Positions 1 through 64,000 of a DNA stretch of 64,000 bases are shown here, piece after piece (position 1 is the first letter of the stretch; every line of letters starts with the position of its first letter). Source of the stretch: Amphibalanus amphitrite (Eukaryota > Arthropoda > Thecostraca > Balanomorpha > Balanidae); assembly GCF_019059575.1 (NCBI RefSeq), contig NW_024881972.1, positions 124,001-188,000 on the forward strand, read 5' to 3'. The notes under the pieces were generated by a model. That model worked only from the letters and a program-made list of their open reading frames with translations. It did not search any database and had not been told where the DNA came from. A program made the position numbers and the translations under genes.

Positions 1-447
1 GCGTGGTCGGCCGACGCCGGCGAGTGACCCACTTGTAAAGCCGGCTAGATCGCCCCAAGGCCATGGGAACAGGCAGCGCTGCCAGCGCCGGCAGCCGGTC
101 GTCGCCTGCTCGTGTGAGGCGCACATCGCGTCGATCGACGCTACAGGCTGGGGGAGCAGGGAGGCTGGGATGCTGTGGGAATGAGGAAGGGGAGGCCCCC
201 GAGCGCTGCTGGTTTGTGTGTGGCCGGATTCCGGAGAACAGATGGGAAGCTTGGGAAACACTTGAAAAAGATGCAACGCTGAGTAAAGTTAAAAATTCGT
301 GGATAAAATAGTTTTTTTTGCGTTATAAAGCGGCAAAAAGCTGAATTTTTACAGCGAATGCAGCGGAAGTCGTGAGCTCAGCAATCAGGCTCCCCACACT
401 AATGGAGACTGGAGTACATACAAGCACACCACAGTCGTTGGACACTG
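1..447. other. Left edge, no gene supported
   Basis: The first 240 bases are GC-rich with several CpGs; the rest is AT-richer. A short plus-strand open frame (63-311) has no recognisable domain. This could be the edge of a neighbouring gene's first exon or island, but nothing in the window decides it. Confidence 0.4.
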
Positions 448-2208
448 GGGGCATTCCACGATAGATCGACCAAAGCCGTACACCCTCATATTTTATTTTT
501 TGCTTAAAATTGGTCTATTGGGTTGTGATGGGCGGGGAAGCCAGCTGTGCCAAGGATTTTTTTCTTCGAACAACGGTTTCCGAGATATAGCCTCAGGCAA
601 TTCCTGGAGGTCACGCTGCAACCCTATGTTTGGCGACTTATAACTCAGAAACTATTGGTTTTCTATGGTAAAAACTTTATATGGTTCAACTTGCAATCAA
701 CCAATAAACGTTTTGGCTATCTCGGATTTTCGATTTTTGAAAATTTTGATCACGTGACATCTTGACCTTTTTTCGAAGAGTGACGTTGATATTTTCCCAA
801 CTGAAAGTCGCAATTTTGTCTGATGACGATTAAAGCCTTATTAATTTTCATTCATATGCGACAATAAAAAGTGGCTTTCGGCCTGCATTGACCTGAGATC
901 AGGTCATTTTTATGACCTGTCCTTTAAGTCAATGGCAGAAATATCGGTTACCACCGAATCTGACCGGTTCAAACGCATCTGACCGGTTCAAATACTTTTG
1001 AATCATGTTGAGTTAGGCTATTATTGATGGCACTGGGGCAGCTTTGTATCAGTGACCCGCTGAAAGGTCATCCGAGGTCACGCGTTGAACACACAATAAT
1101 TTTCCGTTTTTGGCTGAACCTTTTGATCTAATAAAGAAAGAGACGTAGAATAGGCACCAATGCGTTTGCTTTCGCCTAGCGCCAGTTCGTTTTGAATTTC
1201 AATACCGATGACCTAAGGTCAGGTCAATTTCTTGACCACCCCATTATAAGTCAATTGGGGAAAAATCAGCTCCCTTATTTTTACACTAAAACGCGTCGGA
1301 ATTGCCTAATATACCATGAGTGACTTCATATGCGACTAACTTTGACTACCTTCAGACCTTTTTTGCTCTTGGTCAACTGTGACATTGCTCTTGGGTCATG
1401 TGACGTCATTAAAGGTCACCAAATGTTTTTTGCTAATAACTCCTTACAGGTTTGAGATACAGCCGCGCGGATAGGCTCATTGTGTTCAGCTCGTCAAGGC
1501 CCATCGAATGATATATATGATGACCTTAAGATCACGTGACCTAAGGTCAACTTTTGACCTTGACCTTTCGAGGTCAACATACATATGTTTCGATGCGGAT
1601 CGACGAAAGGATCACGATGGTGCTATTAGTTTGTTCCTAGCTGGAATACTTTGAAAGTTATTCGAGAAAAACTTCATATATATGTAGTGCCGCCATTTAG
1701 ACTTTCTTTTTACCCCTGTGACGTCATCTTTGACCTGACCTGAAAATGACCGGAGTAAAAATTGTAGACCTTATCCATGTGTACCCTTTGCCGTTTACCG
1801 CTTGTCGCTATCTTGCTTTGTTCTCGAAATCTCGTTGTCGCTCCCGCTCGTAATAATGGGAGGGTCATAAAAATGACCTGACTGAGGTCAACGCAGGCCG
1901 AAAGCCACTTTTTATGATCGCATATGAATGACAATTGATAAGGCTTTAATCGTCATCAGACAAAATTGCGACTTTCAGTTGGGAAAATATCAAGGTCACT
2001 CTTCGAAAAAAGGTCAAGATGTCACGTGATCAAAATTTACAAAAATCGAAAATCCGAGATAGCCAAAACGTTTGTTGGTTGATTGCGAGTTGAACCATAT
2101 AAAGTTTCTACCATAGAAAACCAATAGTTTTTTAGTTATAAGCCGTCAAACATAGGGTTGCAGCGGTAAATTTTATTCTTTTTTGGTCGATCTATCGTGG
2201 AATACCCC
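448..2208. mobile_element. 1.76-kb foldback DNA element with long TIRs and 4-bp ACTG duplication
   Basis: The ends read GGGG(C/T)ATTCCACGATAG inward, and the arms continue inverted over several hundred bases (about 610-910 against 1860-2160, including the shared segments near the CACGTGAC words). The left arm carries roughly 110 bp of extra sequence. The element is flanked by ACTG at 444-447 and 2209-2212. It has no open frame for a transposase, so it is non-autonomous. The family is not identified. It is full of TGACCT/AGGTCA words. Confidence 0.8.
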
Positions 2209-4181
2209 ACTGGTGAGATGCAGAGAGCCAGGCGGGAAGCGGCAGCTTGTGCCGTGTTTGTTATGAAAACATCCAACTGAGTTATGGTCTGTCTCTCTGC
2301 AGCGCCGAATCTAATGATGTGGGAGGAATAGCTCGACGTCATGCTCCATACGCCATAGATGTAATTAAGACCATTGAGATTCACAGCAACTGGAAGCTTT
2401 GGACTAGATTAATGATCTTTTTTGCTTGTTTCGTAAAAAGTGCACATAACCTTTATTAATCCTGCAGAACCCTTGCCACGTAAAACGCCATTCTCTCTGA
2501 AATTGCTATTTGCCATGAAATAAGGCCGAGCCATTTGCAGCGCAACTAAACACTACCAAAAGTAGGTGGGGCTATCGCATCTCCCGCCCTTCAATCTGTC
2601 CATCTAGCCAATATTCCGTCTTCCACTCGAACTGTGCCCGTGGCTGCCCAATTTCAGGCCCGTCTGGTTCAGCCCGTCAAACTGACGCGGGACGGGTGAC
2701 AGCGAAAGTTCCACGGACCCCGGACTGGATGTGATCCGACCCACCACCCAGGTCGGCGCTGCCCCGATACCGCGGTGGGCCCCGGCAGGCCTACTCTTGG
2801 CCTACTGAGAGAAACGCAGAGAGGGACGGGATACGGATTGTCGTTCTACGACCCGCTTCCTCTTCTATCCTTCTCACTCTTCCTTTCTATACGTAGAGCT
2901 ACGTCATTGAGGAACTCACGGACGCCAGCCACGAAGAGAGTCGGATATGCTAGAACAACCAATAAATGCCTGTACAGCAGGTATAACTGTTGCTTTTCCA
3001 TTGCTCTTAAGGTAGCCAAGTCCAGATTGCCCGAAAGACAACACAATCTACACGTTGAATCTACATGTATGTTGAGACGGTGCCTGCGTGCCAAACACTG
3101 TCTATGCGAATGGGAAACACCCTTTCAGTCAATTCCAGGCGATTGTGTATTTCGTCAAGTGTAAAACGTTAACAAAACAATGACGTCACAGACGCATATA
3201 CACGGACGCCAATGTGCGGCGCACAATTCAAAGGTGTGATATGAGTAAATGATACAGACACAGAATGAACTCAACTGGCTACCACGAGTGACACCTCCAA
3301 ACACCACGACCAGCCCGTTCGCGGATTGAATGCACCAAGTTCACACAACTTGTACGCTGTCAGCAGTCGTCGCGACCAAACCGAAACACATACATCGCCA
3401 GCTTACACATAAGGCACCAAAACGGGCTGCGTATTCAGACACTCGCTACGTACAGCACGCAACAGAACACAACCTTCGGTATATCTCTCGATTAGCTTGT
3501 ATCGGGCCTCGAAGCGACCCAGTTTTGGTACGAAAATAGAGTCTCGCCGATTACCATGACAGAGAAATTATTCCCCGTTGATAAATAACACAGAAAAAAG
3601 CACGAGCACAACAAAGCACAAACAAAAGTAGCGATGAAACGATCACGGTGCATCTACACATACCCAGTCCGAGGACCGCTCTACCAAATCACGCTCTAAC
3701 AGGATGGTTGATCACCAATCGACCCCAAGAATCACGGTCCCAAGATATTATAAATTCGGTCGAGGCGGACTCGTACGCCCGTAAGTTCTTGCTCAAGATC
3801 ACAGTGAAGTCGCTCTCCATCACACGGGGCGATGGCAAAGGCTGCTCGTAACAGACGGCTCTGTCACTGCTCATTGTGCGTGCGGCAGGAGCGGGCGTGC
3901 ACGCGGCACGGTGCCGCTGCACCCCCTTATTGCGGACAGAGCCCAGGCACGACGTGACAGGCAGAGCCGATATGTGCGCCGGCGCGGCACGACAGACAAC
4001 CACAGCTTCGAAAACGAACCGCAAGGCGGCGGCGGCACGGCACCCGGCACGCGCCGCGCCCCTCCCGCTCCCTCCCCCAAAACAGCTACAAAAATACCGG
4101 TTTCGATGAGAGGCTGAGGCGGTCCGAGGCTGGGCGCGCCGCGCAGAGGCCGTGTGGGGCCGCGCCGATCGCCGCCGTCCC
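2209..4181. other. 3' flank of the flippase gene
   Basis: No gene recognised. Just past the stop, 3860-4181 is very GC-rich, giving long overlapping open frames in several phases on both strands. These look like composition, not coding. The rest is moderate-GC single-copy sequence. The flippase 3' UTR must start here. Confidence 0.5.
2453..2458 (-). terminator. Candidate polyadenylation signal AATAAA
   Basis: On the minus strand the sequence reads GATTAATAAAGG. It is the first canonical AATAAA I found downstream of the stop, which would mean a 3' UTR of about 1.7 kb. A variant signal nearer the stop cannot be excluded. Confidence 0.3.
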
Positions 4182-4730
4182 TCACCGGTCCCCATGGCCG
4201 CCTCCCATGCTGACGCTGCTCGGCTCCGCGCAGAACGTCACCTGGGTGTCCGCCCTCGGCGAGCTGGCCCCCGACCTGCCCAGCGAGAACATGGACAGCG
4301 ACGCCAGCGGCGGCGGCCGGCGCATCATCTTGCCCGACGTGATGAGCCGTCCGAAGCCCTCCTGGTGCGCGAACGCGTAACCGGAGCGCACGGAGCGGCC
4401 GCGCCGCCGGGCCGATGGCGTCCGCTGGAACTCGTCCATGCGCCGCTTCTGTGCCTTGTCCTCTCGCTGCTTGGCGCGCACCAGGTCGGCCAGTGTCGGG
4501 TGCAGGTCGACAAAGTAGAAGCGCCACGCCAGCACGGGAACCATCAGGACGATGACCGTGAGGAGTGTGCAGAACCAGAAGTTGGCCTCTGACATGGCCA
4601 TGGCCAGGGAGCCCACGTAGACACCTCCGAGCACGTAGTTATAGAAGAACTGCAGCAGGATGTAGGTGAACAGTGAGCCCCAGACGCAGAGGTGGTTCAG
4701 CCACGTCCAGTATGTCGTGTCCAGACAAAT
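4182..4730 (-). CDS. ATP8B: Exon 20: M9-M10 and regulatory C-tail, stop
   Basis: Residues 1101-1282 and stop. M9 at about 1112-1132, M10 at about 1151-1173, then a basic tail with [20 protein letters not shown] (from 1215). GYAF is the conserved C-terminal motif involved in autoinhibition in Drs2p, ATP8A2 and ATP8B1. Here the usual following Ser is Ala1221. The last 45 residues are Ser/Gly/Pro-rich and not conserved. Acceptor CCGCAG, phase 0. Confidence 0.93.
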   Translation of the reverse strand: MCLDTTYWTWLNHLCVWGSLFTYILLQFFYNYVLGGVYVGSLAMAMSEANFWFCTLLTVIVLMVPVLAWRFYFVDLHPTLADLVRAKQREDKAQKRRMDEFQRTPSARRRGRSVRSGYAFAHQEGFGRLITSGKMMRRPPPLASLSMFSLGRSGASSPRADTQVTFCAEPSSVSMGGGHGDR

Positions 4731-7700
4731 CTGCGGACAGAAACGGGAGCAGTCAGCAACTGACGACAATAAATAAACCAGAAAAATGAAAGGTGCTATG
4801 CAGCTCGTCATTTATAACTCGATTCATCGTAACATACTACAGATTTAAACGCTTAATTTAAAGAAACGTGTCTTTTCATCCGTATTTCATGTGAGTCAGT
4901 TGGTTGAAAGTTAATAGGGATTTTCGAACATCTTCATTGCACCTTTACGCCCATTTAGTCAACTGGTGGCTACCAACCAACCGCGAAAATAACATTTCCG
5001 TCCACAGAACATCTACTCATAAATAAAAAATACAGAGCAAGAAAAGGTAACAAAGCAGCGGTGGCATACGCCATTCAAGCACCTCAAAACTTCCATACCA
5101 AGCCGTAGGAACGCAGCTGAGGCGAGTACTTTCAGCCGAGCCCCGACACTTTCAGCCGAGCCGCGACACTTTCAGCCGAGCCGCGACACTTTCAGCCCAG
5201 CCCCGACACGCACCTGCATGGTGACCACCACCACGAGCACTGTGGCCACGACGGCACCGAACAGCTGGTGATCGGAGATGGTGTAGCCCTCGGGTGACAC
5301 GGCGTCCTTGTAGGTGCCTGCGGCCGGAGGGGAGGGGGTCAGACGATAGGGGTGAGATGGGGCGGAGAAAGAATGTCACTGTCATGTGATTGATGCAGTC
5401 GAGTGATTTCACACATATAGTTTGTTTTTTCTTTTAACAAAGTCTATACCTGTCCTGTTAACAGTTTTTTATGTTATACGATGACTGTCAGCTATATCAT
5501 CTGCAACACTGACAGCTTGTGTCCAATTCCATGCATATGGTGCTCACTGCTCGTCTACTCACGAAAGTGTTATTTATTCTGTGGTAACATTTCACTTCAA
5601 ACCAAAGGGAAAATCTCCCGGGGAACAGGCAACTGTGCATCCCCAAGCTCTATGCTAGATACTCGCAACACATTTTACTTCCTGGTGCGACTGCCTCACA
5701 AACACAAATGGCGAGCTGTGACGTTTGGATCCCGCAGCCAGATTTTAACGTTTTCTGTATGATATCGCCCTAGAAATTAATTCAAAGTCGCCACCATTTC
5801 TCGTCTCTCATACGACATTTTCAAAGTTCGGACTGCATATAATGCATTCTCAATGTAATCCATTGTTTCATCAAGAAATTTGAGCCGTACCATACTTCTA
5901 AAGATCTTTGAGCGTCATTTTACCTTATTCATATTCTGAAGCACTAAAAATCGAGAGCTTCCTATTTGTTCCACGAATGCTCGACACTTTAGCCTAATCA
6001 GAGCCAGCTGTACTCGGGTGTTCAGCTTTTCGTTATGCCCAGCACGCCTGTCTGCATCCTCTCAGCTCCTTCAGTCCCTCTACTCACCCCAAAGGCGTTT
6101 TGTGTTCTTTCAAGAGCCCTTAACTTTTGTATGTAATCGGCCAACGATACACCCACATCGCACGTTTTCATTAAATTCCTGCTGTTCCGCTTATCGCTTC
6201 ATCCCCGCCCATCCAAAGTCCCTCCTACAAGCGTACCACAACACCGCTGCCCGATTTCCAACCACTCCGACAGCACGTCCAGCCGCTCACCATACGGCAC
6301 GATGAAGAGCACCAGCGACGTGACGAAGCCGTACGTGGCCGACTTGAAGAACTCTAACTTGTTGAAGAACAGGTCACGCAGCCCGGGGGTGTACAGCTTC
6401 GGGTACGTCAGGCTCTGGCGCTCCTTGACGTCTTGGTCAAAGACGGCTAGTGCGAGTACCGGCATGGACGTGTAGAAAAGGTTGTAGACGGCAATGAACA
6501 TAGGATCGAACACGGTCTGAAAAAGGCCAGGCGGTGCGCCCTTGTGAAAGAACGGCATACGGCAGGTGCGGTGACACGTCACGACACAACATCCACGCGA
6601 ACGCGCGCACAAAACGCACTTCACACTCACGAGCTGAAAAAAGGCTCGTGAAATCGAACACAGTCACGCATCCACAAAACGACAACACGACATCGAGAAA
6701 CAGAGAAGAGCGAGCGTGTACGAGGAACAAGGATAGACAGTGAAGGAGAGAAAACAGACAGACGAGCTGGAGACGTCCAAAGAGCATGCCGTCCCTGCCA
6801 CGTCGACCAGTGCTGGGGGCAGACGGTGCGTCAAACCGTGTCGTTCTGTGCCGAGTGTCTGTGCGCCTCCTTCTCTGTCGCTCCGTGTCCGCCGGCGACT
6901 CACCGTGAGGTATCATAAACAGCACGAGGGACGTGACGGCGCCGTGCAGCATACTGCCCACGAATATGCGTTTGTTGAAGCCCAGCGAACGCACGCCGGG
7001 CGTGTACAGTTTGGGGTAGGAGCGACTGTTGGCCGCGTTCACGTCCTGGTCGAATACGCCCAGTGCCAGCACGGGCATCGACGTATAAAACAGATTGTAG
7101 GTGGAAATAAAGAAGACGTCGTAGACGGTCTGAAACAGCGCCGCGGGCGCCCCAGCGCGTCAGCTGTGCTGTCGGACGAGCCGGTCTCCGCCGACAGGAT
7201 GCCGCGTAGGCCAGACAGGGCTAGGCGCTGGAAGAAGGCAGCAACCGTACCTACCTAGGGCTGTGCCAGACAGCGTCCCGCCACCGAACGATGAGAGCAA
7301 GGGAGCTCTCACAGGTACAAGGCTTGTGGTATTAATTTTCGCGTAGTGCGTCTTATTCACGCTGAAGGCTTAGGATTAGCAAAGAGCTGCAGTGCTCTGC
7401 CCAGAGCTATGAAGCCCACTCGTGACTCAAGCCAGGAAAAACAGCCGAAAAAAACTGACCGGCCGAGCCAGAAGCAGGACACCCACCATATATAGTGTCC
7501 GGGAAAATAACAAACAGGCAAGACAAGAAACAGAAGAGAGAAGTCAACATAAAGAGACGCAGAAGCAAGGGCAAATGACCAGAACATCTGAAGAATTGCA
7601 ATCAATGACATGATACAATGACTTTATACATAAAACGGTAACCACTTTTTACAGACAACTAAATAGAATGAACAGAACAAGATAGAACGAAGCAGCCTTA

Positions 7701-10700
7701 TCTGAACGTTCAACGTACACTCATTACACATTATGAACATAAATAAACCTCAGTTTTATGGAATGGGGTATTGGGAATGAGCAATGGTACTTGGAAATTC
7801 CAACAGGAACGCACATATCTAAAGAAAAAACACACATAGTGGGCCAGCTTCCGTAACTGGGGCAACCTGCGGCTGAACAAGGCAACGGGCAACGTTGCCT
7901 TCCAGGGTAACACCAGCCGAAGGATGGGGCTGATCAACTTTCACTCGTTTTCATAGCTATCGATTAGATAAAGCAGATTGGCATGGATCGACAGGGCGGC
8001 TGGACACAATTTCATACTGGAAATGTCAGAGGTATCGGACCGGTTTACAAATGACAGATATAACATGAATTCATGGTAGGGTATTTCAAAAGCGACAGGG
8101 TAAGAACAGACATAGCAGGCAGCTCTGTTCGGCAAGGACTTAACACCACCACATACATATAATTAGACTAATGGTTACATAAAACAAAGCTCCTGGAAAA
8201 ACACTTTAAAAATAAAAACTCATTTACGCTATCTTGAGCTTGACCACACCATTTACGCATGACGATCGTTATCAAACTTCTGACTCTCAAGACTCGCTGT
8301 CCCTTTCTTCACGGCCGTCGCCGGTCTCACCTGGGCGCTAAACCCGCAGAAGAACGAGTACCAAAAGTGGCACAGCGTGAAGGCGAAGTTCTTGTAGAAG
8401 AAGTAGCGCAGGAACTTGCACATGCGGTAGTAGGACCAGCGGCCGTGCACCAGCAGCAGCCTCTCCAGGTAGCGGAACTGGGCGATACTGTAGTCGGACG
8501 ACAGCACGGCCTGCAGACCCTCCTGGCCAGAGATGCCGACACCGATGTGCGCCGCTGTCGGTGGCAGAGGGCAGGGGCTAGTTTTTAGGTGTATGCGGAT
8601 AGGAGAGACAGAGCTCCAATGGGAAACGGTGGCAGATCAACGAGATTTGTCACGTAGCGTCGAAGAGCGTGTATGTGGTAGCAATGCAATTCATAGCGTC
8701 ATGCGAGGCAGCGAGAATTTATGCCGAAACAGTGATACAGCATCAAAAGAACATGATTGGAGGAAACAAACGTACCGGCAATAGCCAGTCATTGATCCAC
8801 ACACAACAACCACTGCTGTAAATTTAATTCCATTAGATTGAATTGTTAAAATGATTGCCCACTCATCCTTCCTGTCACCCGCCTCTCTAAATATCCCTTC
8901 CTTCTCCTCTAAAAGCTCACTTTTGATCATGGACACATCGTTGGCGCCATCGCCAATGCTGAGCGTCACCGCCTTCTTGTGTTTCTTCACCAGGTCGACC
9001 ACCAGGGCCTTCTGCAGCGGCGTGACGCGGCAGCAGATCACCGCCTGGCACTGGCACGCCACGTCCAGGAACAGACGCTCCAGCTTGCTGGTCAGCGCCC
9101 AGATGAGCGAGTGGCCGTTGATGACGAGCGCGAAGCCCCCGGAGCCGCTGGCGTTGGACGTCGGGTCCTCCTCGGGTGTGTCGTGTCCGTAGCCCTCGTC
9201 ACTGGCGGCCGAGCGTACCGAGCTGCGTGAGACGACGTCAGACAGCGGGGTGGGTGGGTGGGTGGGGGGGGGGGGGTGACGGGAGCTGGGCCACATGAGA
9301 CATTAACGAGGGTGAATTAGAGGTTGGCGGGGTTTAGCATGGTCATATGGGAGGTCGCCGAGGTCAAATGAAAGATCTTCAGGGTCATATAGGTCTACGA
9401 GATCAGATTGGAGGTTGGCGAGGTCAAATAAGAGGTTAGCGAGGTCAAATGACAGGCCGGCGAGGTAAAATGAGGAGATGACGGGTCAAAAGGTGAAGGA
9501 CAGACGAGAAGGATGCAATGAGATATGCGGTACGAAAATGTTACGCATCACTTTAAACACTTCTTGCGACAAAACTTTACTTGAAAATGATCCTCTCCAC
9601 GACAGCTGATCAAACATGCCAGCTTGCTTTTGCACCAAAAACAATCAAGAGCTAGACAATTACTAAGTGGTTTCACTTATTGAAAATGATACGATCATAA
9701 GCACAAATAAGCAATATACAATTTTCGAAACAGAATTGCGAAGAAAACATTGCAAGGACAAGCAGAAAGCTGGCACTGCCAGAGGCAGCTCGACGCACGC
9801 GAACGCACAGTCCCGCAGACGCACGCGCACAGTCGTTCATTCACTTCTATCAGACCACCCGCTGCAAACCGCTAGCCAAGACAAAACAATCATCGCAGAC
9901 CAGGTTACGCATGTACAGTTCCTGGGGAGCCGGGTTCCAGTCGACCCACCGGCCGTCTCCATTCTCACTCAGGATAAAAGGATCATACACGCTGAGGCTG
10001 GTGATGTGACGTCATAAAACAGTTCCACTTGGGTATTCACGCCATACAAAGCATATCCAAAGCGGGTGTCACCACGTACAAACAGCACAGCGATGTGGCT
10101 TTGCAGACTGCAGAAGCGGTGCCGCCGAACAAACAGCATACTCCGGATACTGAATCACAATATGTGCGAGTGACGTCAAACACGCTGCTGACGTCAATGT
10201 GTCACGTGGTCATGCTGGGCAGTGCAGTAAAAACGGCAGGTGCTCTCAGCGGGAATAACTTGGGGTCGCGAGGGGCTGCTAATGCTATTATTGCTGTCAT
10301 TTAATTGTCTCCGAAGTTTACTAGAGGACACGGGACGTGCACAGGGCAAAATGTTCTTCTCATTTGGGTTCTAACTATTGTGTCACCTCCATAGGACGTC
10401 CTCACAGCTGAGTTAAATTGAATCAGCACAGCATTGCGAATGACAGGTTGCGAGTACATTATTTACGTAACTACCGCAAATATTGATCAACTTTGACGTA
10501 GGGCTACACATGACTGGGGCCGTGCCTAAGATTATGGATGCCATCGATTTATAATCGGACAATAATCCTTCTACTCAGGTGCATATCGCTTTACCTGCAT
10601 CGAAACTGGGGTGTTTCGCCTCCACTTATCGACAAGGTATTCGATGTCATAGACAAACATATGTTTTTAAATATAACCTTATGTTCAATGATTGCGAAAT

Positions 10701-13700
10701 GCAAAAGGTTCCAAAATTAATTACAAAATGAATATATTTCGGACACTGTCCTTCTTCAGTTCAGAATTGCAAATTCTTATTTTGCATTCTGCAATTCTGA
10801 ATTCTGTATTTTCCGTATTTTCCGTATTTTCCGTATTCCGTATTTGCAATTCTGAACTGAAGAAGGACAGTGTCCGAAATATATTCATTTTGTAATTAAT
10901 TTTGGGACCTTTTGCATTTCGCAATCATTGAACATAAGGTTATATTTAAAAACATAGGGGAGAGCGGGGCCAGTTGAACCACTTTTTATATATTGACATG
11001 CACAGCGAGATCTAGTTGTCATATCGAAAAATGCACAATGCCATGAAAAAATATGCTCTTTTGGCTTTATTTTAAGATATGTAAAATTATGTTTCAAACA
11101 TATTTTGCTGCCAAACGCATGCTTATAAAACAGCTCTACGCCCGTTTCAAATGACCCCGATGCGAGGGTCAATTGAACCAGCCAATGGGGTCAATTGCAC
11201 CTATCCTTAACAATGGGATGTTTTCCTCTTTAAGGCCACTTTCTTAAGGAGATATTTTGTCCGGTTTACTTTTCCAAATGCTACATTCAATAGGTCGTTG
11301 GAAAGCTAAAAGTGCAAAGTTCCTCATAATAGGTGACATAAAGTACATAGACTATGGTAAAATGGGCGGATGAGAAAAATGAGAAACATCTCAGGCTATA
11401 GTGTGCTTTCAAGCAAAAGGCTGGAGAAAAAGTGGTAAAAAATTGAGCTCTAATTAACTACTATTTCAGTTTAAAAGCTCATTTCAAAGGTGGACTATTT
11501 CCTTTAATGTTTACAGCCCCTGAACAATAACCATTGCAAAGGTCACCGGGGTCCATTGAAACGGCCTCTGGCCCTGTTTCAACTGACCCTCAGAGAAGCG
11601 TTTCAATTGACCCCATCCGCTCCCGTCATCTCGCACGCGCCGTAAAGCACATGTCAAACGAGCTGGAGGGACGGCATCATGCTGAATGAAGGGCCAAATA
11701 AGGTGTTCTTCCGGAGCCAGGAGTTCTTCTTTCAGCAAACAAAGGTATATGAGATATCACAAAATATTCATCAGAACGATTTCTCCCAAACGCCCCTCAA
11801 AAACACAAAAACAAGTGTCAAATCAAAATTACCGTCCGTTTGCCGCCCAAACGCCGTTGACAAAGGAAGTGGTCGAGCGCGGATGCGCAGTGGTATCGGC
11901 AACGCCATATGTTGCATACTGTTGAAAATAATGCCATGTTTCATCTGACCCCGTGTTTCAACTGGCCCCGCTCTCCCCTATATATGTCATAATGCTGTTC
12001 ATACAAGTACTTCGCCATTTACTTGTCATAGACAAACAGTTTCAAGTGAATGCAAAGAGAACGAACATTGAAGCTGAATTTAATAATTTTAAGCTTTCAA
12101 GCTACATCTGCCTTTATTTTGGTATTTCTCCTAATCGCGAGGTGTCACTTTTTTGGCTATCCTAATAGCAATTGAAGTTTGTAAATTGATTTTGCCCAAA
12201 GCAGCCCTAGACCCTTAAGTTCCCTGACACCGCTCAAAGCAAGGCACTGGCGGTTGCGTTTAGGAGGCATGACCATTGACCAATCACCAATGACCAGTAA
12301 CCAGAAACCGAACCATCCACCCAGCCCGTATGCAGCTGGCAGGCGCGACACTAGCGGCACGGTGCGGCGGGTGGCGCAACTACTCACGTGGGGGCGGCGC
12401 CGCCTCTGTGGGGTGACACGTACACGTAGGGGCGGCTGGCCCAATACGCCATGGAAACGGACAGACAGAGACCTCAGTGGGACGGCCGTGTGGGGACCGG
12501 CCGGGGCAGAGGGGCGGAGACACCCCCTCCGTCCCTCTGTCCCGGCTGTGAACCCGTGCTCCCCTCCCCCTCAGCCTCTACAGCTAGTCAAAGTCGGTGG
12601 GTTCAGGTTGGCGGTGGTGGCAGCACACGGCTTTGGAACACACAGCGAGCGACGTGCACAGCGACTCGAATAACTACTGGAACCACGACACAGATCACGG
12701 TGCCCTGCTGATACCTCGGGTCCCCCGGAGAAACACATGAAGAGAAATACGAGGGGTCAACGGAGCTTTGTAGTTCAATTACGAAAGTAGCCATCTGCTG
12801 AGAATCAAACGGAGTACAGCACGAAGCTTTGAAACCTTTAAGGTGAGTTAAAACGGAAATTTTGAGTACCTATTAGAGGGATGGAAACAGGGAAACAAAC
12901 AGATATGAAATTAAAACAAACTGAATAATGATTGAAAATCCAATGACGTAAAATGGATATTATTTCACCAGCAACAAACATGGCAGAAATACAAAGGACA
13001 GCTCGTTAACAAACAAGATAAGAACAGCTGCCACCAGTTCCCTTCGAGTTCCAACAGCCAAGCAAAGTAGGCTCACGAATACTTTCCGCAAACACTTTTA
13101 CAGGTGAAGTTAGCCACAGTGTAACAGCACTAACAGAAACAGCGATGTTGTAAAAAAAAAACACCCAGACATTCAACGGATAACATGCAACACATGAAAC
13201 AAGGGTTGAATTTTGAAATGCCCACGTGCTATTTGAGGTGAGGGGAGGGGAGTCCCATCATAACAGACTCTAAATCATAGCGGCAGAACGTCTCCTTAAA
13301 AAATACGACGCCTTTCCAAAATCGTCAAATGCACGTAGCTATGAAATATATCCACAATGGAGCGAGTCAATCCAGATATCCCATGAACATACAGGCATAA
13401 AGTCATGCACAATGCACATTCATTCAATGACTTAGCGCACATTTATGAATTCGTGTCGGTGGTTTGCCTAATGCCTAGCTGAGTCTATTTTTCAATTTGA
13501 AGAAACTCCAGATAAATTTCCAGCTTTTACCGGACGGTGTTCAACCATATCGGGAGACCTCTTACAAACGTTTAGCCGCTTTTTATAACTTCCCCCCAAT
13601 TTTCCTAATCAACGAGATGTCATATCGAGGCAATGTTAATTTGTTCAACTTCATACCAAAGGCGTATTCATATTGTAAGTCCCTAGTGGCCACTATGCCT

Positions 13701-13846
13701 CGGAGGCAAAACGTTCCGTCGGTGGTCACTTCATGCAAGACGTTTACCTCCTAGGTCACCGAACACCTAATTCCAGCCTCTACCTACCACATTTACACAA
13801 CACAGCCTCTACACCCACCCAAAAACTACCACATTCACACAACCCC

Positions 13847-13902
<56 letters not shown>

Positions 13903-13996
13903 ACTCACTCACTCACTCACTCACTCACTCACTCACTCACTCACTCACTCACTCACTCACTCACTCTCTCTCTCTATCTCTCTATCTCTCTCTCTT

Positions 13997-14052
<56 letters not shown>

Positions 14053-16637
14053 CCTCTCTCCGCTCTCTCCTCTGCGTCGTACCCACCTGAACGTCACCAC
14101 TGAGAGTGACTGTTTGTGCTGGTGCGCCTTGGCGTCGGCCGACGGTCTACTCAAATCGTCCATACACCTGTTCAGCTCGGCCTCAACATCCTGCATGGTG
14201 TGGCCCTCGACGACGAACACGTCCTGCAGGTCGTCCGTCAGCAGCTGGCACGAGTAGCCGATGTTGATGGCCGTCTCTGGGGGGGGAGGAGGGGGGGGGG
14301 AGGCTCAGTGGAGCGTTCCCCAGCAGAACAGGGAAGCCGGGCTGATAGATTGAGCGGTGGGTCGATCGGATCAATTGCACGTCTGGATGATTAGATTGGC
14401 TACAAAGAGGCCGGAACTAGCCGGAGCCTGTTGTGTCGGTGAGTCGATTCTAAAGGCGGATTTACAACAGTTGGGCTTATACAGAAATGCGTCAGCATGA
14501 AAACGAGGACGTTCTTGCCTCTGCACCAAAAAAGCAAAACAACAAAACAGAGGGAACAACAAATGCAACAAACAAAAGCAAGCAAGCAAACAAGCAAATA
14601 AAAGAGATCAGCAAAAAATAATATTTCCTTATAAGTTGAGCAACAGCAACAACAAACGTATGCGTCTTGGCTGCAGCGTCGAGTAAGAGTCCCGAAATAA
14701 CAACACATAACCAACTTCATTTATTCGTCATTTTAATTTACATGGCTCTCACTCCGGTTTCTCACCCTGTTTGTCTCCCGTGAGCACCCACAGTCGGATG
14801 CCGGCCAGAATCAGGTTGGCGATCGTCTGCGGCACACCGTCCTGCAGTTTGTCCTCTATAGCCGTGGCACCTGAGAATTAGAGCACGCAAGTCAACCGCA
14901 GAACAATTATTCTTCTATCAAACACAAGCACAATCAGACATCAAACCTTACTCCTCTCAAAATACGAAGATAATATAATCGAACACAAAATACAAAGTCC
15001 CTCTCACACACGATACTAGCTAAGCCCTTCTTCGTCCACGGTGCCCTTGCCATCCCCCGTCCACCGCTGCCTTGCAGCCACACCAACCCACCTATCAGCA
15101 CTAGATCCTTTTCGATCTCCTCGAACAAGGCGTCCAGCTTTTCATCGCGCTCCACCAGTGAGACGGAAGCCTCGTGGTGTCGCTTCTTCCACTCCTCAAA
15201 GTACGCGTCGTCCAGCTCCTTGTACGCCAGCACGAGCGTTCGGAGGCCCTCGCCGGCGAATTTCTGTCAAGCAGAGACATTTCAGGGCGGTTAGGAGAGC
15301 GAGCAATCACATTCACAGGCATTCGCCGCCATTAGTCTTCCCAAATGAAGCTAAACGAGACACGATACCTGCAATTTCCGTCAATTCCTTAGGAAACCGC
15401 ATAATCATCAGTCAGTTGTATCGGCAGTTGCTCACAACAGCCAAAGCCTACCGACTGCCCAACCCCAATGGGCACTTCTAACCACCACGTCATGAGACCT
15501 ACCTGCCAAAGCTCGATCATCCTACTGGGAGGTACAAAACGTCATCGTAAACAAGATATCTTTTCACCCACAGCGAGCATTTACACGCCACTGCAACATC
15601 CTCTCTCTTCTCACCTGAAGATGCTCCTCCGTGCGCGCCTTCGTCTCCGGCTCCACATTGCCCAGTCTCTCGAAGACGATGTTGTCAGCTCCCTTGCAGT
15701 ACAGCCTTATTTTACCGCCGTGCCGCAGGATCACCGACATCCGCTTCCTGACGTTGTTGAAGTCGAGGATGCAAAGCACCTCGTGCTCCTCCTCTCCGCG
15801 CGGCGTGCGGATCGTGATCGAGGACGGTGTGCGGGAGAGGAACACAAAGCCGAAGTTGCGCGCGGCAGACACCAGCGCGTCCTCGTCCGGAGACTGCGCC
15901 TGGTACTTCAGTTTACCTGCGGGGAGAAGAGGAGAGGGGGAGACGATGGTCACGTTATGGCCACGGATGGTCTACTCACCACTCCTCACTGTCCTTATCA
16001 GTCGTATCGTAACTTAACTACTGATCCTTCACTATCCTTACCACATCCCCATCCCTGTCTATCCCCATTACTACCCTACATCCCATTCTCATAAGCTGCC
16101 ACCATCCCAACAAAAGGCTGGTGGGAGCTTAGACTAGGCTCCCACCATCCCTTCGTTATCCTCCTGTCTTCTTTCCGTTATCCCCTTTCGCTCCTTCTAC
16201 CCTCCTTACCATCCTTTTCCTCCGGCATCACGGTGTGACAGAGCGACAGCAGCCGGAAGAACATGTGGCTGTCCTCGTCGCCGCTGTTGACGGCATCCAG
16301 CAGCGTCTGGTCGAAGAAGCGGAATGACGGCTCGTACATGTCGTTGGCGGAAAAATCCACCGCTTGGGTGTCCTGACGGAGACACAGAAAGGGAGAATGT
16401 CAATCGGTGTGGAGGAACAAGGGCTAACTGACCTTGACGTGGATGAATGGCTTGATGCCAATGCCCATTTCCAAGCGCAAAAACACACCGGGTATCTCAC
16501 AGCTCCTTGAAAATCACCGCAGCTACGTGATATGACTGACACTGGGAAAGTTTAATATTGACTCAAAACGTCAGTGCACGACAATGACCATCACACCACC
16601 AGGCTCATCACATCCCGCCACATTATGGGCCCGACCA

Positions 16638-16670
<33 letters not shown>

Positions 16671-19600
16671 CCATCGACTGAGTGCTCACTGCTCAGCCAT
16701 CTCTCATCCATCTAGCAACATCGTCCGGCTACCAAATCAGTGCCCGCTGGCGTCACTGAATCGGAACGGGTCGATCGTCTAACAATGGAATGGGCCGTCC
16801 GGCGCCGCAAATGCGCACTTAGACCGTCTAACGCATTTCAATTAGCCAGGTTATGGCGTCACCCTAGTGACTGACACACCATTTCGAGTCTTGGTAACCG
16901 TGGCATCAGTTTCATACCATATTAAACTGTGGCGACCACAGACAACACTGAGAGGGAAAGGAAAGTGGTATGAGGCGGTTTTATCTACTTCGACCGGGGC
17001 GTGGTGACCATATCGCAATATGGGAGGTAAATTTCCCAAACTCATAGTGGAAGCCGTGACGGGGCCCCAAAATGTCACCATTAATCCATAAACTGAAGCA
17101 TATCGTTGCATAAAGAGGCCCCATAAATCATGGTGAGGTAGTATGGTCCATCACCTAATCGGAAATTATAGCTTGAGCTGGGCCTGTCATCACGAGGGCG
17201 TGGTCGCAGAGGTGACGCACGTGACTCGTGGGTCCTGAAACGTGACGTGACGAGAGAGCAGGTGGACCAGGGTTATGACACAGAATTCATCGAGGAGAGT
17301 GACTACGATGTTGCCCATTGCTCTTCACTGCTACCTGTACCATTGCACATCTTTTTATTCTGCTCGCTATCGCATAAGAAGTGTTTGTTCGGAAAGCATG
17401 CTTTCAGGATATGTCATTTTCCAATTTTCATCCACAGGATTAGCCTCTCCGCATCTTTTATCCTTCACCCCTGTCCCGGACTAGGGGTCACCCGCCCCCC
17501 CCCCCCTAGCCGGTGGGGATAGCACCCGCGTTAGCACAGCCCTCCCGGGTGATCAGCTGCGCAGTTGGGTAACCTGTCCCACCGGGACACGTCTGTCCCA
17601 CGGGGCGGGCTCAGTTGCGGCGCACCGAGTCACCGCGATGTCTCGTGCCAGCCCAATATCTCGTCTTATCCTCTCACGGCCCCCAGCCCTCTCACGGCTC
17701 ACGGCCCCGAGGTGGTCTGAAAAGGCTGAAAACTCCCACCAATGAAAAAAGCAGAAAAGTACATGCTCCAAAGGGTCCGTCAATGCTGAACTCTCAAGGT
17801 GGAGACATTATCGGTTGGTGAACAACACGAATGACCAACACAAAACGTCCATCGCAACGAGTACTGCTGGTCTAATCTTTAGAGTCTCGTCTCTGACGCA
17901 CTCAAGAGTCAAGAGGCGCTTGACCGAGGACCCACCATCCATGGGGCATACCGAGACCGTAGGCGTATCACGCACTCGCCCCTGGGAGGCACGCTCGCAG
18001 CGGGTGCAGCGCCATTCATTACGGTCCGCCCTGTCAGACATCCATTTCCCATTTAGCGCTGACGAGCGACCGACGGCAGCGATGGCCCGCCGGCGCGGCG
18101 GCTCCGGTCGCCATTTAATGGTCATTTGTCACGCTCTCCGGGCGTCCCCGTGTCCAGTAGACAAAGTAGTGTCACACACTGTGACGGGTTCGTCTGTCAG
18201 TGTCGGTCAGGTCAGCCCGCCGGCGTGACAGGGCAGTATGTCAGTGTAAAAGGTCAACCTGACAATGCAAGCTGGGCTGGCCTGTAAATGTGACAGGACT
18301 GTCAGTCAATGAATGCGTCAATCTGTCACTGTGACAGGTCACGTTTGGACCGTGGTCGAACTGTCACATATTGTGAATATGTGGGCCCATGTCAGGATTG
18401 ACATACTGCATAGCTTTACCTTCCAATGTGAATTGACGGGCAAACGTGACTCCGTGCTCTCACACAGCTTCCCTGCTCAGCCACGACAAATACCACTGAG
18501 TCAGACGGACAAAGCCCTAGACACCAGACACGTTCCAACGAACCCGGACACGAGGCAACTTAGTGGCCCTGGAGACAAGGCCGGGGCTAGAACCTAGAAC
18601 AGTCGCACAGCGTTTTGTGAGAGCGACTGCCATCATGAATGTCGTATTCTGTCGATCGGGCGCAATAGTCCGTCCGTCCCGGGCAGCGTGGTATATTGCT
18701 GCATTGTCAGCTAGCGCGGCGCCAAAGACGGAGTCGACGGCGACACGTCGTTCAGACCTCGTCGGTAGGTTATGGACATTCACGCGGCACAAACAAGCGT
18801 AGCCGTGGCGACGCGTTGCTAGGCAACAAGCGACGCCACGCAGTCGGGGACTCAGCAGCGAAGAGAAGGGACGGGGTATCAGTCGGTATATTATAGGATC
18901 ATAGAGCTAAGCCGTGATTGGTCAAACAACACAGGCTCCGCAGCAGACGAGCATCGGCGAAACGCTAACGAGGTCGTCAATCCTATTCCGAGCAACACGA
19001 TTATCCAACATGATACGAGAATTCCAAGCGTTCCACGACTTAGTCTATCCTCGAGGACATTGTTGAAACACTGAAACGTTATGGTATAAAATAATCCGCC
19101 CTCCAGCCATTGCCACTCAAAACTTGATAAAATCAATAGGTTTTTACGGAGCGAGCGAAGCGAGCAGAGTCTTTCCTTAGATTAACGGAAATTTCTGAGT
19201 ATGAGCGGCCGGCCGGCCGGCCGTGCGGACGCTTTTGCGAGGCTTATATCTCAGCAACCACTTGACCGATTTACATGCGGTAATTTTTGTAGGGTAGCTT
19301 CATTCCTTCTACCAAGTATTGTACTATTCCCGATGCATGTGGGTGACCCCTTATGTACGTGCCACGTGCAAAACGAAGAGGTGTCAGTTTTGTAATTGTT
19401 GCAATATCTCGGTAACTACTGGGCCGATTGCGCTGAAAGTTGGCATGTAGGTAGGCACCCACTAGGCAATGCATATCCATGTGCCAGAGTTGGGGTGCTG
19501 CTGCACGTGCGCACGTGCAGGGGTCGTTTCCAGATCTCGAGAACGGCTCGACCGATTGCGCTCAAATTTGGTACACAGTTGGGGACCGGTTAGTAGGGTG

Positions 19601-22600
19601 CCGTGCAAAAGTCAGTCGGGACCCATTTTGCACGTGCGCACGTGCAGGGTGTCGCTTCCAGATCTCGAGAACGGCTGGGCCGATTGCGCTCAAATTTGGC
19701 ACATCGCTAGAGACCGGTTAGTAGGGTGCCGTGCTTAAGTCAGTTGAAGGTACCCCCTCGCAATTTCGCACGTGCAAGGCGCACCCTCTCGCTCGCTCCG
19801 TTAGTCGCCCCAAAAGGCGTTATACTGGTGGTATTGAAATACGGCTAGACTGCGTCTTAACAGTTCTTAAAATGCCGCAAGACATCAAAGCAGGCCCAAT
19901 CACACAAACTGCATCTCATATCCGCGTGCGTCGAAACTTTGGCCGCCTTAGGCGCCCAGCTGACTGTAAACTCTCGCAAAGCGAAGCCACAGAGCAGCTC
20001 TCGGTCTCATTTCACTAATTAACGTGACTCCCAGGCTGCTGCATATTTCAGCATCAATCTGAACCAGACCTTAATTGGCGGTCTTTCAACTTCCAACTGC
20101 GCGGCGAGTTAGCCGAACAAAGATCGCCGGCACAAGGGAACTGGATGGCTGTGACTAAGAGTGGACTACCACAGCTAGGCCAATGAAGGTAATCTGTACC
20201 AAGAGGGAGCACCTACCCACTACATAAATTTCATATTGACAGATCGGAGATTATCTACGCCATTGTCAGTCGCGATTACACATTATTTACTGCCAGAATC
20301 CTGTCCAGGCACCAAAGCCGAGTGCAGATTCAGAGAAACCGTACATCACATGACAAAATAATCATGCCCGTGTCCGTGTCAGCGTCCCTCTCCATTTCAG
20401 CGGGTGCCACAAAACCATATGACAGCGAGACGTAACAAGTCCGTCGAGTACGAGTTGTGACAAAACAGGGTATGTAGTCGGCTTGGCATGGATACCCGCC
20501 GCGCTTGTCAGTGTCAATGTCGACTATGTTCAACGCCAGCTCTCTCAAACTGTCAATGTCAACTGCAATGTCATGGGGTCAAAGTCGGGTTTGTCTGGCT
20601 ACCCACCTCGGTTGGTTCAATGACCTCCCCGATGACTGGATCGATGAAGTCGCCATAGTTTTTCCCCGCGATCGAACACTTGTTGAATACCATGATGTTC
20701 TGCAAACAAAGCGCCAACACGTTAAACAGAGTTGAAACTATAACGAAAGCTGCCAACTTTTTATTGGAGCGATGAATCGCACCATAACACCTAATGAATG
20801 ATGATGAGACTTAAGTGGGGAAATTAAACTGAAGGAACGACGATACCGACGGCTTCATCAACTTAATTTGGCCTTCTGTGATTAAGCCTCGTGAAATATG
20901 AAGTGACGTACAAGTTGCCTAATTTCAGGCCCTCAAGCCCGTTCGCCACGACGAATAGCCTGAATTTTTCAACGAAATCATGTAACCTATAATAAAAGAC
21001 ACCAATCCGTACCTAGAGCATTCCCGGTCCTAACCTATTCCAGTCCCACTCCACCCATTCCAGCGTCATACCTGCGTCAGCGTTCCGGTCTTGTCGGAGA
21101 AGATGTACTGGACCTGTCCCAGCTCCTCGTTCAGTGTGGTGGTGCGCGCCTTGGCCGGCGTGTCTGACTTTTCGTGATACATAGCCAGGTCCCAGTTAAT
21201 GAGAAAGCTCTGCATCAGCCGGATCACCTCTACACTGAAGGGCAGAGCGACGGGGGAGGGAGAGAGTGAGAGAGTCAGAGCAATGTCGCGAGGCGGACGG
21301 GAGATGGAAAGTCGGGGACTGAACTGTGATTATATTTCCGCTAGAGACGCCCTCCAATTATATCCACGCTGGAGAGAAGAAATGGGGAGGAATAGAGCCG
21401 AGCTCAGGCAGTTAAAAGCGTGCTTCAGGGACGAATGAGCTGGTAAAGAGCAGCGCTGTTTTCAGGCTCATTAGAAAAGGACCGAAAACGAGAGAAGACG
21501 CATTATATAAGAAAGCTTATCTGACGATTAGATGACGGTTGAGATGCCTTTTGTATCACATTCACCATTACGAACAGAGACCGATACAAACGAAGTACGT
21601 AGTACGAACAGCAATGAACAATCAAATATGCATAAGAAACTTGTTCTCCATCACGAATCGATTCCACTCACCTGACATACAACGATATAGGCACAACGGT
21701 GTTGAGTACGATGGCATACGAGAAGAAGACGAGCAGCGCAGTGACCGTGGCGCCCGCAGTGGCTCCCTCGGGCGCCAGCGCGTCCCATGGCAGGTACACG
21801 CGGAAATACTGACCTGACAACCGAGAACGAAACGGTCGATACACGAAATTACAGCTGAGGAGACAGACCCGGACAGACCTACAGACCTACGGACACCAAC
21901 ACCAAACGCTCACAGACCTGACCAATCAAAACACTGACCAATCAAACGACACGGAACGCTCAACAAGCAGAAATTACACGCGGAAATACTCAAATGTCGA
22001 AAATGACACCAAACGCTCACGGACACGTCAACACAGGGAAATACTGACATGGCGACCGACACAGAGACGCTCAAGAACACACCCCAAGACATCCATAGAA
22101 ATGCTGACCCGGACGCCGCCACGAAAATAGGCTCACAGACGCACAAATAAGAAAAAACGAATTAATGTCCTGTCGTGGGCAGCACTTTCAGCGTGCCATG
22201 TGTTATATATTCACCACAACTCATTAAAAGTATAGCGCATAAAGAAATTCAAGTGAGCCATAATCACAAAGGTACCATTACCCGAGCCACAGTCCGAACT
22301 CGCCATCATTTAACGTTAGTCAAGTGTTCAAGTGGTGCAAACTGCGACTGAGCCTTTAGTTTCAAATACTAGGAACTGAATAGAAATACTGGGAAGTGAT
22401 TAACCATTCTAACGACCACGATAAGCGTGCTAGCTGCATGGGTACTCAAGCAGCTCTTATGTCGATGAAAGCCCTTTGTCGAAAAACTAAAGGCACTTGT
22501 CGACCGAATGTGGAGCAAACAAGAAAGTTAAATAACCAAACTCAGAATTTTCCTCAGATCGATAACAATCAAGATCATTTAACACATTTTGAATAAATCC

Positions 22601-25600
22601 CTTGCCTAGAAATGAATGCCCACTGACGAATTACTTTGAAATCGGCTAATCTATTTGATATTGAAACGACGGCTGTTCAAATGTACTTTGAAAGCACACT
22701 TACAAAAACATCACTCACACTCAACCCACCAAAAACACTGAAGCACCATTCCTCAAAAACAGCCTTGCCTTCGGTCCCACAGCCACCATTACCTATCGAC
22801 TCGAACGCCGATGTTTATCGTTTTCCGCCGCAAAAGCAGCTGGTACGCGGTGTCGACTCTGGACGATTGATACAGGTCCGCGCAGCCATGCTAACGCTAC
22901 CAAATGGACAGCGCGGCACTGCTGCACAGCGCCGCAGCCAGCGAGTTTGTCGTACCACAGTCACTCACCAGTTACAGTCTCCCAGATTCCGCAGGCAATA
23001 GTACAAAACAGGCACATCAGTAGCAGGAAACCCACGATCTGAAACAAACACCAAAGGGACGTGTGTCAGACAGGGGCGTGGACTAGAAGCGAAAGGGATG
23101 GGAGGGTTTGAACTTCACCCGTGACGCAGAGGGTCACAGGGGCAACAGTAACTATCACTGGTATAGCAACAGCACCGAATAACGCATCGTCATCAGGTGA
23201 ATACGTTATGGTGTATGAGCGTGTATAAATCCACCCTGGATAGGATGACCATCACAGCAAGTAAGTCGTTTCTTACGGACAGTAATTGTAAATAACCTGA
23301 ATACGATTTCATTATTACGCTCAATATAGGAATCTCCAATAAGGTTATTAGTCCCAGCCAAGCAATAAGTCCTCATACGGGCGTGGACACAATAGCTAAG
23401 CCCATTTAATCCCTATTCACAATGCCTTCGACGGCATTGATCCGCTTCAACAGAAAGCAGGCACCTGGGGGACGGAGCCAAAGAAAAAGCACATCGGTCT
23501 ATTCGGAGCAGCACTCAAGGCTCGGCAATATACGCACTGTCGCACCGATAGCAACTGACGATATGAGCCTTCTCGACATATCATGCGTCACTCAACACCG
23601 GGACACGTTCTTTAGAGGTGAAACAGGGCGTAAAAGATGCATGTTCAATGCTTGCTATTTACGCCTTCAGGCGCCCGTGCTAATACGCCTCCAAAAAGCC
23701 AACCTTTCAGCCCAAACCAAGGTGCTCCGCGATATTACACATTACAATGTGTGGCTGAATGGTACCTAAGTCGTTGGTCTACGGCGCTAGATCAACCAGT
23801 AGTCAAATTACTGAAAATGGGCCACGTGAGTCGAGCTTCCCTACTCCAACTAGCACCCACACGAGCCAACTCACCCCCAGAATAATGACATTGAGAAGCC
23901 GGTCGATGCTGGTGCGTTTGAACTTTGTTTTGCCGGAGTTCTGCATGAGTTTGGTGTCACGGCCGGCGAAGATGACCACGCCGTAGCACCACTGCGTGTT
24001 GCGCAGCACACATCCCCGCAGCAGAATCTTGTCGTTGTCCAGCGCGAACCTGACGGCAGAGAGGTGACGGGTCAGTGAATGGAGGTCGCCGGGGTCGGGC
24101 GAAAGGGTTCAGAAGGGACGACCGATGGTCAGCCGGGTCATATGGACAAAGAGGGGCTGCAGAGGTCCGAGTAAGACGGTTCCCTGGGGACCAGGCCAGT
24201 TGGACAGGACCATGGCAGCAGTGAGAGCCCACATGGGATTGTACCAAGCGTGCTGGGTCACTGGCAATTTGATGAATACATCGTGAAGTCTTAGGATGAG
24301 CCGCACTGACTGGACACTGAACAGTGCTCGATACAAAAAGAGCATCATACGTGAATACACGACGCAAAGGTCCAAGTTCAGCACAGGCGAGCCATTCCGC
24401 CATCCCTTGCACAAAATTGGGAGGTTAGTTATTACAAAAAATATTTCACAGCTCATAGCTGGCCTATCTATCGACCAAATATCCATAACCCAACGTTCAT
24501 TCCATTCACGTACGCATTAAGTTAGGCGAAACAGCCAACTCCAACAGCCACAGCGTGAACTTCTCCCTGAAACGGCCCAAACTCCTGGAACTTATCCATG
24601 CTTAAAGCTAAAAGTCCATACGGAGCCACGCCAGAACTCTCTTGAGGGGCGAGAAACGTTGTTCCCGAGCTGAGCCGAAGCGATCAAAGGTGCCACTGTG
24701 ACGAAAATACACCCCCGCGCTCGTCCGTTGAGGAACAGTGGTGTCATTTTGCGCACGTTTCTAGTGTCATCACCATCAGGCGGTGCAGTTTCTTAGAATG
24801 ACGCTGAGAATGGTGTCGTTTGATGTGAGGCTTATATTGGATGGGACGCACAGAGGACAAATGTGAAATGGGACTGAATGCAAAACGTGTTTTGGGAGTG
24901 CCGGTGACAAAACAACAGCAACAACAATGTGCTGGCAAGGACCACACTTTTTGGAACAAGACGTCTCTAATGGTTGTAAGTAATCCGCAGATATGCAAAC
25001 CGGCGAAAATGCAAAAGTCCCATCAGCAATCAGCATGCTATGGTCGTTTAGGATCTAACGCCTACAACATTCCATGATAAAAGAAAGCAGCGCAAGCGAA
25101 TGCATGATTATCATTGGTTCGCGTCTGTACACACTACACACTATTACACAGTCAACACGTTCCTTTGCGAGCTCGGTTATGGCGAAAGAAACCTCTCATG
25201 GCAAACACAAACCTTCAATTTGTGTCAATACCAGCAAATTGGATAGCGAGGTCGCAGCAAATACCGACGTCATTGCAAGTCGGCGCCCCTAGGCATAAAG
25301 GAACTTCAAGCTTCATGACATTCAGCAAGATGAAACATAAGTCGACCTCCAACGAATGTCTAGGTACTTTACATTCTCCTGACGGCCCAGGTAAAAAAGG
25401 ATTCACTTTTTCTAATTCACCACTTGTTAGGTAAAGATATATTGTTCTTATTTGATTGTTTTATTCTACACGAATAACACAAAAGTCAGTCGGAACATAC
25501 TGCACCATGAAACATCGCCGCCTAAGCATCGCCATTTTTTCTTTCAATCCTTCTTTTCCATCATCGCAATCAATTGAACACAATATCCTTCCTTCCCGAT

Positions 25601-28600
25601 AGCAGCAACGCCGTTTCAACGCCTTTTCACACATTCTTTCCCACCTTTGGCGTCAGGTCGCGTCTTTTTCACCAGGTCGGCTCGCGTGGTCGCTGACAGG
25701 GCGGCTCTTGGCACCGCCGGAGCGACGGAACGGGACTAGTTAGACGTGAGGCGAAAACCCTCGATAACAGTGATAGACTTCTCGCGCTGAGCCACTAGTT
25801 GGAGACTCTGACGGTCGGGCCTGCGTGATGGGCGACACGGAACGCGGAAAATTCGAGGAATTCGCCGCCCGAGTGGCCCGCTCTGACGGAAAACAAGTCT
25901 ATTTGCGGAGATGCCGTAGCAATGCGGGCAGCGAAAATATAGACATCCGACGGAAACTGGCTTGCTATGATACGATAAAATGGCAGACATATGTCACACA
26001 AGAACCTGCTAAGTAGCATATTATATATTAATCATTGAAGGGAAAGATGATGACTGGCCTAATAACAGCAGCCAGACTGATAACTATCAGCCCAATAGTG
26101 AATAGGTATTAGTTAGCCTGGTTATAATCAACGTAAAACAGACCTTATATGACCAAACACTTGGGTGGTCAGACAAAAATCCTTCATTAGAACACAACAA
26201 TTAGTTCCGCTCTAAGAAACGACAGACTCTTGACGTTCATAGGATGAATTTAACAGCTACAAATCCTGGCATAGTTAACTAGGTATAGATAAATCAGACA
26301 GAAGACCCATAGAAGTCATGAAATAAGTTTAAAACCAACCTAATCCGGCGAAAAGTAATTCATTTATTATTAATAACCCAATGATTGTTAAACGTCACAG
26401 CTCTAGGTGTCAGCCGCGCCCATTAATCTGCCACCAAAGCCGTGTCAAAACCAATTTCATAGTGTTAGGCTGACACAGAGTCACGATATACGGTCGGCTC
26501 TAGATCACGACCGAGCGTTTGTGACGGCCGTGATTCACGCCACTGCCAAATCATCGACTTAGACCACGGCAGTCGGCCATTCTTCACGTCCCACAAACGA
26601 AATCAACCAAAGCCTCAGTCTGGGTCACAGTGACGGCCCAGTACCACAAGTGTCAAGGCCACGGCCTTCAGCCCGACTTCCGCAAACCCACCGAAAATGG
26701 CGCACTGTGCAACAGATTTCCGGGCCCTGCTAGTCAATAGCCATCAGGAGATCGACCACACAAGCCTGCAGGCACAACAGGCGACCGGTCTCACAGACTT
26801 CCGTCGCTCGTCGGCCGGTGGCGGGGCCGAAAATACAAATTAGACCACGGCGGCACCAATCCGGGAAGCACGCGCTGTACACACGCAAACCCGACAGAAA
26901 TGCACGCAAAGAGCACCCAGACAGCGCGCAAAACAAGAACAAGGTCGCGCGTGCGTCAGTGCCAACGAAGGGAGTCTCACATCACCGCCGCCAGGACCAG
27001 CTGTTTCGGGAACCGCGTGGTTAGACGCTGTGAAGAGAGCAACATGTGTCTCGAGGTCGTTCATCTTCGGCTCTCACGCGTCGCTAGTCGGGCCAATATG
27101 GATCGGCGCGTCGGCGGCGACAGAGGTCAGCTCGTCGGCAGAGCGGCTCCGAAGAAAGGCGGGGGGAGGGGGAGAGGAGGGGAGGTCGGCGCCCCGCGGC
27201 GACCACGGGGGAGCGGCGAACAATGAACGATACAACGGCCACTGAGCTCCGTATGGGAGAGAGAGCTGAGAGTAGAGATTGAAGGGGAGAGAAAAGGGAA
27301 AGGCAGACGGCGTGCTGGGCAGTGGGCATGGAACTATTGTGGAGGCTGGAGTTTGGATAACCACCTTTGTACGAACAAAATATGGTTAAGCAATACAATT
27401 CACTCAGTTTCCCAAAATATAAAAGTACTAAATGGGCTGATCTATTGAGACAAACAAAACAAAAACTCAGAAATTCAGCGAGGAAACCGTCACGACATAT
27501 CGGCGATGCATAGGAGTCATGCGGTGCAGTATACCCTCAGGCGTATGCGCTCTAATGCCATCTAGGGACAGAATTGGAAGTCCGGCGGTGCAGTATATCT
27601 TTAGGCGTCTTCCCTAACACCATCTAGGGACAAAATTGGAAGTCCGGCGGTGCAGTATATCTTCAGGCGTCTACCGTAACGCCATCTAGGAACAGGATTG
27701 GAAGTCCAGCGGCGCAGCATATCTTCAGGCGTCTACCCTAGCGCCATCTAGGAGCACGTTTAGCGTCCAGCGAAGCAGCACACCACCTTCAGTCACTGTC
27801 TGCCTCAGTAGCATCCCTAACCGACATTACAACGTGGATGGTGGCTGAGAATGGTCAGCCTCTGTGTCTGGGTACTAACGTCGGAAAGTCACAAGGAAGC
27901 GCGTCGATGATGAAGCATGTGAAAGAGCAGCTCAATTATTGACAGCAAATCGATTTTTCACATCGACTTGTCACTAGGCGACATGTATTTTTCATCAGAC
28001 ACTAATGTGAGAAAGCAGCTGAATAATGTTCTGTACACAGGTGGGTGCAAGGAAGTGCGAGTCGCTAGCCATTCCATTGGACAGTCACTCACCCCCAGAC
28101 CCCCATACAGAACACACACACAGGCAGACATACAGACGGACTACGTTGACCGACAGGTGGCCCCTCGGCCGACGGCGGCCGTGTGTGGCTCCGTCGGCCC
28201 GGCGACCCGCCCCCGTCCCAGTCCGTCGGCCGGGAGACGGCCGTCAACGGACCGGCGACTTGCAACAACAGCTAGCTCTGACCGCGCACAGCTGCCATGG
28301 CCGCGGCGGGGCGGGGGCGGGCGGCGGGGGCCCCGGCACGTACCCGGGTCCGTATCGGCCACAAACAAGTGCTGATCGTGCGCTTCAGGCGGTTCAGAGG
28401 CTCTGAGTAAGGCCGCTGGATCAGCGGCGGCGTGCGGCCGCATTGGCCGGAGCCCGGTACGGGGTCGTTCGTAATCTGATACCAGGTGGCCGACGGGGCC
28501 CTGATCTGAAGACGAGCCCCATAGATAAGGCGGGCACATCTGACCCAAACAGCCAAACGACCGCTTTTGAAACATCACTGACGGCCAGCCTTTTGGAAAA

Positions 28601-31600
28601 GATAGCTCGGATACCCACTGGAAATATCAAAGTGGACGAAATTCGGGCCGGAGGTCAATATTACTGCGGAAAGACTCCCTTATCCGCGCAATACTGCAGG
28701 ATACAGTTGACAGACAATATGGCGGAAATAACCAAGTCATCTCTCGAACTGCACTCAATAGAGCGGCACAATCCCGATGGCTCCATTACAAGGCTCGAAT
28801 CACACACCAAGGGCATACTCGGCCAGAATACCGTATCGAGCGAGCTATTCACCAGTTTACGGCGAGCCGTTACCCTGTAAATGAGCGACAAACCGGCCAC
28901 TAAATCCTGATGTACCGTCTCCCCATCCCTTCCCACCCAGCGTTACGCAACTAACGCCTTTTCTCATGAGACATCCACATCACGCTCTTCTAACAGTAAC
29001 TATCGTAATTACCACGACCGCTTCTATAAACAATCCCATATCAACTTATCCATAAACATGCTTTTCAAGAACCTGTGTGAGCCCAGCTCCTGTAGGCTGT
29101 ATCCAGCCACTGAGCGTGGTTGCCACAACAAGCGACCCCGTGTATCGCACCATTACACACACGCATACACACGCGGACGGCTCGGCGCTGTGCGCTTGGC
29201 GTCGGCAGTCAACGTCCGGTCAATACAGCCACGCGTCTCGGTGGCCGGCCGGTGGTACGACGTTCAAAGAAGCGATCTGTCACCCTAGTGGCGTCGGGAG
29301 CAGCTGGTGTCATGACAACGGGTGGCAACTCCGGCGTCACTGGGGCGCTGACTGATGACAGGTGACATAACAGATGACATGTGACAGGCGGGGAGGGTGA
29401 GCTGTCAGCAGACACGCTGAGACTCAGCGGGATGACAGCCGGATGTGACAGTGGACATGACAGCCGGCTGTGACAGAGGACATTAGAAGCGGATGCGATG
29501 GCGAACATGACTGGTTGTGACAGGAACACTGGAAGTCGGCAGGCGGCTCATTTCTAGGATATGCTCAGCCACAGACGGGTCCAATGCATCTAATGGAGCG
29601 TTTCTCGTAGCTGCACAACGTGCTGTTCTAGTAACTCGCCCAAAATATTGGACACGATTTAGGGTAAAGTCATGACATTTCCAAAACAGCCGGCACAGCT
29701 GCCAGCCTATAGGTCATCAAACTCTTTTCAGGGCGAAGGGCCACCACCGACTGTTACCAACACATCACCAACTGCAGTGTTCTCACTCGAAACCGACCAA
29801 CACCTGTGGTACTTCAGACCATTCCCAGGAACTGCCGTAAAACACACACACACGACGACGGAACTCGCTAACGAGAGCGCCATAGAGCAGTCGTAAATCT
29901 CGAATTGCAAAATAACGAGGTGACCGCCACATCGATTTCACATATAGCTTAACTGACGTTCCCAATTTGTAATGATCAGGAACAAAATGTCGATCAATAT
30001 CCATGGATAGTGCAGGTCACCTGGACCATCATCCTGTTCATTTTGCGAAGTGCATGCACAATTCCTCTTCCCGATCAGCTAAGCTGATTTTACGAGCCCA
30101 CTTTAGCTCTCTGCCATACAAATCCTCCGACACGCAACACGCACGGTGCAACGCACTTAACTCTTCCCCGCACTTCTAAGTAGAGTGTTTCAAAGCTCCT
30201 CGATAGACAGATAGGACAATGTCACGCAACCAGCTGGCCCATATGGACCGGGTCGATCCAGTAATCACTGGTCAGTGGTGTAATGCAGCGTGATTTAACA
30301 TCCGCGGTTGAACGGATGTGGTGAACTTCCGCCGGCGTGGGAGGTTGACCATACAACGGAAGGGCATGATATTACAAGGAGGGATAGAGAGTCGCAAGGA
30401 AGAACATGTCATAACAGCGATAGACGATAGGCCAGAGCCAGGGTACGAAGGGACAGAGGTGCCACGAGGGGTATGACTCATCGTAGTGCCCTCCCACTAG
30501 GCACGCGGTGATGATCGACCGCTGACCTCACACGCCCTCCCGTGCCCTGCAGGATGACGTCATTGAGGCAGGGCCAGTGAGTCAGACCCGGAGCTCCGCA
30601 GTCGACACCCAACATCACAAGAAATCGCCCTCCCCCGGGCCGCCTGTCTCGGCTACTGCGGCCGACAACGGTGCAAAGCAGAACCAGAGAGGATGGTGTA
30701 CAGTACAAGGTATCAACCCGGGGTTATCATGGATGACCTCAGCTAGCATATCACCAGTCTGGGCCCATTGGGCAGCGGGCAATCCTTCAAACAACAGGTG
30801 TCGAGACTTCTTTTTACCTCAAACATAAGACAGGTGCCCCGCTGGCATTCATCAAGTCACCCGGCAATGGTTTGACGTCATATGAGGCCTCTGACGTCAT
30901 AAAACCTTATATTGCGGGACGGATATTTCGAGGCACTGTGGGCGGTGTCCATATACATAGAAGCAGACGCTATGTCACCGCGGCATTAACCCCTGGGGAG
31001 CATTTGGATGTGCGGCATGAAAGCTGCCGCGGAGTTGGGGTAAATAAATGTGCCGTATAAATATCCACCGGGAACTGATGAAGCCACTGACACAGTACGA
31101 GGCTGTTGAAACAGGACATCGGCATGAACAGATAAGTGATCTATGTATACCAGTAAAAACGATAACCCATCAACGACAAATAGTCATACTCTTTGCTCGG
31201 TAAAAATGCAAACAAAGTTTCCACATTGATAGAGTGGTTTAGCGTAGCAGTAAAACTGCACCACGTTTCGAAAGAGCGTAACGGAAGTAACCACGTCACT
31301 GTGCTATATTTCGTAAGAGTACTGAGAAAGTCATCATATAACGTCAAGTCCCACCAACAAAACACATTGATTGATTGACCGCACTGCACAACTGCAAGCA
31401 GCATGATGCACGTGCAATTGCAACAAGACAGAAGTGGCAAAAACAGCAGTGTCGGCCCTGCAGCAATCTCAAGGGCCCGCCGGCGGCTACAAAGTTCAAG
31501 TGCCTGCAAGGGGCCGGGTGCATTTGTATTTGACAGCCGTTACGAGTCCCAGACGAGCTCGTGTTTGCCAGTCGGCTCCAATTTACCTTATTTACACCTG

Positions 31601-34600
31601 GCGCTGTGTGTCAGTATATCTGTCTGTTAAGCCAGTAACAGCAGGTGCAAACTGTTACCAAACGAGGCCGGCTGTTCCATTTTGTAAATGCATGAGCTCA
31701 CTTCACAGCTAGGAAGGACCGACTTCCTCAGTGGGAGTGAGCTGATTGAAAACGTCAAGCGGAGCGGGCGAGTGAGAAATTTACATACAGACCCGATACC
31801 AGAATATCCAACTGCATCAACTGACTATCTTTAATTTTTCCCCGCCCTCCTCCGCCTGTCTCATCGCCCTAGACGTGCCACGGACTACCTCCGCGACTCA
31901 CAAACTCGGTATGCCCACACCAAGCTGGCATGACTGCCAGGACCCACGTTCACGTGTTCAGGGGACATAGGACGCAGAGCGGCAGCCGTCAGCCGAATTG
32001 AGGCGTCCATTTGTCGCCATGATAGCACGAACACACGCAGTCGACGGGTCGGAGGGAGGGGCTCCGCATGCCAAACTCGGTCCGGGGGGGGGGGGGGGGG
32101 ACACTGCCTAGCGGTGACCCGTATGAGCCCCAGGAACGGGGGCTGGGGGTAGAGCGAGGTGTGCAGGTGCACGATGGACGGGTGAGGCGACATTTCGAGC
32201 GATGGTGTAATAGGGCAGAGGTCACAGAGCCCGTATGAGGTCTATGGAGCGACGTCAACAAAAGGCGTACAGTAAAGCGGGAGCCTAGAATGAACAAAGC
32301 GGAACGGGTAGAGTACGCTTCATCTCATGCAATTACAATGCAGACTTGGCAAGATCCAACTCAAGGAAGAACCAGGAGACTTGCAAAGTGTCGCAAGGCT
32401 AAGCCACTGGTAAAAGTACGTAATTATTTACAAATAAAACTATATATCAAGCTGGGATCCCCTCCGATCCTGCAGCAAATCGAACATCAATTAGTATCTA
32501 GCGCGACATCAATCAAAACCTAGTCAAGTAGTCAGGCAGTCACGCTGCGAATTCCAAGAGCCACAGCCCCCGTCACGGCCACAGTCACAGACGTCACGGC
32601 CAAATGTACCGTCACGTTCCGTCTCACGGCCACCGCTCGTGACGGCCCGCTGCCAGCTGCACCGATCGAATCGATTGTCGAGGCAGGTCGGCGGTGGCGC
32701 ATTACGATTTCAGTACCACATTCGCCCCACCGTTCGTAAGGCGGTCACCAACAAACTGGTGCAACATGCCGACCAACTGACGGTAGCGCGAGGCTCGTGC
32801 AGGGACAGCTACGGCTCGAATCGGAGATATAGCCAGTGTGGGGTCGAATTACAAGTGTGTACGAGTGTGTATGAGTGCATGTATCAAAGGATGGTTGAAA
32901 TAGGCCCATCTAAAGAAGCTAAAGCACTTAATAATCAATAATCATACCCAACTTTGATTCTGGTCACGTCTGGCATGAATTATGGGCTAATGAAACCAAG
33001 CGTATTCACAGTATACTTCAAGAGCACAAGAACTCTCCCATCAACTATCATCGTGTCTGCGGCCGGCGACACTCCCGGAGTTGTCTGTGGCCCTGCGGCA
33101 GTTGTCGTCCTCCCGTGCGGTGGGACATGACGGTGTGCCACTGTTTGCTATTCGCCAGTGTTTTCCTGTGATTGGACCCCACATTCTCCATCTAGTCAAT
33201 GCCTCATTTTCTTTACGTACGTTTCCCTCATCTTGGAAACTTGCTTCTGTCGTGCCGCTTCATAAGGCTGGTTCCCGTGACAGCGCTGTTAATTTTAGAC
33301 CTATATCAATTTTACCAGTGTTATCGAAAGTATGTGAAAAGGTGGTTTGCAATCAGCTCGCTTCTTATCTTGATACGACCTCTATTTTATCACCATCTCA
33401 GTATGCGTACCGCCGATATCACTCAACGGAAGATGCTCTCACCGACGCTGTCGAGTGGGTGACGCGCCGCGTCGACAGGGGTCACATTGTTGCCATCACG
33501 TCAGTGGACCTCAGTCGCGCCTTTGATAGTGTTGACCATGGTATTTTATTGTCCAAGTTGAGCTGGTACGGTGTTGACCCCGGGTGGTTCGCGAGTTACC
33601 TCGGTGGCCGGCGGCAGGTGGTGAGAGGCGGCTCCCTATCCCTTCCTATGTCCCATGGCGTTCCGCAGGGCTCCCTGGTCGGCCCAATCCTCTTCAGCAT
33701 CTTCACAAATGACCTACCTTCCTACCTTCCTCATGGACGGCTCATTTCCTATGCAGACGATACCCAACTCCTTGATTCCGCTCTTCCCACTGACTTACCT
33801 GTCCTTAAAAAACAACAGGAAGACACCTTGCTCGCTGTCCAGTCCTATTACACATCCAATTCCTTGAAAATGAATCCTAGTAAGACCACCCTGCTTCTTG
33901 TGGGTACTGGCCAGAACCTCAAGAAAACCTCATCCTTTTCCCTTACCATATCCGGTCACACACTACAACCATCCCCTTTTGTGAAGATGCTGGGAGTGAC
34001 GGTCGACTCAACCCTATCCTGGGAAAAGCACATTTCAAATGTTGTCAAAAAGTGCAATTCCATCCTTCTATGTTTGTATAAAACTCGTCATCATCTTACC
34101 CCCGAGACCCGTAAGCTCCTTATCCAGTGCCATGTTTTCCCCCACATCCTTTACTGCCTCTCCGTCTGGGGCGGGGCCGCTCGCTGTCATTTACATAAGG
34201 TGCAGAAGATCCTGAATTTTGGTGCTAGGGTCGTCTCCGGGGCGCCGGTTTCTGAACATATTTCACCGGTGTTGAGAGCCCTCGGCTGGCATGACATTGC
34301 TGATCTTGTCGTCCACCATGACTGCTCCACTGTGTTCAGGGCGCTGAGTGACCCCTGCGCTCCGGAGGCGATCCGCTCCCTATTCACTCGGCGAGCCGCT
34401 GTGTCGCAGCGCTCAACGCGGGCAACGTGTGCCGGTGTACTGGAGCTGCCGGCTTACCGGCTGTCTATGTCGCGCCGGGCCTTGTCGTACCGAGCGGCCT
34501 CGTCCTGGAATCGCCTGCCGCCTGCCACCACCGGCTCTCGAACTAGAGCGGAGTTTCTACGACTTTTAAACTCGACATGTGACTAGCGTTTTGGTATTTT

Positions 34601-37600
34601 AGTACAATGTGTATGCGTGTGTGTGCTTGTGTTTTATATGTTTTTACTATTGTCATTGACTAGAAGCTGACACTAATCCATCATTGGAATGCTTCGCTAA
34701 TACAATATACATATACATATACATATCGACTCAACATCAAGCGTCCCTAATGTGGCGAGCGTCCTCTGCACCGCCCACCGTCCGTTTCACAATCAGTGCC
34801 CGGGCGCCGGGGCCGATAACGTTGTCAGGGGCAGCGTCCGCGTCCCCGGGCGACGGGCGTCGCGACCACGCGGTGCCACTGTGGCAACAAGCCGACAACG
34901 AGCGGCGTGGTGGGGGCGGTGGGAGGAGGTGGGTGGGTGACGGTGGGAGAGTGGGTGGGGGAGGGGTGGCAGAGGATGTGGGGCTGAGGATGAAGAGCGA
35001 CAGGCAGAGGGTGGTACCGGTTGATGACGGATGGCCGAGAACGGAGGGCGGAGGCCGACAACAGCTGTGGTCGACAGCAGACAGCGAATAGGTCAGAGTA
35101 TGAGTCAATACAGTACCGGGGACGCAGCTCCGTATCAGCAACAGGCTAACAGAGTTGAGGATGTGGCAAAAGAGCAAAGCAGCAAACTAAGCCAGGCCAA
35201 TGTAATCAAAGTAGACTTAGAAGAACCGACACACGATGCAAAAAAAGCCAGCGCTTCAGGCGATAGCCAGCGAGAGCAGAGAGCAGAGAGCGGCGGACGC
35301 TGTTCAGATGAAAAACGGCAGCAGATAACTAGCGGAAATAAGCGAGTGGAGACGCGATAGAGCTGAATGGACTCCGCCTTCAGCTGTGAACGATAAGAGC
35401 CGGCGGCGACCCGTCCCGGGCGCACAGACAGGCGATGAGAGGGAGATCGGGACGGGCAGCAGCCGGGGAAGATGAACGCGGCCCAGGGGACGCTCAGAAG
35501 ATGAGTCGGGCTGATCTACGGCAGATTCCGCAGACGATACCTCTCGTAAAGAACGAACGCTCTCGGAGAACAAAGCCTCGAAGACAAACGAAAATCCAAT
35601 AATGTCTCAAATACGGAAGTAATGGCACGTCTAGCATCGCAAAGAATACAAAATGAATGAGCTGTCAATGTGCAATAACTGGAGACTGGTCTGCTATTAC
35701 AGTTTCAGCGATTGAGACGTAGGGACTATCCACTTCCTTTACCCTATCACATGCACCCCACCCCACGCCACGAACAACACCCCTAGCCAAGGCACCCATC
35801 GACTCACTTCTTTCCGTTCCACTCCAGTGTGCCCTCGAACTTGTTGAGGTTATTGTTGGGCGGCTCGCAGTTGATCTTGCCGTCGAACTTGCCCAGTAGC
35901 GTTTCATCCTGGCCGAGCTCGGCTGTGGCTGGTAGAGCCTGGCGACACTTGAGGTTCGTCTCACTGGCGGCAGAAAAAGGGGCACGGCAGTCAGCGAGTG
36001 CCAGCTTTACGGGGCGGCAAAACACTGAGAACAAGGGGGTACGCAACAGTCGCAGAAAAACGGTCGGGGCGCACAGGAGCGAAAACTGGGAAATGGATAA
36101 CCATTAACCTGCGTTGAAATAATTGCACGTTGGAGCAAAACTTCTGGATAATATGTAATACGATAATTCGTAATTCGTAATTCGTAACAATAATTCGTAA
36201 TGCACTGCCAAGAGTAACAAAAAAATGTTTCGATAGCGAAGAATACGTTTGAAGAAAAGATAATGAATAATTAAAAGAGGTTGCGGGTAAGTATCATTTA
36301 ATTCCCCTAGCTATTTCCTTCATGGGCCAACAATGACGAGCTCAAATGTTAACCAATTCTGACATCCAACAAGACGCATTCCATCACACTAATCATACGC
36401 GACCCAATATCCTGATGGCAGCATCTAGCAGCACACATTCTCCAATACACCCATCACCTAACATCAGGGGAGACACAAATAACTATCCGCTTTACGTAAC
36501 CACACGCGTGATGCACGGCCGATGGGAAGGCATCAGCTGACACAGCCGGGGCACAATGTGCACACCTGATTATCTAGGGCATACATTAGGCGCCCCGGCT
36601 GCGCTATTTTCCTAGAGCGAGGGCCACAAAAAGAGTGATGAGCAAAGACGCGCTGCTGGTGTGCGCGAATCGTTAATCGTTATTTTTTATATATAAGCAT
36701 CGTACATTTTCACAAGGGCTGTATGTAGATAGGCATAATGAGGTCAGGGCAGCGGAAAAGTCTCAAGGCAGGGCAGCGGGAAAGCCACTCCCTCTCAGGT
36801 TAAAGGTAGTGTGCCAGCTTTCCTGGACCGTATGGAGTTAATGGCCCAGATAAGGAGAACCGGATTTTTAGAACTTATCCATACCTTCAAAACTCATGGA
36901 AACGTCTTAAATTCTTCAAATTTTGAGTACCCCAGTGCGAAATTCGCCCCGACGGGTTGTCGGTCGTACCCCAACCACATTTCACACCACTATGAACAAT
37001 AAATGCACACACTGAAATCGCTATTACCGATATGCTCATCCAATCAAGTTTCGATAAACCCGTTCATCATCATCTCCTGCGGTTTCGAACACGCCTGTTA
37101 GGTGGTGCGGTAGACCGCGCCCAAAGCCAGGGCCCCGGTAACGTGAGGTAGCCGAGTCGGGGCAGCGTGCGCTGACCCAAGCCGGGGCCGCGCGTCCTCC
37201 CGGTGTCATGTGATAGCCCGGGGCTGCCCGCGGGGATGCGGTATACCGCGCCCAAAGCTGCGGCCCCGGCTTGGGTCAGCGCACGCTGCCCCGACTCGGC
37301 TACCTCACGTTACCGGGGCCCTGGCTTTGGGCGTGGCTTCTGCTCATACTTTGTGGTGCGGTGGTGGTGCGTCGGGCCGCGCGCTCTGACTTCGGCCAAG
37401 AAAAATGCGTCAGCTGATCACTGTCATTTCTGCCACTTGCGTGTGGTGAAATGGGGTCATAACTTAAGAGACGGCTTTTTCATATCAATTATTTTACATA
37501 AAATCATATTTCAAACCATAAATAATGTTCGACAGCCAAATAAAAGAAACAATACCAATACAGGCTTACAGTTTAAATTCGACATTGTGTTGTCTACGAT

Positions 37601-38431
37601 TAGACAGCTGATAACTCATTCCCGTACGTCGTAACTCTATAATGACCTTTGCTTATTGTCAAATGTGCGCCGCATTCGCGATTGTTGCCGACGCCTGTTT
37701 GCAGGTCAGCCCACTATAGTTGTTATACATATCGAAAAACCGATAAACTTTTAGGCGAAAAAGGCACTATTCCAGGCCCATTTTTGATTTTCTTTGCGAT
37801 ATTAGGTAAAAACAGAAGCTTCTTATCCTAGGAAAAATAAAATGGGAAATCTTTCAAAGGTGGCACACTACCTTTAAACTGTAGTTGAAGAATAAAACAA
37901 ATAGTGATTTTCTAAATTTGTGGCTTCAAAGCGAGGTGCCACATATTCTTCTGACAATTATCCAACCTCTATAAGAAACTCATGACAAGTACCCTTTATC
38001 ATCGACACATGTAAAGCCTCGACCACACAAGGACGCCATCCTGTGTTCCCACCCTTCTCCAGCTCCGGTCCTGCGTGACCTCAATGAGCGCAGATTGTTC
38101 CATCCCTGCCGTCCAATCGACCCGGCCCTCGGGGCTGGTGGTTAATGCCGGATCCGTGTGTCGGCTGGGTGTGGGCGGCGGAGGCGTAATTCCTCCTCTT
38201 TACGCCTAACCTGCCTCCTCCCACCACATCTACGGATCTCCTCCCATCCGCAGTACCTTTGATCACTCCCATCCTCCCTTTCTCACTCGCCCGTCTCGCC
38301 GAACAGTCTTGATAAAGCTTAGTTTAGATGAAGCTTGGAACCTCTCCCTCCCTCCCTTCGTCACCCTCACCCACGATCTCGATGTAGCCGACTACTCCTT
38401 CCATCCCCATTCCCCGTCTCTTACTCTCCCC

Positions 38432-38520
<89 letters not shown>

Positions 38521-41500
38521 TCCCTCCTCCTCTCTTCCTCACCCATCCAGCTCGGCAGTCTCGATGTAGCTGAGTCCGTTCGGCTCTGAAGTGGAGAGCA
38601 GCAGCAGGTCGGCAGCCACAAACTGATCGTTCTCCATACGGATGACATCGCCCACACGCACGTTGGACCACTGTTCACGGGTTAGTTTACCGTGCCGTAA
38701 CACCAGAGAGACGCGGTTGTTCACTTGCCGGTCGTTCCGGTGACGTTGCTGTAAAAGAAGGAAAGAGTGAAGGGTCAGTCGGATGGGTCCTAGAGCTGAC
38801 ACGGCTCGAGTTCAGGACCGCTGGCCGGGGAGCACGGTGCCGGCGAGCCGGCGGCCAGTTGGCTGGAGTGGGAGGCGTGTGGCGGCTCGGTCCCCGCTTG
38901 GGAATGGACATTTCTGCGCATTTGTTTACTACAGTCAGTCATGGGTCAGTCCTGTCAGTGACAAGTCAGGACTGGCACACAGGGTCACCAAAACAGCAGT
39001 GGTGGATATATTGAGGCGGTGTAGCGTATGTAGATGCCGCTTGCTTCTCAGTTAATGCTAGCGGTTCACAAAAACAATACCCTATCTTTCGATAACCACT
39101 TTCGCCGGAATGGTCGCAACACTGGTAACTAAGTAGGACATCAAAAGAGTCCACAGTAATTACACGGCCAAAGGTCGGACCCAAGAGCCGCCTTATCGAT
39201 ACCTACTACTGGATGGCGCGACCAAATAAAACCAATATAATACCGCAGGGAGGGCACAAGCCATTTTAAAAGCGCAAAGTGCAGGCGTTTAAGATGTGCT
39301 ACACAAGCTTAACTAAAGTCCCTACAGAAACTTTTCTTAGCGAGATACTTTCCAAGGCGGTATTGAGAGCTCAATATCACATAGATGAACTCCGGTCATT
39401 CATTTGGAGTTCAAGTTACCAAGAAACGACTGGTGGGGTCACTGTAACTTGATAAACGAGCAAAGTCAATTAAATACGAGGACGGCCCATCCACCCTCCC
39501 GCTGCTACCTAGCGTTTAGCCGACCCCTTTTACATAAATATCAGCGGTATGTTTGCGTTGGCGTATAATCAGGTGGACGATGTGCCTACTGCCAACTGGA
39601 TCAGCCAGGAAGGGGTGCCCGGCTAGTGAAAATACCAGAGTGGTCAGCTTGGGCCTATGACATAAGGCATAAATTAACCTAGAGAATGATTTTCCGTACA
39701 ACTGAGTGTGGAAGCTAGCTATGGTGGAAGCATTTGCACATATTATGCAGGCAATTATATATGCTAGGCGATGTAGTGCGTATCGTTATTTCTTCTCTAG
39801 CGATAAGGATCTTTACTTCCTATTTTATATAAGGAAGCGGATCAATTTTAGCCTCATTCCAAGACACAATTTCACTCAACGCTTAGCTCACGAGAATTAA
39901 ATCGTACGACTGACATTACCTAATTATTATCAACGTTCGTTCCGTTTGAATGTGGCTTTTACCGCAAATCAGCTCATAACTGCTTGAATGAAGGCCTGTA
40001 GGCGCGCATAGTCGTCGGCAGCCTATGTAAAATGCAAGTTAAGTAACTTTCCAAAGTATATTATGAGCACTGAATGCACCTCGATACACGAGTTAAGTAT
40101 CTAATACCTTAACCCGCGCGGGGCTGGGGGGGGGGTAAATTTTACCTCCCCCTCGCGATTTTTTGCAATATCTCAAAAACGGCGGCGCGCAGCGCCGCCA
40201 AACTTTCAGTACCTTTTCTTACATCAATTTGACACGTTCCCTGAAAATTTGAGCGAAATTCGTCGGATTTTTTTTGAGAAATTGACGTTTTAGTGACGTC
40301 ATGTTCGCCATTTTCGCCTCAAAAACGGCAAAATTTCAAACGCCGCTAACATCTTCATTTTTAAAGGAATCAAGACGTAACAAAAAAGGTTATACGTAAT
40401 TCTACTTTGTCTATCAAATGGCTATCTCGGTTTTTTGAAAATTTTGGATTTTGGCCCAAATTTTTTTCTTTCAAAAACTGACTTTTTTGGGAAAATAATT
40501 ATAAAATCCAAAATTTTGAGTGTATCGAAAAAAAACCGGAATATATGTCAGAGAAGTGGTCTATGTGCACCTACATACCAATTTTTAGAAGAATCGGTTC
40601 AAAAATGTGGGAGTTATTCAAGATTTTATGACGTCACGACACACACAAATTTTGAAAAATGATTTTTTTGAAAGTTCTAGACCTCGTACGGAAACAAAAA
40701 GAGCACCATTCGATTCGCCGTGAAAAACTGCATCAGATAGACACCTTTTTAGGCCTTAACAACCAACTTCAAAATTTGACCTCACTTGACCTGACCTTGA
40801 CCTGACCTCGACCTGAAATTCATCCAGAGGTGGTCCATATCACTTATTGAGTGTGCCTATTGAATTCTATGAGTAAAATGACCCATAAAACATGTGTCGC
40901 ACATGTCCTTTTCTATATTTTGTTTTTTGGTGACCTGACCTGACCTGACCTTGACCTTGACCTCTGAATGATATTGTATGCAACGAATATTGTCTTGGTA
41001 GCCTAAGAACACGTTTTGGGCAATCAGTCTCAGTCGATGACTCCATTCTTCGGCAACTACGGTGCAAGGCCGATACTGTAGAAACTTGCAATTTGTACCC
41101 TTGACCTGACCTTGACCTTGACCTCAAACTTTAAATTAAGTACATGTTTTTAGTTGTTCGTGATGAGATCTTTCGATTGGCGTTTGATTTTTCCAAATCG
41201 GACCATTAGTTCGGGAGATAACAGGGGGGTAAAATTTACCCCCCAGCCCCGCGCGTTCGGCTGGAGACCCCAGCCCCGCGCGGGTTAAGATCCGATTAAA
41301 AATGCATTCTAAAAGCTGCGTCCAACACCACAACCAATTTCACATGGCAAAGTTTCACATCTTGACCAAGGCTTAGTGACCTAGTAAAATGTGTAGGTAA
41401 ATATTTTAGCAATGACTCTCGAGTAGTAGGATTCAGCAGCCGACAGCGTTCAACAGACCCGTTTTCGATGGCCAGATATACGCCTGCCAGGCACAGAGTA

Positions 41501-44500
41501 TTTGCTAGTTTCAGGAAGGATAATCATAACAAGACTATCATGTGACGCGACAGAACTCTGCCTGGAAATAGCGACGGAAATGATACGCAGCAAATCAGTA
41601 TCTAGCAATGCAATGTTCGGTCAAGATGCACGCTATCAAGCCACATGCGAGTTCTGAATGGATACATATGCGCAATTCAATAGTACAACAGGTGTATAGT
41701 GTATACGCCTGATACATTTGGTAAACATATGCGTCATCTAGATAGTTCGCCGAATGGGATCGTTTACATTCAAAGCCAGTGGGGCAAATTTGTCACCACT
41801 TGTACATTCACCGTTCGTACGCAAGGCACATCGTGTTTATTTGTGTATAGGTGGCGAGGGTCAGGGCTGCGAGGTGTAGCTATACACATACAACCGGCTA
41901 AGCGAGCACTTGTGAAAACGGGTTATGAAATGAACACTTGTTCTGATAAGAGACAGGTTAATCGCTAGCCACCCAGGTATGCCCAAGCGTTTGCCCGATT
42001 CACCCACCACATGCTCCAAGCCACTTGATTGAGCTAGAAAACTGCCAACTTCCACTTTCGGTCGGGCACCTCTGTACTGATTGAAATCCTTTGGATCATA
42101 GCATCAGGTAATACGATATTGTGCGGTGAGCATGCTGGCCACATAACAGTCCAATAATTCTCTTCTGCAGGGCCATCCAATTGTCCCTTTCTGCAAGTTC
42201 TGTCTGTATGCCCTGGTGAGTACCACCCCTCTCCTCTCCACAGAAGCCAATCACACCACCCAATCAGCAGGTAAGGACCCGTGTCTGTTGGCCACTGGGT
42301 ATAGCCCCTCCCCTCCGCTTTCTCCACAGACACAGGAGGATCTCATTATACGGAATCGATCAGGCCGATTGCTTCCGTCGCTGACAGCGTCTGGCCGTCT
42401 CATCGCGGTGCTCTCAGATTGTCCCATCACCTGGTCCCCAGACTAGCTAATTGTCTCATCGAGATGTTACAGTCTGTTGGTCCCGCCGCAGGGGAAATGT
42501 CTCCACGGTCCTGGCTTTAGAAGGCTCCGTCAGAGTGCATATCAGTTCACCACGCTAAACGCCCCTCTGTCGAGTCTCTACAGAGTTTTGCAAGATATCA
42601 TTCACCCTCTGACATATCCCGTCATCTACTCCATTTATTGCGATTTGTTTTCTTCCGTTATAGCCTTTCCGTTGCGTCATCTTTGTCATCAGCGTTGTAT
42701 GTTTGGAAGACGTTTGATCAGCGTCCTAGAACGTACACATCATTTCCTGTCCCTCACTTCCATCTCCCTCTCCTCCTTCCGCCCGAGTTTTATCGTCGCG
42801 CCCGTCGTTCGCCGTCGCGATCGACGACCGGCGGCGCCAATCGACGTTGATCCTTCGCTCCGTTCATCCTCTTCTTCCGCGTCTTTGTGCCGCCGGCGAA
42901 AACACGATCGCGCCGCGGCCGTCTCGATGGGCTGGAGATGGTCCGCGCCCGGCAGACGGCGGCCGGCCGTCCAAACACGGCCCATCGACCGGCGCGCGGG
43001 GTCAGACGGGCCGCCGACCGGCACCCCTCCACCCAGCTGCCAGGGCCAGTTCAACGCTCACAAAACGCGCCCCAGAGTGGCGCCCTCATATGGAAATTTC
43101 GCGCCCGGATGGTTTCAATTTTGGCCCAAAGAGCGATAGTTTTTGGGGTCGAGCGCGCCGCAGCGATAAAAACAGGGCAGCGAGAGCGGGGATTAGTGGG
43201 TCGGTGGTGATGACGGTCGCAAGTCGGAGAGAGCGCAGAGAGGGAGAGAGCAATGAGTGAGCGGGAACGGATCAGCACTATTAAATTATCAGAACCGATC
43301 AGATCTTCCGGCATGCTTCATGACAGCCGTTTCTGGCAAATTGATCCAATACCGAACGTGACTTCTGCTGACTGATTGTTCAATCAAATAAACACAAACC
43401 AACCATCGACCTACATGCTACCTGACAAAATATTTCATAGCCGCTAAAGCAGCATGGTTCTTCATGGTGTAGTGATTTAACATTTTTGACCATACATCAA
43501 ACCAGCGCCTTCACTAGCGCTGGGTCAGCCATTTCTCCTCAGAGTGACTCACGCTCGGACAAAGCCTGACCTGGCAACGTCACAACAGTCATTAGCGTTT
43601 CCTACGCCCCAATGACGTCACAATAGACCCAATGACGTCACACAATGAGGTGGCGCGATGCGGTCCAGCCACCTCCACCTCAAGGACCGGTGACCTCAGC
43701 ACCACCGGGCGCCTGAGGAATGTCCGCCCAGACCCTACCTTAAACAGGAAACTGGCCGCACCGTGAGACGCTAACGCACGTAGGTGTGTTACAGCTGCTG
43801 ACTTCAGGAAAACGTGATCAGTCGATATGACTGTTTTGCACAAACCCGTTTTCAAGATCGAGACGCTTTTCAGCATTGCGGCGCCCACATGCACGCCCGA
43901 ACGGAAATGCACATCGATTACAATTTAAGTTCACCTTCGCTTTTTAAAAAGAGTGGCCCGTGTCATAAAGTTGTCGATTTGCTTTCATAAAGTCTCGCGA
44001 CTGGAAAAATTCCTAGAAGCGAGTCACGCTGACATTTCAGTGCGTCAGTGCACGACTCCAGACCGGTCTCCCTTCAGCCACGTGGACAGAATCACGCCGT
44101 CCACAAGTCCACCGCACGGACTGACCGATGACTCGCCATTCCGAGCGTCAAGAATCTCGGCGCATCGTATTCCAGACCACAGACTTACGAGAATGGCGTC
44201 AGTGAGAAATCCCGTATGCACATGCTATGCAGATGACTCGGTGACTAAAAAGACAGCATTTGACAATCTCAGCATTACCAGCATATCCCTCTGTTTGTGG
44301 TTCCGGTCAAATTGACCCCGCGGTCAGCCACAATGAGAGCTGGTCGGCTAGGTCAAGTGGACCGTCTAGCCCGGCCAGTGACGGGCACTTTCCACCCCAC
44401 CTTGATAGCAAACGGCCGGAAAAACGACCGGGCGATAGTGTCGGGCCGCTCTCGAGAACACCGGCGAAGCGGATAAGGCCGACATACGGACCAGCGCTGC

Positions 44501-47500
44501 ATGAAAATTGCCCGACAATCGCACAGAATTCGATCAGGAAACGATTCGGACACATATAAATGGCTCCCACGATCATACTGGCCTGCGATTGACCTTGAGG
44601 TGAGCCAATTAGACAAGCTTTTATAAGTACCATTGATGTCCTATCATTCATGCACCGTTTGAAATTGGCAGAGCGATGACAACAGAAATTGCTTTGGTCT
44701 ATTGAGCTGCAATTGATGAGCGTGAAATAGCTGAACTGCGTAGTACTGAATACTGATATTACCTGCTACTTGTGAAGAAATGTCAGCAGACCATACATAT
44801 AACCAAACTACAAAGGCAAACTGCTATAGCATTGCTCCTATAGACAACGCACAAAAAGGCTGAGAAAACCCGGCGGCAGCGTCCAGAATACTCCTGATAT
44901 CGCGTGATCCCAGCGCAGCTCGATAACGACATCACTCGCTCAATCTCATATATCTGACCACGCACGCCGCGGGCTAGGTAAACGGCCCGCGCGCAGCTGT
45001 GCCAATATGCGAGGGCTATGGATGGGGTGGCCGGGGGATGAGCAGACGAGGATGTATTAGGACGGAGGGGCAGCGCGCCCCCTCGTCAATGAACATAGCA
45101 GATGGTGTCAGGTTGAGACAGAAACGTGCTCAGGAGGCTATGAGCGAGGGTAAAATCTAAAGGAAGGCATGTTCTGAACGTGTCAGAAATTACACAACGT
45201 AACAGCGTCGATTGCTCAACCATAAGCCAAACCTATGCCCGGAAAGGTTCCAGAGATCAGGTTCTGCGGGCAATGGCACGAATGACACTCAGACCGAGAT
45301 AGAGGCAGCACTGTGACATTTTGTGGATCAGAGTAGCCAGGTCAGCAAGTCCTTTATTGCGACGTCAATTTGCTGATTTGACCACGGCTTTAGAAAGTGC
45401 TGTCGCTTCCATTTCTGGTAAGCAGACCGGCAACTATTTCGCAGAAAAGCGTCAACAACCTCCCCGCTCGTAGCGAGTGATGAATACCACTAGCAGTATT
45501 TCATTCTCCTCAGTTAGCGATACATCTTATGCCTACAGCGAAGCCCTTTTACAGCACTGCATTTCATGCTTCATCCGCGAAGTAAACAACTTTTTGTGAA
45601 AAACGACCAGTGTGAGAGAAAAATTGTGTAGAAAACGCCTAAAACTTGATTTGAAATAAATCATAACAATTACTCGGTTACCGTGACTTTTCACGCATCC
45701 GAATCCAGTAAGTCTAAATTACAAAGTCCATTCCTTATCCAGCTGACAGCTTCCTTGTCCCCAATCTTTCAATCAAGCATCATATGTCTATCAGAATGTA
45801 TCCCTTTGTCTCGCTCTTTCTCTATGTAGTCTTCCACCCACTCGCACATTTACTCACTCTGTCATCAAGTCCCTCCTTCCTTCCCCAATTCCTCTCCCCT
45901 CTCTCACCAATCCCTCTCCTACTCACATAGTCATCGTAGGCGTCTTTGGCGGCGGTGACGCTCAGCACTCCCAGCAAGGGCAGCAGGGTGGTGATGGGCG
46001 TCAGAGAGCTGATGGGACCGATCAGCTGCAGCACCAGCAGGCACGCGAAGTAGAAGTTGGCCAGACGCTGGAACTGCTCGAACAGGTTCAGCGGCCAGAA
46101 CGTCAGCACCGTGTACTTGTAGGTCTTGATGAAGTTGTTCTGTCGACAGGGGGAGAGAACAGACAAGCGTTGGGTCAGCGGGGCGGTTGACTTTCGGAGT
46201 TGTGAGAGATCCAAGAGTCAATGAAGATCATCATCAGTGACCCATCATCAGATGATGGGTTTGAAATAAGCATTGCTGGGGTCAATAAGAGCCATTCGAT
46301 TACAGATGGGGGATATACGAATGAAACGGAAACTAACAACGTTGAGGACGAACACACTAGCACTGTTTGTTTAGCTACTGCTTCACGAAATTATGTCAAT
46401 TGTATCACGATAAAGGTGGTCAGCTTGCCCCAACAATAACAGCATTGGTGGTGATTTGAATTCAAAGTCGTCCCGACTACAGTGATATCGACCCCTATTA
46501 TCGATAATATTGGTCATAAGCTTCCCAATATAGCTAACAATGTCATAAATTCAGCTGTTTATCGCATTTGCCAATTCTCTGGCGCATTCGGTGTATAGCA
46601 AAAGCCGTATCGTAAAGGATTTATACCCGAATGCAATTGCCGTTAATGAGGCCAGTGGTTGCATCAGATCGTATTTTCTATGTATGCGTATTTAGTAGAA
46701 TACATATATAATCTACGCTGAAAAATACTTCAAGAGGACTTTTCGATGCATATAAAATTAACCCGCGCCCCACTGGGGTCTGTGTATAACACGCCCTACT
46801 GGGGGGGGGGGGGGGGCTATTCATAGCCCCCCCTCCTAACTCCGAAACTACTGGGCCGATCGTCAAAATTCAAACGGCGTCTGATAGCCCCGGAAAAACT
46901 GTCGAGCGAAACCTAATTTCATTGACCTCGAGGTCACCGATGACGTCACAGGTCAGGTCAAAGTAAAAACTATTAGCATTTTGGCTTGTTCACATTTTGG
47001 GCTCTGGCCGCCGTCTTACAAGTCAGATCAGGCTCATTTTTGGTTTCCACACTCGTGAACAGATGCTCTAGATACCTTGAGGGTACCAAACTTGTACTTT
47101 GATTTTCAGGTCAGGGTCAGGTCATCACAGGTCACGGAAATATTATGTCATGCGTCGGTCACGTGACACATGTTTTATGGTCAATTTCGGCCATAGATTT
47201 CGAATTTGATGTCGTCTGTGTCATTCGAGGTCATTTTGAGTCGAATTTAGCTTAGGTCAGGTCACTTTCAGGTCAAAAAAGGTCAAATTTTAAAGTTAAA
47301 ATTTTTCAACAAAAAAGGTGTCTATTGGATGCAGTTTGAGCTCAGGAACACGATGGTGCCATTTATATTGGTGTACGATGTCAAATACGTACTGAAAAAT
47401 TGATTTGAAAAATTAATAATTGTGAATTTTTTGCAATAATGCGTATAACTTGGCCATTTTTGATGATATTTAGCTAAAACTTGCTAGAGTTAGTCATAAT

Positions 47501-50500
47501 CATGCCTTCTGTCACATATATTCCGGTTTTTTCGAAAAGTCAAAAACTTTTTGAAAAAAAATATAAAAATATAAATTTTGAATATTATTATATAAAATTT
47601 TCGAAATGTTCAAAATTTTGAAAATCCGAGATAGCAGTTTGATAGCGCGGTCAATTCTAAGTCCTTTCATGCAAAGAAATTGGATCTAGCTTAAAAACTG
47701 AGCTCTTGGGAGCGATTGCCGTGGTTCAATGTTTTGCGTCGAAATCGGACGAACATGACGTCACTCTGACGTCATTTCCGGCCGACCTATAGTAGGTACG
47801 AAGTTCAAATTTTGACACAAGGTGTCAAATTGATGCAGCTTAAGGTACTGAAAGTTTGGCGTCGATCCATCAAGCAGTTTGAAAGTTATTGCAGAAAAAC
47901 GGGAGGGGGGGCTATAAATAGCCCCCCCCCCCAGTGGGGCGCGGGTTAACGCCTGAAGGAACTCAACGCCGTGCGCAGTGACAGTCGCTATAAGACGCAC
48001 GATCTACGGCATACTGACGAACCCAACTATCTACTCTTCAGCTAAATTCAAACCACGTTCCCATCCGGCACAGTAAACATATTTCTCCCTCTCGAGGAAT
48101 CCACACCGACTCTCATCAAACACCACACGCGTCGAGAAACGCATCGGAATTCATAGACCTGTCCCCGGTAATTTGACCCTCGCTGACAGTTGGAAGACTA
48201 TTCGGGGACGTCCGCCCGTAGTATCCGTGGTCCGTGTATTTTCAGAGTCGCAAACCCATGCCTGGCGAGTTTGCCGAGTCCACACTGACACGGTCGGTTT
48301 TCCGCCGGCCGTTTCCTCAGACGAGAGGCCACCTACGGCGAGGTCAGAGTGTTTGCTCGGCTCATTCTGTTCCGGACGCCGCCGCCGATAACACCTCCAA
48401 TCGGCATCGGTTCCCAATCGTCGCGAGGCGGCCATTTTGTCGGAAATCCGCCAAGAAATCCTACCGCTAAAATATTGAGGGCCAGCGACACGTGAGTGAC
48501 CAGTGGTCACGGACATAGCGGAAATCAGAAACGGACCGGCCGGCTGACCGACCATGGGACGGGGAGGGAGGTCCTGAACCACACCGATGGGACGGGAGGA
48601 AGGTCCAGGACTGGCCGGCAGACCACTGATGGGATGGGGACCGGAGAGAGGTCCTAGATCGGGTATTGAGGGGACCGATGGGATAGGAATGGGAAGATGA
48701 TCCTAAAAAACAGTCAGCGGTCCGTCGATAGGATAAATACAAGAGGGAGGAAGATGAACCCTGGCCCAGTGCATTGGAGGCGAAGTACGTGTTTCAAACT
48801 AAGAGTCTGAAAAAGCTTTCACCTATTCGCTTTTGGCGAAATGAAAAGTAAAAACCTCCCATACCTACTCCTGTCACATCAGGCGTCGCCTAGTGAGGGC
48901 CTAATTGAATTAACCTTATCTGTTAGATTAAAAAGGCTTTGCCATGCGAACCGAAAACGAATTTTGCCTACCCACATGTAAGCGAAAAAAGAAGGGATGA
49001 GACAATTTTTGGCAACTTATGGTTGAAATATCCATACATCACTAACAAAGGCACAAATGAGCTGTTATGACAACTGCTGCTTGTGCGTGAGACGCGTTCC
49101 ACCGAATAAATAATTCCATGGTTCCTGACACATCTAGCCGAAACGGATTCCCCGAACGCGAAACGCCAATGCCACCTAGCTTTTCGCAGCGACCCCTCGA
49201 CCATAACGGGGTGCAGCAAAACGCATTAGCAGATCAGCCGTAACACAAATGTCACAGGGGTCAAGGCCCCCGCCACGGTGACCCCAGCAACGATTCTCTT
49301 TGGACGATCAATTGAACTATCGAATTCGAGACGGTCAAACAAGCATCTATTTGTTCGACGGTAAAGTCAGTAAGTGATATGTACCCCGTGTACATAATCC
49401 AATTTCCCGAAGCCTCACATATGAGAGAACGTTTTAATTGAAAATAGCTATTGTCCAATACTCACCGCATACTGAAACTGCGAGTTGTATTCCAGGTCAT
49501 TGGCCCGTATCCGTCGCTCCGTTTCTGGAACACAGAGGGAACTACGTCAAGGAGGAAGACTACGTCAAGGGGCAATCGCAACTGTGTTATAATGCCGGCA
49601 CATGCCACACGGCTGCTACAGACGTCAATTCAAACCCGCGGGCGTGATCTAGCACACATCAGCATTCAGCTATACCGGTCTCATACGACAGGATCAATGG
49701 TTTTATGAATACGAATGATGCAATGCTCAAACAAAGCGAGCCTGAGGCGTCACGTTTCTTAATCAAAATTCGAGAGCAGAGGGAATGGCATTTAAAGGAG
49801 CCCAATATTCTAGACATCGAGCAGTCACATAAACGAACTGCTAATAATGAAAATTACACCGGTTTGTAGCATTTTGTTGGTATTTCTCTGTTCTACTGGC
49901 GCTTTACGTAGCGTGAAAGTATCCCGTTAGAACAACAAAGCGCCGCGAGTGCCGTGCGCCCTTTCGCCTGCCACCTTCCTGTATAGCCACCAAACACGCC
50001 CGTTTCCGGCCCCATTCACAGAAGTGTGGTCTCTCACGGGCTGTCTGACGTTTGTTGCCGCGAGCCGGGCCTCGCACCAGCACTGACGGCAGCGGCGGCG
50101 GCATGGCGGGGGCGGGGGCGGGGGCGAGGACGGCCGTTCGTGCCACAGCCCGAAGCAGACTGATGCGGCGGGCGACAGTTGTGATGTTTCCGATTGATCC
50201 GACTGGATGGACGGCACCCTCACGCCATCGAAGGACGTAAAATATCGATAGCACGACACATCACGGTTCACCACGGCACGGCTCGCCACGGCACAGCACG
50301 GTTGATCGCGGCACGGCACGGCGGGGCGTGGCAAGGTACGGTACGCCTCAAAAGTTAGAGAGTGCGGACTTATGAACCTGCGAGAATGCGCAATCACTGA
50401 ACCGAGTTTTGTTTTTGGTCGTCTTCGCACCAGAAAATGTTACGGTGCAGAAAGTTGGCTTGTTGACGGTGTGGTGGCGGCTGCGCCTGAACGCCTCTCA

Positions 50501-53500
50501 ATGCACATTTAAATCAAAGCGGTCTTACAACTTTTGACGCTTATGAGTTAACGCGAAAGCTTCGCAACAAGCAGCATATTTTCACCCAGTGTCACGCAAA
50601 TAGCTGCATTTCCATCAAAGTAACGAATAACGAGCCTTGCGAATAACAACTTAAGCGAGCCTTATCATAATGAGCCGGCGTGTTATCACTAATTCCGGTT
50701 TCTAAGAGGGTAAATTATGAGACATTTGGGAGTTAAACGTTCCAAGATTATCACGGGTCTTCTTGCGAAGGCTTTTCCGAACAACAAAATAACTATATAG
50801 TTATAGCATTGATATCTCTACGCACTTCAAATGTGAGTGCAACGCAACCGATTGAACTACATGCAGTTCATAGACATTGCTGTTTTTGTGTTTGTTCACT
50901 ATGAAACAAATAATTCAGCAAAACCTGCATCACTCTTCCCCTACCAAACCGCCTGATAAACTGTACTTTAGCTAGCTATTTTCACGGATCTAAGAAATAA
51001 AGGCGGCAATAGCATAACACCCATCATGCTCCTCAATGCGCCTTTTCAGCCACTCGCCGTGAACAGCTATTTTGAGATTGGGCCTTGGACGTCCCAGTTT
51101 CCACAAATAAGTTCTTCAGCAACAGAAGCGAGTTAAATTATTTATCCAGCTCTCAGAGGCAGTTACAAATTGTCGACTGGCTGTGCCGAGAACTACTTTG
51201 GAGTCTGTGGGCGAATACGTTTCGACCTACCTCAAGGCAGTCACACATCTTCGTATTACATTGCTTTCTTAGTTTCTTCCAAAGTAGCGCTGGATAAACT
51301 ATACGATTCCCATTCGGTCAACCTAGGAATAATAGCCAAACTGAAATTGATCGGCTGGACAGTTTCGTGATATTAATGCTTTGCTATGAATGCAATGCCA
51401 TATTATTCCGATGCACCTTGCACTTCGATAATCATTCACAATGGATATCCTCTTTGAAAATATGGCGTTCAGACACCTAAAGAACGTCAGACCTAATGAA
51501 ATTACCTACATGCAAAACGCACGCACTGACAATCACTGCATCAAACACGTAAGAACCAGGAAGTGTGAACAAGGGTACGAGCAAGGGTAAGAGTTCAAAA
51601 CTACAATAAGTTTAAGAAGAGTTAATAAACAAGTTATTAGTGAATAAACATGCATGTTATAAGCAACAAACAAAACCAAAACAAATGGAGACCACCACAC
51701 CGGGACAGGTGACGACAAATCCTACTGGTTTTCCAGCGTCGCACATAATGACGGAAGCCATAATGCCTCGCCAAAGGTTTAGCTTTTGCGGATACAATTC
51801 CTAGCAGGATGTCACTGATCCTGTCAGAGTAGTGAGATGAACAGAGCCGTCCTAGAAGCAATAACCGCAGCTGTAGGTGCGGAATGACATATATATTTTA
51901 TTAGCTGTTCTTGGAGACGACAGTCAGTACAAATAGGGACAAATGGAGTCAATTCGCGTTCAAAGAGTGAGAAAAACAAAACATTTCAGTGTAGATGACA
52001 TGTGAACATTGCTATTTCTGAAACAAATCATGACGTTTTTGAGGAGTCATGGGGAGCTGTGGTTGAATCATGTACAATCAAATTATTTCTTTTTTTCAAT
52101 GTTTTCCTAAACTCTAGGTACATTGGTAGATAGGTACTTCTATACAGCTATCAATGTTATCGCGATGGACTTGAGCACAAGGACGTTAACGATTTGTTAA
52201 CAAAGACTAAAGCAATTGTACCAAATATGAGAAATGATAGTGCAGCGAGAACAATTAATATAACAGCATAGATAACATGAATCTGGATTGGACACGAAAT
52301 CATCCTGATGCAGAATGGGGCCGAAATTTTCGGAATGGGGAATAGACTATTTTTCTGTCAAAACAAGTCAAACAAAACAAGTTCAAGTGCCGTTTGGGCT
52401 GCCGCTTGAATGGCAATACCTTTGCTCCGACGTTTTGATGTTTTTTTGCTCATATTTCTTTAGAAATAAATAAAAACGGGTTTTATTAGAACCGTATATT
52501 GCAACATTGACAAGTGGTTCATTAGCTATGCAGTGGTTACAAGACGCCACAACGAGTGGAGATAGGGCGAAATACGCAGACAACATAAAACATTAATGGC
52601 AAATGAGCATGTTCGCCTCACGCCTGAAAGGGTACGCTCGCCGTTTTCCGCCCCCTCCAAACTGTGACACGTCGAGTACGTGCATATAGTAGCGCCGAGC
52701 AACGCAGGTGGACTTGAATCCTCCCGACAGCCGGGTGCCGCTCAACAGTGGCGGTCGTTGCAGTGCTCGCACTCCGCCATTGACCGGTTCGGAGCCGGTG
52801 GACATCCACCGCAGGAACCGTCCTGTCGCTGTCAGTGATAGCTGGTGATAGCAGTGATCCCATCAGCTGTCTGTGCCTTCCGGCCAGCCATGCCTGGATG
52901 GTGCGGGCCCTCGTGTGCGGCTGCGTCTCCGTGGGCCGTCTAGAGGTCCACCGGGACTCGATTCTGGTCGACATCGCTCGTTTTCCTGGCAATGACATCG
53001 ACTCTCACATCGCACTCCAGGCCGCAGCGCGAGGACACCCATGCTGAGGTGGCCGGCTGACAGTCCTCGGAGAATCCTTCAGCTCAGCAGGGGGCTCTGG
53101 ACGGCTGATCTGTAGCGGAGAGAGGCGGCGAAGGCGGATTGGGAGTCGCTTAGGCAGAAGGCTGTTTAGAGAACAGTTGTCTTTGGTTCATGCTACATGT
53201 CGAAGGAGCAATGAACAGGATAGTCTGTTTTTCGTCCTTGGGCTTCCTACCTTACCACCATACAGGCGTCCCAGCCGCCCTAGCCACTCCACGAAGCTGT
53301 TCGCTTCGGGTCCTCTGAAATCACATCTACGGTTGAATCTAGTCAATCGTATAAACAATCCTCTTTCTCGATACCACTGGGCAGTGGGCGGGCAACTGAG
53401 CAGCCGACCAGCCAGTAGTGGGTGACGGTCTTCCCTCGTCCGAGTCCTCGCACTCTGGGCACGCGTCGTCTTCCTACAGCTCGATGCAGTGATTGTAAGC

Positions 53501-55320
53501 TCCTAGCAGCGTCCAGTAGCCGTTGGAAAGTCTAGCAGCTCCGACGTTCTTCTGGCGTAGAGGGCAAGAAGTTCACCCGGCGTGAGCCATTTTAGAGTAG
53601 TTAACGGGTCTTCTGTAGAGCCGTTTATACCAGTGCCTATGAGCGTGCGCCTGAGTCTGTATCTCGCCGACCGCAAAGCGCAAAAGCCTAACTCTGTACA
53701 TGGCTCACTCTGGCGCTCGCTCGTTTGTTGCCCCAAAAGGCGTCTTGGTGTTACTATGGTTCCAGGAACCCTGTAGCTGTATCGGTGAACTTGCAGTGCT
53801 GACGACCCATGGTGCCTCGGCTCGCTGATTAGTACTGTATCCAATTTACGGCGCCAAAATTTCATCAGTTTTCTTGAAATTGTTAACTTTCGTTTCAAAG
53901 CATAGTTACTAGGTACCAAAGTAAGTCTTCCTCAAATTGACGGCCTCAGCTGGGCACCATAGAGGTGGACGCTTGGCTACGATTATGTGAGCATTAGGCA
54001 TTTTTGTGTGACTGTGGCCTTTCCGAAGAGACGAGATTTTCAGCATTACAAGGCCGAGGGCACTGCAGCTCCTCTCTTGAACGAGAAGAGGGCAAAAAAC
54101 ATTTGAAGTCCGTCTATGCAACTTGGCTGCCCCGGAATGCTCCTGGTTGAGGTCTCGATCCTGTGTGGTAGAGTTTTCATTGGAATGGAGTCTTTTTTTG
54201 TCAGAAAAAAAAACGCGCTTGTCGCTTGTTGTTCGTCTTCTCCGCAGTAGCGCTTCTTATTCCTTGCTTTGCTGTTTGAATGGCTCTCCAGTCATCATTC
54301 CTTTACCGTGTTTCCTTTTGTAATGTAAGCCATAAGCTAAAAAGCGTGAAATTGTAAACGAAGCGCATATGCCTAAGTATCAATCACTTGAATTGATTGG
54401 AAAATATGTTGAATCGATTATGATCACAAAATAAAAGTAAACCACAAATACTTGTGCTCTGATTACTTTGCGAAATAATACGGTTTGAATTGAAATGTTT
54501 AAATAATGCATCGTCCAATGCAAGTTATGGTAAATTTTAGCAGATCGATCGCGCGGAAAACAAACAAAGGATCCTACTGATAAATTTTCGGCCCCATTCT
54601 GTATTTATCGGATTTCGTGTCCAATCCAGATTCATGTTATCTATGATAACAGTAAAAAAGCACGCAATCTTGTCATTCTCATAACAAAGGGGCGTGCCGT
54701 GCGGTGACTAAGCCCGAGGGGACGACCGTCACCCCCTCCCCGCCCGCTGGGCGCAGCCAACCAAACGCCGGCACAGACAACCTTGGCCACAGGGCGGACG
54801 GCTGGGAGCGTTGGAGCGACCCCCACCCATGCCTCCCCACCCCTCCTGCACGGCGCGGCGGCCGGAGCCATGGACGACCACGCCCCCCACGAGGCGGGCC
54901 GGGCCCCGCCGGGTCGGGGCGGCTGCACTGGTCCGCGCGGATGGCGCAAACGTTGGCCCCGAGACATAGAGAGGACCGGCTGGGTGAATAGGAGGCACCG
55001 TGACCGAGGTCAGGCGTGGAGACACTGAATACCGCCGCGCTGACGAGTCGAGCCGGCAAGTGAGCGGTGACGAGCGCCCGCCTACCTGGTGGGGGCGGCT
55101 CCTTGAGGCGGAACACCCGCCGCGCGCCGGCCAGGAGCCGCTCCTTGGCCGTAGCCGGCTGGCGAGTCAGCACCTCGGCGACCTCGGGGTCCTCCGAGCC
55201 GCGACGACACATCTCGATGGTCTCTCCGTTCCCCTCGGCGGGGGACGACTGGCCGCTCGCTGGCGAGCCAGACGTCTCCATGTCGTCTCCATCGTCCGCG
55301 GCAGCGGTGCCGGCGGCCAT
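4182..55320 (-). CDS. ATP8B: ATP8B-family phospholipid flippase (P4-ATPase), long isoform, 20 exons
   Basis: Class-1 P4-ATPases use ATP to move phospholipid from the outer to the cytosolic membrane leaflet and usually need a CDC50 partner. Joined exons give about 1282 residues: cytosolic N-terminus 1-98, M1-M2 at about 124-165, actuator loop with DGET at 237-240, M3-M4 with the P4 motif PISL at 413-416, phosphorylated Asp466 in DKTGTLT, nucleotide-binding domain with KGAD at 633-636, TGD at 747-749, GDGANDV at 905-911, M5-M10 at about 950-1175, and a C-tail with GYAF at 1217-1220. Best recalled match is ATP8B1/2/4 (for example MIKTAHIGVG and the C-tail GYAF region). All introns are GT-AG and phases agree throughout. 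Exons: 55320-55086, 49524-49466, 46139-45927, 38748-38543, 35963-35808, 24049-23875, 23038-22969, 21813-21672, 21234-21072, 20699-20607, 16372-16210, 15916-15615, 15263-15092, 14870-14766, 14276-14087, 9222-8921, 8554-8331, 7129-6904 or 6516-6291, 5317-5214, 4730-4182. Substrate is not readable from the sequence. Confidence 0.95.
4731..5213 (-). other. Intron 19
   Basis: 483 bp. AT-rich middle with nothing recognised, and a 20-bp tandem repeat against the 5' splice site. Confidence 0.85.
5131..5210. repeat. 20-bp tandem repeat, 4 copies, overlapping a splice donor
   Basis: Unit TTCAGCCGAGCCSCGACACT, four near-identical copies. The last copy runs into the donor of exon 19 (GTGCGT at 5213-5208), so the first bases of intron 19 belong to the repeat. 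Confidence 0.9.
5214..5317 (-). CDS. ATP8B: Exon 19: M7-M8 loop and M8
   Basis: Residues 1066-1100. Exoplasmic loop [17 protein letters not shown], then M8 [14 protein letters not shown]. Acceptor CCGCAG, donor GTGCGT. The donor overlaps the end of a 20-bp tandem repeat. Phase 1 in and 0 out. Confidence 0.92.
5318..6290 (-). other. Intron between exon 18b and exon 19
   Basis: 973 bp, AT-rich. No third copy of the exon 18 cassette and no repeat family recognised. Confidence 0.75.
6291..6516 (-). CDS. ATP8B: Exon 18b: alternative M6-M7 cassette, downstream copy
   Basis: Same length (226 nt) and phases as exon 18a. Begins [20 protein letters not shown], contains [19 protein letters not shown] and ends [10 protein letters not shown]. 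Acceptor CCTTTTTCAG has a better pyrimidine tract than 18a; donor GTGAGC. The FNKLEFF and IVPYG stretches look closer to recalled human ATP8B2 than those of 18a, so this may be the ancestral form (inference). The intron between the copies is 387 bp. Confidence 0.93.
6517..6903 (-). other. Intron between the paired exons 18a and 18b
   Basis: 387 bp with ordinary GT-AG borders, long enough to be spliced. Exclusivity is therefore not forced by intron size or by mixed spliceosome types; the frame forces it at the level of the product. Confidence 0.8.
6904..7129 (-). CDS. ATP8B: Exon 18a: alternative M6-M7 cassette, upstream copy
   Basis: Residues 991-1065 plus one base, 226 nt, phase 0 in and 1 out. 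Begins [20 protein letters not shown], contains [19 protein letters not shown] and ends [10 protein letters not shown]. It encodes M6, the cytosolic M6-M7 loop and M7. Acceptor TTTCAG has a poor, GC-rich pyrimidine tract; donor GTGAGT. About 50 of 76 residues match exon 18b by hand count. Because 226 is not a multiple of three, including or skipping both copies breaks the frame, so exactly one is used per functional mRNA. Confidence 0.93.
7130..8330 (-). other. Intron 17
   Basis: 1.2 kb, AT-rich, no repeat or exon recognised. It precedes the alternative cassette, so regulatory sequences for the choice could lie here, but none can be named by eye. Confidence 0.6.
8331..8554 (-). CDS. ATP8B: Exon 17: end of P domain and M5
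   Basis: Residues 916-990. Reads [40 protein letters not shown] and [20 protein letters not shown]. It joins the catalytic domain to M5. Acceptor CGACAG, donor GTGAGA, phase 1 in and 0 out. It must choose between exon 18a and exon 18b. Confidence 0.95.
8555..8920 (-). other. Intron 16
   Basis: 366 bp, ordinary borders. Reading through from exon 16 stays open for about 40 codons, which is chance rather than an extension. Confidence 0.75.
8921..9222 (-). CDS. ATP8B: Exon 16: P domain with GDGANDV hinge
   Basis: Residues 815-915 plus one base. A variable Ser/Asp/Glu-rich linker is followed by [26 protein letters not shown] and [11 protein letters not shown] (905-911), the magnesium-binding hinge of all P-type ATPases. 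Acceptor CACGCAG follows a poor pyrimidine tract, so the start is slightly less certain than the rest. Donor GTGAGC, phase 2 in and 1 out. Confidence 0.92.
9310..9495. repeat. Degenerate minisatellite, about 20-28 bp unit
   Basis: Repeated words GAGGTTGGCGAGGTCAAAT in at least five diverged copies with variable spacing, next to a poly-G/GGGT run at 9248-9276. Several copies contain AGGTCA. Confidence 0.7.
10660..10956. repeat. Near-perfect 115-bp palindrome (foldback)
   Basis: Arms 10660-10774 and 10842-10956 are reverse complements with one difference seen (TTCC against TCCC). The 67-bp loop contains TTTTCCGTA-type tandem words. Paired short open frames on both strands here are simply the palindrome read twice. 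Confidence 0.92.
10957..11978. mobile_element. 1.0-kb MITE with TA duplication, GGGGAGAGC ends
   Basis: Ends are inverted for 22 bases: GGGGAGAGCGGGGCCAGTTG plus AA. TA lies at 10955-10956 and 11979-11980. Inside are several GGTCAATTGAA or GTTTCAACTGACCC words in both orientations. No transposase frame. TA duplications are typical of Tc1/mariner-type elements, but the family is not fixed. It sits exactly at the end of the right palindrome arm. Confidence 0.88.
11229..11503. mobile_element. Possible decayed TTAA MITE nested in the TA MITE
   Basis: The right end AAAGGTGGACTATTTCCT followed by TTAA (11504-11507) matches the end type seen at 61144 and 37873. The left end near 11229 (TTTAAGGCCACTTTC) is only a partial match, so the start is uncertain. 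Confidence 0.4.
13851..14062. repeat. (TC)n and (ACTC)n microsatellite beside the exon 15 donor
   Basis: Pure TC at 13851-13898, ACTC repeats to about 13966, then mixed TC to about 14062. In the transcript this is about 210 nt of GA-rich sequence starting about 25 nt after the exon 15 donor. Confidence 0.95.
14087..14276 (-). CDS. ATP8B: Exon 15: P domain insert
   Basis: Residues 752-814 plus two bases. Begins [16 protein letters not shown], continues [16 protein letters not shown] and a variable stretch ending SLSVVTF. Acceptor CCCCAG, donor GTGGGT. A (TC)n/(ACTC)n tract begins about 25 bp past the donor. Confidence 0.92.
14277..14765 (-). other. Intron 14
   Basis: 489 bp. Poly-C-like run upstream of the exon 15 acceptor (14281-14301 on the plus strand is G-rich). 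Otherwise unremarkable AT-rich sequence. Confidence 0.8.
14766..14870 (-). CDS. ATP8B: Exon 14: P domain with TGDKQ
   Basis: Residues 717-751 plus one base. Reads [17 protein letters not shown] through [12 protein letters not shown] at 747-749 is part of the haloacid-dehalogenase core. Acceptor CTCAG, donor GTGAGA, phase 1 on both sides. Confidence 0.93.
15092..15263 (-). CDS. ATP8B: Exon 13: nucleotide-binding domain, end
   Basis: Residues 660-716 plus one base. Begins [19 protein letters not shown] and ends in an acidic helix [11 protein letters not shown]. Acceptor TGACAG, donor GTGGGT, phase 0 in and 1 out. Confidence 0.93.
15264..15614 (-). other. Intron 12
   Basis: 351 bp, nothing recognised. 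Confidence 0.8.
15615..15916 (-). CDS. ATP8B: Exon 12: nucleotide-binding domain with KGAD
   Basis: Residues 559-659. Contains [33 protein letters not shown] and RLYCKGAD (633-636), the ATP-contacting motifs of P4 N domains. Acceptor CCGCAG, donor GTGAGA, phase 1 in and 0 out. Confidence 0.95.
16210..16372 (-). CDS. ATP8B: Exon 11: nucleotide-binding domain, part 1
   Basis: Residues 505-558 plus one base. Contains [16 protein letters not shown] and [17 protein letters not shown], both conserved in the family. Acceptor GTCAG, donor GTAAGG, phase 0 in and 1 out. Confidence 0.92.
16639..16668. repeat. (ATC)n microsatellite
   Basis: Ten uninterrupted ATC units. Confidence 0.95.
18180..18370. 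repeat. TGACAG/CTGTCA word cluster
   Basis: Irregularly spaced TGTCAG, TGACAG and CTGTCA words in both orientations, a strongly degenerate minisatellite. A similar cluster lies at 29340-29535. Confidence 0.5.
19146..19801. mobile_element. Short-TIR element with four internal tandem repeats
   Basis: The ends carry inverted ACGGAGCGAGCGA (left about 19146-19158, right about 19788-19800). Inside are four successive 130-145-bp repeats, each with (G/C)ACCGATT or GGGCCGATTGCGCT followed by AAATTTGG or AAGTTGG, and each closing with CACGTGC words. The last two are the most alike. No open frame. Just outside the right end is GCCCCAAAAGGCGT, also found at 53731-53744. The target duplication could not be fixed. 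Confidence 0.6.
20607..20699 (-). CDS. ATP8B: Exon 10: P-to-N domain linker
   Basis: Residues 474-504, 93 nt in phase 0 on both sides. Reads [18 protein letters not shown] and then an acidic segment ending EPTE. The first part is nearly invariant in ATP8B proteins. Acceptor TTGCAG, donor GTGGGT. Because it is phase-neutral, skipping would keep the frame but remove conserved sequence. Confidence 0.9.
20700..21071 (-). other. Intron 9
   Basis: 372 bp, nothing recognised. Its donor GTATGA is the least typical in the gene. Confidence 0.8.
21072..21234 (-). CDS. ATP8B: Exon 9: phosphorylation site DKTGTLT
   Basis: Residues 419-473. Contains [16 protein letters not shown], the [16 protein letters not shown] segment and [10 protein letters not shown], with catalytic Asp466 that accepts the gamma-phosphate of ATP. 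Acceptor CTTCAG, donor GTATGA (weaker than the other donors), phase 2 in and 0 out. Confidence 0.95.
21235..21671 (-). other. Intron 8
   Basis: 437 bp, purine-rich on the plus strand near 21250-21310; nothing else recognised. Confidence 0.75.
21672..21813 (-). CDS. ATP8B: Exon 8: M3-M4 loop and M4 with PISL
   Basis: Residues 372-418 plus two bases. Short exoplasmic loop [16 protein letters not shown], then M4 ending [12 protein letters not shown] replaces the PEGL motif of ion-pumping P-type ATPases and marks P4 flippases. Acceptor TTGTCAG, donor GTGAGT, phase 1 in and 2 out. Confidence 0.92.
21796..22145. repeat. Degenerate repeats related to the exon 8 acceptor
   Basis: ACACGCGGAAATACT, which spans the first codons of exon 8 at about 21797-21811, recurs exactly at about 21977-21991, and diverged forms (ACAGGGAAATACTGACATGG, ATAGAAATGCTGACCCGG) follow at about 22034 and 22095. 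Confidence 0.65.
21814..22968 (-). other. Intron 7
   Basis: 1.16 kb. Its 3' end (21820-22145) holds degenerate repeats that copy the start of exon 8; the rest is AT-rich with nothing recognised. Confidence 0.7.
22969..23038 (-). CDS. ATP8B: Exon 7: M3 helix
   Basis: Residues 349-371 plus one base, a 70-nt exon reading [12 protein letters not shown] and then [11 protein letters not shown]. It encodes most of M3. Acceptor TTTCAG, donor GTGAGT. Too short to stand out alone, but it fits both phase and family sequence between exons 6 and 8. Confidence 0.88.
23039..23874 (-). other. Intron 6
   Basis: 836 bp, nothing recognised. Confidence 0.75.
23875..24049 (-). CDS. ATP8B: Exon 6: end of actuator domain, start of M3
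   Basis: Residues 290-348. Contains [39 protein letters not shown] and [10 protein letters not shown], all diagnostic of ATP8B flippases. Acceptor CGTCAG, donor GTGAGT, phase 2 in and 0 out. Confidence 0.93.
27521..27775. repeat. 62-bp minisatellite, four copies, with GCCATCTAG core
   Basis: Units begin GCGGTGCAGTAT at 27521, 27585 and 27647, then GCGGCGCAGCAT at 27709, with a partial fifth from about 27770. Each contains (G/A)C(G/A/C)CCATCTAGG about 40 bases in. Confidence 0.9.
29340..29535. repeat. TGACA(G/T)-rich degenerate minisatellite
   Basis: Words such as GATGACAGG, TGTGACAGG and GGACATGACAGCCGG recur about every 10-25 bases. Confidence 0.6.
33050..34730 (+). mobile_element. 5'-truncated L2/CR1-like LINE with (ATACAT)n tail
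   Basis: Non-LTR retrotransposon fragment holding the reverse-transcriptase and 3' part but no endonuclease. Its left limit is uncertain; the coding frame is open from about 32994. After the stop come about 110 bp of 3' UTR and a short (ATACAT)-like tail at about 34704-34726, as in LINEs that end in simple repeats. It lies antisense to the flippase in intron 5. No target duplication could be identified. Confidence 0.85.
33081..34586 (+). CDS. LINE reverse transcriptase, C-terminal part of ORF2, uninterrupted
   Basis: About 500 residues from the first convenient codon (a TTG, not a true start) to TAG. Motifs in order: AVGHDGVP at 13-20, [19 protein letters not shown] at 71-89, STEDAL at 115-120, [12 protein letters not shown] with catalytic Asp143, [13 protein letters not shown] from 193, and YADD at 224-227. 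A thumb region and the usual LINE C-terminus ([13 protein letters not shown]) follow. The wording fits the L2/CR1/Rex group better than classic Jockey. The intact frame suggests a fairly recent insertion. No apurinic endonuclease domain is present upstream. Confidence 0.9.
   Translation: MSVALRQLSSSRAVGHDGVPLFAIRQCFPVIGPHILHLVNASFSLRTFPSSWKLASVVPLHKAGSRDSAVNFRPISILPVLSKVCEKVVCNQLASYLDTTSILSPSQYAYRRYHSTEDALTDAVEWVTRRVDRGHIVAITSVDLSRAFDSVDHGILLSKLSWYGVDPGWFASYLGGRRQVVRGGSLSLPMSHGVPQGSLVGPILFSIFTNDLPSYLPHGRLISYADDTQLLDSALPTDLPVLKKQQEDTLLAVQSYYTSNSLKMNPSKTTLLLVGTGQNLKKTSSFSLTISGHTLQPSPFVKMLGVTVDSTLSWEKHISNVVKKCNSILLCLYKTRHHLTPETRKLLIQCHVFPHILYCLSVWGGAARCHLHKVQKILNFGARVVSGAPVSEHISPVLRALGWHDIADLVVHHDCSTVFRALSDPCAPEAIRSLFTRRAAVSQRSTRATCAGVLELPAYRLSMSRRALSYRAASSWNRLPPATTGSRTRAEFLRLLNSTCD
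35808..35963 (-). CDS. ATP8B: Exon 5: actuator domain with DGET loop
   Basis: Residues 238-289 plus two bases. Begins [12 protein letters not shown], completing the DGET motif that removes the phosphate from the aspartyl intermediate, and includes [15 protein letters not shown]. Acceptor CCGCCAG, donor GTGAGT, phase 2 on both sides. Confidence 0.93.
36804..37873. mobile_element. 1.07-kb TTAA MITE (piggyBac-like), AGGTAGTGTGCCA ends
   Basis: Perfect inverted ends AGGTAGTGTGCCA, flanked by TTAA at 36800-36803 and 37874-37877. TTAA duplication is the signature of piggyBac-type transposition. No transposase frame. A GC-rich palindrome (37118-37333) interrupts an otherwise AT-rich body. Confidence 0.9.
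37118..37333. repeat. Perfect 74-bp GC-rich palindrome inside the TTAA MITE
   Basis: Arms 37118-37191 and 37260-37333 are exact reverse complements, from CGCCCAAAGCC at the outside to GGCCGC at the inside, with a 68-bp spacer. The spacer ends with GCGGTATACCGCGCCCAAAGC, a near copy of the sequence at the outer left edge (GCGGTAGACCGCGCCCAAAG). The GC content is far above the surrounding element. Confidence 0.92.
38436..38516. repeat. (TC)n microsatellite beside the exon 4 donor
   Basis: About 80 bases of uninterrupted TC. In the transcript it is a (GA)n tract beginning about 26 nt past the exon 4 donor. Confidence 0.95.
38543..38748 (-). CDS. ATP8B: Exon 4: start of actuator domain
   Basis: Residues 170-237 plus two bases. 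Starts [12 protein letters not shown], continues through [11 protein letters not shown] and [16 protein letters not shown], and ends ETAELDG, where the DGET dephosphorylation motif is split by the phase-2 intron. Acceptor TTACAG; donor GTGAGG. A long (TC)n tract lies within 30 bp of this donor. Confidence 0.93.
38749..45926 (-). other. Intron 3, 7.2 kb
   Basis: Contains the TTAA MITE at 40113-41284, a CpG-rich patch at about 42780-43200 and a pair of TGACGTCA octamers at 43613-43640. Elsewhere AT-rich with nothing recognised. Confidence 0.7.
40113..41284. mobile_element. 1.17-kb TTAA MITE with CCCGCGCGGGGCTGGGG ends
   Basis: Flanked by TTAA at 40109-40112 and 41285-41288. Ends are inverted CCCGCGCGGGGCTGGGG. 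Next to each end is a palindrome of G/C runs around TAAATTTTA. The right end is duplicated: terminal unit, short spacer, terminal unit again. The body contains many TGACCT words. No open frame. Confidence 0.9.
45927..46139 (-). CDS. ATP8B: Exon 3: M1-M2 helices
   Basis: Residues 99-169. Starts [10 protein letters not shown], a highly conserved pre-M1 segment, then M1 at about 124-143 and M2 at about 147-165, ending KDAYDDY. M1-M2 with M4 form the lipid path in P4-ATPases. Acceptor CGACAG, donor GTGAGT, phase 0 on both sides. Confidence 0.93.
46762..47945. mobile_element. 1.18-kb TTAA MITE with CCCGCGCCCCACTGGGG ends
   Basis: Flanked by TTAA at 46758-46761 and 47946-47949. Inverted ends CCCGCGCCCCACTGGGG. 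Sub-terminal palindromes of G/C runs surround CTAT(T/A)(C/A)ATAG. The left end is duplicated. Internal segments match the 40.1-kb element in inverted order (for example AACTTTCAGTACC against GGTACTGAAAGTTT), so the two are sister families lying in opposite orientation. Confidence 0.9.
48530..48715. repeat. Degenerate minisatellite, about 45-50 bp
   Basis: Recurrent GATGGGA(C/T)(G/A)GG and GAGGTCCT words at roughly regular spacing. Confidence 0.55.
49466..49524 (-). CDS. ATP8B: Exon 2: conserved RANDxEYN N-terminal segment
   Basis: Residues 79-98, a 59-nt exon reading [18 protein letters not shown] after the junction codon. Almost all ATP8A/ATP8B flippases carry this segment just before the first helix. 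Acceptor TTCCAG, donor GTGAGT, phase 1 in and phase 0 out. It was found by searching for the missing piece between exons 1 and 3 and restores the family sequence exactly. It is the common acceptor exon for the alternative first exons. Confidence 0.9.
50038..50104 (-). CDS. Possible third first exon, 22 codons
   Basis: An ATG at 50104 opens 22 codons ([10 protein letters not shown], then a basic Arg/Lys-rich stretch) and meets a GTGAGA donor at 50037-50032, again in phase 1. It would splice to exon 2, only about 510 bp downstream, giving about 1226 residues. The patch is GC- and CpG-rich like the two other first exons. The base before the donor is C rather than the usual G, and a one-in-three phase match can be chance, so this is a weak call. 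Confidence 0.3.
50258..50345. repeat. GCACGGC-type short tandem repeat
   Basis: About nine imperfect (G)CACGGC units in direct order, within the CpG-rich patch. Confidence 0.65.
52267..54645. mobile_element. 2.4-kb segment bounded by about 70-bp inverted repeats, unidentified
   Basis: CATAGATAACATGAATCTGG and adjoining bases (52267-52300) and CAGAATGGGGCCGAAA (52311-52326) recur inverted at 54645-54612 and 54601-54582. True ends and a target duplication were not found. The interior is non-uniform in GC and carries modest open frames (minus 52618-52998 and 53503-53919) with no recognised domain. It also holds GCCCCAAAAGGCGT next to CGCTCGCTCG, as at 19.8 kb. Confidence 0.55.
55086..55320 (-). 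CDS. ATP8B: Exon 1 (long form): extended cytosolic N-terminus
   Basis: Encodes residues 1-78 plus one base (phase 1). The ATG at 55318-55320 has G at -3 and +4, and an in-frame TAG lies 15 bases upstream (55333-55335), so it is the first possible start. The peptide is low-complexity, rich in Ala, Gly, Ser, Pro and acidic residues, and ends in a basic stretch followed by four prolines. The donor reads CACCAG|GTAGG. It joins exon 2 through a GAA codon. A long N-terminal arm is also seen in ATP8B1, where it takes part in autoinhibition; that role here is inference. Confidence 0.85.
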
Positions 55321-55806
55321 GACGACTGGGTGCTAATCGGCACAGCACACAGACACACGGCCACCACACGGCCACTCACTGGACCCGCCTCCGCCGCGCT
55401 GAGAGACCGCGCTATCCACAGCTACATCCGCCGCCCGGCGCCGCCCGCCGCCCCCGGGCAGCCTGTTGGCGGTCACTGGCCCTGCCGCGGCCGCCGGCGC
55501 GGTCGGCCGGCCGGCTCTTGGCGTCACTGAACACACACTGCTATCTGCGCCCGCCACGGCCCTCCTCCATCGCCGGCCGGCGATCGACAGACGAGCACGC
55601 CGCTCGCACGGCGCCGCCGACGCGCTGCACTGCTCTCGTCTCGGGCGCGCTGCTCTGGTCTGGCCCGCGCCGCTGCCGCGTCGAGCACCGACTGGCCGTC
55701 TGGCAGCTGCGTGCCACGCGGCCGTGCCGGTCGGCCGGCCCAAACCAAGCCAGGTGACGACCGGAGCCCAGGTGAGTTGAAAAACGGTCGCCACGGCGCG
55801 GGTTGG

Positions 55807-55960
55807 GGACGACGGTGAAAACAGGGCGCCTGGGGCGATTTGATCAAGGTTCGTGAAATTCACACGTGACGTTTAGCATGTAGAACGCCCACAGAGGGGG
55901 AGAAGTTCCAAATGTCACGTGACTATTATGCCCTCCGGCGCCCTGTTTTCACCGGCGTCC
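55807..55960. mobile_element. 154-bp MITE with 24-bp TIRs and 8-bp TSD, in the promoter
   Basis: Left TIR 55807-55830 (GGACGACGGTGAAAACAGGG then CGCC) and right TIR 55937-55960 are inverted with one mismatch (A against C at the sixth base). The direct repeat CGGGTTGG abuts both ends (55799-55806 and 55961-55968). An 8-bp duplication fits hAT or Merlin elements. It lies about 490-640 bp upstream of the long-form ATG. Confidence 0.92.
55914..55923. promoter_or_regulatory. GTCACGTGAC, CLEAR/E-box-type palindrome
   Basis: Exact match to the CLEAR consensus bound by TFEB/MITF-type bHLH-zip factors, inside the promoter MITE. A second CACGTG lies at 55863-55868 in the context CACACGTGACG. Use in this organism is unproven. 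Confidence 0.5.
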
Positions 55961-58900
55961 CGGGTTGGGCTGGCTGGGACTACAGGCGATACCTGGGTCG
56001 GCCGCCAGGCGGCGGTAGACGCCGGACGGAACCGGCCGGCCAGACGGTTCTGTCGCGATTCAGCACGGCTGGCTGGCACTGATACCGGTCTTCCGGAACG
56101 GCGCGGGGAGGGGAGGAAAGGGGCCGGACCGGAACGAAACCCTCACACCGCCTCCTGACGAACTACAGACTGAACACAGACTGGCACCGGTGGGCTACCA
56201 CCGCCGGCACCGCCCGTCTCACGTCGACTCCAAGGGGCGACGCGTCGACGACACGCCGTATTGACCAGCGCCGTTCTGGACAGCCGTGCAACAGCAGCTT
56301 AACGGTTCAGAGGCTCAGTAGCGCACCACTGGCGCTTCGTGTAAGAACGGATCAGTAGCCGAGGGGCGGAGCCAAACAACGCTCCCTAGGCACAACAGGC
56401 GGCGATGTGATAAGGTCATGCAGTTCTCGTAAAAAAAGCTGAATCGGTTGGGACTGTACTACGTTTAGAACAGCCCATACTCCATGGGTTTACATCCACA
56501 AAATGTGCATAGGGAACTGGGAAACAATTTCTTTTAATACGAAAAAGTCACAACCGGGTAAAAATTCAGCTCAGGTAATAAAGGTAGGTAAGTAGGATCC
56601 TTCTTATTCAGCCTAGTAAAACCTGCTCTATATATAAAACATTATATCATGTCCCTAGGATCTATCACCAGGCAAAATGTCGCAAGCTCTTTTTTCCAGA
56701 AACTTGTCCAGCCAAGTAAGGAGGACGCATTATTGCCAGAGAGCAGTTCCAAGGTACTGGCAAATACGTGAATATACACAGCCGCTCGGGTACACAGAAC
56801 AGCTAAACGGAAAGCGCCCCTTTACTGTGTTACAGATGTTCTATAGGATAGTGGAGATTTCTCATAATGACTACTCATACCCATTGCTCACATAGATCCA
56901 GCTTCATGTACACTATTACAAATCGCAAATGCAAAATTGTTCTGCTGTTCTTACCGCGTGTTCACAGCGTGTTTTAGGACGCGCGTAATAGCATATGTTA
57001 TGCTATCTCCGTGAAGCAGAGCGAACTTTGAGCGAAAACACAAGCCTGTTGCATTTGTCGAGCCCGCCGAGAAACAGTCTCACGAATGGTCGTCTCATTC
57101 CACACACACACACACATCCATGTTCGACAACAGAGCGACGCGGCGCTCAGTCGCCAGATGAGATTACGGCTACGGTATGTAGCCAAATACGCTGTTCGCT
57201 AACAAACCAACACACTGGAAGGACGAGGCTCAAATAAGCGCTAATTCGGAAGGAATGCAAGACGTTTATGCCAGGGTCCATGAGGGTGTTTTGTACGTAC
57301 ATACAAAAAGACCTTGCCTTCATTTGAGCCTTTGCGGTAATAGTTAGTAAACCACTTCCTTCCCAATAAGGATGGTTGCTGGTAAGCCTTGCATACGCCT
57401 CAAGGGCTGATGCATTACGTTTGCTGTCATGACTTGAGACCGACGCCAAAGCTTTTGCCAACACGGCCCACGCTTGACTCCCGAATATACCGAGTAAGGA
57501 CCGAACCGTGTTCTTCAGTCGAGGAGTCACTCACGGTACCGCAGTCAACCATATAAATGCACCGACGGGTTAAATACGGGCTTATACGGACTAAGCTGGC
57601 AGGCAGGAACATGAGTCATGGCTATGGTGTCCTAGAAATGCACTTCTAGTTCTTTGGGACATGTCAGTAGACTCTTTAGTGCCCTGAGTAGAACATACCA
57701 GAATTACAGTAAACATCTCTAACCGTTCATGCTGACTTGATCCGAAACGTTTTCATGCTTGAAGAGTGATGGCATATGCAGCTAAATATTTGCCTTTTTG
57801 GGTAAGTAACTGCACATGCATAGCATTCCTATGAAAGGTCAGTAACAACGAGACGATTACGACACAAGTTTCGTTTAAACGTACGTTTCTGCTCACGCTG
57901 TTCTCACATCACTGGACGTGGAACCATCCCGTTCTCTATCGTAAAAACAAGCGGCAGCAGCCGGTGAAAACATTCACTGAGAATGTCAACAAGCGGGTAG
58001 CAGGGCCATGTGGAGGGAAAGTAAAAGTGAGAGAAAGTGATGTGACTCTTGTGTCAAGGTCACTAAGACTGGACCCGGCGCCCCGTCGTGTTGACAGTGG
58101 AGAAAGATATCATAATTAAATCGGAATTACCAAGCGCGCAATGATTATCATGAATGATAGTGCGCGTAGTGCGCCACATGCATGTGATGTTTCTGGTTGT
58201 GACGGAGGATACTGGTACACCAAATCGGAAAACTGCTGTTCAATGGGGCGGAATCGATAGGCAAAAGGACAAAGTAGAGGGTATGTAGTAGCACTAGCGA
58301 TCCATCCATTCATTCTTCCCGTTAACTACTGACAGTGATGTGGTTACAATGAGGATGCAGAGCTACCGTATATGAGAAACCCAATTGAGCGAAAAATTGG
58401 CGATGCAATCTTGGCAAATATGTCAGCAGACTGCCCACTTCGCTCGCTCAAATCAGGCCAGAACAGCCCATTCAGAAAGACAGCAACTCGCCAAGCCACA
58501 ACCAGTTCTACCAAAGCATCTAAATCACATCAGCATCCCATCCTGCTGGTTGGATCACTCTGATGGTGCTCTTTAGAATGAAAACCGACAGGCTAAAAGC
58601 CAATAAAACATGCTTCAAACCAGCATGAAAGAACGCAATGTTGCGGAAGCACCACAAGTATAGAATCAGAGTTTATCATCAATCGGCTGGACAGTATCGA
58701 ATCCCACCAACGCGAACAAGATACACTTCCATAGTCTTCCACCTGAAGACACCACAGACACCACTCAATCAATTGGCCATAGGCCGCCGTTCCGCCCGGA
58801 GGCTCAGTCTCCCCCGGGACGGCGGACGTCGTCCCACACGCTACCACCGTCATGGCGACAATCAATATAGCCCTGGACGTTCATTATTGGGCCGAGGTCG

Positions 58901-59911
58901 GGAGCCGGAAGGTCGGGAGACGGCAAGGCTCTGTCCCACCACGCTCTCCTTCAGACAGGGCCGGTCAGAAGACTCCTGCTCTCCAGTCGCACCAGGGCCG
59001 CGGAAGTAAGTGTCTCCTTAGGAGTCACGCTGACTCTTATGTCCTACCAGAGCCGGGACCGGTAGGGAGACAGGAAACTATTCCGTCCCAACAGGGACGC
59101 GGCCCATCTGTCCCCACCACGGGATAGGCATTGGAGATGCTGCCTCGGGGCCACTCGATCTGTCTCCATCAGAGACGGCAACAGGTGGACCGGCGGCGGC
59201 GGCGACGGCGGTCGAGGCCTCTCCGAATAGAGTACGTCACCGGTCGGAGACGATACATGAGGTGCACTGGTCCTTGGAAGCGACACGGGAGTTCACTGGC
59301 TGATGGAGGCGACACTGCAATACCTACATCCGTCAGAGACGGTACGTGTGGTCCATCGAGCGTCAGAGCTGATGCAAGGACTAGCTATGTGCATTGCGGA
59401 TAACTGGGAAACCGATACCAAACCAAATACTAACAAAAGCCATGGGAAAGTGCCAAATACCGAGCCACACGCGGTCACATTCACAAGCGAGATTCCTATG
59501 TATCTCTCACACAATTGCAAGCGCCGACTGGCATCAGAAAGAGTCTTCCGCAATGTTCGGAGTTGTCAATTAGTTGGTATGCAGTGGAGCTCGACCCACT
59601 TGATCGAGAAGAATAAAAAGCGGAAAAACTATGCTGAAAAGTAACTTTCCTGTCATACCGTCAATTGCAAGATGAAAGCTCACAACCAGATTATCCAGCC
59701 CAGTACCAATTACAAAAGGCACGATCTCATGGGACTGAATTTCCCTAAACTGCGTGGTGGTTCATCAGCGTATCAATTCGGTATTTTTAATCACCTATTT
59801 ATTACTAATGTATATCAAATGATGATTGAAATTGGCGGCCGGCTCTGATGTTCATGTGTGACGGACTGGTGACGAGGAACAGGCGTTATCTGATGACGGA
59901 TGCCTTCCTTA

Positions 59912-61248
59912 GGGGAAGTTGGGGGAACGCCGAATACTTTTTTTCTGACGCTCGTAGCACGCAAGGTAGACAACATAAGCTATTCTTGTTGGCGTCATTC
60001 GAGAGGCCAGTCTTTTGCCTTTCAAACATACCAGGCGCATTTGATGAATTCGCATACCGTTAAGCGCACAAACTAAAAATATCAAAGAAGTGACTTTTTC
60101 GGCGTTGCCCCGGACTGCGGGGAAAGCCGAAAATGGGAGAAATGATCTACGGGGAATGCCGACATTGATGTTTTGCCACTTTATCTCAAACTTTATCCAG
60201 AATTTATCAAAGCTGACACGCGTTTTAAGAGCTTGAGGACGCTTGGTGCACACTGGAAGTTATAATTGTGTGATATAATAAGAAAATGGCAGGTAAATAA
60301 TTCCTTATAGGTAACAGACCGTTGTGTCGGTTGAAAGTGTAATTTGTGTGACTAAAAATTCGCGTTGCTATTCTACAGCAGTAAAGTCCACGTAGCGTGC
60401 TTTAGCGTGCGTAATTGCACGTTTTCGGCATTACCCCAGCCAGCCATACTTTCATTTGCAGGCCCATAACTTTTCAACGTGCCGTATAAATTTCAAATAG
60501 GCAGCACACTTATGCAAAGACATGCTGAAGATTACTTGACCGAATTGGCCAGACAAACGGTAGCATAATGAGTAAGAAATGCAGCTTCAAAGGCGCATGT
60601 AGTACAAGGAACGCGTACCTTGAAAACGCTCTAGGCGCCCTCACAGCCGAAGTATTCCGAATGACGACTCGTAACAAACATGCGATAATTGTAGTCACTT
60701 AAAGGAAACAGTCCACTTTCCTGAAATCAGTATTTTGCTATTGATTTATGATTTTTTATGCTCAAAATAATCATGAAATAAAATAAAACCTTTTTGTAAA
60801 AACAATTATTTTCTTTATTTTAATATAGGGCGAACTATATTCTATGTAAAATAATGTTTCACGCGGAAGCTTATTACGCATTGACCAATCATATTGCGTA
60901 GCTCAAACCTACGAATACTGCATTGGCTGTAAGCAGCACGCTGATTGGCTGACGATGACGTGGCTGCATTCCTGTGCAAGGCACGCATTCCTCTACAAGG
61001 CACTCTTTTCGGAACGAGAAATGGAATTTCTTCGTCTAGGGTGATCGTTGAGCCGTAAAAGCTCCTGATTTGTGCTAGTCTCAGCTCAAGCTACGAAACT
61101 GCTATTCCAGCTCAAAACCCCATGTTAAAAGTGAACTATTTCCTTTAAGCTTCAGAGCACCACTGACAGGTGGCATCCATGTCTTACGGTTTTCGAAATA
61201 TCTCGAATTTCGGCTTTGCCGCAACTCCGGCATTGCCCCAACTTCCCC
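59912..61248. mobile_element. 1.3-kb MITE with TA duplication, GGGGAAGTTGGGG ends
   Basis: Inverted ends GGGGAAGTTGGGG(G/C)AA(C/T)GCCG, flanked by TA at 59910-59911 and 61249-61250. A second element is inserted in it. The terminal GGGGA and TA duplication resemble the element at 10957-11978, so the two may belong to one superfamily. No transposase frame. Confidence 0.88.
60703..61144. mobile_element. 442-bp TTAA MITE nested in the TA MITE
   Basis: Inverted ends AGGAAA(C/T)AGT(C/T)CACTTT, flanked by TTAA at 60699-60702 and 61145-61148. The right end matches the remnant at 11504 and resembles the end of the 36.8-kb element. Confidence 0.88.
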
Positions 61249-62411
61249 TATTGATGAGCTGAGAGTGACTGCTGACGGCTGGCTGCAGACAGCGATGACG
61301 CTGTGCAGTGTTTACAAAAACTGTCGATGGGAGGGAGTTTGCAGGCAGCTCATGTCGGGAGTATGTAGTGACGTCCCAGATGCTGCTAATGCCGGGGGAT
61401 GAGATGTTTGAACAAGGATCGGGTTGGCAGCATCTGGTCGGGTCATCTGCGGGCGTCTGTGGCATTGACAGCTTTACATTTCATGGAGGAAGAATGATAT
61501 GCACGAAATAGTTATAAACACTCGCAGTAGTGCTGAAAATCTCAGTTTTTAAAATGTTAACAAAGTTGGTATTTGATGTTATTTATACGCGTTTTTTACG
61601 GTGGTCCTCGGAAATCCAATTTCAACCACCTCTCAAGTAGCGCGTAGTGGCTTACGAGCAGCCTGTAAAAAGACACCTGACAAACGTGTTCACTGCCGAT
61701 TCGCTCCTGATAAAATTAGCACATGTGCTGATAATTACCCAAGTGTGCTGTGCCGCTAGCCACCTTCAGTGTGAACGCTGCCTTACACTCCTTACTAGTT
61801 ACCACCCACCTGTCAGGGCCGTGGACCGTCGCCTGCCTCCCGCGGCACACAGGTACGGTCCGCTAAAGGTCAGGTCATACACACATACACACAGCCTCTG
61901 ATTAGGGTCGGCCCGTGTGGATCAATCCCCGTGTGATGCCGATGAGGACCACGCTTTATGACGCTGCAACAGCGGCCCTACCACAGGCCAGCCGGATCAA
62001 TCCGGTCCAATCAGGCTAAGGGCCATTCATAGTCGAAATATCCCGATCAGCCAATGTTTGGAGCGACCACAGCATCTGATTGTGGTCTGCCGAAGCCTCG
62101 GGCTCCAGCCTCCACTTATACTGGTAGAAGTAAGGGATGCATTGCCATGTAGTGGTTTCCGTTTGTAGAGTAACGCCTAGGGCGTCGCATACCGTCCCAG
62201 CAATAGGCAAGTACAAAAATACTTGTCATTTCTCGTTAGATACAATTAGACACGAACCAGGTAGAGCTGATGTCACACAAGCCATTTGAAACGTTTCTGA
62301 GAAATGAGCTTCGACGAGGAAAAAAACACCGAACATATTGCTACTTCGGGAGAGGCGTTAGCCTACCACACAGACTCTTAGAACTAAGATTACATCGTTT
62401 CGGGTACTCAC

Positions 62412-62448
62412 CGGCCACGGCCGTTTTGGACCTGGCGCCGAACACCAT
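62412..62448 (-). CDS. ATP8B: Alternative exon 1 (short form): 12-codon N-terminus
   Basis: Reads MVFGARSKTAVA plus one base, with a strong start context (GACGCC ATG G) and the consensus donor GTGAGT at 62411-62406. It ends in phase 1 exactly like the 55.3-kb exon 1, so it can join exon 2 through a GAA codon without changing the frame. The short form would have about 1216 residues. Its N-terminus resembles the short arm of human ATP8B2, which runs almost directly into the conserved RANDxEYN segment. It lies in a GC-rich island about 7.1 kb upstream of the long-form exon. Not proven without transcripts, but start context, donor, phase and island all agree. Confidence 0.72.
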
Positions 62449-62700
62449 GGCGTCAGGGCGGGGGCGGCGGCGGGGGCGGCGGCGGCGACCGGATCAGCTG
62501 ACTGCGCCTGGCGGGCCGCGCATCGCCGCTGGACCGGTCATGGTGCCGCGACCGCCGGCCACCGCTCGGTTGGGCCTCCACCTGCCAGAGACAGAGAGGT
62601 CGGGCAGTGAGACACCGAGGGAACAATGGACAAAACTCACTTAACAGTGAAGCTGACTCTACCTTGAACTGGCGCAGACGATCATGCACAGGCAATGTTT
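62449..62700 (-). promoter_or_regulatory. GC-rich promoter and 5' UTR of the short isoform
   Basis: Directly upstream of the short-form ATG is a (GGC)n-like run at 62456-62490 and CpG-rich sequence to about 62640. The transcript leader would be very CCG-rich. The exact start site cannot be read. Confidence 0.5.
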
Positions 62701-62906
62701 GCAGTTCGGTCGATACCTTTAAAATCAAGAAAGACGCATGGCTATGATGATAAGCAAAGATAATCGTCCAGCAGAGCGGGATAAGTAAAGCAGACATGAG
62801 ACAGGGGTGAAACTGGCGACTGAAAATCCCAAGATAATACGACCTATGCATTCTATATCCACTTCAGCTCACTTCAGGTACCTAAACGACAGTCGACTGA
62901 CCGGAC

Positions 62907-62914
62907 TATAAATA
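62907..62914 (+). promoter_or_regulatory. TATAAATA box, plus-strand oriented, possible divergent promoter
   Basis: TATAAATAGG followed by GC-richer sequence from about 62940. It could start a divergent plus-strand transcript about 450 bp from the short-form exon. No coding exon could be supported downstream, only an open frame of about 27 codons from 63041. Confidence 0.25.
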
Positions 62915-62949
62915 GGCTCCAAAACACGACTTGTTCTCTGTCGGTCGAG

Positions 62950-64000
62950 CCGGAGCTATCCAACAGCACCACGACCTCAACACCCTCGGCCGGACACCTA
63001 TCGCCACCAACTGCCGCCGGCCCGACACCAGCCCGCTGACAATGACAACTGTCCGCAGCTGGTGCCTAGAGCCCGGCGAACGGGTACAGACACCTGTGCT
63101 GGCGCGTCATACCACCGGCCATTGACGGTCACACGGTGGTGAGCGATGACGCACTGACGCACACAATGGGTGTGTAATGTGCAGTGTGTACCGCGCCCAT
63201 GGCGATGCTTCAAATGACGAGGTGAAAAGGGTAGCTGTGTGTACTGTGGAATTATCATTGTCGAGCTATGTAAGCATAATAAGTGTTCTTTGGAGAAATA
63301 TAAACAGATCGATTAACGTTTCCAATGCACTTCTACTGCCAGTGACTGGTAATACAACAATATTGAAAAGACGCCTAAATGAATGACCTTTCGTATTGAC
63401 CTTGTTAATGGCTAAAAATACATTTTGTTTACAGTCGCAAGTACCAGTTGGGAGATAATGCAAAGCGGGGCAGCATACTCAGTCGTAAGAAAACAAAATG
63501 GTCAACTCCAATTGATTTGGAGGGCAAATGAGGACAACTTCGTCACTACCCTAAGAATGCGGTCATACAAAAGTGGGAGATCACAGTGTGGTCGTTATTC
63601 ACCTCAACGCCGTTACTCAGCTCCTAAGATCGATGCTTTCGGCCATTCACTTGTTATCGCACGCCATGTAATAAAAATAAAAGCCCTGCCAAAGGCGGAC
63701 ACAAAGCAGACAAAGACAAGAGCCGGCGAAACATAAAGCTCAAACGACGTAAAAATTGGACGATACAAAAATGCACTTCAATAACGGCCTCCATGTCGCT
63801 CAGCCAACTAAACGAGCACATTCGAATTATTTTGCTAATCAATAAGCAAAGCAGCCAGGAATAAAAGTAAATACCCGCGCCGACCAGGTAAGCATACCTG
63901 CACACTTAGGATATGGCGGTTTTGGCCGGATAAAACTACCGGTATGGTGATATCAACCATCTTGTAATGTTTGTCCAAGGCAATACATTTCCGTCCGCTA
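62950..64000. other. Right edge, no gene supported
   Basis: GC-richer to about 63200, then AT-rich. No domain, repeat family or RNA gene recognised. Confidence 0.5.

Follow-up and report, generated by a model that had tools for sequence, protein, structure and literature searches.

We found that the ATP8B-type P4-ATPase (flippase) gene of the barnacle Amphibalanus amphitrite carries exon 18 in two versions, and the overall reading that we hold to be rather probable is that these versions, 18a and 18b, are tandem-duplicated, mutually exclusive exons of old origin, the choice between which would tune the pump. The gene lies on the minus strand at positions 4185..55320 of the window (initiator Met exon through last coding exon). 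The window is the whole stretch of 64,000 nucleotides that was analyzed and belongs to contig C475 of an 807.55-Mb assembly of 2,644 contigs. The gene was delimited by tblastn with P0121, an NCBI protein of 1282 aa named "phospholipid-transporting ATPase ID-like isoform X2 [Amphibalanus amphitrite]", which aligned with each successive exon between 55320 and 4185 on that strand. The gene product matched the P4 C-terminal domain (PF16212, E 3.5e-85), and its best solved relative was ATP8B1, with 239 and 241 bits versus 147 and 141 bits for the next best. The DKTGT phosphorylation motif and the PISL motif of TM4 (VPISLYV) were both present in the exons matched by P0121. By its sequence, the gene is a member of the ATP8B branch of P4-ATPases. 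No Rfam family was found in the window at the gathering score.

Read in the direction of transcription (all features on the minus strand), exon 17 (8331..8554) ends in TM5 with ...CGFSAQ and a CAG/GTGAGA donor, phase 0 out. It is followed by an intron of 1201 nt (7130..8330), exon 18a (6904..7129), an intron of 387 nt (6517..6903), exon 18b (6291..6516), an intron of 973 nt (5318..6290), and exon 19 (5214..5317), which has a CGCAG/GC acceptor and phase 1 in. Exons 17 and 19 are common to both isoforms, and 18b is the version used in P0121 (isoform X2). Both 18a and 18b measure 226 nt and code for the segment from TM6 to TM7. They have TTTCAG acceptors, GTGAGT and GTGAGC donors, and are open in the expected frame, with phase 0 in and phase 1 out. 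Counting the glycine codon split at the exon 19 junction, 50 of the 76 residues are identical, and 58/76 are identical or similar. The first-pass annotation had described a tandem pair of equal length and phase with this degree of identity, and its description proved accurate. A 20-bp minisatellite (4.1 copies, 95% matches) was noticed at 5128-5209, starting four bases past the exon 19 donor.

Chance resemblance of the two exons is excluded, because exon b used as a query recovered exon a in its own genome with E = 1.6e-25. When P0121 was searched against the window, exon 18 was the only exon of the gene to give two matches at E < 0.01, and no third copy of it was found in the window at this threshold. 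In the genome as a whole, no exon 18 pair was found beyond those on contigs C475 and C84, the other matches having E > 0.04. C84 bears a second, allele-like copy of the flippase gene, and the P0121 model is placed on a contig of 1,165,004 bases, the same size as C84. In this second copy, exon a is intact, with two nucleotide changes, both at third positions, and no amino acid change, and exon b is likewise intact, with four nucleotide changes and one amino acid change. The intron between 18a and 18b is 387 nt long in both gene copies and 96.4% identical. Between C475 and C84, neighboring exons are 96 to 99% identical and introns 74 to 96%.

It had been argued at first pass that using both copies or neither would break the frame. 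Translation of the spliced frames bore this out. Indeed, joining exon 17 to either 18a or 18b alone kept the frame into exon 19. Inclusion of both exons created a stop codon within exon b, with two more junctions downstream of it, and inclusion of neither brought in a stop near the beginning of the last exon. Such a loss of frame is common in mutually exclusive exons, though not required for the class. A possibility was that the second exon serves to control output, the inclusion of both giving an early-stop message and hence less flippase through unproductive splicing. The a+b stop, lying inside exon b with two further junctions downstream, would suit this idea, but each exon codes for a TM6-TM7 segment that is complete and conserved, something not required of a poison exon, and we regard a role of this kind as very improbable. 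Mutually exclusive use, as first proposed, is still the best reading of the tandem order, the equal length and phase, the reading and splice frames preserved in both genome copies, and the presence of a-like exons in other crustaceans (see below). From the anatomy of the gene, it appears very likely that 18a and 18b are used either/or in the barnacle.

As a means of enforcing this choice, an intron too short to allow the joining of a to b was ruled out, since the gap measures 387 nt. A search of the three introns for long-range pairing gave a best duplex of -60.0 kcal/mol between the last part of the intron preceding exon a and the first part of the intron following exon b. This duplex beat eight shuffles, yet among 3,406 pre-mRNA windows, five or more sites lying outside the three introns paired equally or better. 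In the second gene copy, 46 of the 60 bases of the duplex site were kept and the pairing was weaker (-53.7). No convincing RNA element enforcing exclusion, such as a docking site/selector arrangement of the Dscam type, was found in the three introns.

Exon b is, to judge from the proteins recovered, the common arthropod form. Three protein searches gave 295, 266, and 192 matches, of which the best 120 were listed in each case, and among the matches listed the full-length arthropod proteins carried a b-like or ancestral exon (TVFDPMF..., TLFDPMF..., TLYDPVF...). Exon b was present in P0121 and in P0122 from Pollicipes. Among the 195 ids of listed full-length proteins, an a-like stretch occurred only in a gene model from Armadillidium. 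The protein database was clustered at 90%, a level at which isoforms differing in 26 residues share one entry, and P0121 represents 29 sequences. Because this clustering merges isoforms, the small number of a-like isoforms in the protein lists is weak evidence of their absence.

A-like exons were recovered in several other records. Two of these are barnacle-like in sequence, namely P0198, identical to barnacle exon a at 70/76 residues, and P0208, identical at 58/76 and having splice-like ends. P0228 was identical to P0198 across their overlap. The longest contig is given as 4,611 bases both for P0228, which is a-like, and for P0241, which is b-like; this suggests, without proving it, that a and b lie on one contig. 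In the crayfish Cherax quadricarinatus, the gene-model fragment P0197 contains exon 17 and then an a-like exon, and this exon 17 is identical at 75/75 residues to that of P0004 and P0005, two full-length Logan ORFs of 1,179 residues that have a b-like exon. In the isopod Armadillidium vulgare, an a-like exon is represented by 41 residues in the gene model P0001, and a complete b-like exon comes after it. The record P0246 matches the first half of this Armadillidium a-like exon and continues as ...LYTPGLLNLYFNKKTFVLSAIHGAITSALIFFIPYG. Finally, in P0242, which comes from merc, presumably a marine eukaryote transcript catalogue, the exons upstream of 18 are joined to the a-like TVYDPFFISTYNVFFTSMPIIVVGIY. 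The upstream part of P0242 shows 91% identity over 149 residues to P0149 from the copepod Lepeophtheirus, and P0242 is probably a copepod a-like metatranscript. A search for the tandem pair in relatives, as had been recommended, was thus rewarded with an a-like and then a b-like exon in Armadillidium and an a-like exon in Cherax. Judging by these records, exon a is not a barnacle oddity but has relatives in other crustaceans. Seven fragments (P0202, P0203, P0204, P0206, P0209, P0210, and P0243) read through an intron of ~51-78 nt straight into a b-like exon. Because the preceding intron is just that long, there is no room for an upstream exon a in these seven records, to which the statement is confined.

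The same records bear on whether exon a might be a seldom-used or decaying copy, largely ignored by splicing. As a matter of fact, the annotated barnacle model, P0121, uses b, and the Armadillidium model is the only one with an a-like stretch among the listed full-length ids, although the 90% clustering may hide others. Of the analogous Na+/K+-ATPase pair of a barnacle, only one copy was present in cDNA according to the available part of PMC3793950. Decay is at odds with the frame, length, and splice sites of exon a, intact in both genome copies, and with the open frame seen in P0198, P0208, P0197, and P0246. Nor does seldom use agree with the joining of an a-like exon to exon 17 in both Cherax and the merc fragment. 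We thus hold it to be quite unlikely that exon a is an idle copy, and keep to the reading in which both exons serve.

The age of the duplication was approached with a tree of 37 exon sequences and 76 columns, in which the isopod a row was a composite of two records. The five a-like rows formed one group (91/79), found in 92% of 200 bootstrap trees. Within this group, Cherax and Armadillidium came together (97/87), as did the three barnacle-like rows (99/97). The 22 b-like rows also formed one group (79/93). In an earlier tree, which included a short copepod row and a shorter isopod row, six a rows were grouped (79/81). The branches of the exon tree are long.

The separation of a-like from b-like rows in the free tree speaks against a duplication restricted to barnacles, in which the a-like exons of the crayfish and the isopod would stem from a separate duplication and have converged on the same residues. 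The AU test nonetheless left a group of barnacle a and b standing. Forcing the two together was 5.75 log-likelihood units worse in the main tree and was not rejected (p-AU 0.188), and it was 7.04 units worse in the earlier tree (p-AU 0.185). There is little signal in 76 columns, and the Thr that marks TM6 of a-like exons (see below) also occurs in the fragments P0229, P0243, and P0255, two further points in favor of separate duplications. Moreover, the resemblance between barnacle and malacostracan a-like rows (47 to 50/76 residues identical) is not clearly greater than the average identity of barnacle a with b-like exons (65%). Evidence of another kind comes from Armadillidium, which has the same a-then-b order, from one 14-residue stretch common to barnacle a and isopod a, and from the motif HGA[VI]TS, common to barnacle a (Amphibalanus and P0198), Cherax a, and the isopod P0246. 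Support for one origin is stronger from the exon order and the shared signature than from the tree by itself. On balance, independent duplications appear unlikely to us, and the pair likely goes back to a single old exon duplication that preceded the split between barnacles and malacostracans and was kept since. Barnacles sit under Communostraca in the NCBI taxonomy. Malacostracans also belong to Communostraca, which would place the duplication at or before that ancestor.

Exon 18 aligned without gaps to residues 978-1053 of human ATP8B1, whose structures with CDC50A (8ox4 and others) are the closest solved relatives, likened here by sequence match only. The 26 residue differences between a and b comprise 7 in TM6, 8 in the TM6-7 loop, and 11 in TM7. 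M6 had been called nearly constant at first pass, but 7 of its 31 columns differ, versus 8/19 in the loop and 11/26 in M7. Across species, the columns that best mark a-like exons were found in M6 and M7 rather than in the loop. In ATP8B1 numbering, these a-like marks are Phe at 983 (W983), Thr at 987 (L987), and Ala at 1041 (V1041). Among the 30 b-like and outgroup rows, the Phe and Ala marks recur once each and the Thr mark never; in the curated set, Thr at the L987 column was present in 6/6 a-like rows and 0/30 others. Thr at this column was ruled out as a diagnostic a-marker on its own, being also present in the fragments P0229, P0243, and P0255. These three fragments have an FFxSTYN- or ATYN-like TM6 and come perhaps from other animal groups.

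The R1032 column holds Ile in barnacle a and Glu in barnacle b. The a-like rows have I, V, V, V, and T at this column, and the 22 b-like rows have Glu in 20 cases, with Ala in Armadillidium and Gln in Hyalella. Elsewhere, Glu was found in the vertebrate Cirrhinus (P0200), Lys in tardigrades, and Ile in the spider Parasteatoda; in this alignment, Arg is not the family's usual residue. According to the part of PMC10657443 that was available, R1032 on TM7 is the commonest PI(3,4,5)P3 contact in ATP8B1 simulations (0.97), and the PI(3,4,5)P3 pocket of ATP8B1 is formed by TM5, TM7, TM8, and TM10. An excerpt of PMC9045818 further describes contacts of the CDC50A tail with the TM6-7 and TM8-9 loops of ATP8B1. 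The earlier suggestion that swapping the exons changes regulation or partner contact fits these structures, with the CDC50A tail on the TM6-7 loop (PMC9045818) and R1032 on TM7 (PMC10657443).

We propose that the spliceosome would join exon 17 to one of 18a and 18b, and then that exon to exon 19, the outcome being two flippases that would differ solely by 26 residues, spread over TM6, TM7, and the loop between them. The duplication would have preceded the separation of barnacles and malacostracans, with relatives in a crayfish, an isopod, and probably a copepod, and the pair would have been retained. The swap would alter the phosphoinositide pocket on its TM7 side as well as the loop touched by the CDC50 tail, leaving the core transport residues unchanged, and exon choice would set the responsiveness of the pump to phosphoinositides, CDC50, or both. 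Given the position and the residues concerned, we put forward only tentatively that exon choice may tune pump activation.

The a-marks in TM6 would fit an effect on transport itself just as well. The pair could thus be real and serve substrate choice or transport rate through TM6, rather than regulation by lipid or CDC50. The best a-marks correspond to W983 and L987 in TM6 and V1041 in TM7 of ATP8B1, and L987 is two residues from N989, which has its backbone carbonyl at the water site (excerpt of PMC10657443). Yet N989 and T993, the carbonyls of which line the TM4-TM5-TM6 water site of ATP8B1 (same excerpt), are kept as Asn and Thr in both exons, and the G1040 column is also kept in both. A role in transport strikes us as somewhat improbable. 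Returning to activation, a more specific version is one that we hold to be rather doubtful: an early-crustacean duplication may have created a splice-selectable TM6-TM7 cassette that resets the phosphoinositide gate, giving crustaceans two regulatory modes since then and leaving insects without them, with exon b offering Glu at the R1032 column and exon a a hydrophobic residue, beside a conserved basic residue.

Mutually exclusive exons are known in P-type ATPases. In the barnacle Balanus improvisus, exons 11a and 11b of the Na+/K+-ATPase alpha subunit are likewise in tandem and called mutually exclusive, and exon 11 has two to four copies in other arthropods; this pair differs in belonging to the ion-pump subfamily, and only 11b was seen in cyprid cDNA (available part of PMC3793950). 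ATP10B is likewise a P4-ATPase with a mutually exclusive exon cluster, but this is another P4 gene, and the cluster exists in Eutheria and not in marsupials, as stated in an excerpt of PMC5740500. PMCA (ATP2B) also has mutually exclusive homologous exons, in arthropods and nematodes included, but these lie in the C-terminal region (PF12424, calmodulin-binding helix) and not in TM6-TM7 (excerpts of PMC4465641 and PMC9741552). Within the same family, Drosophila dATP8B (CG14741) is needed for odorant receptor function and has seven predicted isoforms (excerpt of PMC3961175), and its exon is b-like (P0025). In C. elegans, tat-2 isoforms differ at their ends (excerpt of PMC2572054). In the literature searched, which consisted of open-licence papers, no description was found of a TM6-TM7 exon pair in ATP8B or of the splicing of this gene. 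The available part of PMC11100700 contained the search terms but no such flippase pair, and term counts were zero in those of PMC3228551, PMC7954323, and PMC3923563. What is new here is thus the place in an ATP8B protein and, if one origin holds, the unusual age.

In the available part of PMC10657443, the ATP8B1 authors state that their own work gives no immediate clue to a direct link with phosphoinositide activation. A natural pair of flippases whose differences are confined to TM6, TM7, and the loop between them provides a ready-made swap experiment for phosphoinositide switching. Should the tree be right about the age of the pair, crustaceans need two ATP8B forms, which seemingly have never been looked for.

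Some minor features of the gene and its surroundings were also noticed. The intron before exon 17 (8553-8918) is just 74% identical between the two gene copies, its neighbors being 91 to 96% identical. On comparison with C84:1023000-1042800, two segments of the window, of about 1.8 kb (445-2242) and 1.4 kb (10660-12023), had no match, and C84 has about 2.7 kb extra at window position 12820. Intronic CT-rich microsatellites of the flippase gene are located at 13850-14073 (56 copies of a 4-base unit) and 38417-38535.
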